Made by a program: the position numbers and the translations under genes | Shown here: one piece after another, positions 1 to 64,000 of the stretch | Layout: every line of letters begins with the position of its first letter | Numbering within the stretch: the stretch's first letter is position 1 | Notes under the pieces: model-generated | What the model saw: only the letters and a program-made list of their open reading frames with translations | What the model was told of the DNA's origin: nothing | Database searches by the model: none | NCBI RefSeq assembly: GCF_009730915.1 | Contig: NC_052489.1 | Location: 26,653,916-26,717,915, forward strand | DNA from: Dioscorea cayenensis subsp. rotundata | Lineage: Eukaryota; Streptophyta; Magnoliopsida; Dioscoreales; Dioscoreaceae | Reading direction: 5' to 3' | DNA length: 64,000 bases

Positions 1-1
1 T

Positions 2-455
2 TTGAAACTAACATTGGAGTTTAAGAAATTCTTTGTTTAAGGAGAAAAGATTGTATCCAATGAATATCATCCATATAGTTGATTAATATTTTTATGGTTC
101 CGTAAAGTATTACATGCCCTTTGTTTGGCACTTGGTATATTAATAAATTTAACCCTTTTACAAGTTTATCTATGTACAAAAATGATCAGGAAACAAAATT
201 GATATTGCTATCGTGAAACTAAAATTACAACTTGAGAAGTTCTTCATTTCAGGAGGAAAAATTATACCCTATTAATATTTTTCATGTAGTAAAGTATTGC
301 TATGGTTTCATAAAGTATCATACCCTCTTGGGATGGCATTTAGTGTATCAATATATTTTGACACATCTAGCATTTATTTATTTATTTATTTATTTCTTTT
401 TAAGACAATGATAAGGAAAGAAAATTATATATGGATTGCTAGGAAAGTGATAGAA
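2..455. repeat. Imperfect two-copy tandem repeat in an XPD intron
   Basis: Two units of about 210-240 bases follow each other: 2-213 and 214-455. Matching landmarks in order are tgaaacta, taatatttttatgg / taatatttttcatg, taaagtatt, the ccctttgtttggca / ccctcttgggatggca block, and atgatcaggaaacaaaattgata / atgataaggaaagaaaattata. The second unit has gained a TTTA microsatellite. The repeat sits in the intron after the last visible XPD exon. More copies could lie left of the window. Confidence 0.6.
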
Positions 456-465
456 AATAATGTAC

Positions 466-3400
466 CTTTTGTCAGCAAATATCATCATTCCATAATCAGC
501 CTTTGATCGAATAACCCTGCCAACACATTGTGCAGCTTGCCTCTGATCCAAATAAGTACCATATCAACAAATGTAGATGTGAAGTAAGGGCCAATACTCA
601 CAGGTCATAAATACCTAGATCTAGATGAAGACAAAGTGTGTATCAATGGTGAAGAAACATACCAATGCATCAAATGTCAGGAAATCACCCTCCTTAATTT
701 GAAAAGTATCTCGTAAATATTCTAACCTGGCCAAAAGTATCCTGTAAAAGAAAATCACAAGACAAAATTATACGAAAGTTTTGAAAAGCCAAATCCAATA
801 CAAGGATTGGCTAATCTATTTGGAATGGAAAACAAGTCTTAAAAAACTTTACCTGCTTAGTGTGTATTGGAAAGGAACCCCAAACATTATAACTAGTCTT
901 CCATAGTGTCGATCAAAATCTATACCTTCAGCTACCTTTCCCCTACATGGTGCAATGGTGCATGCAGATAAAGCTTATGTTAATTGCATGAACGATGTAA
1001 AGATTACCTACAATTGAAACTAAGAGCAAAATGAACAACATATTCCAGAGTAACTGGCAAATTTATGCCAAACTAATGTTAACTTTACCTTGATTTTGAA
1101 TTTGTAATAACCAACATCAAATTTGCCTGCTGCATTAATCATGCAAGATGAGTATCAACAAGAACAAAAAACAAAGTACCTGGCAACAGAAAAAAAGACA
1201 GCACCTCTCCCACAATCGCATGCTTTCCGATAGTTATCTAGGGCCAAGGTAGTTTCAACTACATCCTGAGTTTCAATAAAAACTAGCTTATGCTGCATAA
1301 CATCCTGAGGAAGAGAACAATAAATTTTGTTAGATAGCACATCAAAATGTTATATTACATTATCACTGGAAAGTTACTATTCAGGTCAGATCGAATAACA
1401 GAATATAATAGTAGAAGACAGAACATGACACATTATATTAAATTGCTAGAAGACTAAAAAGGTGAGTCATTAAATGTGCATAAAGTCTTTGGCCTTTAGA
1501 TGGTAAGCAATGACAAAGGTGTACATGGTGCTACTTCAAAGTTAACAATCAGCAGGATAGAATAGCATGTGACAAGGGAAAGCCATCACCTGCAAAATGC
1601 CCATTTCATTCCAGCTATTGACAATGCCATCCATGTAGGAGTAACTAACAAAGAAACAAACAATGCCGTCTGGAATAGCAGCAACCATTTCCAGCAAGAG
1701 CCGTCCATAATTCCTCACAACACCAGGATCACTCCTCATATCAAACTTTGTACTTACAGGCAGCTGATCACTGACCCATGACAAGAAATTATAGACAAGA
1801 GAACATCATGAACAGAATGAGTAGCTGATGAAATATAATATAATTTCCACAGAAAATTTAGCAGTTGAGCAAAACTGGGCAACTGGAGCATGACCATGAT
1901 GATTGCAGTGCTAATACAAATTTAAGACTTATGGAACTGCAATATAGCACAAAAACGATAATCTGAAGATAGCTGATGACTCTTCTCAGAAAATTGCATG
2001 AAGTACCTCCTATATATAGTGATAAATCATACTGCGGGAAAGGAAATTTATCTTTCTTGTAGGTGATACCTTCCACGAGTCAGAACCATTGGGCAAATGC
2101 ATTCTCTTGTCAAAGACATTGTAAAACTCCGGCTGATGACTGGATTGAAATTCAGAAGCCGGGGATAGAGATCAATTGGGCTTAGAGTTCCAGATGTTAT
2201 CACAACTGACTGGAAGCGATCAAATACAGGATTAATGGCAAGCGAGGCATCATGACAACTTAGCTGAAGTTTTAGCAAAACAAAGAGATAGTGAATTGAT
2301 GAGCAAACACTAAGCTTAAACAACATCATGCTTTTAACATACTAATAAGCAGACTAGAGACACAACCTGCAATACTGGATCTGGTATATGAGGCATTCTT
2401 TCATCAAATGGCTCAATTATTATAGAAAAACCTCGTGTGTATGTACTGACCAGAGTTGCAAAGTCGCATATAGTTTGGATGTGCAAAAAATCATCAGTGT
2501 CTGTTATTTCGAGTGTGAGCATGAGAGAGTGCAAGCGATCATAGCAGAACTTCAGCATCTTCTGATCAATGCCAGCATGGGAATTCACTGAAGCAACAAA
2601 GGCAACTGGCACTTCTGTTTCAACATGCTCAGTCTGCAACCGTCCCTTCAAATACTGCACCAGTCTACGCAACACTGACAAGAAATGCTCCGCTTTTCGT
2701 ATATTGCCAGGTACAGCTTCCTTCAAAATATCATCAGGCAAAGCCGGGTTTGCAAGCCATGAATCCGTCACTTGAGCAAACACAAAATAGAATCAGCAAC
2801 AGTTCAAATATTCAAAATAAAGAAAAAACCTAAAAGAGGAGTCTTATATACTTGGCAGGTTTCCCCTTTGAGCCAAGCCCTCAACAAGCCGGTTATATTC
2901 TGCACGCAATTTGCCAGCATCTGTGGCCTTGAACCTTCCTACCAAATCAAGCATTTTATGAACAAACATAGTATTAAAGTTTCAACATTTTGCATATATT
3001 GTCTGAAAATTAAGCCAAAAGAACAACTGCTATCAATTTAGGACAATCCAAGTTCAAGTGAAACCATTACTCACTCAAAAAAGTTTCCACAGAAACAGAG
3101 CAATTTGTGTTCAAGATAAAGAGCAAACTTATGATTTTTAACTCGAAAGGGAATAATTTAAGCTCAAGATAAACTATTGGAACCTCCAAATCAACCTCGC
3201 AAATTAACAAACTTATAAAGTCATCAGAGGATAGAACAGACCTATCAATCTCCTGCGAAATTCGATTCAAATTCCTTGTTGCCCCATCCAATGTCTGCTT
3301 CCTCACACTCACACTCAACGCCTCGATGCACACATTGTCAATATTGTGCGCCTCATCGAAGACCACCACACACTCTCTCTGCATCTCCCTGGAGATCACC

Positions 3401-4062
3401 CCGGCCACCTTCGGATCCAGCAAATATTGGTAGCTATAAACGACCACATTAGCGTACCTGATCAACTGCCTGGCAAGGAAGTAGGGGCACCACCCTTTTT
3501 CTCTCCCAATCGCCCTCAGATCCTGCAGGGTGTAAACCCCTGGCGGCAGCATCACCGCGTCGGGCCCCCCGGAAGCCGCTTGATCAAATGCCTCAAAGAA
3601 AGAACACGTCTCAATAGCACCAGGTGGGCGCTCAGCAGCGAGGGAGCGGACCCAGGAAGCAGTGAGACGGCGACATGCGGAGTCCACGGAGTCACGGGAA
3701 GGCGAAGACAGGGCAGCAGGGTTGACACATAGGTTCTTGCGAGAGGAGAGACCAAGAGCAAGGAGTCGCGTTTGAGGAGGAAGATAAGGGAGGAGGCGGC
3801 GGAGCTCGGCGAGGGTTTTCTCCATCTCATGGACAGTGCGCGTGCAGTAAAGGAGCTTGAGGGGATTGGATGGGTGGGCGAGGGAGTAGCTGGTGATAAG
3901 AGATAGCAGCGCAGCGGTCTTGCCGGTGCCAGTAGGCATCTCAAGGAGGCAGTGGCCGCGCGCATCGAGCGCACGCTTGAGCTCAAGCATGTACTGGTAT
4001 TGCTCCGGATAGATGTGGTCGTAGGGGAAGTACACCGTCACGTCCTCGATCTGGAACTTCAT
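466..4062 (-). CDS. UVH6: XPD/ERCC2-type DNA repair and TFIIH helicase (UVH6 homologue), 3' end off the window
   Basis: Superfamily 2 5'-3' DNA helicase with an iron-sulphur cluster; the family works in TFIIH, in nucleotide excision repair and promoter opening. Exons that join in frame: 4062-3242, 2934-2852, 2770-2367, 2263-2070, 1770-1590, 1304-1180, 942-853, 741-663 and 542-466, about 684 codons. Exon 1 shows the Walker A motif EMPTGTGKT (residues 41-49), the four cluster cysteines C112, C130, C153 and C192, and the DEAH box at 236-239. Later exons carry [13 protein letters not shown], the motif V region [15 protein letters not shown] and motif [12 protein letters not shown]. Plant members are near 758 residues, so about 70 C-terminal residues lie left of base 1. 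The start at 4062 is chosen because [15 protein letters not shown] matches the family N-terminus. It diverges from NDX. No lesion was seen. Confidence 0.96.
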
Positions 4063-4280
4063 GGCTGCGGTTCTTCTCGGATCTCGATCCCTTTCGCTCG
4101 CAAATGACTCAAAGAAGGTGCTCTAGAAGCTGAGATTCTTCACGGCTGTGAGGTGTTCGATGAAATGCCGCAGATAAGGTAATCTAGAAGCATCTGGCCA
4201 TGTCCTCGATCTGGAACTTCATGGCCGAGCTTCTTCTCGGCGCTCGCAAGCTCGCGAGGTGTTCGATGAAATGCCGCAGA
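4042..4280. repeat. Duplication of the XPD start-codon region
   Basis: A 24-base block covering the XPD start codon and first seven codons (4042-4065) recurs exactly at 4202-4225. A 25-base block further upstream (4150-4174) recurs at 4256-4280. Blocks keep the same order, but the upstream unit is about 54 bases shorter between them. A weaker third echo (cgccgagatgttcgag) lies at 4333-4350. Genes and leader have therefore been locally duplicated, leaving a second ATG upstream of the real one. Confidence 0.85.
4184..4222 (-). other. Upstream mini-ORF copying the XPD N-terminus
   Basis: The duplicated block places ATG at 4222. It reads MKFQIED, the same first seven residues as XPD, then MARCF and a stop at 4184-4186. 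If transcription starts upstream of 4222 this is a 12-codon upstream ORF ending about 120 bases before the XPD start. Whether it is transcribed cannot be seen here. Confidence 0.55.
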
Positions 4281-5023
4281 GAGGATATTCTTAGATGATA
4301 CGATGGGGCGGGTTTCGATCTCGTTTGTTCGCACGCCGCCGAGATGTTCGAGAGAAAGGCTCTTAAGCGGGTTCCGGATTCGGGTAATATCAGTGTGAAA
4401 TCTTTCCGAACCTCGACCCGGATCCGAAATAAGATTTATTATTTATCTTTTTTTTTTCTAAAAGTGAAAGTTGTTCAAATTTTGACATGTGTCCTGATAT
4501 TATATTTTTTCTATTATAATTATAAACACGTGTCAAAATTTAATAGGCTGGAATCAAGATATTTTGAGAATCAAGAAAAATAAAATAAAAAATAACCGTT
4601 GGTCTATACTTGGAAAAATTAAAAAAAAAAAAATCTCCAAGAAATATAAATGGGAAGGAATAAATCATAAAATCAATCTAATTATATTATTTTTGCCAAA
4701 TTTATAATTTAATTATATACGATATAATTATATCATACCACGGGTGGTGTACTGGCATGAGTATACATACCACCTTTATTATATATATATAAATTAATCT
4801 ATTATTTTTATATTATATAATTGCGAAAAATAAAGAGAATATATATATATAAAAAGATAGAAAAAAAGAGGGATTGAGAAACCGGGGGAAGTAAAAGCCA
4901 CTCCCTTTTGAGAGATCGCAGAGGGAGGGCTAGAAGCCCGCTTGATCCATCTCCTTCCCATCCGAAGTTCCGCTCCCAGAAATCGCTCATCCTGTTCCAA
5001 TCCGTTCTCAAGATTCCTCGGAG
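4281..5023. promoter_or_regulatory. Divergent spacer between XPD and NDX
   Basis: This AT-rich spacer must hold both promoters, because XPD is read leftward from 4062 and NDX rightward from 5024. It contains short TA-rich tracts (4,780-4,850) and no ORF of interest. The last 150 bases before 5024 are more GC-rich and probably the NDX leader. I cannot assign individual sites. Confidence 0.5.
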
Positions 5024-8000
5024 ATGAGGCACGCCAAGGAGGAATCCTCGCGAACTGCTGATCAGGTGAGCTCTTGTTCCATTATTTATCATGGTGTGAA
5101 AACTTTGAGTGTTTTGATGATAATCTGGGAAAACGTTGCTGGTTCTGGAGTTCAATTTGATTGGTTTATTCCTTGTTTCTTTGTTGTCTGCTTGGTTGCT
5201 AATGGTGCTGACGGCCAACCAAGGTTGGAGCATGGTTTGAGATGGATAGTCCCTGTTTTTTTATGGTTGATTTGCATTAGCTTTGCTTTTGTGCCTGCAA
5301 GGTTGCATTTTTTTATTATGTATTCATTCATTCATTCATTTATTTATTTGTTTTGGTGGGTATTGTGAAGTGGTGATACGTCTTGGACATTCCTTGCAAT
5401 GTTTTTCCATAGAGGTGAGTTCTTCATTCTATGAGGTTGTATCTAGTGCATAAGTGTGCTTTGTGGCTTAACTCTAATTTTAGAAAGGCTGAGAGTTGCT
5501 ATCCAATAATTAAATTTTAAATGCAAACATGAATGTATGCCTGCAGTTGCTGATATTAATGTTAGGATCATTGATCATGAACTTTGTATATGTTGAGAAT
5601 GCATATTGTTTCTAATTGTGTAAACTTAAATTGTTGGACTTGCTTTCTCGTGACATTGTGAACTACAGTCAGAATTTCTCTTTTTTCTGGAAAGTGAAAA
5701 TGTGGATATGCTATATTGCTGCGTTTTAATATTTGTGGCACATGCTTTAGTTTAACCTTCTTTTTTGACTTGTATTTTGATCTTTCTGAATTAATGATTG
5801 TGCATGCTGCTTGCTTTTAAATATTTTTTTTTATTATAGGCAATTAACCTGAATTTAGCGGTTCAAGAGTTGAGTGGACTTGCTTCTAGAGAGCTGAATA
5901 AGCTGCTGAAAGACTCTGAGAATTTCAGTATACAGCTGGGCACTGAAAATGGGCCTCCTAACCAAGTAAAAGTTTTCAACCTTTTATTTTCCTAGATTGG
6001 ATTTTCTTTCTAAGAAGATTGTTCTGACATGTTCACTCAATTCAGTTTGACGTGGAAAAACTTGCTTCGTCTCTTCCTTTGCACCTTATTGCGGTGCTCT
6101 TATCTGGTTCTGACAGTGCGCACTTGACACATATGCTTCGTGGTGTTCGCCTTTTGCATTCATTTTCTGACCTAGCATCTCGGCATTCTAGACTTGAGCA
6201 GGTGCATTCTCATACCATATCTGATTTATCACAATTGATGTCTTATAACTGTAAACATAAATTTTGTTGATGGATGCAATAATCGGTCATGCCATACGTT
6301 TTTGTTGTTCTTTCCTCTATTATTTGATTCATAAGTATGAAGCTAAGGACATCACATGGGCTATTTCCTAGAGAGGCTACTTGCTATTGTGGTTTTGTTT
6401 ATTAAGGTCCATCTTCTAAACTTTCGTCATCGTTTTCTTCTTATAGATTCTGCTGGATGATGTAAGATTAACTGAACAAATGCTGGATCTTGTATTTTAT
6501 ACCTTAATCGTTCTAGGAAGTTATGATCAGGTACATTTCTTTCAACTTTTTCCAAGAACACATCCAAATTCATCCCCATGACCACCTAGTTGATTTTATT
6601 TCATATTTTTGCTTGAACTTTCTAGGTCAAGCATCTTGGTTCATCATCTCTACCTCTTTTGCATTCGGCTCTTGTTGCTTGCACCCTTCATCTTTTAACA
6701 GGATATATTTCAACACAATGGCAGGATCTTGTGCATATTTTGCTTGCACATCCCAAGGTATGAGTACAGTTTCCTTTTTTCTCTTGTTTCCCTTTAATTA
6801 CCAATTTAGTGTATTTGCAACTGCTGTTATTAATAGGTGCGGTATTTATGGTAAATAATATCTTTGTATGTGTGTGTATAGTTTTAGCAATGTAGATCCC
6901 ATATTATCAGTTGTAAATGCTATTGGTTGAAGCAAGATATGGCTTATATCATAATATTTTAAGCAGAATGATGAGCTCATCAAAAATTAACATTTCTAAT
7001 CTTTCTTATCATCATCGTCATCATCATGATCATCGTCATCTTTCAATGAAGGCCTAAAGAATTCTTCCAATGAAGGCCTGCCGTGGAAATGGACAGCTAA
7101 ACCTACACCTATATCAAGAATTTCACACTCTTTTTCTTCTAGACAAAAGAAAAACAAAAGAAACATTTTGACAGAACTTAAAGAATTCTTCCAATGAGCT
7201 GCTAAAATGGACAACTAAACTTACACCTAGACCAAGAGTTTTACATTCTTTGTCACCTGGTCTACAAGCTGACATTCTTTATATGCCATGGTATCTTGGT
7301 TTCATGTGTTGGTGAGAGCATGTGGGCTCACAGTTAATTTTGGATATTGATGTAAAATTGCCTTTATAAATCTTTTTTGATGCAGAGCAAGTGTTAACTA
7401 ATTCAATTAAGTCAGGACTATTTCTAATGTTCATCCAGCAGTCTCTTATCACAGAATATTTGTCTGTTTGTTTTATTCAGTTTCATTTCTAAATTGACCT
7501 GTCTATTATGCAATTATATATACTGCTATGGCTGTGCACATCAAATTTCATTCCTCAAATCTCAATATGGATATATAATCCCCATATTTCCTGACTCATT
7601 TTGTTCCTTTTCAGGTTGATATATTCATGGATGTAGCTTTTGATGCTGTGCATGTTGACATTATGCTCTTACATATAATGTTTTCGATGTTGAACAATGA
7701 TATCTTATGCAACAAAAGCAGTCTTCATGCTTCTGAAGGAATAATTCACTATTTCTGCCAACAATGTGAGGCTTCTTTGCAGTTTCTGCTGTCCTTATGC
7801 CAACAGAAATTATTCAGGGATCGTCTCCTTAAAAATAAGGTGAAATGACGTATACGGCCTGTATTTATTACCTGTGCAGTTTTTCATTACGCTTTATTCG
7901 GGTACTCACTGTACTTCATTTTGCCAAATAGCCTAAGATGGTTGTCCTTTCATCAATGGGCTAATGAGTTTGTGTTCATTATCCAGTCTTCTACATGTAA

Positions 8001-11000
8001 CTAGAAGAATTAAGCTTTCCTAAATTGTGCTAATCGCATGGAATTTAAGTGTTATTTGTTCTGGAGATTACTTGAAGTCTTGAAATTTTGCTATTTCAAT
8101 TTACTAACGTAACTCTTTGCAGGAACTATGCAAAACTGGGGGCATTTTTTCTTTGGCTCGTACTATCCTGAAATTAAATGCCCCAGATTGCTTTAAGGAC
8201 TCCAACAGCATTCTGGCTGCTGTATCCAGACTGAAAGCAAGAATTCTATCTATTGTAATGTGACAGTGTCTGCATCATCCATTCATTCTCTTTTGAACCC
8301 TTTGCAGGGCTTAAGGATCAACTTTTCTATCTATGGTTAATATCCCATAACAATTTTGTTGTGGTGGTGCGTAATTAACTCTGTATTTTCTGCAGTTGCT
8401 GCAGCTCTGTGAGGCAGAAAGCATATCTTACCTGGATGAAGTTGCTAGTTCTGCTAAAAGTATGTCGTTGGCAAAATCTGTTGCCCTGGAGGTTAGTGCC
8501 TTAAAGCACAAATTTCATGATTCACAGTGATTCTAGCTAATGTTATTCATCAATTTTATCTCATAAATGCAGATTCTTGATTTACTGAAATCTGCATTCA
8601 GAAAAAATGCCAATCAACTGGGTAGTTCTCTAGACAAAAGTAATCCAAGGGGCCTGGTGCTTCTTAACTCAATGCGTTTGGCTGATATATTCTCAGATGA
8701 TTCAAATTTCCGATCCTTTTTTATGATTAATATTGTGAGCTACATCTTTTGGACTTCCATTTTATTGTGCTGAATCTTAGTAATCCATGTTTCAATCTCA
8801 TTTTCCTTTCTTCTCCTTCCAGGTGCAAGTTCTAGTTGGGATATTGGCCATTCCCCATGAAGACTTTCTATCCAGTTGGTGCTCAGTAAATGTTCCTATG
8901 ATAGAGGAAGATGCCAGTGTTGACTATGAACCATTTACAGCAGCTGGTGTGGCATTGGCTTCTTTAGCTGACGGCACTGGGAGTGCTCTGCCGACCCCTG
9001 CTATTCTCAATGAAACAAATAGCTCATGTGCTAACAATTTCCATGGTGTGCCCACTGTGTCCTATGTACAGCAGAGAACATCGTACTTAGTGAAAATCAT
9101 AGCCAATCTACACTGTTTTGTTCCTAATATTTGTGAAGGTCTCCCATTCTTTCTTCATCAAAGTGCCATGAGTTTTTTTTTTTTTTTATTTTGTATTCCG
9201 TATGATCAATTTCTTTGTCACACTCAACAGAAGAAGAGAGGGACCTATTTCTCAACAAATTTTATGAGTGTTTGCTCAAGGAGAATGACTCATTTTCCCT
9301 CTATCCTTCTGCTTCTGATTCATGGAAAGCCTCTGTTATCTGCAAAAACCTAGGTATCCTCAATCTGTTTGTGGCATTCATGTTTTCAAATTTTTCTGTA
9401 TATTTGAAATTATATGTATGGAATGCAGGTTCCTTGTCGAATTATGCTGGATCTTTGATTCCAAACATGCTCAATGCAGATGATGTTTCACTTTTGAGGT
9501 GAGCATTAGGTGTTTTCTGTCAAAATTTGTTTTTCTATAGAAACATTGTCATTGCTCCATCTATAAATTGATGTTTGTGGTATCATGAAGATCCTCTCAT
9601 TCTATCTAATTCCTTTTTTTCTTTTATCATATTTATTTTCTTTCTTTATGTCCTTGGTCTCTAGACCTCTTCAAATTTACCAAGGTTTATGATGCAATAT
9701 TTTTGTATGAAGTGAAAGTGGAGAGTGACAATGCATTTTATTGTTTAGTGATCATTGCATAAGTCTTCAAATTTCTCTAATATGGATTAGGCCTTTTCTT
9801 CTAGAAGCTCCCTACCAACACTTTGTTCCTTTTCATAAGATTGTTGGTAATCACTTTTTTTCTGGTTTTCCATGCAGTTTATTCTCTAAAAAACTACAAG
9901 CATTATTTCCTCAAATTGAGGGATCTTTGATCCAGGTATTTTTCTGCCTCATTTATATTTATATGAAGCAATTGGCTTTGGAGAGTATTTTTATCTTCTG
10001 AACTTCAAATTTTCTTGTTACCTTTCGAGTATTAGGGTTTTTTCTTTTATTCTTTTTTTCATTTTTACTTCATTTTAAAAAAAAAAGAATTTGCACAACT
10101 ATTTTTGAAAACATTTTATAGAAAATATCTCTCGCTTTCCCAAGTTTCAAGAGAATTTCATGACATGTGGTTAATTAATTATGTGAAATATTTGTTTACA
10201 AATTTTATCGTAATTCTACTCTCTCTACAACGCGCTCTTATATTTAAATCATATATTGATTAGGATTTTTTTTTATAATTAGAAAAGGTGGTTCTTCTAG
10301 ATATGGTTTTAAATAATTTTTTTTATATTTACGGAATAATGATATGATATAACAAAACCAAATTACATAAATCTCTTACTAATACCAATAAATGTATATA
10401 TATATATATATATATTTAAGTGATTGACCATAGGATTAAATTTGATTATCATAGTAATTAATAAAAACATATGTCCTATTAATGTATTTTTCATTTTTAT
10501 TTCTAAAACTTGCTTTATAATACAATTCAAACAAATATATTTTTTAAAATATAAAATAAAAAATAAAGGGCTTTTTATACAAGCAAAATTAAAGAATGAG
10601 TCTTTTAAAGCTTAATATACCACTTAGTTTTCTTTGTATTAAATGGCGATTTAGGAACCTTGTGTGAAAGAAGAAAGTACAGCTGAGAGCAAGCTTGAAG
10701 ACTCTTACCCTGTGCAGGACACTTTGGGAAATTGGGGCACGAACGTAAAAAATCCACAGGTAAATACTGGAAATGAGGACAAGCTTCCATGTGCCACTTT
10801 TATCTTTTTGGTGGTTAGCAACATTGTTGGTAATAGTTATTATCAAAAGTATTAAGTTGTAGAAGATGATTCAATTGAGCATATATCAAGCAGGTGACAA
10901 TGATGATGTCCTATAATGTTGGTTCATTCTAAACAGGACTCCCAAGGTGATAGGACAGATGCACCACCGGGATCTGGGGGTCTAGATACAGGTGGTCTGG

Positions 11001-12341
11001 AAGAGACTCAACATGCGAAGAATGATATCAACATGAAAGTCGGAAATCACCAAAATTTATCGTGCCAAGAGGCAGACCAGGTCACTGTCACAAGCAAGCC
11101 TAGAGAACTACCTGAAAATGATGAGAGTGATAAGAAGAAGATGAAGAGCACAGTTCCAGCCACATGGAATACATCTAGATCTTTGAGAGGGACTGAAAAG
11201 GAGACACAGAACCCTGAAACAAATGATATGGAAGTTGAATTTACCAAAGGTGATCCTGATCGGGCATCTGATAGTGGTGAAGTCTTTAAGACTGCAGACT
11301 CTGCAAAGGAAGGTAATTGTCAAGATGATGAGAAGGTAGAAAGTACCCACGGTGAAGAAAAGCAACCGAAGAAACGGAAACGGAATATCATGAATGACTC
11401 GCAAATTATGTTAATTGAGAAAGCCCTTTTGGATGAGCCTGAAATGCAGCGAAATGCAGCTCTGTTGCAAACGTGGGCAGATAAGCTAAGTGCTCATGTA
11501 TGGGTGGTTTTCTTTTCTTTTTTTTCTTTTTGTCTGCAATGTCTCCTTGTCTTAATGCATTGTTTTTGTGACCATTGTACTTTTGTTGTAGGGCTCTGAA
11601 GTGACATCATCTCAGCTAAAGAACTGGTAAAGAACTTTTTCATTGGAGCATATTCTAACACATTCAACTTATCATTATTATCATATCACACATTCACACA
11701 CACAACACAAAAGCTCAATAAACACCTTTAGAGCATTGGTTTAGTAAGTACAATGTCTGAATTGCAGGCTGAACAACAGAAAAGCAAAGCTTGCCCGTGC
11801 TGCTCGTGAAACTCGTGGCACATTGGAGGGAGAAAGTGCCTCCTATCAAGAGAAGCCTAGTGGGTCTGGTGTCTCTCACTTTGATGATTCTCCTGAGAGT
11901 CCGGTGGAGGAGATATACCACATGCCTACAAGAGGGAGCAGTAGGAGATCTGGAAATGCAATGGCAGGCAATGTTCAAGAAAATGAGAAGGCCTCTCGAG
12001 GAGAATTCTTAAGTTTCACACAACATTGCAGCCCGATGAACTACCCTTGCGTACGACCCTCATCATTTATGCCTGGTCAGCTGGTTGCCTTATCAGATAG
12101 AGAGGGGAAGGAAATTGGAAAAGGAAAGGTGTTCCAGGTCGAAGGTCGGTGGTTAGGAAGAAGCTTGGAAGACACAGGTTTATGCATTGTAGACATCACA
12201 GAGCTCAAGATTGAGAAGTGGAAAGAGGTTCAACACCCTTCAGAAGCTGGCGGAATGACATTCGAGAAAGCTGCCGCCAGGAACGGTGGTGTTATGCGTG
12301 TTGCTTGGGATGCAATAAGGATCTCCTTATTGCCTCCATGA
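5024..12341 (+). CDS. NDX: NODULIN HOMEOBOX (NDX) protein
   Basis: Plant-specific atypical homeodomain protein. In Arabidopsis NDX binds the single-stranded DNA of an R-loop at FLC and limits COOLAIR antisense transcription. Seventeen exons join in frame: 5024-5065, 5840-5965, 6046-6201, 6447-6530, 6626-6757, 7615-7839, 8123-8254, 8396-8491, 8573-8734, 8823-9138, 9231-9353, 9429-9498, 9878-9935, 10655-10759, 10937-11497, 11592-11626 and 11768-12341. The N-terminal half is leucine-rich and helical. A charged linker leads to the homeodomain, starting at KKRKRNIMNDSQ and ending QLKNWLNNRKAKLARAARE, with the helix-3 WLNNR signature in place of the usual WFQNR. The C-terminal block (LVALSDREGKEIGKGKVFQV ... 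AWDAIRISLLPP) is the family's conserved tail. Intron 13 (9936-10654) is swollen by AT-rich DNA. No lesion was found. Confidence 0.94.
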
Positions 12342-13254
12342 ATCATATACTCACAGCAGCATAGTTTTGTTGTATTACTGAAACCATGCTTTTAGGAAAA
12401 GCTTAGTTGTTACCCAAATAACTCTTATTGATCATAGTCTCTCATTGACTTCAGTCCTTATGATAATCCATGGTTCATATTCATCGATAATTGGTATTTT
12501 CCTTCATGAAGTTACTAATGCCTCTTATTTAACTGTGTAGATCAGATCGACAACTTTCTCCGGCATAGGTCACAAAGCAGATAAATGCTTGCAGATATCA
12601 AGCAACTCGGGCATCGACTATTTGAATTGTAAGTTTGCCGACTCTCTGACTTAGCTTATAAATGTGATTATGTGCATATCTTTGCATTTGCTAAAGTTGA
12701 AGAGTGTGGACAACTGATGACTTCTGGTTTTTAGAAGGTGATCACATGCTTGCACATTTATTTTTTCTTTCAAGTGATAAAGAAACATGAAGCAGCATTT
12801 GAAAACTGGCCCACTTCAAAGAAACATTGCCTCTGATTTGGTGGCCTAATCCAATTCAAACTTTAATGCCCATAAACCTATGTGATTAATTAATTATGAT
12901 GATTAATTGATCCATCATTTGGAGCAATTAGGTTGGGTGGGTGGTAGCATGAGTGTTGCATTTGTTTCAATTTAAGCAATGCTTGCCGTGTTTTTCTTGG
13001 ATTTCCCTTGGTCTCCTAATCACTTATTTGTTTGAGTTTGACTTAACCTCTTGATCGTTTATTGATAATACTGTTATGTGTTCTGTGTTCAATCTTGGTG
13101 GCTTTCAAGAATGTGGTCAAATTCACTTCATTGGATTCACAGAAATTGAGTATTATAGATTTGATTAATTGTTTCTTTTTTATTGACCACGAAATTGAAT
13201 AGAATTAATCCTTTGGTTTCGGATGAAAGTATATGTTCAACAAGTTTGAACAAT

Positions 13255-13256
13255 AG

Positions 13257-13290
<34 letters not shown>
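13255..13290. repeat. (AT)n microsatellite
   Basis: About 18 uninterrupted AT units in the spacer downstream of NDX. Confidence 0.95.
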
Positions 13291-13292
<2 letters not shown>

Positions 13293-14914
13293 CTCTCTTC
13301 ATTGTATTAAATTGGACTGATTAGGATTTTTTATTTTTAATTTATTTTTTTAGAGAGAAATTTAGGAGAAAAATTGTAAGTCATATTGATTGAAGGCTAC
13401 CTAAATCCATTGTTCTTATCTTGCGTTGCTGTTTCATTTATTATTTATTATTTTTTAAATTTCAAAATTCCAAAAAATGATAACATAATTTGGTAAAAGC
13501 ATATTGAAATAGCATTTAATATCTGTGTGTATTATTATTATTATGGTCTTAGGGATCATATCTTTTGAGATATATTAAAAAAAAAAGAAAAAAGGATTTT
13601 GCGGTGGCAGAGGACAGGGAACATCACCATCGCTGTTCTGCCATTTTGGAAACTTCTTGAAGACTTTATGGGAAAAATAATATTTGAAAACATTTCGCAT
13701 TTAGGTATATGCATTATAAAATATTTAGGATATATATACCCCTCTAAAATTTTATAAGTACATAAACATCTTGTAAAGTGTCTTCCATCATGTCCACATC
13801 CTTGTTAGTTTTAATATTATTTATTTATTTATTTTAAGGTATATTTAAGAAAAAAAGAGGGGATGGGGGGATTTTTTTAATTATTTAATACAATAATGCA
13901 TACTTAAATAAGATAATGGTATACATGTATGTATGAAGCCCGTGTGCATGCACTAAACAGCAATATGAATTTATGTGATTTTTATCTCATATTTCACTGA
14001 TATTAGTCCACTCTTATGTCACTTTAAATTAATTTTTATATCCATGATTTTTTTAGCTCCTTTTTATATTTAAACATGTTAAATTTTATTGTTATAAAAT
14101 ATTTTATATTATTTTTGTATTCAATTAAATGATATAATCCAAAAATAATGCTACTAATACTTTGTGTGTGCTTGTATTACCTTTTATTTCTTTTCCTAAG
14201 GGTTTTTTTATTAAATTATCCCAATATAAAGTTGAGTGAGTATTTCAATTCAGTTTTTATTTTTTTAATAATAATGCCCATGTGTTTTTTAATATGTATA
14301 CATTGTAAATCTTATTATCATAAGATTCTATTTTATTTTAATTTATTAACTTAAATGATATTATTTATAAAAATAATGCCACATGCATGATACACTAATA
14401 TATCTGTGAAACACAAAATTAAATTAATAATATTACAAAAGGAGAAAAAAAAAATGAGGAAGATGCTACAATTCTTCTAATTTTTATATAATCGTTTTGA
14501 ACATAATTTATAAAAAAAACCAAAAAAGAGAACCTTTGCTTATTTTAAAATCAAATGATAAATTATATAAAAATAAATTCAATTTGAATGGGGGTTTTCT
14601 ATGGATAACTTAAAAAAGAGACTAAGAATAAATAATAGAGAATAATAAATAATTAGCATTCTCAATGTGCAAAGTATATAAATATAAAATAAATGAATTG
14701 AAAAACATGCAAAGGCCAGTGAGCATGACAGCTCATTCATTTGGCAGGTAAACAGAAATAGCAAAGCATTAATTATGATGCAAAGCTGTATGGATAAGAT
14801 TAATTGTTCAATAAAATTAGGGTTGTTGTACTGTTCACACCCACCTATCAACTGCTAAAAAGGGGAAAAAAAGTAAATGTAACTGATTATTATATCATTT
14901 TTTAAAATCTTTTA

Positions 14915-14940
14915 AATAATAATAATAATAATAATAATAT
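14915..14940. repeat. (AAT)n microsatellite
   Basis: Eight or nine AAT units in an AT-rich spacer. Confidence 0.9.
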
Positions 14941-15860
14941 TGTGTATGTTTATGTTTATTCATATGCACCTCTGAAAACCCTCATAATAACATTAACATA
15001 TACATAATTGTGAAAATCGTTTATATCATATCTTTAATTTTCTTATTTGATCAAAAAAATCTTTGTACTATTTCATATCTTCAAAAAGTTTTTTTTTCCT
15101 GATATCTTCTAACAATTTATATTTTTCAGTACTTTTGTTAAAAATACCCTTTAGCTATTTTAAACGAAAACACAAAATAATAAATAATAAATTAAAATAT
15201 TAAATATCAAAAACAAATATTAAACAGAAACGTTACATATTAAATAAAAATTTATGTAGTTACACTTACACATAAACACATCATATTAAATAAAAAATAT
15301 ATTTAATAAATAAAAAGTATATTTTTTAAACGGGGCAAAATTAAGTTTTTAAATAAGATAAATTGATGTAAGGATTGAAAAATAAATAAACTAAAAAAAT
15401 AGGATTGAAAAAATTATAATGTCAAAAGAACTGCAGTAAAAATTTAAAAAATTATAAAAACTAAAAAATTATTTTCTCTACATAATTTTATGGTAAATTT
15501 TTTAGCCACATAAATCTCATGGCAAAGACTTGACAATAACCTTTGTTTTTTTGTCATAATCAAGAGCTGAAAGTAAAACCAAGAAAAATAAAATAAAATA
15601 AAAGAGGAGGTCAATCAGCAACAGTTCCAATACTATCTAGGAAATTTCCTCAATGATATTAAGAGAAAAAGGGGAAAAAATATTTTCCACATGATTATAA
15701 AAATCAAAACCATAATTCATTAAAAAAAATAACTTATATCTCTGTCATTTTCCTTCATCCCTCTCTCTTTCAACTCCCATTATTTGTTCCCATTTTTCCA
15801 AATGAAAATCTAGAAATATAGAATATTGAAATCACTAATCTAATCAGTTCTTAAAGATCA

Positions 15861-15862
<2 letters not shown>

Positions 15863-15905
<43 letters not shown>
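15863..15905. repeat. (AT)n microsatellite
   Basis: About 21 uninterrupted AT units, 530 bases upstream of the lipase start. Confidence 0.95.
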
Positions 15906-15907
<2 letters not shown>

Positions 15908-16255
15908 CAACACCAAATATATAAATAAAAAAATGAAGAGATTAGTTACAAAATAAAAAAATTAGAAAGAAAAAGAAACCAGACCCCCACAATTTTTGGT
16001 AGACCCTCCAAAAACACACAACACACAACAAAACATGTGCAAAACACAAGGGAACAAAGCCATTGAGGAAACACAGGACACATAGGCATAGAACACCACC
16101 AATGCATTTCAAGAAAAATGGGAACATGAGAAGTATTCTCAATCCTCATTGGCCCACCATCTTCCCAACTTATTATATATATATATATATATATATATGT
16201 CTTCCTCTCTTCCTAATAGGCCTTTCTAGATTCTTGTTCTACTTTGTCCTCTTAA

Positions 16256-16287
16256 AAGAAGAAGAAGAAGAAGAAGAAGAAGAAGAG
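16256..16287. repeat. (GAA)n microsatellite in the probable lipase leader
   Basis: Ten GAA units end about 150 bases before the lipase ATG at 16434, so they probably lie in the 5' UTR or core promoter. A TA repeat (16,174-16,198) lies just upstream and could hold the TATA element. Confidence 0.9.
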
Positions 16288-16433
16288 GAAAAGGAAGGTG
16301 CTTTAGGTGATTTGAAGGAAGATAGAAGAGGAAAAAAGCAAACTTTTTTTTTTTTGGTTTTTGGTTTGTGTTTTCATTTGGTTCTCTCTTTTCCTCTCTT
16401 GTCTTGAACACATAAAAAGATAGTGGAGTGAGA

Positions 16434-18797
16434 ATGGGGAGGTTGTCTATTGGTATCTTGGGGATGATGGAGCTGTATGTGAGTAGTATGGTGCATTTGC
16501 TATATGGGTTCTATATTTTTAGCACTGCTGTGGCTTGGGACATGTCTCAGAGCATCACAGGGCGCTTTAGGCTCAGCAACAGCAATAATGAGAGGCAGAG
16601 TAATGGGACTGTGCCTTTGGATGGATCAGTGCCTCCTATTGTGTTGGTTCATGGCATCTTTGGATTTGGGAAAGGGGTAATATATATGTATATATATATA
16701 TGTGTGTGTGTGTTTGATTTAGATTGATGCTTGTTGTGTTATTTGGTGGTTTGTGATGATGGATTAATGCTAAAGTTGCTGGCTTTTTTCTTGGTATTGG
16801 CAGAGGCTTGGTGGGTTGTCATATTTTGCAGGGGCTGAGATGAAGGATGACCATGTTCTTGTTCCAGACTTGGGGTCCTTGACTAGCATCTATGATAGGT
16901 TGGTTTGATTGTGAGAATATATATATAGATATAAGTTTGTTTTTTTATTAGATTTATTGGATATTTAGCATGTTTATTGGGTTTTTTTCTCTTGATTTTA
17001 GAGCAAGAGAGTTGTTTTACTATTTGAAAGGTGGGAGGGTGGATTATGGAGAGGAACACAGTAGAGCTTGTGGGCATTCAAGGTTTGGTAGGGTTTATGA
17101 TCAAGGTGAGTAAACAAAACATCTTTTGAAGCTTTTCTTTGTTGATGTTGAAAAATCAATATTCATGGTTATTAATCTCTGATTATTTCATTGTTTATAT
17201 ATATACAGGACACTATCCAATTTGGGATGACCAGCATCCAATCCATGTTGTTGGGCATTCAGCAGGAGCACAGGTCATTAGAGTTCTGCAACAAATGTTG
17301 GCTGATAAGGTACCTAAACTTCACTTCTTCTTTATTTTAAAGTTCAATACTTTTGATTCCTTTCATTTGGTGAATTTAAAAATAAAATCTCTCTTTTTTT
17401 TAAATTTGTTTTTAGGCCTTTGAAGGCTATGAAAACACTAATGAGGATTGGGTGTTGAGTGTTACTTCACTCTCTGGTGCTCTCAATGGAACTACAAGAA
17501 CTTATTTTGATGGAATGCAGTAAGTCTTATGCTAATTTATTTATATATTTATTTATCATTCTACAATGAATGATCTATGAATGATCTTGTATGATATTTC
17601 TCATTGTCGATGATCTTAGGCCGGAGGATGGAAGAACAATGAAACCCATTTCTCTGCTGCAACTCTGCCGAATTGGAGTGATAGTTTATGATTGGCTGAA
17701 CATTTCATGGCTAAAGAAGTACTATAACTTTGGGTTTGATCACTTTGAGATGGAATGGCGAAAGGCCGGTGTTTCAGGCCTTGCTGATCTACTCTTAGGC
17801 AATTCCGGACCTTTTGCTTCCGGGGATTGGATTCTGCCTGATCTTACACTTCAAGGTTCTCTCAACCTTAATTCTAATTTGCAAACTTTTCCAAACACAT
17901 TCTACTTCAGTTATGCAACAAAGAGAACCCGAAAGTTTTTTGGTGTAACACTGCCTTCAAGTCTGCTTGGTATCCATCCTTTGTTATTTATCAGAGTCTT
18001 GCAAATGACCCAATGGCGCCACCCTTCCGATGTGCCTCTGCCTTACAAAGGTTACAGGTCAGTGAGGTTCATTGTCTTTATTTATTCTGATTTTGTCATG
18101 TGAAAATGCTCATGATATATAAAATGCAACAGAGACGAAGATTGGGAAGACAATGATGGGGCATTGAACACAATTTCAATGACTCATCCTAGGATACCAG
18201 TGGAACATCCTAGTCATTTTATCGACGATGATTCTGAATGCCATCCCTTGCAACCAGGCATCTGGTTTGTATTTTGTTTATTTATTTATTTATATGTTTC
18301 AGAGGAATTTCTTAACAGTACCTTTTTTTTTTTTTGTTGAAATCATGATTAATTATGGGAATAAATGACCATCTACCTACTTATAGATATATGATGGAAC
18401 CTTGTCATCAATGCTTAATTAAACATGCATGCGGTAGTTGATATCTGATAAAGACAAACAAGAACAAGTTTTTATTTTTCCTCCTTGGTACAGCTACTAC
18501 TTCTATAGCTATTAATTAATTGCAAATCCTTTTCATCTTTGTTCATTCTTCTGAGCAACATCTTCATTTATTTTATAGAGTTGAAATACTCAATTTGATT
18601 ATAATGAATGATGATTGGGTGGAATTCACAGGTACTACAACAAGATTGTGGAAGCAGATCATATATTTTTTGTCATAAATCGGGATCGAGCCGGAGTTCA
18701 ATTTGATGTTTTATATGATAGCATCTTCCAGCGCTGCAGAAAACATTTATTCAGGACTACTTCTCCACCAACACTACCTAATCAGATCATCTCATAG
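16434..18797 (+). CDS. Alpha/beta-hydrolase, lipase family I.5-like
   Basis: Predicted serine lipase/esterase related to bacterial family I.5 lipases and a small plant alpha/beta-hydrolase family; substrate unknown. Eight exons join to 460 residues: 16434-16676, 16804-16898, 17002-17105, 17209-17309, 17416-17519, 17620-18057, 18133-18264 and 18632-18797. A hydrophobic N-terminal segment (about residues 10-37) could be a signal anchor. The oxyanion-hole region [12 protein letters not shown] is followed by the nucleophile elbow [23 protein letters not shown] matches the I.5 acid-residue region (NDGxVNTxSM), and EADHIFFV probably gives the catalytic histidine. The start is chosen because it is the first ATG of an open exon and precedes the hydrophobic segment. 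No lesion was seen. It converges on BSL1. Confidence 0.9.
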
Positions 18798-19291
18798 CCT
18801 TGTGTTTCTTTTTTAGTTTCACTTGCACATAGAAACAACAAAATTAGCAGTAGTAATCAAGTCTCACTGAAGAGTGTGCCCCAAATCAGAGCAATGAAGC
18901 TGTTTTTTTCTTTTTCTTTTCTTCTTTTGTATCTATATGCAGACATTTGTGGATATTCAGGCAGTTGTATCTCCCCATAGTCTTTGGGGATAAAAAAAAA
19001 AGGTAAAAGGAAATTTAGGTTTTACAAAAGTTAATGATGAGATGAATAGTTACATTGAATGACTCTGTTCTCATGTTGTGAATTATCAATAATACCTTTG
19101 TGCTGGGTAAGTTAAATTTTATTGTAAAAGAAACCTGGTTAAAGTGATAAATTTGGACCCAGTGAAACATACTATTTCTAATAAACATCAAAACAACGTC
19201 TAAATGAATTTAGGGCTTCTTCCATATTATGCCTTTTTCTTTTGTTTTCACAACAGCCAATGTAACAGTTGTGATAATTTACAAGGATCTA

Positions 19292-19346
<55 letters not shown>

Positions 19347-19623
19347 CTAAGCTCAATGTTAAACAACTAAATACAATAAAAAATCATGTACACTGAATAT
19401 ACATCCAGGCTTCAAAGCACTAACACAGACAACACAAAAATTTAAATAGTATACATAATGGAAAGAGAGATTCCACATGATGTTGATCCCCATCCTGCTT
19501 ATTGTGGGTAATTGCTATGCTATGAGTATTCGTTCATTCACTCTGGCGAAGGGAGGATCGCATGCTTGATTTCGGTTAGCAGGTATTCTTGGGAAAACAT
19601 AGAAACACTTTCGCGCTTGCAGA
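18798..19623. other. Tail-to-tail spacer between lipase and BSL1
   Basis: This should contain both 3' UTRs. It includes a (CT)24 microsatellite and no coding potential that I can support. Confidence 0.6.
19295..19342. repeat. (CT)24 microsatellite
   Basis: 48 bases of perfect CT repeat, about 280 bases downstream of the BSL1 stop codon. Confidence 0.95.
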
Positions 19624-22600
19624 CTATATGTAAGCCAGAGAACTTCGGTCACTTGCTGATTGTGGACGGCCTCGAGTCGGTGTTGGTGGCCTTTGAATGT
19701 TGAGCTCCTGAAAAGAATATATAGTTATGAGTGACAAATGCAAGCAAAGCATTACAAGTTCAACGCGAAATTAAAATGAAGATATGAAGGATTAACAACA
19801 TACAGTTAATGTCCAGTTCCTCCAACATACAAAGTCCGGACTATTAAATTAAACATGCTACTAGAGATTGACCATAACTCCCCCAAACTCCGAATTGAGA
19901 GATAGTTTTGATGACTGTCAGCTTAAACCAGTAAAGATTAATTTGACAAGCAGGGGTTTATCATGAAAACTAAAAGCTACTTGGTCAGTAGAATAACTTG
20001 TGCAGCTGAGGGTAGATAATATAGATCAACCAATTTATGTTATATTTTCATGTAATTTGACAACAATGATTTATTATTATCATTATCATCATCTTATCCC
20101 AAAAAAAAAACAAGCGCTTCGCATGTCTCACCTGCATCCATGTATCTTCCAAAACATGCTCAGGGGATGACTCGGGTGAATTAAGGGGTGGTGGCAGTGG
20201 ATGAATCAATTTTGGGACCACAACTAATCCCCTGCCAATCACAAGAATTGCCCCAGCGTTGTTTGCAGTACCTGATGACACACATATTAGCATTTGAAGT
20301 GTTTATGATGTAATCAGGCTAATCAGGCAACCATGCAAGATTACCACAATAGTTGGTTGCTGAAAAGACGGTGATCAGCTGCCCATGAGCAAACCGTTCA
20401 AATCCATCCATCACACATTCATGAGCTCTTATAATGAGTTGTAATTTGTTTCTTTTGCAGAAGTCAGAGACCCGGTCCGGCTGCAAATTCAACATGGCAT
20501 CCCTTTAAAACAAATCCTTCTTGTTATTATGTGACAGGTCAAACAGCAAACTAAGAAAACAATAGCAAAAGCATGATATAATAGACAACAATACCAAATT
20601 ATAAACATTCATAAGACCCATGTTATAGTATAGCAATTCCCATTTCAAACCTTGCAGTGAGGGATGTAAGATTGTACTCAAGGGAGCAATGAAGAGGGCA
20701 TCATAATCACTAAGAATCAAGAATTGAATCGCTTACCCCAAATGTGACCAGGCCAGGACCCCTGGCATTTGGTCTTAAACCCTCAACACTATCATTCTCC
20801 GTAGGGTCTGACCTGCAGCAGGAAGAACATCAAATTAGAAAGGAGAAAATGCTAAGTGATGATGAACGGATGAAGTGTGAGAGGGGATACCATAGGAGGT
20901 CCATTAGTACAATGGACCCAACATCCATGGTGATAGGCCTTTCAAGTTTCTCTATTTGCTCTACAGAATTTATAGACCTCCCAATGCCACCATGCATGCA
21001 TATAATTTTTTTTTCTATAAGAGCAGCAAGGGGCAGGGTATTGAAGAGCTGATTGAATCGAGTCCATGCCCATATTCCATCATTTTCACCCTACATCAAT
21101 GTGTGGAATCAAATATTTAGTCTTTACACCAATAAAACAAACATACTATACTCCATACCATTCTCTCAATGCATTCAAGACGAAAACCGAAGAGAGCATT
21201 AATGTCAGCAGCCTCATGGTTTCCTCGAATCAAGTGGATATTCTCTGGATACTCGATCTGCATAGAGTTTTTATGCAGATGAAAGAGAAGTCCATTATCA
21301 AAGAAAGCAAGTACAAATAAAATAATTTACGTAACAAAAGATTACCTTAAGAGCAAGAAGCAATGTAATAGTCTCCAAACTATGCTGCCCTCTGTCGACA
21401 TAATCTCCCAAAAACAGATAGTCTATATACCTGAAAAGAAATGTTGATGTCTTTATACAACTGGAAGAGATCCTTTAAAACACAGTTAATTACCATAAGT
21501 TTTGTAAGCTTAAACCAGACATGGCAAGGACAAAGTGAATAATGGATTGATAAAAGCAAGTGGAGGGACTCATAAAGGAACGTCAAAGATGGCTTTGACT
21601 GGAACTATGCAGAAGGACTAGAAGTTTTGTAGCAGTTGTAAATACAACTATTTCATAAGAATTATAAGTGAAAGATTTATAAAACCAACATAAAATATAT
21701 AAAAGAGGCAGTGATTTGCACAGATCCCCCTTGACATCGCTATGAAGGTTATATGCAAAAAAAATACCTGCCTTCAACAGCTAATCATCAGAAAAACTAA
21801 CTTGAGAAGATGTTATGTTACTAAGCCTCATACAGCATCATTGCCTAATCCTTGACCAATAAGGCCACTAATGAATTATTTAGCTTACGTGATATCTCCG
21901 GCAGTTGAGGGGAAACCATATTCATCAAATAATCGCATAAGATCACCAAACTGCCCATGTAGATCACCAAATACTTTAACTGGTGCTTTCAACTGAAGAA
22001 CAGTGGGTTCCTGCATGAATATCTGCTCAGCAGCATAGCAAAGTTCACCAACTTCATATGAGTCGAGAAAGAAGTTTCTATTAGCAGGAGCTTTCCAATT
22101 CCTCGGCCTGAGCAGTAAGGAAATAATCTGTAGCCAAGAAATAAAGTTGCATTATAAGACATAAAATAAATAACAGAATTATCATCATCATCATCACCAT
22201 CACCATCATCATTATCATTATCATTATCATTGTTTTGTATTACTCACTTTTTTATGCAAACCCAGTGGAGACTTCTGCCTGTTCAAAGCCCGCTTATTGG
22301 AATAGGCCTGGTCAGCATTTGAAGGATACATTCTCCTGCTCTCATTTTCAAAGTGATCCAAGGAAAGTTGTCGCACCAATCCACCCAAGTTGCCAACAGC
22401 CTCTTTAGCTATCACAACCTGTAAAACAAGGATAGTTACAGAGATACAAACTTGAAGAAAAGGGCAATAATATCAAATATGGAAATAATGGTATCATACA
22501 GCCCGAGGGTGCAGCCGGACATCAGGTTGAAGAGGACCAGCAAGACCATCATCTGAGGAGGCATCCATGACTTGTGACTTATCTTCAGCATCAGGAAGAG

Positions 22601-25600
22601 GACCATTTCTATCTGAAAGGTCACTGTCCGAAGAAACTGATGATGCCTCTTTTGCAGCTAGCCAGGCAGCACTAACAGCCTCAGCTTCAGCAGCAGAAGC
22701 CGCAACCAATGTATCAATTGATTTCTGATCCATGCTGAAAAAACTAAACAATTTTATTAACTGTAGAATTCTCTCAGCATAAATTTTGCAAGCCTAAAAG
22801 TAGTAGAAAGTAGTAGAAAACCTCAAACCATCAGAGGCTGGATTCAATCCACTACGCACAGGAGACGAACTATTATTCTTATCCTGATTTGTTACGGATG
22901 GAATACTATACATGTTTGAAGTGATTTCAGATGAAAAAGGAGAATTTTCAGCAACAAGAAGATCATCAAGTAATACATCTGCAGAAGATAAGCACAAAGC
23001 GAATCAGTTCATGATAAATACTTATGATGAAGATCACAGTATATTATAGGCAATTTAATGGTTTGACAAATATACATCCTCAGGCAGACATGCATAGAAG
23101 AAACTGATAAATTGTAAATGGTTACTTCTCAATGAAATTTAAGAATAAGGGCATAAAAACTCTCAATAATAGACAACCAAGAATTATCCTTCCCAATTTA
23201 TCAGGTTCATAGACAAAAGATATTAGGGAAGTGCTTCACCAAAGTTATTCTGTGTACCAAAGACAATAAACTATTTACAGCATGCCAAATTCTGATGACA
23301 ATAGAATTTGGTTTCCTTCTGTTAAAAGAATAAAGGAAATTCAATATGCCCCTTAATGTTCCTACACAAAAATGAATGTTATACAGAAAGATCTAACGTA
23401 GATGCCTTTTGGAAGAAGTGTAGTCATCATCTCAGAGCAAACAATACGCTGTATGAATTGACAAGTATCATGGTATTTCAGGAAAAAAAAGAAGGATGCG
23501 GTAATCATTTGTTCCCATTTACAAAGATTTAAGCAAAAAATCTTCCAATCATTGAACTTTTGATTTCATGTAATAAATGTCTCACTGGCAATGGTATATG
23601 AATTAATATAAATGTTCAACAATAGATCACAATTTATGAATTAGTTTCATGTGAAACATTCATCATAAATGACAAAAATTTGAGGGTGACATTGCTGTCT
23701 ACATTAAAAAAGTTAGGGGAAAAAAGCTGTTTGATCAATTCATCTGTCAACAACTGCCAAGCCTGTACAGCACTATGACCAACTGCAGAAAGAACCGGTT
23801 TACTAGGTAATGCAACATAGGATTTGTACTCACCTCCTTTTAGACCACCAAAAATGAATATTTGAGTTCCCACTGATGCTGAACCATGACGGCACCGGCG
23901 TAGAAGCTCCAGAGAAGGGTCAAGATCAGATGCAGATTTGTTAACACGAGTTGATGTAACAATACCGTTTCTATCCAACCACACACCAGCAGCAGTGTCC
24001 AGAACTTCCAGCAAGAAGTAATAATGTTTAGAAAATAATTTTTGCAGATGATAAAAAGTAGCAGACAAGTATAGCAAGAATACCATATGATACCTGCTAT
24101 GGCGCCTTCACCTTCAACGGCCCGCCCCCCTTTAAGGACGCCTCCAGTAACATGCAATCGAGCCCCGACGAACACCTGCTCAGTTACACAGATATGAGGA
24201 GCTGAACAGATTGCTAGTGAAGTCAGCAAGCTTCAATTATTAGCAGTAAGCATGATGCTTCTGCTCAAACTAATTATGAGTAATACTTGGACTTAGATCT
24301 CTGAGAACTATGACTCAGTAGGGAAGCCTTAAGACTGATGTGTATGCTCCAACATTAGTGTTCATAACACCAAACAATGCACAACACAACACATAGTTCA
24401 GTTCATGATGACAATAAATCGCTTACCGCTTCATGTTGATACCTTGGTGATGGAGACACCCCAGGAGCCAGATTCCACTCCCACTGGCCATTTGTATGCA
24501 TAAGCAGCCCATAAGCATCTGAAAGCGGCTGAAAAGGACATTCACTGATGTTCATAAGAAAGTGAGCTGAAAACAACCAAAAGGGCATTCACTAATGTTC
24601 ATAAGAAAGTGATCTCCAGAACTTGGATAAAAATCAGGAAAGGATCATTCAGACACACTGGAACTCATTCTTTAATCAACTGATCACACCGTACCAATTC
24701 TGATTCCCACTAATGCAATTTTCAACCAAGAGTTTACCCTTAGGGCCTTGTAGCACTCAACTCATCCTGCACATTTTCTTTTCATTTTCTTTTGTATTTC
24801 ACACTAAAGCCTCTTCCAGCACAGAAATTCAATCTAAACAGAAAGTTCATTCAAATGTTTTTAAATAAACTCAGAAGTGCATTAGCATTGCATGAAAATT
24901 ATATTGTAGTTATGATTCACAATGAGATAGACACTCCAAAAACAACAACACTCCAAAATTTTCTTGGCAATGATCACAAGTTACTATTCCACAACTTGAG
25001 TTGCAAGGCTGAAATGCATGCTGTCTGCTCAGAAAAGAGTCAAATCATCTACCAAAAGAGAGAAAAGATACAGAATTTTACCACCCCAGAATGATCTCTT
25101 CCCCCACACAGCAAAAGCATGCCATCTGAGCGAGCACTAGCAGTAGCATACCTTCCAAAAAATAATAAAAAAATTGAACACTAATAATACATATTGAAAA
25201 AAGTCGTAAGCACAATGCAGCTACTCACAAGAGAATAAAACAAACCATGCGGCTATGTATGGTTCCACACTCTCCATATAATAAGACAGCAAATTTATAG
25301 GTCCTATGACCTACTATTTAAAACATATTCAAGCCTACAAGTCATGAAAAGATAATGCCATGTAGCATCAAACATTCTTCACCATGTAAACTGTAAAGCC
25401 AGAAATCAATATTCCAAATATCAAGAGCCAAGCAAGTTGCAAATTAAAATTAGATATCTTCTCATGTGGTAAATTAGAATATTGACTTTTCTTTCTTAGC
25501 CATCCCCGCTATCAGCTAGAAAGTTTAAAAATATATCAGATTGTCAGAGTCAAAACAGATATATATTAGCAGAGCCTACTGATGGTTGCCAACACTTTAA

Positions 25601-28172
25601 CAATGACAAAAAAAGTACACTTTATTTTAGATAACCCAAACAATGCAGTTAATGATAAATACAAAGTCATAATTGTAAGATAAAAATATGGCATATACTT
25701 TAAAAACCCAAATTCAAATAAATTGCAGGCTCACATTCTAGCAGATGGTTTGTCGCCTTCAGGGTTGAGTTTCTGCCATCTATATGGTTTCTGTGCAGTA
25801 TCCAAAGCCCAAGCATCAGAGAGAACCCTCTTCCCTATACCAAAAGCCAAAAGCATTTGACATTCAATTGTAAACTTTGAATGGCAGAGGCCCATAAAGC
25901 ATGTGAAGCTATGTATTCTCAAACATAGACCACACAGAAAATCTCCAAGCAAAATAGGATGTGTTGCATGAAACCAGTACAATTGCCAGAAATTGCATTC
26001 ATTAATGCAATATAATGATAGGCTACCATAAATAATAACCAATTGTTGATACAAATATATTAAATAAATATGTCTGATGATAAACCATGAGAACAGGTTT
26101 TTCAAAGAAAATTTTTCGACAAGTCAAAAATTTTGTAAGGGTTCAAATGTCATTATGTCAAAGACAGACTCTATTGGTTTATCTGACCAAAAATGGACGC
26201 GCAAGAGCATAATGGCAACCCTTCTCAGGATTATGCATGTACAGTGCATTCTATTTAGATTAAACATCAAAAACTCCTCAAGTCAATCAATCACACATAC
26301 TGCAGAAATCATATTTATACACAATCATATTAATACAGAATGAGATATGGCAGATAGCACAGTCTGGGCTAGTTGGAGGTCACAGATGTGTTCTTAGCAT
26401 CAGAGTGATGGTGGTGGTGATGATCATTAGACCATTGATCTCCATAGAACAAAAATTAAATGGTCGATCCCCAAAATTAAATAGGAAGTTCAATTTCATC
26501 CACAACAAAGCCATTTACAACACCTTTATAAACTAAATAGTAAGTTTCTAAACATAAGACAATAAGACTAGTATAGGTAGCTACACCAGCTGAATTGTTG
26601 TTGGAGTAAATAGTCGTTGATGTTCAGATTTAGGCCTTACTAATAGTGTTTCATAAGCACTTAATGCCTGTGAGTACTGAACAGACACCAAAGTAACCAT
26701 CAAGACATACAAATAAAATACAATAAGACATCATAACATAGACGTACCATCATTCCCACTCACTGTAACAAGAAACCTCTGTGCAACCAAATCCATGGCA
26801 TGCCCATAACGAGGTCCTGGACCGGCCCCTTGTACCACCAACCTACAGTAGACAAAATAAATTAACAGGCAGAAAATTCATAAGCAGATCCATAGTTGCA
26901 AAACAACGTGAACCAAAACGAGGTGAAATGTGAACTATTTTGTTCTTCACCTGTGCCACTTGTATTTATCATTTGTCAAGTCAAGGACATAGAGGTCATC
27001 AGTGGAATGCCCGGCAGGACCAATGCCACCCTGTTAGTATTTTAGCAGCCAATATTTTTATTCAAAACATCATTTCTAAGGATCAAAACAGTCATATGCA
27101 ATGTAAAGACAGCAAAGAAGTTGATTCTCAACAAACCTGGAAAACTACCATAGTGCCAACTGCTGCTGCAGCATGGGCAGCCCTCGGAGAAGGAGGCTCC
27201 CCAGCTGGTTGGATCCTGCCAGGTTTTGGGAAAAGGAATCAATCCCATTTCTAATAAGTTTCAACTCAAAATTCAATCATAATGAAGTGACAAAAAGAGA
27301 AGCTTTTACGAGCAACAACAGCCGGTCAAAGAAAATAGAGGAGTAGCAACCAGTAGTTCCAAAACCAAATGACATTCATGAGAACCAAATTTCCAAACAC
27401 TAAGAGATTAATGGGCAACTAAATTTCTTTTCTTTTCTTTTTTCCTGAAATGAAGGAGCATATCTGATCTACTCATTCAGGGCACCATGCAACTAAACCA
27501 AAAGGTAGATACAACACCTGTCTATTCCCACATTCTAAGGCAAACCCGTTCACAGATAACACAAGGATTCTTCTTCAAACAAGTCAACGGAAAAAATGAG
27601 AAGATCAACAAAATTAACAGGCTTGACCCATTCTCTGTGAAAACAAGTTTTCTCCATGAGAAACCAATTCATCCCCCACTTAATCCTAATTCAGACCCAA
27701 TTTTTCTTCAAAAAGAAAACGAGAAATCTATTTCAAAACAAAGTATAATTCAGTAAAAAAAAAAACCAATAAAATAAACACATGTTAAGCAAAGAAGAAG
27801 AAGAAGAAGAAGAAGCAAACTTGGTCCATATCCCACTGCGCACATCATACGAGTGGACCGAATTCGTCACCCCAGCGAGCCCTTGACATCAAAACCAAAA
27901 ACTCAAATCAAATCCATCCCCAATTTCCAATCCAAAAACGAAAATGATCAAGAACACAGATTTCTTCGCTTACTGATTCCAGGGACAAGGCCTCCACCCT
28001 CGATGGCGGTGGCGCCACCGAAGAGGATGAGACGAGGGCCATGAGACTTGGTAGGGGCGACGGCAGTGAGGGTGTGGGCACAGCGGAAGCCGGGGGCGTC
28101 GGCATCGTTGGCCCAGGTCCCCGGCGCCGGCTCGTACTTGGGCGCCGGCACGAGCCAGGCCTTGGATCCCAT
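19624..28172 (-). CDS. BSL1: BSL1, Kelch-repeat Ser/Thr phosphatase (BSU1-like)
   Basis: BSU1-family phosphatase. The family dephosphorylates BIN2-type GSK3 kinases in brassinosteroid signalling and is also tied to stomatal cell polarity. About 21 exons join in frame. The start [11 protein letters not shown] at 28172 is the BSL1-type N-terminus, unlike the longer BSL2/3 one. Kelch repeats follow ([76 protein letters not shown]), then a Ser/Ala-rich linker and a PP1-like domain with all metal-site motifs: GDLHGQ (exon ~22129-21890), GDYVDRGQ (~21430-21346), RGNHE (~21258-21158), a CMHGGI block and SATNYC (~20479-20344). The last exon (~19709-19624) ends [22 protein letters not shown], the conserved family tail. 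The exon ending GGRDHSG joins one residue short of relatives; splicing there is uncertain. No frame lesion was seen. Confidence 0.95.
22178..22231. repeat. ATC/ATT microsatellite in a BSL1 intron
   Basis: A compound run of ATC, ACC and ATT units between phosphatase-side exons of BSL1. Confidence 0.85.
24532..24612. repeat. 34-bp direct repeat spanning a BSL1 splice acceptor
   Basis: Bases 24532-24565 recur at 24579-24612 with two mismatches, offset 47. The repeat covers the intron end just before the exon [11 protein letters not shown]. The copy at the exon reads CCTTTTCAG as acceptor; the upstream copy reads CCCTTTTGG and is not one. Confidence 0.8.
27787..27815. repeat. (GAA)n microsatellite in a BSL1 intron
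   Basis: A run of AGA units just after the second BSL1 exon, read on the minus strand as TTC, so it adds to an intronic pyrimidine tract. Confidence 0.9.
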
Positions 28173-29988
28173 CGCGCAAGAGAAACAAGAAGCCGAGAAT
28201 TCGAGGAGGTCGTCGTCGTCGTCGTCGTATGGGATCCGACTACCACTGCTTCAACTACTATAAACCCTAAAATGGGTGTGGAAATGTGGATCCCTCTCGC
28301 GTTGTGATGGAGATCGGTGGGTGGGGCCGTTGCTCTTTTTCTTTTAATAAGGTGGGAAAATAACGGGCATAAACCTCACTCAAAATTATTTTTTTATTTT
28401 AAAAAATATTTTATTTATTTAATTAAAATGATAAATATCCCATTACAATAAATAAATAAATAAAATATGCAAATAATTAACTGTTGAGATTTCATTTATA
28501 CCGTCAAATCATAAGTCGGTTTAGTTAATTTTCTAATTTGATTAGAAAAGATCCGGTGAAATATGATCACTAAATATATTTATATTTTTTAATGTTATAT
28601 GATGTATATGGAGATAAATTTTTAAGTTACGTTTATGTTTTTTTTTTAATATTTTTCAAATCAGACTTTTTTTTTGTTTTTTAATAAATTCTTCAATTTG
28701 AGAAATCTACAATCTACCAAAGAGGTATGTAAAAGAGATAATTTAAATTGCTTAAACGGTTTTATTTTAGAATTTTTATTTAAATGATTTCATGTGGAAA
28801 TCCTTATTTAAAATTGTTAATATCTTATGCATATTGATTTATTATTATTTTTTTTATAAAATTTGAACAAAGACAGGGAGATACGCCAAAAACCTCCCAA
28901 AAACATGGTGTCACCAAAATATTATTAACTAAATTAATTTATGTAAAAAAAAAAATTACAGAGAGAAGTTCTACATTGGAACAATACCATTGACGGGGTC
29001 AATGAACTTTTTAAATACATACATTTGGAGCTCCGGCAAATTTCTCCCCCAAGCCAACAAGACGGGCATGAGCTTTTCATACTTTTTTTACTGAAAGAGT
29101 CTCATACTAAAATATACAAGCTCTCAGATATAATATCTATTTTTATGAAAATCAGAAAAATGAGAGAAATTTTGGCCCCTTTTTTAAAATTTTTAATTTT
29201 GACCAATTGTCTAAGCCTTTTAGCATAGTAAATTAAACATATAATCAGGGCCTTACATAATGAATATTCAAGATACAAAAGCACAATTAGAACAGAACAT
29301 GACAGAGAGCTGCACACAGTGCTTAAATTGGAGAAGCATCAGGGCATTCTCCACAAACACAGTTTTGGTGTATTTGCTGTCAATTAAAAACAACTGATCA
29401 GCTTAATTCTAACATGAAAATACAGTGTTAAAAAAAATGAAGTCATTATATTTGCAACAAAGAAAAAAATCATGAGTAGAGTTTCTGTAATCTATCATTT
29501 CATTTCTAGTGTAATACACTACCACAAGCATGCTCAAGTTATTTACTGCACTTCTGGTAACTATGATTGATACATAGATAATTTGAATACTGTTTGGATT
29601 GTGCTTCCTCCATGTAAACCTTTTTTGGCTTCCAAGATTTAAGGCAATGCCCAAAAGTTCAATTGCCGAAATGTAAATCGAAGATGAGTATTTCTGCATG
29701 TCAATGTTGTTCAGAGGCAATACATTCGCACTAGCTAGTTTATTGATTACTTGTAAGCAGTTTCAAAACAGGCAGCATGAATGCGATAAGATCTGAATTT
29801 ATCCAGACATAGACAGGCATTCCTTCCATATGATTAACTATTGGTCCAACTTGAAAGCCTGAATATGTCCAACCAGAAGATGTAAAATTAATCAAATGAA
29901 AGATTAGCAATGGAATAAATCAAGGCTTTTGCATAAAAATAATATGATGTTAAGAAGGAACCCTGGAAAAGGAGGTCAGAAAATTTCC
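28173..29988. other. Intergenic region, BSL1 promoter to reductase 3' UTR
   Basis: BSL1 is read leftward from 28172, so its promoter lies in the first few hundred bases, which are GC-rich near the start and then AT-rich. The right part probably holds the reductase 3' UTR. I see no further gene. Bases 28,860-29,030 look moderately complex but match nothing I recognise. Confidence 0.5.
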
Positions 29989-32900
29989 TCAGGGGCAAGG
30001 ATTTGTGTATGTAGCATGAACTTCATTGAGTTCGACTAAAATATCTTCTGTGAGATTGACCTTAGATGCTTCGAGAACCTCGCTGAGTTGACATGGCTTG
30101 GTTGCTCCAAAAAGAGCACTAGCAAGGAGAGGATGTCTCAAAACAAATGCTGCAAACAAAGAATTACAAGAGGATTGAGTGATTCAGAGGAAAATACTTC
30201 AACTGAAAAACATGAAAGGTAACTTTCAGGTTTCTGGATATCTTGTTATCTTGATAGCAGCATATTGATGCAGTATCTGATTCCATATGAAATCACAGGC
30301 AAGTAGGTTCTTTTCTCAGCAGGCAACTGACATGCAACAGTAAAGAGTTGACTTGCTAGACAATACTATATACGAATGCAGCCATTAAGGAACTACATGC
30401 CATTAATAAATCTACCTATCAATTTACCATAGAAGAATGATGCAACTTCTTGTTTTGTTTAACTGCTCACTAAGAACTAAACAAATGCAAGGAGATATTC
30501 TGAACAAACAATTGCAAACTAGATACTTGACCATCATACCAATAGCAAGAGATGCCGGAGTAAGGCCATGCTTAACTGCAATGTTAGCGTATGCCTGCAG
30601 ATTTACAAGGCCAGCTGTCAGTTGATCATATGTTGAATCCAATGATAAAGGTACAAATTCTGATTCTTATACCAAAGCTATATAGATTTAAGAACTATCC
30701 ATCAAGAAAATTTAACCAGGTTTCCTTACCTCCTTCGCGACACTCTGAATATCCTAAGTCACCTTGCCACAGGAAAAAAAGAGAATCAAACAAGATCAGC
30801 TTACCTGAACAGCTGATTTTAAGATGGCACTTGAGAGATAATATCTAGATTCACCTTCTGAATATTTCCCTGATGAAGCAAAAGCAAGAACAGGAAAACA
30901 TCAAATTAGTTCACAGCTATTTTATGCCAATGAAGTCACACAGCAGGAAAGAGAACTTAGGTTCGTTTCTGCAACCTTGATACAGATTCATCCGTGCATC
31001 TGATGGACCACCACCAGGTAAGTAGTATTTTCCAGAAAGTATTCCCATTGCCATTGGACTATAAGCTAACATGCTGATTCTGCAAAGTTACCAGTGCAAA
31101 GGAGTTGAGTCTTGCAAAGTATTTGTATCACCGATTAATAGGCAGAGCCATGGCATACAGTGAAAAGAAAGCAAAGGTATAACTTCAAGTAAGCAAACTC
31201 CATATAGCAAGCTTTTCAAAGCATTGCTAACAACTTCAATCAATGACAATGAAGGTTCTCTATCCTCCTTTTTCCTGTGGACATAAATATAAGCTCTTCA
31301 TTCATAGAAGATACCTCTCATGATGGCAGCATTCAGCTAATCCCAAATCAAAGGTGCGGCAGAGTAAGTTGTATGAGTTCTGGTAGGAAAAAGGTATACC
31401 CTTAACAACAATACAAATGCAGATAAGATAATGAGATAGGTTACAAATGAAGCAATTTGGGATTACCTGCAAAGACACAACCTTAGGGCGAAGGCCAGTG
31501 CTCTTAGCATGTTCAAGAAACTTCATCAATCCATATGGTGTTTCATTGCTGAGGCCAATGTATCTGATCTAGAAAAGCATTCAGTCACCATCCGTGTGTA
31601 TCGGCACCGGAAAAAGTAAATGGAATTAGAATAGCATCGACTTGCAAATATCACACCTTACCAGCATCAACAGCTCTGCCTAAAGCGTCAAGCTGCTCTT
31701 CAATAGGAACAGAAGAGTATTGCCGACTTGGATCATATTCAGTTTCTCCGAACATTGGAACATAACTAAATTGCACAGTTAGGAATTAAGAAAGGTGGAA
31801 AATCAGAAGATAGCGTTCTTTCCTATAATTACAGGCATTGAATTAAGTGATCATGATGCCTTATTAAAAAGATAAAAGACTTTCAACAGACCGATCGGGC
31901 CAGTGGATCTGGTAAACATCAATGTAATCAGTGTGCAGTCTCACTAAACTGCAAGAAATCAGGAAAAAAAAAATTATTAGGACATACAATCCAATGTCTG
32001 GAAAATAATTTATCCAAAATATGAGCATTTTAGTGCTGAGATTCTACTGCACTGAGTAAATTCACGCTTCTGAACTTTCAACAATTCAGTTTAATAACAA
32101 ACCAATGTGATTGGTCAACAGTTAGAAACTATTTCAGAAACTTGAAAATAACTTTCCCTACAAGGAAAATTATTTCAAGTATAACCATAATTTGACCTGT
32201 TATCAATGGCCTCCAAGATATTCTCAGTGTTCAAAGACATGGGTCCTCCTCTAATCCAAGTCATCTGGCCGGATGGTCCACTGACCTGTACAAATACTGA
32301 TTTGTCACCTTTATAACGTTTGGATAGACAGAAAATGGAGGAAATAAAATGAATGGAAACAAATAGAACTTGTTGTAGAATAAATTTTTTTATAACAAAT
32401 TTTCATCCATTTGCCCACAGATATCATTTTCTCCAACCAACCAAACACAAGAGATCAGATTTCCCTCCATTTTCCTCTTCTTTTCCATTTTCCCTCCATT
32501 TGTCCGCAGATATCATTTTCTCTTCTTGTGCTCCAATTGGATATTTGGATGGAGGAAAACTACATGAAAATATGGGCGTTTTCTATCCTTATCCACGTAA
32601 TATTCTTCCTTCAACAAATACAAAAATCAAATCTCTCTCTTCAGTTATTTTCCCCCATCTAAATGGAACAAGAAGAAAACAACGAGAACAAGCCGCCATT
32701 ATCTATCACAAAATTACCAAATTTTATACCAAAAACCAAAACCAAAAACATTCTAGCAAGCATTAAACAAGAAGAAATTGATACTGGAAAAAGAAAACAA
32801 AACAGTCAAGACCTTTGTGGCCAAAACAACACGGTCCCGAGGTATCTTGCGCTCCTTCAACCACCGACCGACATACTCCTCACTCCTCCCATACGTAGCC

Positions 32901-33292
32901 CTGCGCTGGGGCACCGGATACCTGATTAGCAAGAAAGACAAGCAATTTCCATTCAAATCAATACAAAACATGCCATAAAACCAAAATAAATCAACAGAGA
33001 ATAATCATACATCTCCGCGCTATCAAAGAAATTGATTCCGGCGTCGAATGCCTGGTTGAGAAGACTGACGGATTGCTGATAAGAGTTCTGTTCTCCGAAC
33101 GTCATAGTTCCTGAAACCAAGGACATTCTCAATGACATCAAACACCTTCCCTTTGGATACCTCACAAGAAAGAGCGAGAGAGAGCGTGCTCGAAAGAGAA
33201 AGAGAAAGAGAAAGAGAGGGAGTGAAACCTAAGCAGAGCTTGGAGACGACGAGATCAGGAGCGAGGCTGAAGAGAGGGAGGACCATTGCCAT
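29989..33292 (-). CDS. Aldo-keto reductase, Tas-like
   Basis: Predicted NAD(P)H-dependent aldo-keto reductase of the group related to E. coli Tas; substrate unknown. Twelve exons join in frame, roughly 33292-33229, 33110-33014, 32921-32815, 32286-32199, 31948-31891, 31768-31659, 31568-31467, 31380-31316, 31079-30976, 30869-30805, 30595-30543 and 30148-29989, about 355 residues. The tetrad is visible: Asp and Tyr in FFDSAEMYP, Lys in VVLATKVSG, His in YQIHWPDR. Further landmarks are KIRYIGLSNETPYG, LLAYSPMAMGILSGKY-like ISMLAYSPMAMG, and the C-terminal FVLRHPLLASALFGATKP. The N-terminus is short with no clear transit peptide, so a cytosolic location is likelier, though an upstream ATG beyond the transposon junction cannot be excluded. 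No lesion was seen. Confidence 0.92.
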
Positions 33293-34102
33293 TATCGCTT
33301 TGAGAGCAAAAGCTCTGGGCTTTAGTAGTGGTTTAGTTCAGTGGATCTTGGCCGTTCATTATGATTTAGATGGAAATCTAAGGCTGATGTTAAACCCAGT
33401 CTCCTCACAGGCTCACACAGGGCTCAGTCTTATTTTAATTTTAAATTTAAATTTTTTAAGGAAAAATTACTGTTCACCCCTCGTAATTTTCAAAACTTCC
33501 CAAAAACCCCCTCCTACTTTTACATACCCCGGACAGATACTTCCGTTGGTGTTTAACTTCCCTTTACCCCTCTACTGCTCACTTGAATGGAGTCAGTGTT
33601 GTGAAATCCCGATTTTGGCGCGAAAATGGTGGGAAAGGAAAGCGCTAAATCACATCATGTTCAACCTTTCTGAAGGGCTTTTCGCGGTTTCGATGAGACA
33701 ATGCCTAGGAGTTGCATTACATCTTGTTGTTCTCCCTCATTATCATACCCGAAATATATAAATCGGTTGGTTGTAAAAGTTGTATTACTGACGAAGAAAC
33801 GATAATTACTGACGAGTTCATTTCGTTGTAAAGTTCTTCTCGCTTTATGGTTATCTATTTGTATATTTTTAAATAATGTTTAACTATTTGCTATTATCCG
33901 TTTAAATATTTTACTAATATGTTTTAATAATTGTCATATCCGTTTAATACTTCCCATCTCCGTTTAACATTATCTTTACATGTATAACTATTCATATTAA
34001 CGTGTAAATTCTCAAAGTCTCGCAGTAAAAGCGGTGATCTTTTTAGTTTGATCCGAATTGTTGGCGGTGGACGTGGCGGTGTGCAGGTTATGGTATCCCG
34101 TG

Positions 34103-34134
34103 CATAAGAATTAATGGCGGCATTAATTCTTATG
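34103..34134. repeat. Perfect hairpin in MULE copy A
   Basis: 14-base arms, cataagaattaatg and its exact complement, flank a 4-base gcgg loop. The same hairpin, longer, is present in copy B at about 59079-59120. Confidence 0.85.
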
Positions 34135-35069
34135 ACTGCAATATAAATTTCCGAACACCCGTTCGTTCTCATCGATCGATGTCGACCGTCTGTGCGTTTA
34201 ACTTTTTTTCTCGGATATGAAGAGTCGACCTACTTGTGGACTTCACACCATAAATAACCGGGAAGAACCCTCCCCAGTGAGACGACCATTCCTCGTCGTC
34301 CTCATCATCCTCCTCCTCCCTCTTCCTCCTCTTCCCATGGACAACCACTCTATCCGAGAAAGGATGTTTTCGTGAGCCTTCTTCCTTATCTTGAGAATCG
34401 ATTAGCCGTAATCACTGAACTAGTTAAACTATCTTTTTCTTGCCCAGGCGAAATGCTCTCATAATTGCATCGAATCGCGGAGGATTCTCCAGGTGAGATG
34501 GCGGAAAGCGATTAAGAGAGCATTTCGACTGGGTAAGAAAAGAAAGTTTTCACGTATCGCGTGATTGCGGAGGATTCTCTGAGGAGGGAGATCATGAAAC
34601 ATCCTTTAAGACGGGAGTTGACATTTACCACTGAGACTTTCTCATACCGTTTAAGAAAATGGCGTCGATGTACAACTATTAAGTTATCTGTTTAACTCAT
34701 CGGGATCTTCGTTTAAGTCACAGCCATGACACGTTGATTAATAGTCGTTTTCATGAATGTGTGTTGTTTAACCTTTTTAATGTTGATGCGTTGTGCGGGG
34801 TTCAAGTTGATGCGCATGTTATGCGATCGTCGTGAGCGTTCGAATGTACTGAGACACTTGTTTTCAGTTATACGAGGGTTGAGTCGTGAGTGTCCAAAAG
34901 TCCGAGCGGACGTTGTAAATGTTAGTAAATGTTGTAAATCTTTTATAAATAAAAGCGTAACAAGCTTTATTTGATTTGTGAACTTACGAAATTTAAACAT
35001 GAGACCTAGTAAAAACAAACAATGTGGGAAACAAAAGAGCGCTCATTGTAAACAATAGAAAAATACGTG

Positions 35070-35225
35070 AAATATGTTTAAACAAATGACAACGATGTTT
35101 AAGAAAAAGTTACTCTTTAAACAATGACAACGGTGTAAACAATAGAAAAAGTTAAACAATACTCTAGTTACTCTTTTCAACAATGACAACGGTGTTTAAG
35201 AAAAATACGTAAAGATGTTTAAAGC
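35070..35225. repeat. Imperfect tandem repeat with GTTTAA motifs, copy A
   Basis: The run ttactctttaaacaatgac followed by aacggtgt and gtttaagaaaaa occurs twice within about 150 bases. The equivalent block in copy B is at about 60,060-60,190, so it predates their separation. Confidence 0.6.
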
Positions 35226-35673
35226 GAGTGACTCCGGGAGGTACCCATCTTCAGCGCTGATGTCGGTGAAAGCATTCGATTTAAACAATAACATATTATT
35301 TACATGATATAGACTTTAGTTAAACAGGTTAACCATTATTTTTAAACACTATATGTATACTGCTTTAAACATAAAAAAAGCTTGAGCGTTTACATGAGAC
35401 TCATGTTGAGTTGAGAACATTCATTCGAGCGATGATAATATGTCTTCCTCGCGACAGATGACATATATTTCCCTTTTTGCCCTTGGGATGGAGGAAAAAA
35501 TACCGTAATCACATCACGTCTGAGTCTAACCTCTCATGTACTAACTCGCACTTTTTGTGTTTGCCTTTTCGACTGCCGTTTGTTCTTTACATCTTCTACT
35601 TCTTCTTCTTCGTCTTCTTTTTGTTCTTCACTTCATTTGGTTTATACGATTTGGTTTTTCAAATCGATATATT

Positions 35674-38235
35674 ATGGAGAGTTTTTGTGGTATTGCTAGA
35701 TTCAGACGGGGAGGGAAGGGTGCTAATGTTCATCGCTTTCGGACTTCTTGGGAGTTGGTGTTAGGCTGAGATATGATGAGCGATGGGGTCTCGAAGTTTC
35801 TCTTGTCGGGGGTTAAGTTCATCACACGGATGGATATAAAAGCGGTTTGCTCGATAGAAAAGCGATGTTGACTTCGAGCGGATGTGTCACGTCCACTCCA
35901 TCTTCAAATGTGCTTTAGTTGATCTTGTCGTCGGGAGACGTAAAAATGTGCCATTGCGAATCCTAATGAAAAGCGAGGTTTACTCGTTGTAAGTTCCTTT
36001 TCTTTTAATTATTCCAGGTTATGCAGGGGTCATTATTGTGTAAATATGTCCGTCATTTAGTTTAACATATTTGTACTAGTCGTTTTACGTTATTAGTTAA
36101 ATGCTTAAGTATTTAATTTAACGTTTAAATATTGTCGTTATCACTTAAAACATTATATTCTCAGCTTAACATATTGATCTTTTTATTTGGTGAAGTGTTG
36201 GCGGGAATTGATTAGCGAGTGCTCCCATTCATCCCCATGGTGACCACAGACGGTGTGGGATGTCTTCCTTTCCTCGTCGGATCGTTACGAAGTCTTTGTC
36301 GTTGGATATTGGACAACGTTTTGGCGAGTGTCGAACATTTCGAGGGATGTACTTGAAATCATGCGATCAAAAGAATTTTGACTTGATTTCATAAAGAAGC
36401 GAAAAAACATCGTGTGAGTATGGAATGTCTTCTTAGATGGTTGTCGTTGGCGCCTTCATGTATCAAAAGAGTATAACAAAAATACTTTCAGAATCAAGAC
36501 AATCAACCCGTCGCACACTTGCGGTGGTGGCGTAGGGTTCGACGTCGCGTCCGAAAGCGTTGAAAAATGGGTTAGCGCCGAGTGATTCGAGCGCTCGAGG
36601 GACCCGTCCCTTATGCGAGGCCGTCGACATTGAGGAAGGACATGTTGAGGAGACATGGTGTCCACATACCATACAAGCGAGGCTTGGTTGGGAAAAGAGC
36701 ATGCCGGGTGGTCCTCGGCGGCGTGACGTCTCGACTCATGTTGTTTACTTTGGTATGTGGATAAGGTGGGCTAAGACAAATCCGGCGTTGCGATCGTGGA
36801 AAGGAGGCGGTGATCGTTTTAAGCGTGCATTCTTTTCTTTCGGTAGCGTGTATTGTGGGATTCGAGAGGGCTTGCGGGCGGCTATCGCATTTTTTCTCGA
36901 TGGTACCCGCCTCCTTGGAAAAAATATCGAGGGTACGCTCTTTGGGTGCACGAGGGAAAGATGAAAACATGATGGTTTTTCCGTCGCCTTGTGTATAGTC
37001 GACAGACGAGACCGATGACGATTGGACTTGGTTCATATCTAAGTTAGGCGATGCCTTATACGAGGATGGAGATTATCATGAGATAATTACCTTCGTGTCG
37101 AGACGAGTCGAAAGGGCCTTGTGGTATGATTGCGAGTCTTCCCTTCTTCGCCACATAGACATCGCATCTTCGACATTTGGAGGCCAATTTTATGAAAAGC
37201 GATGTCGGACTTGGGGAAGGCGTTGAGGGAGGAGTCTTTGGTCTATATGCTTCCAGCATTGCGTGGGCATCCACGGCTAAAGATTTCGATGATACAGTGA
37301 GATGAGCTGCAGGCCGCATCACGAAGCTCATCATTTGGTTGATTAATAAATCGGATATGGCACATTGGTGAATTATCTGTTCGGAGGTGATCGTTGGGGT
37401 GAGATGTATTCAAAGACGTCAGCGGAGTCGTTCGATGCTTGGATCGAGGAAGCTCGTCGTTTTACTGGGTGTGCGAAAATGGTCGACTCCATGAGGTTTG
37501 CGAATGTTGGTTTACACTTAACATTTAGTGTTACCCTTTAAACATTCTCAATCTTTGTTTAATTACACTTAGTCCGACTTTTAAATTTTAATCATTTCGT
37601 TTAAATATTCTGCAATAATGTTTAAACATGTGTTTCACGTATTATTTAACCATCTGACATCTTTGTTTAACCTTATTTGCGGAGTTCGAGTTGATGCAGT
37701 ATGTTATGTAACTGGGCGTGAGCAAGCGAACAAATGGGAGACCTACTTATGCCCGGACATACATTCAGGTAGCGATCATTTGTTGAGGGACGGTACGAAA
37801 TCTCTTCGTGTTGAGTCGTTGTGTGATGATGATCGTTACGAGTGATCGACAGTGCGTGAACTACGTGGATCTAGCCATCGAGAACTTGTTCGTGTCGGAA
37901 GTGGCGAGTTTATGGTATCCGCGAAACCCGCAGCACGCTGACAATGCGACGAGACACCGGCGTACATCGATTTATTAGCGGTGCTGCCGCGTCGACAATT
38001 ACAAACTTGCGTGCAAGGAAGCTATATTCCCTACCACGGCGATAGCGGGCCTTGAGGCGGAAATCGTGAGCTTCGTTTCGCGAGCGCTGTGGCGAGAAGG
38101 CGGCTGGGAGGCCCTAGGCGAAGAGGATCGAGTCATGAGCGTTTGATGTCAGCGAGTTACATTCACGGCCACTGCCATGGATCGGTCGCGATCGAGCGAT
38201 CTTCTGATGAGGCGTGGCTGACTAGGTATTGTTAA
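35674..38235 (+). pseudogene. MuDR-type transposase remnant, MULE copy A
   Basis: Fragments of one transposase appear in order but in shifting frames. They are an N-terminal block (ATG at 35674, then GLEVS and KFITRMDIKAV), a DNA-binding region (36.55-36.72 kb), WYVDKVG-like and RFKRAFFSFG blocks, the catalytic-domain start FLDGTRLLGK (about 36.89-36.95 kb), RHLEANFMKS (about 37.17 kb), GDRWGEMYS (about 37.39 kb), and a C-terminal DNYKLACKEAIFP block (about 38.0 kb). This order is that of plant MuDR/MULE transposases (PF10551 core, then SWIM region). Single-base indels break nearly every block. GTTTAA-rich non-coding stretches at 36.0-36.2 and 37.5-37.68 kb look like introns. It cannot make a full protein as written. 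Confidence 0.8.
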
Positions 38236-38267
38236 TAAAGCCGGCGATGAGCGAGGGAAACGTTGTG

Positions 38268-38800
38268 TATTGATGGAGTTGTTTCCATATTTAAACTCTT
38301 ACTCTTTACAACGAATTGAATGTATTTAATCGAGGACGTTGTTATTTTTAAATGGATGCTGACTGTAATTTGAAATATTTTTCAAGTCGATGTTTTAAAG
38401 CGATATATGGTATATTTAAACAATGAAGCGGAAATGTACTAAAACTACGGCGTAAATTAAACAATGAAATGACTGAATGAAATTTAACACTGCCTTCTGA
38501 TTGAAAACAAACAAACTATACATTGAGATATACAAGTTATTGATGGCGACTTCCCGTATTTATTTAAACAATGAATGCGTTTAGTTAAGCAGAGAGCAGG
38601 TGTTATTTTAAGCGATTTGTACACCGTATTTTTGAAATATTTAAAAGCGATGTTTAAACGATATATAGTATATTTAAACAATGAAAGTGAAATGTACAGC
38701 AATTAGAGCGTAAAATTAAACAATGAAATGGCGAATGGGAATTTAACACTGCTTTACAATTCAAAAACAAACAAAAATTTACATTAACGTATACAAGTAC
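38268..38800. repeat. About 265-bp tandem duplication in MULE copy A
   Basis: Two diverged units, about 38268-38535 and 38536-38800, share landmarks in order: attgatgg, gttatttt, tttgaaatatttt, gatatatggtatatttaaac / gatatatagtatatttaaac, aaattaaacaatgaaatg and acaagt. Copy B has one unit, about 63258-63520. Confidence 0.7.
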
Positions 38801-38899
38801 GTGCTCTTGAACACGAAAACAATGAATTGAATTTGTCCGATTTACATTCGAAAATAAAATTGACATTCGGATATCTGAGGACGTGTTCTTGAAAAACAA

Positions 38900-39694
38900 A
38901 ATTTAACCCGCTTGTGGCGAGCTCCCTTTATGCGTGGCGCATGTGCCACTCCCTCATAAGTATCGCGAGTAACATGGATCGAGGTAAGGAGCGTGCATGC
39001 TGCGGTGGCCGTAACTCTCGCCCCAAAGTAATTGCTCGATAAAGCGCTAGCGTGGGCGGTAGCGATCGGCCTTCCTTGTAGGCGTGGGATTTCTATGTCA
39101 TCTGGCGAGTGGGTACTTTCGTAGTCGCCGACTCAGTGGAACTCCATATCGATAGCCTGATTGTCGAGATAGATTCATTGTCGAGGATATGCAAGTCGAG
39201 ATTAGAATATACGATTTAAATACCAAAGCGGATATTAATAGGACATAATTAAAAGAACTTACCATGTCAGCAGCGTCCTTATCGTACCGGACGTGAAGAA
39301 TAATGCTGTATTCTTGTTTATCGTTGTCGGGGACTGACGACATGGAAGTGGCCATTCATGATTATCGGGAGGATGACAATTTGAACTTCATGCGGTTCTG
39401 CGCTGGCATCGATCATAGCCATAATTGTGTCGTGTCGTCGTCACAGCTTGGGCGTAAGCAGTGTAATCGATCACGGTGATGGGCGCGTTCTTGTAAGGAT
39501 ATGGCTCTTTGCTTTCGGCGACTTTTGTATTATGCATCTGGCGTCCATCACGTCATCGATGACCGTCTCGCTTCCCCTCAGCGCGTGTATAATTTGTCGC
39601 GTGTGGTGCTCTGTCGTCGTTGCTTCCTGACAGTCATCTTGAGGTTAACGATATGAGATATAATTAGACCGTATTAAAAAATATTTAAATGATA
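38900..39694 (-). pseudogene. ULP1-like cysteine protease remnant in MULE copy A (5' end in gap)
   Basis: Read on the minus strand, this gene converges on the transposase. NGHFHVV at 39336-39356 followed, after a one-base shift, by PDNDKQEY matches the His...Asp core of ULP1/SENP (C48) proteases. A donor follows (GACATG|GTAAGT, about 39263), and an intron ends near 39,166. The next exon reads DMEFH, then DIEIPRLQG, a FIEQLLWGE block, and a final R-MREWH segment. The equivalent exon in copy B keeps the catalytic-Cys neighbourhood better. Several frame shifts and a stop make it non-functional as written. ULP1-like genes in MULEs are known (KAONASHI-type); I infer the same class. The weakest point is that no single open frame covers the domain. 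Confidence 0.6.
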
Positions 39695-40694
39695 NNNNNN
39701 NNNNNNNNNNNNNNNNNNNNNNNNNNNNNNNNNNNNNNNNNNNNNNNNNNNNNNNNNNNNNNNNNNNNNNNNNNNNNNNNNNNNNNNNNNNNNNNNNNNN
39801 NNNNNNNNNNNNNNNNNNNNNNNNNNNNNNNNNNNNNNNNNNNNNNNNNNNNNNNNNNNNNNNNNNNNNNNNNNNNNNNNNNNNNNNNNNNNNNNNNNNN
39901 NNNNNNNNNNNNNNNNNNNNNNNNNNNNNNNNNNNNNNNNNNNNNNNNNNNNNNNNNNNNNNNNNNNNNNNNNNNNNNNNNNNNNNNNNNNNNNNNNNNN
40001 NNNNNNNNNNNNNNNNNNNNNNNNNNNNNNNNNNNNNNNNNNNNNNNNNNNNNNNNNNNNNNNNNNNNNNNNNNNNNNNNNNNNNNNNNNNNNNNNNNNN
40101 NNNNNNNNNNNNNNNNNNNNNNNNNNNNNNNNNNNNNNNNNNNNNNNNNNNNNNNNNNNNNNNNNNNNNNNNNNNNNNNNNNNNNNNNNNNNNNNNNNNN
40201 NNNNNNNNNNNNNNNNNNNNNNNNNNNNNNNNNNNNNNNNNNNNNNNNNNNNNNNNNNNNNNNNNNNNNNNNNNNNNNNNNNNNNNNNNNNNNNNNNNNN
40301 NNNNNNNNNNNNNNNNNNNNNNNNNNNNNNNNNNNNNNNNNNNNNNNNNNNNNNNNNNNNNNNNNNNNNNNNNNNNNNNNNNNNNNNNNNNNNNNNNNNN
40401 NNNNNNNNNNNNNNNNNNNNNNNNNNNNNNNNNNNNNNNNNNNNNNNNNNNNNNNNNNNNNNNNNNNNNNNNNNNNNNNNNNNNNNNNNNNNNNNNNNNN
40501 NNNNNNNNNNNNNNNNNNNNNNNNNNNNNNNNNNNNNNNNNNNNNNNNNNNNNNNNNNNNNNNNNNNNNNNNNNNNNNNNNNNNNNNNNNNNNNNNNNNN
40601 NNNNNNNNNNNNNNNNNNNNNNNNNNNNNNNNNNNNNNNNNNNNNNNNNNNNNNNNNNNNNNNNNNNNNNNNNNNNNNNNNNNNNNNNNNNNNN
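39695..40694. other. Assembly gap of exactly 1000 N
   Basis: 1000 undetermined bases, a usual scaffold placeholder rather than a measured size. It hides the right end of MULE copy A and perhaps sequence downstream of the metallo-hydrolase. Confidence 0.99.
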
Positions 40695-41144
40695 TGGAGT
40701 AGAGCAACAGAGATAAGGCTATTTACAGTTTATATCATGTGAGGAGGGATACGGCTATCATACAAGGCTGATCACATGGATTTTCATCAGAGAAGATTTT
40801 AATATAAAAGTCTGAAAATTGAAACTCTTGAACATTGTTTCAATTGATCGGTGATTAGCAATATCATTATTTATTATTATCATCAATTACTAATCCATTA
40901 ACTTCACTGACTGATTGGAATACTTCAAAGCAAACATAACTATAGAGATATTATACCTTATTCAAATCGTAATGAACCACATGATAAATCAAAACAAAAT
41001 AGGAATTCCCTCACGAAGAAAATTAATAAGATCATTTCAACAAACTATAGGCACGTGAAAGGCCAAATCATGACAGTCATAAATGAGCCGAGCATTGGGG
41101 TAAAAGAGTGATGACCTAACTAAATCCTTGCCTCTTTGACCATT

Positions 41145-44100
41145 CTAGCAAGTTCCTGGATTTATTCGCTTGTGGTGATTAGAGTCATGTGTCAATCCCA
41201 CAATTAATAGGCTCTCTTTGGTTTGGATTCGCTTAACAGCATCAAGAGACTGCAAAAAAGCTCAAAACAAAAGAAAAGAAAAGAGAATTTTTGTCGATCT
41301 CAAAATTTAAATCAATCTGAGTGTTTAAATCAGGGCATTGACCTAAATGAAAAAAAAAAAAAACCTGACTTTTTAGGTATTTACCAGCACCATTCAAACA
41401 GAAGTGAACATTGCTTGAGATCCAACCTGCTCACATATGAGAATATAAATTTAGAAAAAATGGACCAGGCCTTGCTGCATGCAAATGGGGCATAGATGAT
41501 GAAACTCACAAAGGAAATGAGACTAATCGCGTATCAATGAAAACTAGCAATTCTGAAATTAGAACATGGGAATCAAATGTAGATGATCATAAATCTTTTC
41601 TAAATACTCAAAAATGCATATATAATTTACATGATAAGAGAAAATAAAAGTACTAATAAAATATATTTTGATTTCAATAAGAACACCACCAAAAGATAAA
41701 AGAAAAGGAAGCAAATCTACCAATAAAAATAGTTTAAAAAGAACTTGAAAGATTGACGTAACACAATGTTCTGTTTCATGAGTCACCAATAATAGAATGA
41801 GGTAGGTAGAACAGCCATGTAACCCAAGACATAGTAGAAAGGAAAAGAGGATAATCAACCTTGTACAGTGTATCCAATATTAGAAGATCCAGCTGCCCTG
41901 CTCCTGATTTTTGAAATTACTGCAGAATCAAATAACAGAGGTAAGATTTTCGAGGAGAGGAAAACGCAACTGTAGTGGGTGAAATTCTGTAGAGGCAAGA
42001 ATCATGGACATATCCTTCCCACTGGTTTTGTAAATTCAACTTCATCATTGCTCAACATGAAGTAAGAGAACACACAGACCAGATTTACAGTCAGAAAAAT
42101 TATATAGCGATTGTTTCATTCCAGAGCAAGTGTTGTGTTTGAAATGTTCCCAGGAATAAAAGACCTAATTTCAGAAAGCAGGGAGCAGTAGTAATCGGTT
42201 ATCATAAGTTAAAATCTCATGTGTTTAACCTAATCAGAGTTTGTTTTCCTCAGAGAATCTTTGAATTAGCAATATAAGCTAAATGGAAAGAAGATCCAGT
42301 TGTGATTGAATTAATTTTGCTATTTCTTGCATGAAACAAGAACAACCTAACATTGAGCTTAGCTGCTTAGCAACAAAAAGCATTGTGCCATATCTACCAT
42401 AAATATTTGAAATAATTGAAACCAATTGATTTCAATTCACAATGCCATGTTATGTCCTTCATGATATCTAATAAAGGTCAGATCAGCAAACTTTTTCTTA
42501 CTAAGTTATATAATCAGCTGATGATGATAATCCCTACGAGGAAATAACCAACATAATGAATGTGCTTTTCAAGATCTCAACAAAATGCAAAATGGTCAGG
42601 AAGAGAAAATAGAAATCGAAAAGCGGATGTCACTAAGACAACAATATTTTACCATATTCAGTTGAAGGTGGAAAGCGTGAGATATCATGAATATATATGC
42701 AACCCTTGACTTCTTTCCAAAAAGGAAGCCTAAGCACGTGTAGTCCTCCCCATGCATTACCTATCAACAATGACTTATATACATTACAATGATACAACAT
42801 ATATGGCTAATATTAAACCAAGTCAGGACTTCGAGTCAAGTAACTGGCAAAGGAACAAACTCTGAGCCTGATGCTATAAACGGTTTCTCATGATGATCCT
42901 CAATTATTTTCCAGTCAAGTTGAGCAACACGCCTTACTTCTTGGCCTTCTTTGAGCTTTTTCTGGACCAAGTACGGAAACTTTTCAGCAAGACTGTTTCA
43001 AAGATTTAAACTGCATATGTTAGATTCCATGTCACAAGCTACCATAAGGATCAAAACATGACAATGAGCAGAACTCAGAAGAATCTAAAAGCAGCTATAA
43101 TTTTGTTCTTTCAAGAGTGTTCAATAATGTAGGACAAGAAGTGTTACTTTTAAGCATAGGATAACAATCATCACTGTCACATAAGACAAGACATGGAAAA
43201 AGAAAAAAGATGTTCAAACATCACCTTTGTAAGCATGGAAGTTGGATAATATTTTTATAAGAAAAACAGTTATTTTTTCTCTCCTCCCAAATAGCACAGT
43301 GAGAAACCTTAATGGTAGCACACAGGTCTTTTTCTGATGAAATAAAATTGAAGCAGGTTATCTCATAGACAAGAACCAACATAGACCTTATTTATGCATC
43401 TCTTAGCTCATGACTCATGAGAGAAGCAACAAAAAAATTAAAATTAATTTTATCATTAAGCATGCATAAATTAATGAGTAAAAATGATTTCTACCCAAAA
43501 CACAAATCTTAGGGAAGCATCTGTATGCCCACTTTGCTTGCACTATAGTACAACAGATATGCCACCAAACATTTTCACCAAGAAGAAGAGAAATTCCAGA
43601 ATCCTATGTTATTTCTTGTAATGAATGTCTTCCTTCAAAATTTCAAGTGAACATTGATGAACAAAAAGTAGATTAACTTCGATCGGAACACAAACAAGGA
43701 TAGAAAATACCTGTCCATTGCAAATTGAGTGGAGTAGATGGGGAGTCGGTTCAATATCGTTTGTTGGACTAAATGGTTGTACTACACGAATATCATCCAG
43801 ACCAAGAACAGCATCCGCATGCTCATGTGTCAATATAATCTAAAATGTAATAAAAATAATTTGAGTAAAAAGGAACTGTCTTAATTATTACAATTTTGTA
43901 GATAAGCACAAACTTATCTACATGAAAATTAAAATTAACACCTTTTGCTTGCTTCCAGTGAATGAGATCATGATATAAGAGAACAAGTCTAGTATATTAA
44001 CACATAGAACAGAATATATATATATATATATATATATGATGTAAGACTCACAGAATCAACACATGGGATCTTATGGTAAGTAAACCATCGAAGAACTTGC

Positions 44101-44915
44101 TCTCTAAATGTCTTTCCAACATCAATTAGAATATACTTGTGCACGTCACCATGACAATAATCGATCAAAAGGGAAGTATTGCACCTACAAAAATAAAGCC
44201 AAATAACTGTCAAGAGAAGAACATCAGCAAGAAAAAGCAATTCAATCATTCTCCAAGAGGTTCATTACATAACTTTTGCACAGTGATACAGGAGATCAAA
44301 ATGTCTTCTATCTCCACGGTCGGTAAATATCTATTTTTGAAAATTGGTAACTCAATATATATATAATGTCTTAGTAGAGCAATGAGAAGGGGCTCTAGAC
44401 ACAAAGAAATTCAGCTAAATGATACGTAATTCATACAAAAATGGAGGACAACTAAATCATGCATCACACCGACACTCAAAATTCCAAAAGAAAACGTTGA
44501 AATCCATCATCAAATTCTCCAAAAACACATGAAAAACATTTTTAAGAGTTCACGAACTTCCAGATTTCATCATTCATAAAATTCCATAGCTCATTGATAA
44601 AAGTGTCACCTCTGACCAAGATCTACACAATAATCACTGGAATCAAAGATCTCAAAAAAACAAGAACCAACAAAAAAATCTAACCGAAAGAATGAGACAG
44701 GATCATAGGAAGAAACGATCACATCACCTGTAGTTAGGGTTTCTCTCAGGAGGGACGGAGAGGGCCTGAGAGCAGACCTCGCAGGGGGGATCGGATGGCT
44801 GAATGAGGCAACGGGCGTTGGGGACAGCGCTGGAACACCCAGTGCCGAGGAAGATCAGGGACGAAGAGCTGCCATTGCTCGCGAGATCGACCTCGAAGAT
44901 GTTCCCGTTCTCCAT
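41145..44915 (-). pseudogene. Metallo-beta-lactamase-fold hydrolase, frame-broken in several exons
   Basis: MBL-fold hydrolase of the group that includes fission yeast C777.06c; exact substrate unknown. Exons: 44915-44728, 44184-44052, 43839-43711, about 42980-42850, 42760-42653, about 41920-41865, 41426-41385 and from 41249. Strong matches are LIFLGTGCSSAVPN, the metal-binding LTHEHADAVLGLDDIR, EKFPYLVQKKLKEGQEVRR, MHGEDYTCLGFLFG, GAGQLDLLILDTLYK and SLDAVKRIQ. Lesions against the family frame: an extra C in a CCCC run (43740-43743), a two-base gain near 42690, an extra A in an AAAAA run (41908-41912), a shift near 41,412, a missing base near 41,168, and a TAG at 41145-41147. Protein similarity between lesions is high, so this is either a very young pseudogene or uncorrected sequence. 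The true end may be altered or lie nearer the gap. Confidence 0.75.
44016..44038. repeat. (AT)n microsatellite in an intron of the metallo-hydrolase
   Basis: About 11 AT units just beyond the exon ending CVDS. Confidence 0.85.
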
Positions 44916-45939
44916 TGCGCGATGATGGGAAGATGCCGGAGAAGAAGAACTATATATATATATATATAGGAGCGCGATGACCGGGGGATTCTCTCGAATC
45001 GCGTTGAAATTCGTGTTCCGTGATGGAATTTGTGCGAATTTGAATGGTTGAGATTTTCCCACGTGTTAAGACTATAGCCGTGGATCACATTTCAAGATGG
45101 GCTTCAGAATGGGCTCGCTAGTTATATAGGTTGAGGCCCAAGATAAAAAAAATGTGAATAAGGGAAGGAATATGCTTCTATTCCTTAAAATATAAATAAC
45201 TTATTATCCTAGTTTTAAGTATAAATTTTTGTACTACAAATTTATCTTATGATAATTTTTTTATGCCATGCTTTACCTTTTATCACTGATATATGTGGAA
45301 TTTTATCCATCGTATTTAAAATTTAAACTATCTTAATGTATTTATTTATTAAATAAAATAATAAAAATTTATATGGTAAACTCTTCCATGAATAAGAATT
45401 TATCTAATATTTACTCATGTTGTTCTCATTTATGCCTTTTAAATCATAACTTAGCTAAGCTAATATTATTCATAGTTAAATCGTGCCAAAGGAATAGCAA
45501 ATAATAAAATAATTAAAAAATCAACCACTAAAATAAGTTAATTGCCACCACTCTGATATGATATAGACCCTTGATTGTGCGATTAGTTTTCACATAAAAA
45601 ATTAAATTTTAACTTTTTCTTTTAAAATATAGTGGAGTATTTGATATGTGTAGGGATGTTCGTTGTTACCTTAAAATATATATATATATATATATATGAT
45701 AACTTTTATGACCCTTCAATGCATGATGTTGAAATACTTGTCTATATAGTGTGTGTGTGTACATGAAATAAACATGCATAACTGACTAGTAATTAACCAG
45801 AAAACATGTCACTAGAAAAATAATAAGGCAAAGTTTCTGGGTGGAAACATGAATGGACATTCCAGTTGTCTTTTTGATTGCCACTTGTAAGTGGTGGGAT
45901 GTTCTGTCTGTTGGGAAGAAGAATGTGTCATTTTCCTTC

Positions 45940-45940
<1 letters not shown>

Positions 45941-45980
<40 letters not shown>
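45941..45980. repeat. (TTA)13 microsatellite
   Basis: Thirteen TTA units without interruption. Confidence 0.95.
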
Positions 45981-45981
<1 letters not shown>

Positions 45982-46175
45982 TCCCTTATTATTAATTAAG
46001 TCCATTATTTTTAACACCTCAATCTCTCTTAAAAAATTAATTTTTTTCACCATCTCTTATGTAATTTAAAACCTAGTAACCGTGACAATAGCTTAATTAT
46101 AAGATATTTAATTATCATATAAGTTCCTCCCAATATATGATTGATGTTTAAAAATTTTTAAAAAAATATGTGTAC

Positions 46176-46402
46176 TGTTTAGTACTGTTTATATAACATC
46201 AAAGTGTAAGGGGGAGGTCATGAGTTCAAATCTCTCCTCCAACAGTACTGTTCCCCATACTGTTCATACAATGTTCACCCGTGATTTCTATACTATTCTC
46301 ATATTGTACATATATTGTACAGCCGGGTTCCAGTACTGTTTAGTACTGTTTATATTCATAAAAAAAGGGTGCTTGTCGTCTATCATTCAAAAAAAAAAAA
46401 TG
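46176..46402 (+). mobile_element. SINE-like element
   Basis: About 225 bases ending in a 12-base A run. It contains gaggtcatgagttcaaatctc-like sequence (about 46215-46236), which resembles a Pol III B box inside a tRNA-like T arm. A TGTGTAC word precedes the element (46169-46175) and follows the A run (46403-46409), as a short target duplication would. A clear A box was not found, and repeated tactgttta words suggest an alternative simple origin. Confidence 0.4.
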
Positions 46403-47287
46403 TGTGTACGATGGTTTATCCATATTGTAAAAAAATAATAATTATTAAATTATAAAACTTTTGATAATTTTATAGCATCTAAAATTATTAAAATTATTAG
46501 AAAAATTGTTAAATGATTGTGAAACTTAAATTAGCCATCATCAACCTTAATTTGGAAAACAACTTTTAACCTTTTCAATTTTTTGTTTGGTATGAGATGC
46601 CAATCTCCTATTTTAAAGATGGTGATACTAAATTTTTACTTTTTATTTTTACTTTTTTATATAGGTTATCTTTATAGTGGGATGATGTTTTCAAATTTAT
46701 TTAAGTCTTTTCAAACATTTAGTTTGGACTAAATAATAAAAAACAGTTCATAACAAACTTTGATAATTTTATTTTATTTTTAATATTTATTATTTGTACC
46801 ATTTTTTAAACATAACAATTTAGTATAATAGAGCTTTTCATCTAAAAAAAATTATTAAAACAAGTAAAAAAAAAACAGCCTTATGATAGGAGAGTTGGTT
46901 TCATTACTTTTCTAACTCAAAACTCGAGGGTTTATCATTGGATCACACGTGGCAGTGCATTTAAATTTTTTAATTTTAGACTTTGCTATAAATTTCTTTA
47001 ATTAAATAGTTAACTGAAAATTGAGCTTCAAATACAAATCCAAATGGTTTTAGTCATTTCAAATCAAATATATTTTAGAATTTTTTTTATAAGAATAAAT
47101 AAATTACACTTTACTAGAAATTAAAAAAATAGACAAAGATATGCGGAAAAACTCGAGATTAAAATGATGAAGAAATAAACAAATTACCAGACAAGCTTGC
47201 AGCTAAGAATATAATCAGTAAAAAATAAAAACAAGACCGTAAAATCTCAAAAATTAATGGAACAAGCATGTAAACATAAGCCCACTT

Positions 47288-47289
<2 letters not shown>

Positions 47290-47320
<31 letters not shown>
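47290..47320. repeat. (AAT)n microsatellite
   Basis: Ten AAT units in the spacer. Confidence 0.9.
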
Positions 47321-48780
47321 TTTAAAAAAAGGGATGTAGAAAGCTCACGATGATTTACAGGAAAAAGAAAAGGATTGTAAAGTCATAGTTTAAAACTAGA
47401 GAAACGTTTAGTCAGTTTCACAAGGTATAAGTGGCAGCAATCATATCATATAAGCCATTAAGCCATTAAAGCTCTCCTGTCATCTTCTTCTTGTTTCTGT
47501 TTCACTTTGGTGTTTCATCCTTTGCTGTATTATTCTATCCTTTGCATATATGCTTAGTGTATTGACTTCATTGTCTGTACTCTCTCTTCCAATAACTAAA
47601 TGTCCATTTGCTGTCATGCTCCCTAGCTCTCTAATCATTCATCCATGAAGTTAACTCAACCTCAACATGCATTCCCCTACTTTTCTGATTTCCTATTTCT
47701 TTCTTTTTATGGCACTGATTTTTCATACAAGTGTCAAAGTGTGATGAGAATAATTAAAGCATGAATTATATATAGTGGTGTGCATGCAGATGCAGATGCA
47801 GATGTAGATGTAGATGCAAAGTGTTAAGTTTAAAGCAAGAGTGGAATACTGTTACAGAGATGGGTAGCAAGTTCTGATCATCTTTCTTTTCTTTTATGAT
47901 TGACCTTGGAGACAATCTATTGGACACTTAACCATTTGTCTGGGTTATGGCAGGCCAAAATCTTATATAAATGCTATAAGGGTTAATAATAATAATAATT
48001 AGTTCATGTAATCATGGGAAGTAAATGAAATAATGAGTTTGGTGGTTTCAGAAATCAAGGAATGTATATATATATCTTCTAATTAAAGAAATGCTAGCTC
48101 ATTGTTCTTTAATGAAAAAGTTTTAAAAAAAGGAAAAAAAAAAATAAAAACAGGGTGCTTTTTGAAAAGGTGGAAAGAAGGGGGAGTGTTGAGTTTGGGT
48201 GATGAAAAGGTGGGTGTGAGACCAATGTCCATCCACTCTAACATCATGCATTGTCTGCTTAGGGGTCAGCATTCAGCTCCTTTTCACATGCTCACAGCTT
48301 TGTTTTCTCCCCCTTTTTTTCCTTAATAAATTCACTCACATATTAATAATAATAATAATAATAAATGTTTAAAATTACTAACATGCTCCTCTCTATTATG
48401 TGTTATTGGATTTCAAAATCTAAATATATTTTTAAAATTAATTTTAATTTGATAAAAAATGGACCCACTATAGACTCTAGAGTTTTTTATTTCCATAATA
48501 ATAATTAATAATTAAGAAGTAAATAGCAACATGATGAAGCAACGATTCTGATTGATCCTCAGGCCCGTGGCTCCTCCCCACGCTCATCATAACGGTCGGT
48601 GAGGGGCGCTACCACTCGTCCACCTCAGCTGTACGACTACCAACACTGTACTCCTTCTCGTTGTCATGGGTCCCATGTCTTTATCCAATATTAACTTTAC
48701 ACGTGTAATCTAATCACTCTTTTGCTGTTCGAAACCAAACACCTCACTTTTCTAACAAAAAAATTCATTTTTTTCGCCGC

Positions 48781-48790
48781 TTTATATATT
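48781..48790 (+). promoter_or_regulatory. Possible TATA box of the JAC1-like gene
   Basis: tttatatatt lies 76-85 bases upstream of the ATG at 48866, followed by a CGAT/GA-rich leader. Spacing suits a plant TATA element. Confidence 0.4.
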
Positions 48791-49847
48791 TCTCCATTGG
48801 ACTCGAATCGCCGGCTTCTCATCGATCGATCGATCGAGAGAGAGAGAGAGAAGCAGAGCCGTTAGATGGACGAATCGTGGAGGATCTCGATGGGATCGGT
48901 GGTCCCTCGTCGGCGTTCCACCGAGCAACACCGGCCGCCGAGGAGCAGCGGCGACCTCAACCCCGATGACTTCCGTGACGTTTTTCGGCGGCCCGCCGAG
49001 GACCGTCCTACTCCGGCGATTCTCGGGAGATTTTTTTCCCCGCAACCGGCAGCGTCGCTCTACGACGAGATCTTCCGGCCGGGTGAGTACGGGTTCCAGA
49101 CATCAAGGGCGGGGAGGAGCTTGCCGGCGTTCATGATTCCGGTGGCGAGGGGTGGGGGAGGGTGTTGAGGACGGAGGAGGGTTCTATGATGATATATTCG
49201 GATCGGGAGGTGGAGATCGGAGGTCGAGATCGAGATCGAAGTCGAAGTCTAGGTCGACTTCGTCGTCGGTTTTGAGTTCCGAGGATGTGAGCCCGCCTCT
49301 CCGCCGCCACATCGGCGACGATGCCGTGCTCTCTTCCTTCGCCTCCAAGCTCAGGTCTGCGCCTTTTGTTAACTAACCCTCATGATATCTTAAATTTAAA
49401 AATAAATAAATAAATATATATATAGAGAGAGAGATTTTTTTTGGCGTTTATATGGAAGGAAAAGGGAGGGAGGGAAACTATATTTGATTTTTGGAATTAT
49501 TAAAGTAAAATCATTATATTGTTTCATGAATAATAAAGCATTATATATTTTTTTTTATTTAAAATATTCATTTATTCCATAATTTCCAGATAATTAAACT
49601 AGTATTTGATATATAGCACCTCATAATATTTTTTAAAAAATAAATGAAAATACAAGGAATATTCATTAAAAAAAAAAAATTCTCATAGTCCCACAATTAT
49701 ATCTAACTAATCAAACACCTGTCTGTGATCAATCAAATCTGAAAAATATCTGACATGACACATAAGAGACCCACTCTTCAATGTTTGGTGTTGCTAATTT
49801 AAATCCATATATTTATAATTTTAAATTTTATAAAACATTTTTATTAT

Positions 49848-50098
49848 GGTATTGTTTGGATTTGCTTTTAAAAAACTCAGAAATATTTTTTATAAATTAA
49901 GTATTTTGTTGTTTATATTGGTTTTTTTGAAAAAAATTAAAAATAACTGAAAAAAATAGTTTTTCAAAAAAATTAGTTATGACAGAAAATATAAAATGTG
50001 TTTAATTTATTTTGGTAAAGCATTTTTTTTTTTTTCAGAAATACTTCTACTAAATTAAAAAAAAATATTTTTTTTATAATTCAATCCAAACAAAGCTC
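49848..50098. mobile_element. MITE-like element in the intron of the JAC1-like gene
   Basis: The segment begins ggtattgtttggatttg and ends in the near-complement aattcaatccaaacaaagctc. The inside is A/T-rich. Such TTGTTTGGAT ends are common in small plant transposons. No exact target duplication could be fixed. Confidence 0.4.
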
Positions 50099-50707
50099 TC
50101 ATTTTGTAATAATTTCTTTCCAAATTTTTTTTTTTCTCGTCTATGTTTGTGATGCAGGCCAATAACAATCCCAACAAGGTGGCAAAACTCATCACCACCA
50201 TCAACGGTATCAGTTGGAGAACAGAGCAGCTTCCGAACACTGAGCATCCCTTGTCCTCCAAGGCCCTGCTTCACTAACAGCCATGAAAGAAGCAAGAGCA
50301 GCACCAAGTCTCATATTGGCTTCTCATGCTGCTTCTCTCCTCCAGAAAGCACCAGTCTTGATCCAACCTTTCTCCATGATACCATTGCCTACAACCATCT
50401 TCAAAATGATGATGATTGTTCTCACTTTGACACTGACTCTGGCTCCCCTTCTTCAGTCATATCCTCTGTTTTTCCTGATCACACTGCAAACAGACCCACT
50501 TGCTACCAAGATTGGAACAGAGCTGAGTTTGAACAGGAGAAGGTGGTTGTAGAGGTGGAGGATGGAGAAGCAGCAGACAGCTCTTACTTCATTGAGCTTG
50601 ATAACCGAACTGGCACCGGGTTCAGAGATGCCGCCGGGGATGCTGCGGTGGATGAAGCTATTGCATGGGCAAAGGAGACTTTCAGAAGCCACCAGGAATC
50701 CAAAGAA

Positions 50708-50708
<1 letters not shown>

Positions 50709-50739
<31 letters not shown>
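50709..50739 (+). repeat. (GAT)n microsatellite coding for poly-Asp
   Basis: About ten GAT units in the second exon of the JAC1-like gene, read as eleven Asp residues. Confidence 0.9.
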
Positions 50740-51089
50740 CCTGCAGATTGACTCCAAGGAAACAAGTGAAGACATGGATAGTAGTAGTAGATGGGTGGTG
50801 TCTTGAGTATGTTACATCATGATGTGCTTCCAGTGCAGTGATTAGTAGTCACTCTGTTTGGTTTTCGCTCTGATTTTGGAGTTTATGTGAATCTATGAAC
50901 AACTCATACTTTGATATGCTTCTTGTATCATTCTGAATATTCACTACAAGGACTGAAAAGAAGTTTGGAACTATTATATATATATATATATATGTACACA
51001 TTACATTCTCAATGTTAATTACAATAACTGAGAAAGAGTTGGCTCAAAATAACAAGCGAGCACTGTGCCTTACGGTGGAAAAGAAATAG

Positions 51090-52000
51090 CCATGTTTTGA
51101 AAACCGGACCGGACCGGCCGGTCGGACCGAAAAAACCAGGAACCGGCCCATAGCCCGGTCCGGTTTTAGAATTAATGTTGACCGAATTTTGAACCGGTCA
51201 AACCCGGTGAACCGGCTGGTCGGACCAAAACCGGATGGAACCCGGTTTTCAATTTTTATTTTTGTTTTTGTTTTTTTGTTTTTTTGTTTTTGTTTTTGTT
51301 TTTCTTTTGTTTTGTTTTTGTTTTTAAGAAAGGACTTTAGGGCATGAATTGGGCTTTTCTTTTTTTCTTTTTATTTCGTGATCTCTTTGAGTTTTGATTT
51401 GTTGAAAATATTATTTTGGATTTTTGGAACTTTGGAGTTTAGAGGTATGAGAAAAATTAAAAAGAAAACTTGTAAATTGTTTAAGAGGTATAGATCATTT
51501 TAGGATTTATTTTTTATTTTTATACTTTTTATTTTTAATGGTAATGATGATCGAAATATGAGAATTAAATTAATCATACTTAGTTCTAGTTTTTGTTTTT
51601 GAATTTTTTCATGCCTTGTCTCATCCTCACATAATTAGTAATTTAATTAGTTGTTTAATTTATGTAGTTATCATCATCCATTTATGATTAATAGATTAAG
51701 AAATAAAAGGTTTAGGGGAATTGTATTTGTTGCTTTATCTAGATTAATTATTTGAATCTTCAACCATTTTTGATAAAAATCATAATGATATTAAAATAAA
51801 TATTTAAGATAATTATGATTAAAAATATAATAAAGTTTGTTATTATATGTATATATATATTCTATATATATAATATTTAAGATAATTATTTATTTATGAC
51901 GTCATCCGGTCCGATCAAAACGGGTCATCCGGTTGAACCGACTGACCCGTGACCCAAATATGAGACCGGTTCGCTATCCGGTCAGGTTTTAAAAACATTG
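51090..52000. mobile_element. Non-autonomous hAT-like element 1
   Basis: 911 bases flanked by the exact 8-bp direct repeat agaaatag (51082-51089 and 52001-52008). The left end ccatgttttgaaaacc and the complement of the right end, caatgtttttaaaacc, differ at two of 16 bases. Both ends carry CCGG/CCGGT-rich sub-terminal tracts. An 8-bp duplication with CA-type ends is the hAT pattern. There is no transposase ORF. It lies downstream of the JAC1-like gene, where a J domain would be expected. Confidence 0.8.
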
Positions 52001-52175
52001 AGAAATAGTCATTTAAGTTACATTTGATTGTGTTCCTACGGTTCACATTAATTATGGGGGGAAAACAGGATAATAAATACTACAAATTTTTATTAAGAAA
52101 AAAGAGGAAATAATCCTATGAATGAAAGACAAAAGGTGCGTGTTTTCTTTGCCTCAGCGTCTAGTGTTTCATATT

Positions 52176-55100
52176 TCATTTTGATCTTGTGAGAACCCTG
52201 TGTGTGAGATCTACGAGTGCTCGTCTGGATATCTGAACATCTTCGTCATCGCTTTCAGGAAGAGTATTGATTGCTTCTATGGCATGCTTTGCATGTTCTG
52301 CAGCCAATTCTCGAGTCCTCTCAATTCCTCGACTCTTTCCCAAGTAGTCAAGGGCCTGTAATTTATACAAGTAAAATGTAATCTGTTGTTCTTTTTTTGT
52401 CAACTATTAGTGCACAAGTAAGCTCTTGAACACCTTGCAATGCAGTTTAGACTTCAGTTATTACTTCTATGCATATTTAATTGTTTTAAAATAACTCTCC
52501 TCAGCAGTTACATTGCATACTACAAATGTATTCGAAGTTAGAATTCTGAACCAAAATCATTTCTTGAAATATTATGTTGTTGCAAGGGAATAGGATGAAC
52601 ATAATCTACTTACAACATCCACGTCTGTGGGGTCATCAAATCCTCGGTCAACAACTTCACGCAACTGAGGGTACTCTTCCATTGCAAATAAGATTGGAGC
52701 TGTCACAATGCCCTGTTTACTTAAAAACATCAGTAACACATTGACAGTACATGATATTTGGATGATTCCATTACACTTGATATACAATCTATAATGCGGT
52801 AACCAACAGAATGCAAAATTTTCAAATACAAATATTTTTCAACTTTGTTGCGTCACAGCACCTGATATCAGAAATTGGAGAAAAAGGACTAGAGAAGGCA
52901 TTGCGACCATTGCCAAATACCAAGTTGGAGCTTTGTATCATTTTTCATCAAAATCAAGCCACAAATACCTGTCCTCCAAAAAACAGACCTTGACTAAGAA
53001 GCACAACGTACTGATACAACAATTCAACCTCCTCATAATGGGAACACAGTTTTCTAAAAATGCTAGTCCTATCAACAAGGCTTTCAAATTTGCCTTCATT
53101 CTGCACTCTCAGCCAGTAATTTACTAGATCATAACCTACTATGCTCACTGCCAAATATTTTCCTTTTTAAGTTTGATAATTATTCCACTTCAGTAGCAAA
53201 GGTTCAAAGAATTAGAATATAGACAAAGAATAGAGCAAAATCAGAGCACATTACATGGCGGATGTCAGACAAAGAGCCTTTCCCAAGTGAACTTGATGTG
53301 CCAGTGAAATCAAGTACATCATCAATCAACTGATATGCCAATCCCTGGTATGATCAAAAGCACCATCATGACAATAGTGAATTTCATCCTCAGCAGAACA
53401 AAAACATACTGTTGAAGATGTTGGAACCAAAACAACAAACCAGGTTTCGACCATAGTTATAAGCAAGCATTGAAACTTCTGCAGTTTGTCCTGCAAGGAG
53501 GGCAACGGCCTTGCAGCTGTTTGAAATCAGTGAAGCTGTCTTGTAGTATGTCTTCTGCAAATAATATTCCATGCTGTATATTCGCACAACAAAATCTATT
53601 TAGAACCAAGTTAATGTTGTTCGCATTGATAGGAGAGTAGTGTGAAATTAAGAAATAACCAGTCAGTTCTGTAGTGAGAAGGCGAAAGTAGATATCAAGG
53701 TTAGAAGATAATGAGTAGTCATAAACTGAAACTATGTACCTACAACGTTGCTCAGATGTAGTTGCCATTTGCATCGTTTCACCAGTAACTAGATGCTCCA
53801 CAACTGTAGCCAGCAAGGATACGACCTGCATAAGGGTAATCAAGAAATATTACCAATCAAGAGATCATGTGTAGCATGATTCTCTATTTGGGGAGTGCTC
53901 CTTTTAATAATTGAGTCTGACAGGGTTTTGTTATTTTTTATTTTTTGTTTTTATTTCACAAGTGTCTACCCTTATTATCAATGAATAAGTATGGTGGTTG
54001 AAGATCCACACTGCGCTCTTCTTCTTCTTCTCATATTCAACAATTTGCAAGTTTTGTTGCAGGCATGGTGGAAATCAGGCCAGTATACAAGAAAGGCATC
54101 AAATTTTCTAAAATTTATATAGTATTCTGATTTATTGAGGACAGGACAACTTGATCATTCATGATTTACAAATAAACAGAATCACCTGAGTGAACAACTA
54201 GCACTAGTGAGGCACATCTTGCTGTCGTGTTATTCCCATAAACAAAATAAAATGGTAATTACCACATAAACAACAAATACATCCACAATTCGTAATATCT
54301 TATCCCCATAAATGAAAAGTTCAACTGAAAATGTTCAATCTGAAGTAAAAGAGTTTGCAAAGGAAAAAGATGAGATCACCTCTGTGTTTTTAAGAGATGC
54401 AAGCGCAACACAAGCCCGGGAAAGTAAGAAATCTCCTGCCAGAACAGCAAGCTGAAATAAGCAAAATAAATATTAGTTCTAGCATTAATATGCAAACAAA
54501 TACAGAAGATACAAGCAAGACAAAATGTTGAGACTACTAGTTTAAATGAGCAAGATTGTCTTTGACAAGTTATATAGTAGCCTCACAGGAGTGTGAACAA
54601 TAGCACGAGTGTAATCAGACAACAAGTCACCTCCTGTTGAATCTCTCTTCATTTATTTGTCTTTTCCTTATTCTACTTCTTCAACTAAACTGAGATCTTT
54701 AATCCTTTCTTATTGCTTCCGTAGGGAGTTATTTATGCTACTGTTCAGTATATCAAAATGCCATTCACATATCAAAACTTAGCTTTTGCTGATTCAAAAG
54801 TTAACACATTCAAAAAAATGATCTCCTTTTAACAAAAAAGGCAAATTATAGGCAAATTTACAACTAATAATGTACCTTGTTTCCCATGACAAAATTTAAA
54901 GAACCAATACCACGCCTAGTCTCTGCATCATCCAGAACATCATCATGGAGAAGACTTGCCACCTGTCATGCAAAACAAGATATACGTGATCAACAAAGCA
55001 AGGTAGAGCATATTCACGGCATAGAAAATTTTAAACAACAGTAAGTTCAAATGGATTACATGAATCATCTCTGTTATTTCTGCTATAGACTGCTGCCTTG

Positions 55101-56226
55101 AACGCAAATCCCTTGACAGGTTATCAAACACTTCATCAGCAGCTGATTGTGGTATTGGCATATTCAAAGCTGACGCCATAAGCAACAAGACCTGCATCCG
55201 CAAATGACTTATAATTCCACTTATAATGGGGAAGAATGGGCAATTGCTTTGTTCCTTATAAATGTCAGCCAAGCTTTAACATGCATTCCTTGAGTATTGA
55301 CTATACTAAGTACGACTACATTGCTATCAACACTCTTCAGCATATAAAAAGTAGTTATCATTGCACAAACAAAGACAACACACCAACCAAAACTTATAAA
55401 GTTGGCTAACAAGAAAAGTAAAGTGTCATATCCAGTGATAATCATATTTTTTTACAAAGCGCAAAAACAAAAATTGAGTAAAAGATAAGTATACAAAAAT
55501 TTTTAATTCATACCGTAGGGCGAAATCTTTTCCCTTCCACTCCCATTTTTAAAAATATTCAGCAGCTGATGCCAACTTAGGAACCTGCCGGGAAAAAATA
55601 GTGCAAGTAATATCCTCAGCATCACAAGAGAGCTAAGGCAGCATAGTTTAACATAGATTCATGGAAAAAAAGCTAAAAACTGCACTAAGATCACATACCT
55701 CAGCAACTACCATTGATCTTAATCTATTTGCTAAGAGTGACAATTCATCAGCAACCAGTGAAAAAAAGGATCCAATGGCTCCTGTTTGAAAAATTAACAA
55801 ATCATAGCAACACTGGAAGCCTCAGCATGAATCAAGGGTATCACAAAAACTGAAGTCTATAACCAGCATCAACTCAATGTGAGCTAGGGTTTTGAATACA
55901 TCTTTTCCCAGCTTCAATCAAATCATTCATGAAATCAACAAATCGATGAAGAAAAAAATAAATATCACCTTTTCAAAGCTCCTTCCATGATGAATCTGAT
56001 ACCGAACATCAAGCAAACTTGGCACGCCCCAATAGCAATCTTCTCCGCAACCAAGCACCCACTAATCCATGCAACAAAGACAAGGAATTACAACCAATAA
56101 ATCATCAAAAAAATACCAATCCAGAGAGAGAGAGGAACCTTTGGGTGGTGTTTCACAGTGGGATTTCCACTCAAGCAAGCTCCCAAAAAGCGCTGTAGAG
56201 AAAAAAATTCTCGTGACTACGGCCAT
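52176..56226 (-). pseudogene. Solanesyl-type long-chain prenyl diphosphate synthase with one frame-breaking base loss
   Basis: Trans-prenyl diphosphate synthase of the SPS class (closest to mitochondrial SPS3-type), making the side chain of ubiquinone. Exons, 5' to 3': about 55790-55694, 55585-55513, 55192-55061, 54960-54876, 54452-54381, 53827-53744, 53574-53441, 53346-53255, 52730-52618 and 52355-52176, preceded by an exon with VPSLLDVRYQIHHGRS (about 56060-55970). Both Asp-rich motifs are intact: LLHDDVLDDAETRRG and QLIDDVLDF. The protein ends HRVLTRSK. The exon at 55585-55513 should read AAEYF-FKMGVEGKRFRPT, but five T then five A (55546-55555 on the plus strand) lack one base and give a stop. 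A first exon starting MAVVTRIFFSTALFG at 56226 is likely but does not join in frame by a standard splice. If the missing base is an assembly error this is a working gene. Confidence 0.8.
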
Positions 56227-57733
56227 GAATCCGAGCTCTAGAGCTCACACTCCTCAACGCCCATTTCCAAAAACATCATCGGAGAAGAAGAAGCAAAGGT
56301 TCAGTGGAATGATCGCCAGATCGAAGAATGAAGTTGAAAAAAACAAAAAAATATAAAAATAAATAGATAAATAAATAAAAAATCAAATGGTTTTTTCGCC
56401 GCAAAGTTTGAACCGTTTCGTGTTTCAATTTGGTTCTCTATTTTGTTAAGAAGGAAGTACAAACATAGAAAGTTGGCGGCGCCAAATCGGGTTAGTGCTT
56501 ATTGGGTTTGTTATTTATTTATAAATTATATTTTTTTAATTTTTAAGATATTAGATAACTATATATTGAAGTTATCGGACACTTATTGAAGTTATCAGAC
56601 ACTTATATAGCAGTGCTTTCAATGGTTTTTTTTTTTTTCGTATGTGGTTGATTTTTATTTATTTATTTATTTTTCACTTAAGCTTAAGCTTGATACATGC
56701 ATTCATATATGTATATATACATATAAAAATTTGTAATCTTTAGTATATATATATATACATATATTTGTCATCTTTGCATTTGTGTCAGCCCGCTAGAATG
56801 CTTTCGATGTTTTTTTTTAATTTTTTTTATTTCTTGATAAATATATGGCAATATGTTTTTGCTTATAGTCGCACAACATATGTTTTTTTTTCTTTTTTGA
56901 GATAGAAGAAGAGAATAAAAAATATTAAAAAGATAAAATACGAGCAAGACAAAAATAAGGGTGAAGAGAGAGACGGTAATAAAAGGAACAATAATTGCTA
57001 AGAATTGTACTTGGTTGGTTTTAAAAAAAAATTCTCCACAGTATTTATAACAATATTTTTCTCACTTTTGACTGTAAATAATATTTTGGCAATATATAAT
57101 TACGGTTAAACTTACTGTTTATTTGAATAGAATTATTGGATGATTTACAATTATTGGGTTCAAATCCAATGATTGAGACAACCATTAATAGAATTTTTAT
57201 TTTACTGATATTTATAGAAAACTTACTCAATATATATGTTATTTTGCCAAACATTATAAAGTCTACATTGCATTAACTTAGAAAATAATTTTCATGATGT
57301 CTACATTATTTTACCAACATAAAAACACAAAAGTATTAAATACATATATTTTTTATGGGTATTTACAAATTGATCTTTATTTTAAGAGAAATACAATTTT
57401 TAAAATAAAAATCAAATCTATATAGTAAAACATATTTATTTATTTTTTTTGACAAAACGAAAACAAACACCTTTTTATTTTTATTGTATTGTACTTAAAA
57501 GATTTTGAACTCGAAACTTCTCAAATACCACCCTAAACAATACTTTGGTTCTTTAGTAAAAACATATTTATTACGAGTGACACATAATTAGTTAAATATT
57601 AGATTTAATGGATATTCAAAAAGATGCTTAAATATTTAATTAATTATTTTTATCACAATTTTCGTCGTCCTTGATTTTATACTTTTATTTTAGTTGTAGC
57701 ACTACCACTACTACTACTAAATAATAATAAAAA
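56227..57733. other. AT-rich intergenic region left of MULE copy B
   Basis: Probably holds the synthase promoter, then AT-rich DNA with TA and TATATG runs. No gene or complete RNA gene was found. Confidence 0.55.
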
Positions 57734-57873
57734 GGGGAAATTACTGTTCACCCCTCGTAATTTTCAAAACTTCCCCAAAAACCCCTCCCTACTTTTTACA
57801 CACTTTGACGATTCTTCCAGTTAGTGTTTAACTTCCCTTTTACCCCCTACCGTTCACTTCAAATGGGTCCATG

Positions 57874-58503
57874 CAATGTTATCAAAACCGGCCCGGACAT
57901 CGACCCTGGTCCCAGGCTTGGTCTCGGGTCATTCGGCTCAACCGCCGGGTCATTCGGGTCAATGCCGGGTTAATAAAATTATTTTAAATATTATTTTTAA
58001 AATTATAAATTAGTTTTTAATTCTATAATAATATATAACATTTATTTATTATTTGTTATCAAATAAATAATTTGAAGGGACAAAAATAAATTATAAAAAT
58101 ACATGACAAGCATAAAAGTTAAAACCGATACATAATAAAATTTCAAAATTCAAGCTCTACATGACATAACAGACTCAACCTAATATCAAACTCATTCAAA
58201 TATTCCATACATAATAAAACACAACACAATATCATATGAATCCATAGTGAAATTTCAAATTTAATCAAACCAACTCAATCCAATACATAACAAAAGTTAC
58301 AAAAATTAAAGGATGAAAATGTCATTTTATAAACAAGCATTAACCCGCCTGGGTCATTTGAAACTCCGTAGGTCACATCGGGACTTTGGCGTCACACGGA
58401 GTTGATTACATGTCCGGTCTAATTAGGGGACCGGACCGGTTTAATCAGTGGTCATGGTCGACTCGGTCGAACCATGGGGCCGAGTCCGGGTTTGATAACA
58501 CTG
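57874..58503. mobile_element. Non-autonomous hAT-like element 2, nested in MULE copy B
   Basis: 630 bases flanked by the exact 8-bp repeat ggtccatg (57866-57873 and 58504-58511). Ends caatgttatcaaaacc and, complemented, cagtgttatcaaaccc match each other and element 1. Sub-terminal CCGG-rich tracts are shared. MULE copy A (near 33,588-33,600) has the uninterrupted site, so insertion followed the split of the MULE copies. Confidence 0.85.
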
Positions 58504-58689
58504 GGTCCATGTTGTGAAATCCCATTTTTGGCCTTGAAAATGGTGGGAAAGGAAAGCGCCAAATAACATCGTGTTCAACCTTTTCGAAGGGCTTTTCGCT
58601 TGGTTTCGATGAGACAATGCCGAGAGTTGCAGTTACATCTTGTTGTTCTCCTCATTATCATAATCGAAATATATAAATCGGTTTCTCAA

Positions 58690-58800
58690 AGCAGAAAATG
58701 AAATTGATTTCCATCAGATTGGTCAAGTGCACTTCATCTTCGAATGAGTCATGAGTCGATTTTTATTGTCGAGGCACGAAAGATGTGCCATCTGTCGCCT
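58690..58800 (+). repeat. Copied transposase fragment in the 5' region of MULE copy B
   Basis: This stretch, absent at the same place in copy A, resembles the transposase N-terminal region of the same element at about 60,920-61,000; shared words include ttcatcttcgaa/tccatcttcaaa and atgtgccat. It replaces a short stretch near the settled start of the non-coding region. Confidence 0.5.
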
Positions 58801-59078
58801 TCTCGCTTTATGGTCTGTAAAGTTGTATACGACGAGAAGAACTATTGTTTAAATAATGTTTAACTATTTGTTATTATCTGTTTAAATATATTACTAATAT
58901 GTTTAATAATTGTCATATCCGTTTAATACTTGCCATCTCCGCTTTAACATTATCTTTACATGTATAACTATTAATATTAACGTGTAAATTATCAAAGTCT
59001 CACGTAAAATGGAGATCTTTTTCGTTTCGATCTGAATTGTTGGCAAAGCGGCAGCGGCAGTGGCAGGTTATGGTATCC

Positions 59079-59120
59079 CGTGCGATAAGAATTAATGACG
59101 GCATTAATTCTTATGCACGG
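59079..59120. repeat. Hairpin in MULE copy B
   Basis: The arm ccgtgc-g-ataagaattaatg pairs with cattaattcttatgcacgg across an acgg loop: 19 paired bases with one bulged g. It is the counterpart of the copy A hairpin. Confidence 0.85.
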
Positions 59121-60712
59121 TAACATCAAATATTTGAACACCCTGCTCGCTCTCATCGACCAATGTCGACCCATCGATGCGCTTTAACTTTTTTTCTCGG
59201 ATATGAAGAGTCGACCGCTTGTGGAATTCACACCATAAATAACCGGGAAGAACCCTCCCCACGGACAACCACTCGCTGCGTCCTCATCATCGTCCTCCTC
59301 CTCCTCCTCCTCGTCCTCCTCTTCCCACGGACTAACCACTCTATCTCGAAAGGATGTTTCGTGAACCTTCTTCCTTATCTTGAGAATCGTTTTAGTCGCA
59401 TGATCACGCAACAAGTTAAACTATCTTTTTCACGCTCAAGTCGAAATGCTCTCATAATCGCACGAATCGCGGAGGATTCTTGATGCTGGATCGACGCGCA
59501 AGCAATTAAGCGAGCATTTCGACTTGGGTAAGAAAAGAAAGTTTTCACGTATTCGTGATCTGCGGAGGATTCTCAGAGGAGGGAGATCGGAAACATCCTT
59601 TAAGACGAGGTTGATATTTATCACTGAGACTTTCTATTACCGCTTAAGAACATTACGTCGGTGTACAACTATTACGTTCTGTGTTTAACTATCAGGATCT
59701 TCGCTTAAGTCCGACCATGACACATTGATTAATAGTCATTTTCATGAATGTGTTTGTTTAACCTTTTTTAATGTTATGACGTTAGTGCGAGTTCAAGTTG
59801 ATCGCGCATGTTATGCAACCGCAGTGAGCATTCGAATGTCATGGAGCACTTGTTTTCGTTATCACGAAAGTGTCGAGTCGTGAGTGATCAAAGTCCGAGA
59901 GGACGTTGTAAATGTTGTAAATCTTTTATAAATAAAAGCGAAACAAGCTTATTTGAATGTGAACTTCACGAAATTTAAACGGAGACCTAATAAAAACAAT
60001 GTGGGAAACAAAAGAACGCCATTTATAAACAATAGAAAATATGTAAATATGTTTTAAACAGTGATAACGGTGTTTAAGAAAAAGTTACTCTTTAAACAAT
60101 GACAACGTGTAAACAATAGAAAAAGTTAAACAATACTCTAGTTACTCTTTTAAACAATCGACAGCGGTGTTTAAGAAAATACGTAAAGATGTTTTAAGCA
60201 GTGACCCGTGAGAGTACCCATCTTCAACGCGATGTCAGTGAAAGTATTCAATTTAAAGAATAACATATATTTTAAACAGTTAAATAACTTTATTTAAATG
60301 GTATACGTATTATTTACATGATATAGACTTTATTTAAACCGGTAATCGTTATGTTAAACACTATATCTATCCGTTTAAACATAAAAATACCCTGACGTTT
60401 AAACGAGACACTCATGTCGAGCGATGATAATATGTCTTCATCGCGACAGTGACATATATTTTTACTTTTTTGCCCTTGGGATGGAGGGAAAAATACCACC
60501 CAATCACATCACGTCTAGTCTAATCTCTATGCACTTTTTTGTCTTCATCGTCGACGAATATATATATATGCACTTTTTGTTCACTATCCGACTGCTGTTT
60601 GTTGTTTACATCTTCTTCTTCTTTTTCTTCTTCTTCTTCTTCTTCTTCTTCGGCTTATTTTTGTTCTTCATTTCATTTGGTTTAGTACTGATTTGGTTTT
60701 CGACGATATATT

Positions 60713-63225
60713 ATGGAGAGTTTTTTGTGGTATTACTAGATTCGACGATGAGGGAAGAGTGCCTAATGTTCACGGCTCGAGACTCTTGGGAGTTGGTGTT
60801 AGTGAGATTTGTGAGCCGATGGGGTCTCGAAGTTTCTATTGTCGTGGTTAAGTTCATCACACGGATGGATATAAAACGGTTTGCCCAATAGAAAAGCGAT
60901 GTCGACTTCCAGTGGATGGTACGCGTCAGCTCCATCTTCAAAATGTGTCAGTAATTGATCTTTGTCGGGCGAGATGTGAAAATGTGCCATTGCTGAATCC
61001 TAACGAAAACGAGTTTTACTCGTAGTAAGTTCCTTCTCTTTTAATTGTTCCAGAGTTATGCGGGTCATTAGTGTTTAAATATGTCCGATCACTGAGTTAA
61101 ACTCTCTGTACTAGTCGTTTATATTATTAGTTAACTGCTAAGTATTTAATTTAACGTTTAAATATTGTCATTATCACTTAAACATTATATTCTCAAGCTA
61201 ACATATTGATCTTTTCATTTCGATCGAAGTATTGGCAGGAATTGGATTCTGCAGGTGCTCGATTCATTCCCATAGTGACCACGGCGTGGGATGTCTTCCT
61301 TCCTCGTCCGATCATTCGAAGTGCTTTTCGTTGGATATTGGACAGCGCTTTTGTCGATGTCGAACATTTCGAGGATGTACTTTCGAAATCATACAATCAA
61401 AAAGAATTTTGACTTCAAATTCATAAAGAACGAAAAACATCGAGTGATCGTGGAATGCTAGCTCGATGGTTTGATCATCAGGCGCCTTCACGATCAAAAG
61501 AGTATAACAAAAATACTTTTCGAATCAAGACAATCAACCCGTCACACACTTTGCGATGGTGGCATAGGGTTCGAGCGTCGCATCCGAAAAGCGTCGAAAA
61601 ATGGGTTAGCGACGAGTGATTCGAAGCTCGAGGGACCGTCCTCATGCAAGGCCATCGACATTCGGAAGGACACGTTATGAACATGGTGTCCACATACCAT
61701 ACAAGAAGGCTTGGTTGGGAAAAAGAGCATGCCCGAGTGGTCCTCGACGCAGCTGACATCTCCACTATGATCTGTTGCTTTGGTATGTGGATAAGGTGGG
61801 CCGAGACAAATCCCGGCGGCTTGCGATCGTGGAAAGAGAGCGGTGATCGTTTTTAAAGCGTGCATTCTTTTCTTTCGGTAGCGTGTATTGCAGGATTCAA
61901 GAGGGCTATGCGGTGGCTAGCATTTCTCGATGGTACCCACCTCCTTGGAAAATATCGAGGTACACTCATCAGGTGCCACGAGGGAAAGATGGAAAACAAT
62001 GGTTTTTCCAGTCGCCTTGCTATGATAGTCGATAACTGAGACCCGACGCCAATTGGACTTGGTTCATATCTAAGTTAGGCGATGCCTTATCACGAGGATG
62101 GAGATTACGCCTAGTGAGCGCATTGATGAGAGTCTTCCCTTCTTCGCCATACGATACTGCTCTTCGACATTTGGAGGCCAATTTTATGAAAAGCCCGATG
62201 TCGGACTTGGGAAGGCGTTGAGGGAGAGTCTCTGGTCTATATGCTTCCGCATTGCGTGGGCATCCACGGCTAAAGATTTCACGATACCCTCGAATGAATC
62301 CGCAGCCACATCACCCGAGCTCATCACGTTGATTAATAAATCGGATATGCAGCATTGGTCGAATTATCTCGTTCGGAGGTGATCGTTGGGGTGAGATGTA
62401 TTCAAACGTCGCGAGTCGTTCAATGCTTGGATCAAGGAAGCTCGCTCATTTCTAGGTGGCGAAAAATGGTCGACTTATAAGATCCGCGAATGTTGGTTTA
62501 CACTTAACATTTTAGTGTTACCCTTTAAACATTCTCAATATTTGTTTAATTACACTTTTTCGACTTTTAAATATTAATCCTTTCGTTTAAATATTTACAA
62601 TAATGTTTAACCATGTTTACGAATTATTTAACCATCATCGTCTTTTGTTTAACCTTATTTGCCGGGTTCAGAGTTGATGCGCATGTTATGTGAACGCCGT
62701 GAACAAGCGAACAAACGGGAGACCTATTTATGCCCGCATACATTCAAGGTAGAGATCATTGTTGAGGACGACCGGGAAATCTTCGTGTTGGTCGCTGTGG
62801 TCGATGATCGTTACGAGTGATCGACCAGATCAGACGAACTCGTGGATCTCGCCATCGAACTTGTTCATGTCGAGAGGTGGCAAGTTTATGGTATCCCTTG
62901 CAAAACATGCTTGCTAGCAGCGAATAACGCGACAGCACACCAACGTACATCGATTTATTAGCGGGTACTTCACCGTCGATAATTACAAACCGGGCGACAA
63001 GGAAGCTATATTCCCCATACCCGACGATGGCGGTGTTCGTACCTGAAATCGTGAGAGCTTTGTTTCGGCGCATCCTGACGAGAAAGCGACTGGGCGGCTC
63101 TAGACGAAAAGAGGATCAGTCGCATGGCGTTTCGATGTCCGCTGAGTTACATTGCAGCCTGCCGCCATGGATCCCGGTCACAATCGACGTATCTTCTAAT
63201 GAAAGCTCGTCACGACTAGGCATTG
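60713..63225 (+). pseudogene. MuDR-type transposase remnant, MULE copy B
   Basis: Same block order as copy A with different breaks: ATG at 60713, GLEVSIV and KFITRMDIK (about 60.82-60.88 kb), a YHTRRLGWEKEHARVVLDAA-like stretch (about 61.69-61.75 kb), FLDGTHLLGKYRGTL (about 61.92-61.97 kb), DANWTWFISKLGDAL-like region (about 62.05-62.09 kb), RHLEANFMKS (about 62.16-62.20 kb), GDRWGEMYSN (about 62.38-62.41 kb), and a C-terminal RKR...LHCS knuckle region (about 63.08-63.16 kb). FLDGTHLLGKYRGTL is the start of the MULE DDE domain. Frame shifts between blocks prevent one protein. Confidence 0.8.
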
Positions 63226-63619
63226 TTAATAAGCCGATGACGATGTGGAAACATTGTGTATTGATGGGCAACTTTCCATATTTAAACTCTTACTTACTCT
63301 TTACAACGAATTGAATGTATTTAAACAGAGACATTGTTATTTTAAACGGATATACTGTAATTTGAAATATTTCAACTGATGTTTAAACGATATATGGTAT
63401 ATTTAAACAACGAAAATGTAAAATGTACACAACTACAACGTAAATTAAACAATGAAATGAAATCGAATGAAATTTAACCTCGCCTTACAATTGAAAAACA
63501 AACAAAATTTACATTGAGATATATAAGTCATGTTCTTCGAACACGAAAAACAACGAATTGAATTTGTCCGATTTACATTCGAAAACAAAATCGATATCGG
63601 ATATACGAGGACATGTTAT

Positions 63620-64000
63620 TCAAAAACAAAAATTAACCCGCCGTGACGATCCCCTTTGTCATGGACGCCGACTGCCCTCCCCTCCTTAAGTATGCGGGTA
63701 ACATACCTTAATCTGAGGTAAGGAACGTCTGTCTGCTGAAGTCGTGAACTTCTCACCCCAAAGTAATCTGCCGATAAACCGCATGACGCTAGGCCAAGAA
63801 TCGACGCTTCCTTGTTTTCGCATGGGGTTTCTATGTCGCGTGCACGAGTGAGTACTAGTTGTCACGACTGGCTGAACTCCATATCGCACACAAATGTCGA
63901 ATAGATTCCACTGCCGAGATATGCAAGTCGAGATTAGAATACCGATTTAAATACCAAGCAGTATATTAATCGGACATAATTAAAGAACTTACTATGTCCA
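63620..64000 (-). pseudogene. ULP1-like cysteine protease remnant in MULE copy B, cut by the window edge
   Basis: A minus-strand reading at 63889-63686 contains KQGSVDSWPSVMRFIGRLLW and continues GEKF; another frame supplies YVTRILKEGRA. In ULP1/C48 proteases the catalytic Cys sits in a Q-x(n)-DCG context. Here the bases at the DCG site (63794-63802) read Asp-Ser-Trp, as one-base shifts of DCG would. Upstream lies the same intron boundary as in copy A. The His...Asp part lies beyond 64000. Confidence 0.6.

Follow-up and report, generated by a model that had tools for sequence, protein, structure and literature searches.

A yam MULE family pairs a predicted C48-domain gene lacking the canonical Asp with phased GTTTAA arrays

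Does a gene that faces a transposon's transposase, and that resembles a ULP1-like protease, belong to the transposon, and would its product act as a protease or as a binding module? This question is raised by a stretch of 64,000 nucleotides from the yam Dioscorea cayenensis subsp. rotundata (G000, contig C19, positions 26653916-26717915; hereafter the window), which we analyzed together with the 584 Mb genome (2249 contigs). The window holds two incomplete copies, A and B, of a multi-copy MULE family with an element length of ∼9–10 kb and degenerate terminal repeats (Table 1), and the identity of the element as a MULE plus a C48 gene is almost certain.

Element copies and convergent genes

The left end of copy A, GGAAAAATTACTGTTCACC, corresponds to the element end of full-length copies. 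At its other side the copy is cut by exactly 1000 N at 39695-40694, a scaffold gap of conventional length, and the right part of the element, which measures ∼3 kb in full-length relatives, is either missing or inside this gap; the sequence beyond the gap showed no homology to these relatives. Copies A and B have 82% of aligned bases in common over ∼5 kb. About 650 bp at 57863-58509, between the left end and the remainder, occur in copy B only and may be an insertion of another element. Just to the left of copy A, at ∼32800-33300 on the minus strand, the sequence resembles by eye the first exons of an aldo/keto reductase gene.

The element ends were located with 11 genome copies, six of which (L052-L057) span both ends and are 9.2–9.7 kb long. 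An exact 9-bp target site duplication flanks three of these six, and the remaining three agree at 5–6 of 9 positions; as a control, none of 30 mismatched left–right flank pairs agreed at 8 or more of 9. A looser count, which allowed 16 offsets and covered nine copies (three with misplaced ends), gave 3 of 9 vs 5 of 72 mismatched pairs. The 60-bp ends form degenerate inverted repeats with 36–39 identical positions (z 4.8–6.3 in five copies).

Table 1. Coordinates of features of the two MULE copies in the window
Feature	Copy	Position	Strand	Remark
MULE copy	A	33460..39694	+	left end to N gap; incomplete
MULE copy	B	57734..64000	+	left end to window end; incomplete
Predicted transposase gene	A	35674..38225	+	frames broken; MuDR DNA-binding domain, MULE domain, SWIM finger, CCHC knuckle
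Predicted transposase gene	B	60713..63219	+	frames broken
Predicted C48/Ulp1-domain gene, 3′ part	A	38903..39694	-	intron ∼39163-39262; open-frame relatives match PF02902
Predicted C48/Ulp1-domain gene, 3′ part	B	63633..64000	-	last exon and part of intron
Conserved His codon CAC of NGHFH	A	39348..39350	-	counted from translation
His+17 codon TCT (Ser)	A	39297..39299	-	catalytic Asp position in C48 proteases
Catalytic Cys position, CGC	A	39062-39064	-	from translation
Catalytic Cys position, TCT (Ser)	B	63797..63799	-	from translation
GTTTAA array, left non-coding block	A	33820..34060		4 sites, all on one strand
GTTTAA array, left non-coding block	B	58836-59020		5 sites
GTTTAA array upstream of transposase	A	34600..35420		16 sites
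GTTTAA array upstream of transposase	B	59600-60400		14 sites
GTTTAA, transposase intron 1	A	35990..36195		2 sites
GTTTAA, transposase intron 1	B	61030-61225		4 sites
GTTTAA, transposase intron 2	A	37515..37690		6 sites
GTTTAA, transposase intron 2	B	62495-62665		5 sites
GTTTAA array between convergent genes	A	38225..38880		8 sites, 7 on one strand
GTTTAA array between convergent genes	B	63230-63620		7 sites, 6 on one strand

The transposase is predicted to be MuDR-like on the strength of profile matches. A read-through assembled from copies A and B matches PF03108 at 2.4e-11 and PF10551 (MULE) at 1.3e-5, the latter with 26.0 bits and thus just under the cut-off of 27.6, and a consensus of 13 transposase sequences matches the SWIM domain at 2.5e-8; the CCHC knuckle was recognized by eye. 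In copy A the stop codons of the transposase (∼38223-38225, plus strand) and of the C48 gene (∼38903-38905, minus strand) face each other tail to tail, and those of copy B lie at ∼63217-63219 and ∼63633-63635, respectively. This convergent layout, which the first-pass annotation had described, recurs in all 12 copies that occur, within 5 kb, among the 40 matches listed by each of two genome searches. The 12 comprise copy A and copies on contigs C2240, C1 (two), C354, C11, C3, C619, C219, C19, C9 and C5. The common exon–intron structure that had also been noted is borne out by the matching position, in copies A and B, of the intron that precedes the last exon. Outside this group, a transposase tail convergent to the C48 gene was recognized by eye in a divergent relative (L003); in a sister family (L001, L004 and L005) the strand opposite the C48 gene likewise shows, by eye, a transposase tail that has SWIM- and CCHC-like motifs.

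Maize MuDR consists of two convergent genes, mudrA and mudrB. The comparison with this pair made in the first-pass annotation is upheld for the convergence, and it covers layout only: the second gene of the yam element is the predicted C48 gene, the termini are degenerate, and published KIU/VANDAL elements are nearer. The class is known, as had been anticipated, and the convergent ULP-bearing layout is already in print as well: in available passages, Benjak et al. (PMC2528002) report that the ULP domain of KI-MULEs runs opposite to mudrA and that grapevine MULEs carry ULP either way round; for grapevine, melon and rice the arrangements include ULP downstream of the transposase in reverse orientation, as in yam, and those passages describe neither arrays nor catalytic residues.

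The C48 gene and its catalytic positions

A search of the genome with the 845-bp C48 stretch, in which the best 40 of 1708 first-look candidates were scored, recovered copy A and at least 39 other places at 81–85% identity, each over at least 839 query bases. Because of these matches, and because open-frame copies exceed the PF02902 cut-off, the stretch is more than a chance resemblance. The window copies themselves gave no PF02902 match at E ≤ 5, neither as raw frames of the C48 stretch in A and B nor as read-throughs of either copy or of a chimera of the two, and the chimera found no match in the PDB at E ≤ 10 with phmmer. A first consensus of 28 copies was discarded: it mixed orientations and had no C48 match, and its lone match, to a viral zinc-finger model (E 0.18), was taken as chance. 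One reading of the corrected consensus, completed with letters from L028, reached PF02902 at 9.3e-4 and 19.5 bits, just under the cut-off; a second, longer reading had no PF02902 match.

A protein search of the genome yielded at least 240 matches, and many of those listed were free of stops. Six open-frame regions (L060-L065) were read, and the four of these that were searched against Pfam all scored above the PF02902 gathering score of 20.7, with 23.9–35.7 bits (L064, 1e-8; L061, 5.1e-7; L060, C-terminal part, 6.4e-7; L063, 4.3e-5; stops are written as X in the translations of L064 and L063). In L061 the His exon and the Cys exon are free of stops and shifts, share one phase, and are joined at a GT...AG intron. 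Since these open-frame copies exceed the profile cut-off, the gene facing the transposase is identified as a C48 gene. Two further C48 matches, L006 and L007, lie in surroundings where nothing MULE-like was noticed, and are possibly host ULP genes (VPQQKNEYDCGVFVLYYMERF in L007).

The peptides on which the proposal of a protease had been founded are present in three-frame translations. On the minus strand, copy A gives ...VQIVILPIIMNGHFHVV, followed by VPDNDKQEYS after a shift of one base, and copy B gives the Cys-region peptide KQGSVDSWPSVMRFIGRLLWGEK in a single frame. The assignment of the Asp of PDNDKQEY as the catalytic Asp proved wrong, in that it stands at His+7, whereas the catalytic Asp of SENP1 aligns with His+17, a Ser. 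We surveyed 38 sequences (both window copies, L003, L010-L038 and L060-L065), of which all except copy B cover His+17. The His codon is CAC in 36 of 37; the residue at His+17 is Ser in 36 of 37, Asp in none, and unreadable in one. A pattern search of the genome for the Asp version of the Ser-type motif found no place. At the Cys position the codon is TGC in 22 of 37 sequences, including five of the six open-frame copies, CGC in 10 and another codon in four; the last, L003, gave no anchor and reads VDC. The C48 gene thus keeps His and, in most readable copies, Cys, and has Ser in place of the canonical Asp in every readable copy.

Alignment with characterized proteases bears out part of the expectation that a consensus frame would match PF02902 with His, Asp, Gln and Cys in register. 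The match exists for the four open-frame copies, with His and Cys aligned; the consensus fell short of the cut-off, Asp is absent, and Gln pairs with that of SENP1 only via a one-residue insertion before Asp-Cys. With phmmer, HFHVVVLDNDKQEYRHYSSC aligned with a segment of SENP1 in a weak match (E 0.042). The His and Cys motifs align with those of SENP1 and yeast Ulp1, but the yam sequences differ in having Phe for the Trp that follows His, Ser for Asp, DCA for DCG, and a Gln–Cys distance longer by one residue. The Asp is kept in a sister MULE family of this genome (L001, L002, L004, L005 and L008), which reads HYDS; its pattern HYDSIGG occurs at 23 places in the genome, and the reversed control at none.

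Broken frames and selection

The frame breaks of the assembled copies are concentrated at CAG/CTG. When 31 other sequences were compared with the majority of the six open-frame copies, the 14 CAG/CTG sites were retained in 17.9% of 308 cells and differed in length in 35.7%, vs 76.2% of 15033 cells and 6.8%, respectively, for other C/G triplets without CG. Triplets with CG were kept in 48–65%, and those of A/T only in 89.2% of 3609 cells. Copies A and B keep CAG/CTG between them in 12% of 134; 1-bp gaps fall on CG of the shorter copy in 11 of 96 cases against a background of 5.9%, a weak excess.

CAG and CTG are main targets of CHG methylation in plants. We infer that sequence errors at methylated CHG sites lie behind the breaks. 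Methylation differences between lineages likely lower nanopore basecalling accuracy, according to a passage in PMC9749173. Real decay of old copies would be the other account. It is favored by the independence of indel number per copy from CAG/CTG depletion (no correlation; rho -0.08, p 0.65) and by the milder contrast obtained against the copies' own consensus (identity 0.61 for CAG/CTG, 0.64 for CG-containing and 0.79 for the rest). The size of the CAG/CTG deficit relative to the open-frame copies and its recurrence between A and B speak against decay, as does the small share of C-to-T type changes (33 of 253 changed CAG/CTG cells), and we rate it as unlikely. Frame breaks in the repeats of this assembly may therefore be technical, and calling such elements dead on their account is unsafe.

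Copies A and B have a CpG observed/expected of 1.42, and the six open-frame copies have 1.23–1.38, against a background of 0.43; such richness is unusual for a plant transposon, which is expected to lose CpG by methylation. The idea that the CpG richness of 1.42 is itself the artefact was dropped because the open-frame majority is also CpG-rich (1.25). Elsewhere in the window, positions 48501-49500 carry a signature as in the MULE copies (82 CG per kb, CAG/CTG observed/expected 0.38, TCG 1.88), and this tract had no match to the MULE copies in a self-comparison of the window. Smaller tracts high in CG and low in CAG/CTG lie at ∼4001-5000, 27751-29000, 51001-52250 and 56001-58500.

The apparent divergence that the first-pass annotation attributed to the family is largely a feature of the sequence as assembled: among the six open-frame copies, dS is only 0.01–0.10, with dN/dS of 0.20–0.67 on few changes. 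With up to 116 codons compared, L003, which also reads YSSC, gave dS of 0.61–0.70 and dN/dS of 0.23–0.27 against these six (for L003 vs L060, Fisher p 3e-7); all of these copies came from protein and profile searches, which favor conserved copies.

Motif arrays and the role of the C48 protein

The non-coding blocks of the element carry GTTTAA motifs with ∼21-bp phasing, and the exons carry none. In 13 non-coding segments of A and B, drawn by hand from the alignments and totaling 4072 bp, GTTTAA/TTAAAC occurs at 71 sites vs 9.5 expected from dinucleotide shuffles; nine coding segments (5177 bp) contain 0 sites, and the remaining 49,806 bp of the window 40. With palindromic overlaps collapsed in ten segments, adjacent sites lie 19–23 or 40–45 nt apart in 17 of 28 cases in each of the two copies; the null means are 3.2 and 3.4, and the observed value was reached in 0 of 5000 randomizations, although A and B are related and do not provide two independent tests of spacing. 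Eight genome copies contain 32–48 motifs each. Runs on the same strand are weak in these eight (p 0.012–0.17, or 0.08–0.35 with palindromes counted twice), and the short flanks of three of them hold 2.4–3.7 motifs per kb. The density is 2.5 per kb in L003 and 0–0.58 per kb in the sister family. The intergenic array of A contains an 80% direct repeat (38369-38537 and 38631-38798) that is present once in B, a difference to be expected if arrays grow and shrink. In the intergenic block of the sister family (L001, L004 and L005; ∼2270-2780 of the locus in gene orientation), CTATTC occurs three times at 60–61 bp; as a motif array of that family, these triplets are too weak to claim.

Several published systems resemble this arrangement. 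KAONASHI (KI) MULEs, or KIU elements, of Arabidopsis are likewise non-TIR and of high copy number, with C48 reversed relative to the transposase (Hoen 2006, as cited in portions of PMC2528002, PMC6117577, PMC6117582 and PMC13317346). In the excerpts available, their C48 domains are described as intact (PMC6117577), unlike the yam domain with Ser for the catalytic Asp, and no study of their protease activity is said to exist (PMC6117582). VANDAL21 and VANDAL6 share with the yam element the degenerate terminal repeats and the dense motif arrays in non-coding blocks, including introns; according to parts of the sources, VANDALs have degenerated TIRs (PMC10398659), and the VANC21 protein of VANDAL21 binds a short motif that is densely arrayed, in one orientation, in non-coding regions (PMC5735166). 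The yam motif differs, being GTTTAA with ∼21-bp phasing rather than YAGTATTAY, and its same-orientation runs are weak. According to the section consulted of a 2026 review (PMC13317346), the VANC genes that carry ULP (KIUs) act on elements of their own families, and what the Ulp1 domain does in these transposons is unknown.

The yam element is likened to KIU/VANDAL elements because of its layout, ends and arrays, and it is unlike them in the catalytic Asp and the motif. By analogy with the Arabidopsis elements, the transposase would move the element, and the ULP-domain protein would have an accessory function, acting via the GTTTAA arrays, as putative binding sites, on copies of its own element, and may thereby counteract silencing. 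Lacking the Asp, the ULP fold would be chiefly a module for binding SUMO or substrates, or else a weak protease, and not a standard SUMO protease. We regard this reading of a KIU/VANDAL-like MULE with an accessory, array-directed ULP protein as evenly balanced between belief and doubt. For the protein taken by itself, we suggest tentatively, with slightly more doubt than belief, an accessory and probably anti-silencing role in which the fold would more likely be a binding module than a standard protease. The most specific version, an anti-silencing system in which a ULP protein that is no longer a standard protease reads, alone or with a partner, its own 21-bp-phased GTTTAA arrays, is possible but doubtful.

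The protein could instead be a working isopeptidase with an altered dyad or triad (His, Cys and Ser or another residue for Asp) that removes SUMO from chromatin or transposase proteins, or removes a similar modifier. Conservation of His and, in more than half of the sequences, of TGC at the Cys position is consistent with such an enzyme, as are a PF02902 match that spans the whole catalytic core and selection on the protein. The absence of Asp from every copy read, DCA in place of DCG, and the displaced Gln weigh against it without any of them excluding activity, and on balance we consider a working enzyme unlikely. A more distant alternative is a passenger role for the C48 gene, which would then be a fragment captured from the host and without function for the element. 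ULP in MULEs was treated as transduplication by Benjak et al. in the part of their article consulted (PMC2528002), and the frames are broken in many copies; but the low dN/dS of L003 against the open-frame copies, at a dS well above theirs, the same convergent gene in the sister family, and the many stop-free protein matches among those listed make a passenger improbable.

The arrays, for their part, might be transposase binding sites, or plain AT-rich periodic sequence, with no relation to the C48 protein. Transposases also bind repeated sites, GTTTAA is AT-rich, and same-strand runs are weak. Such an origin accords poorly with a count far above dinucleotide shuffles and phased at ∼21 bp, with the spread of motifs across introns and the intergenic block rather than at the ends alone, and with their low density in the sister family; we think it somewhat unlikely. 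Within a narrow literature search, GTTTAA arrays with ∼21-bp phasing are new here, and for the reading in which the C48 protein is an accessory factor they indicate candidate DNA for binding assays. The sister MULE family of the same genome, with the Asp kept and few GTTTAA motifs, provides a natural comparison. With an Asp-less family under protein selection beside an Asp-bearing sister, the choice between protease and binding module becomes directly testable.
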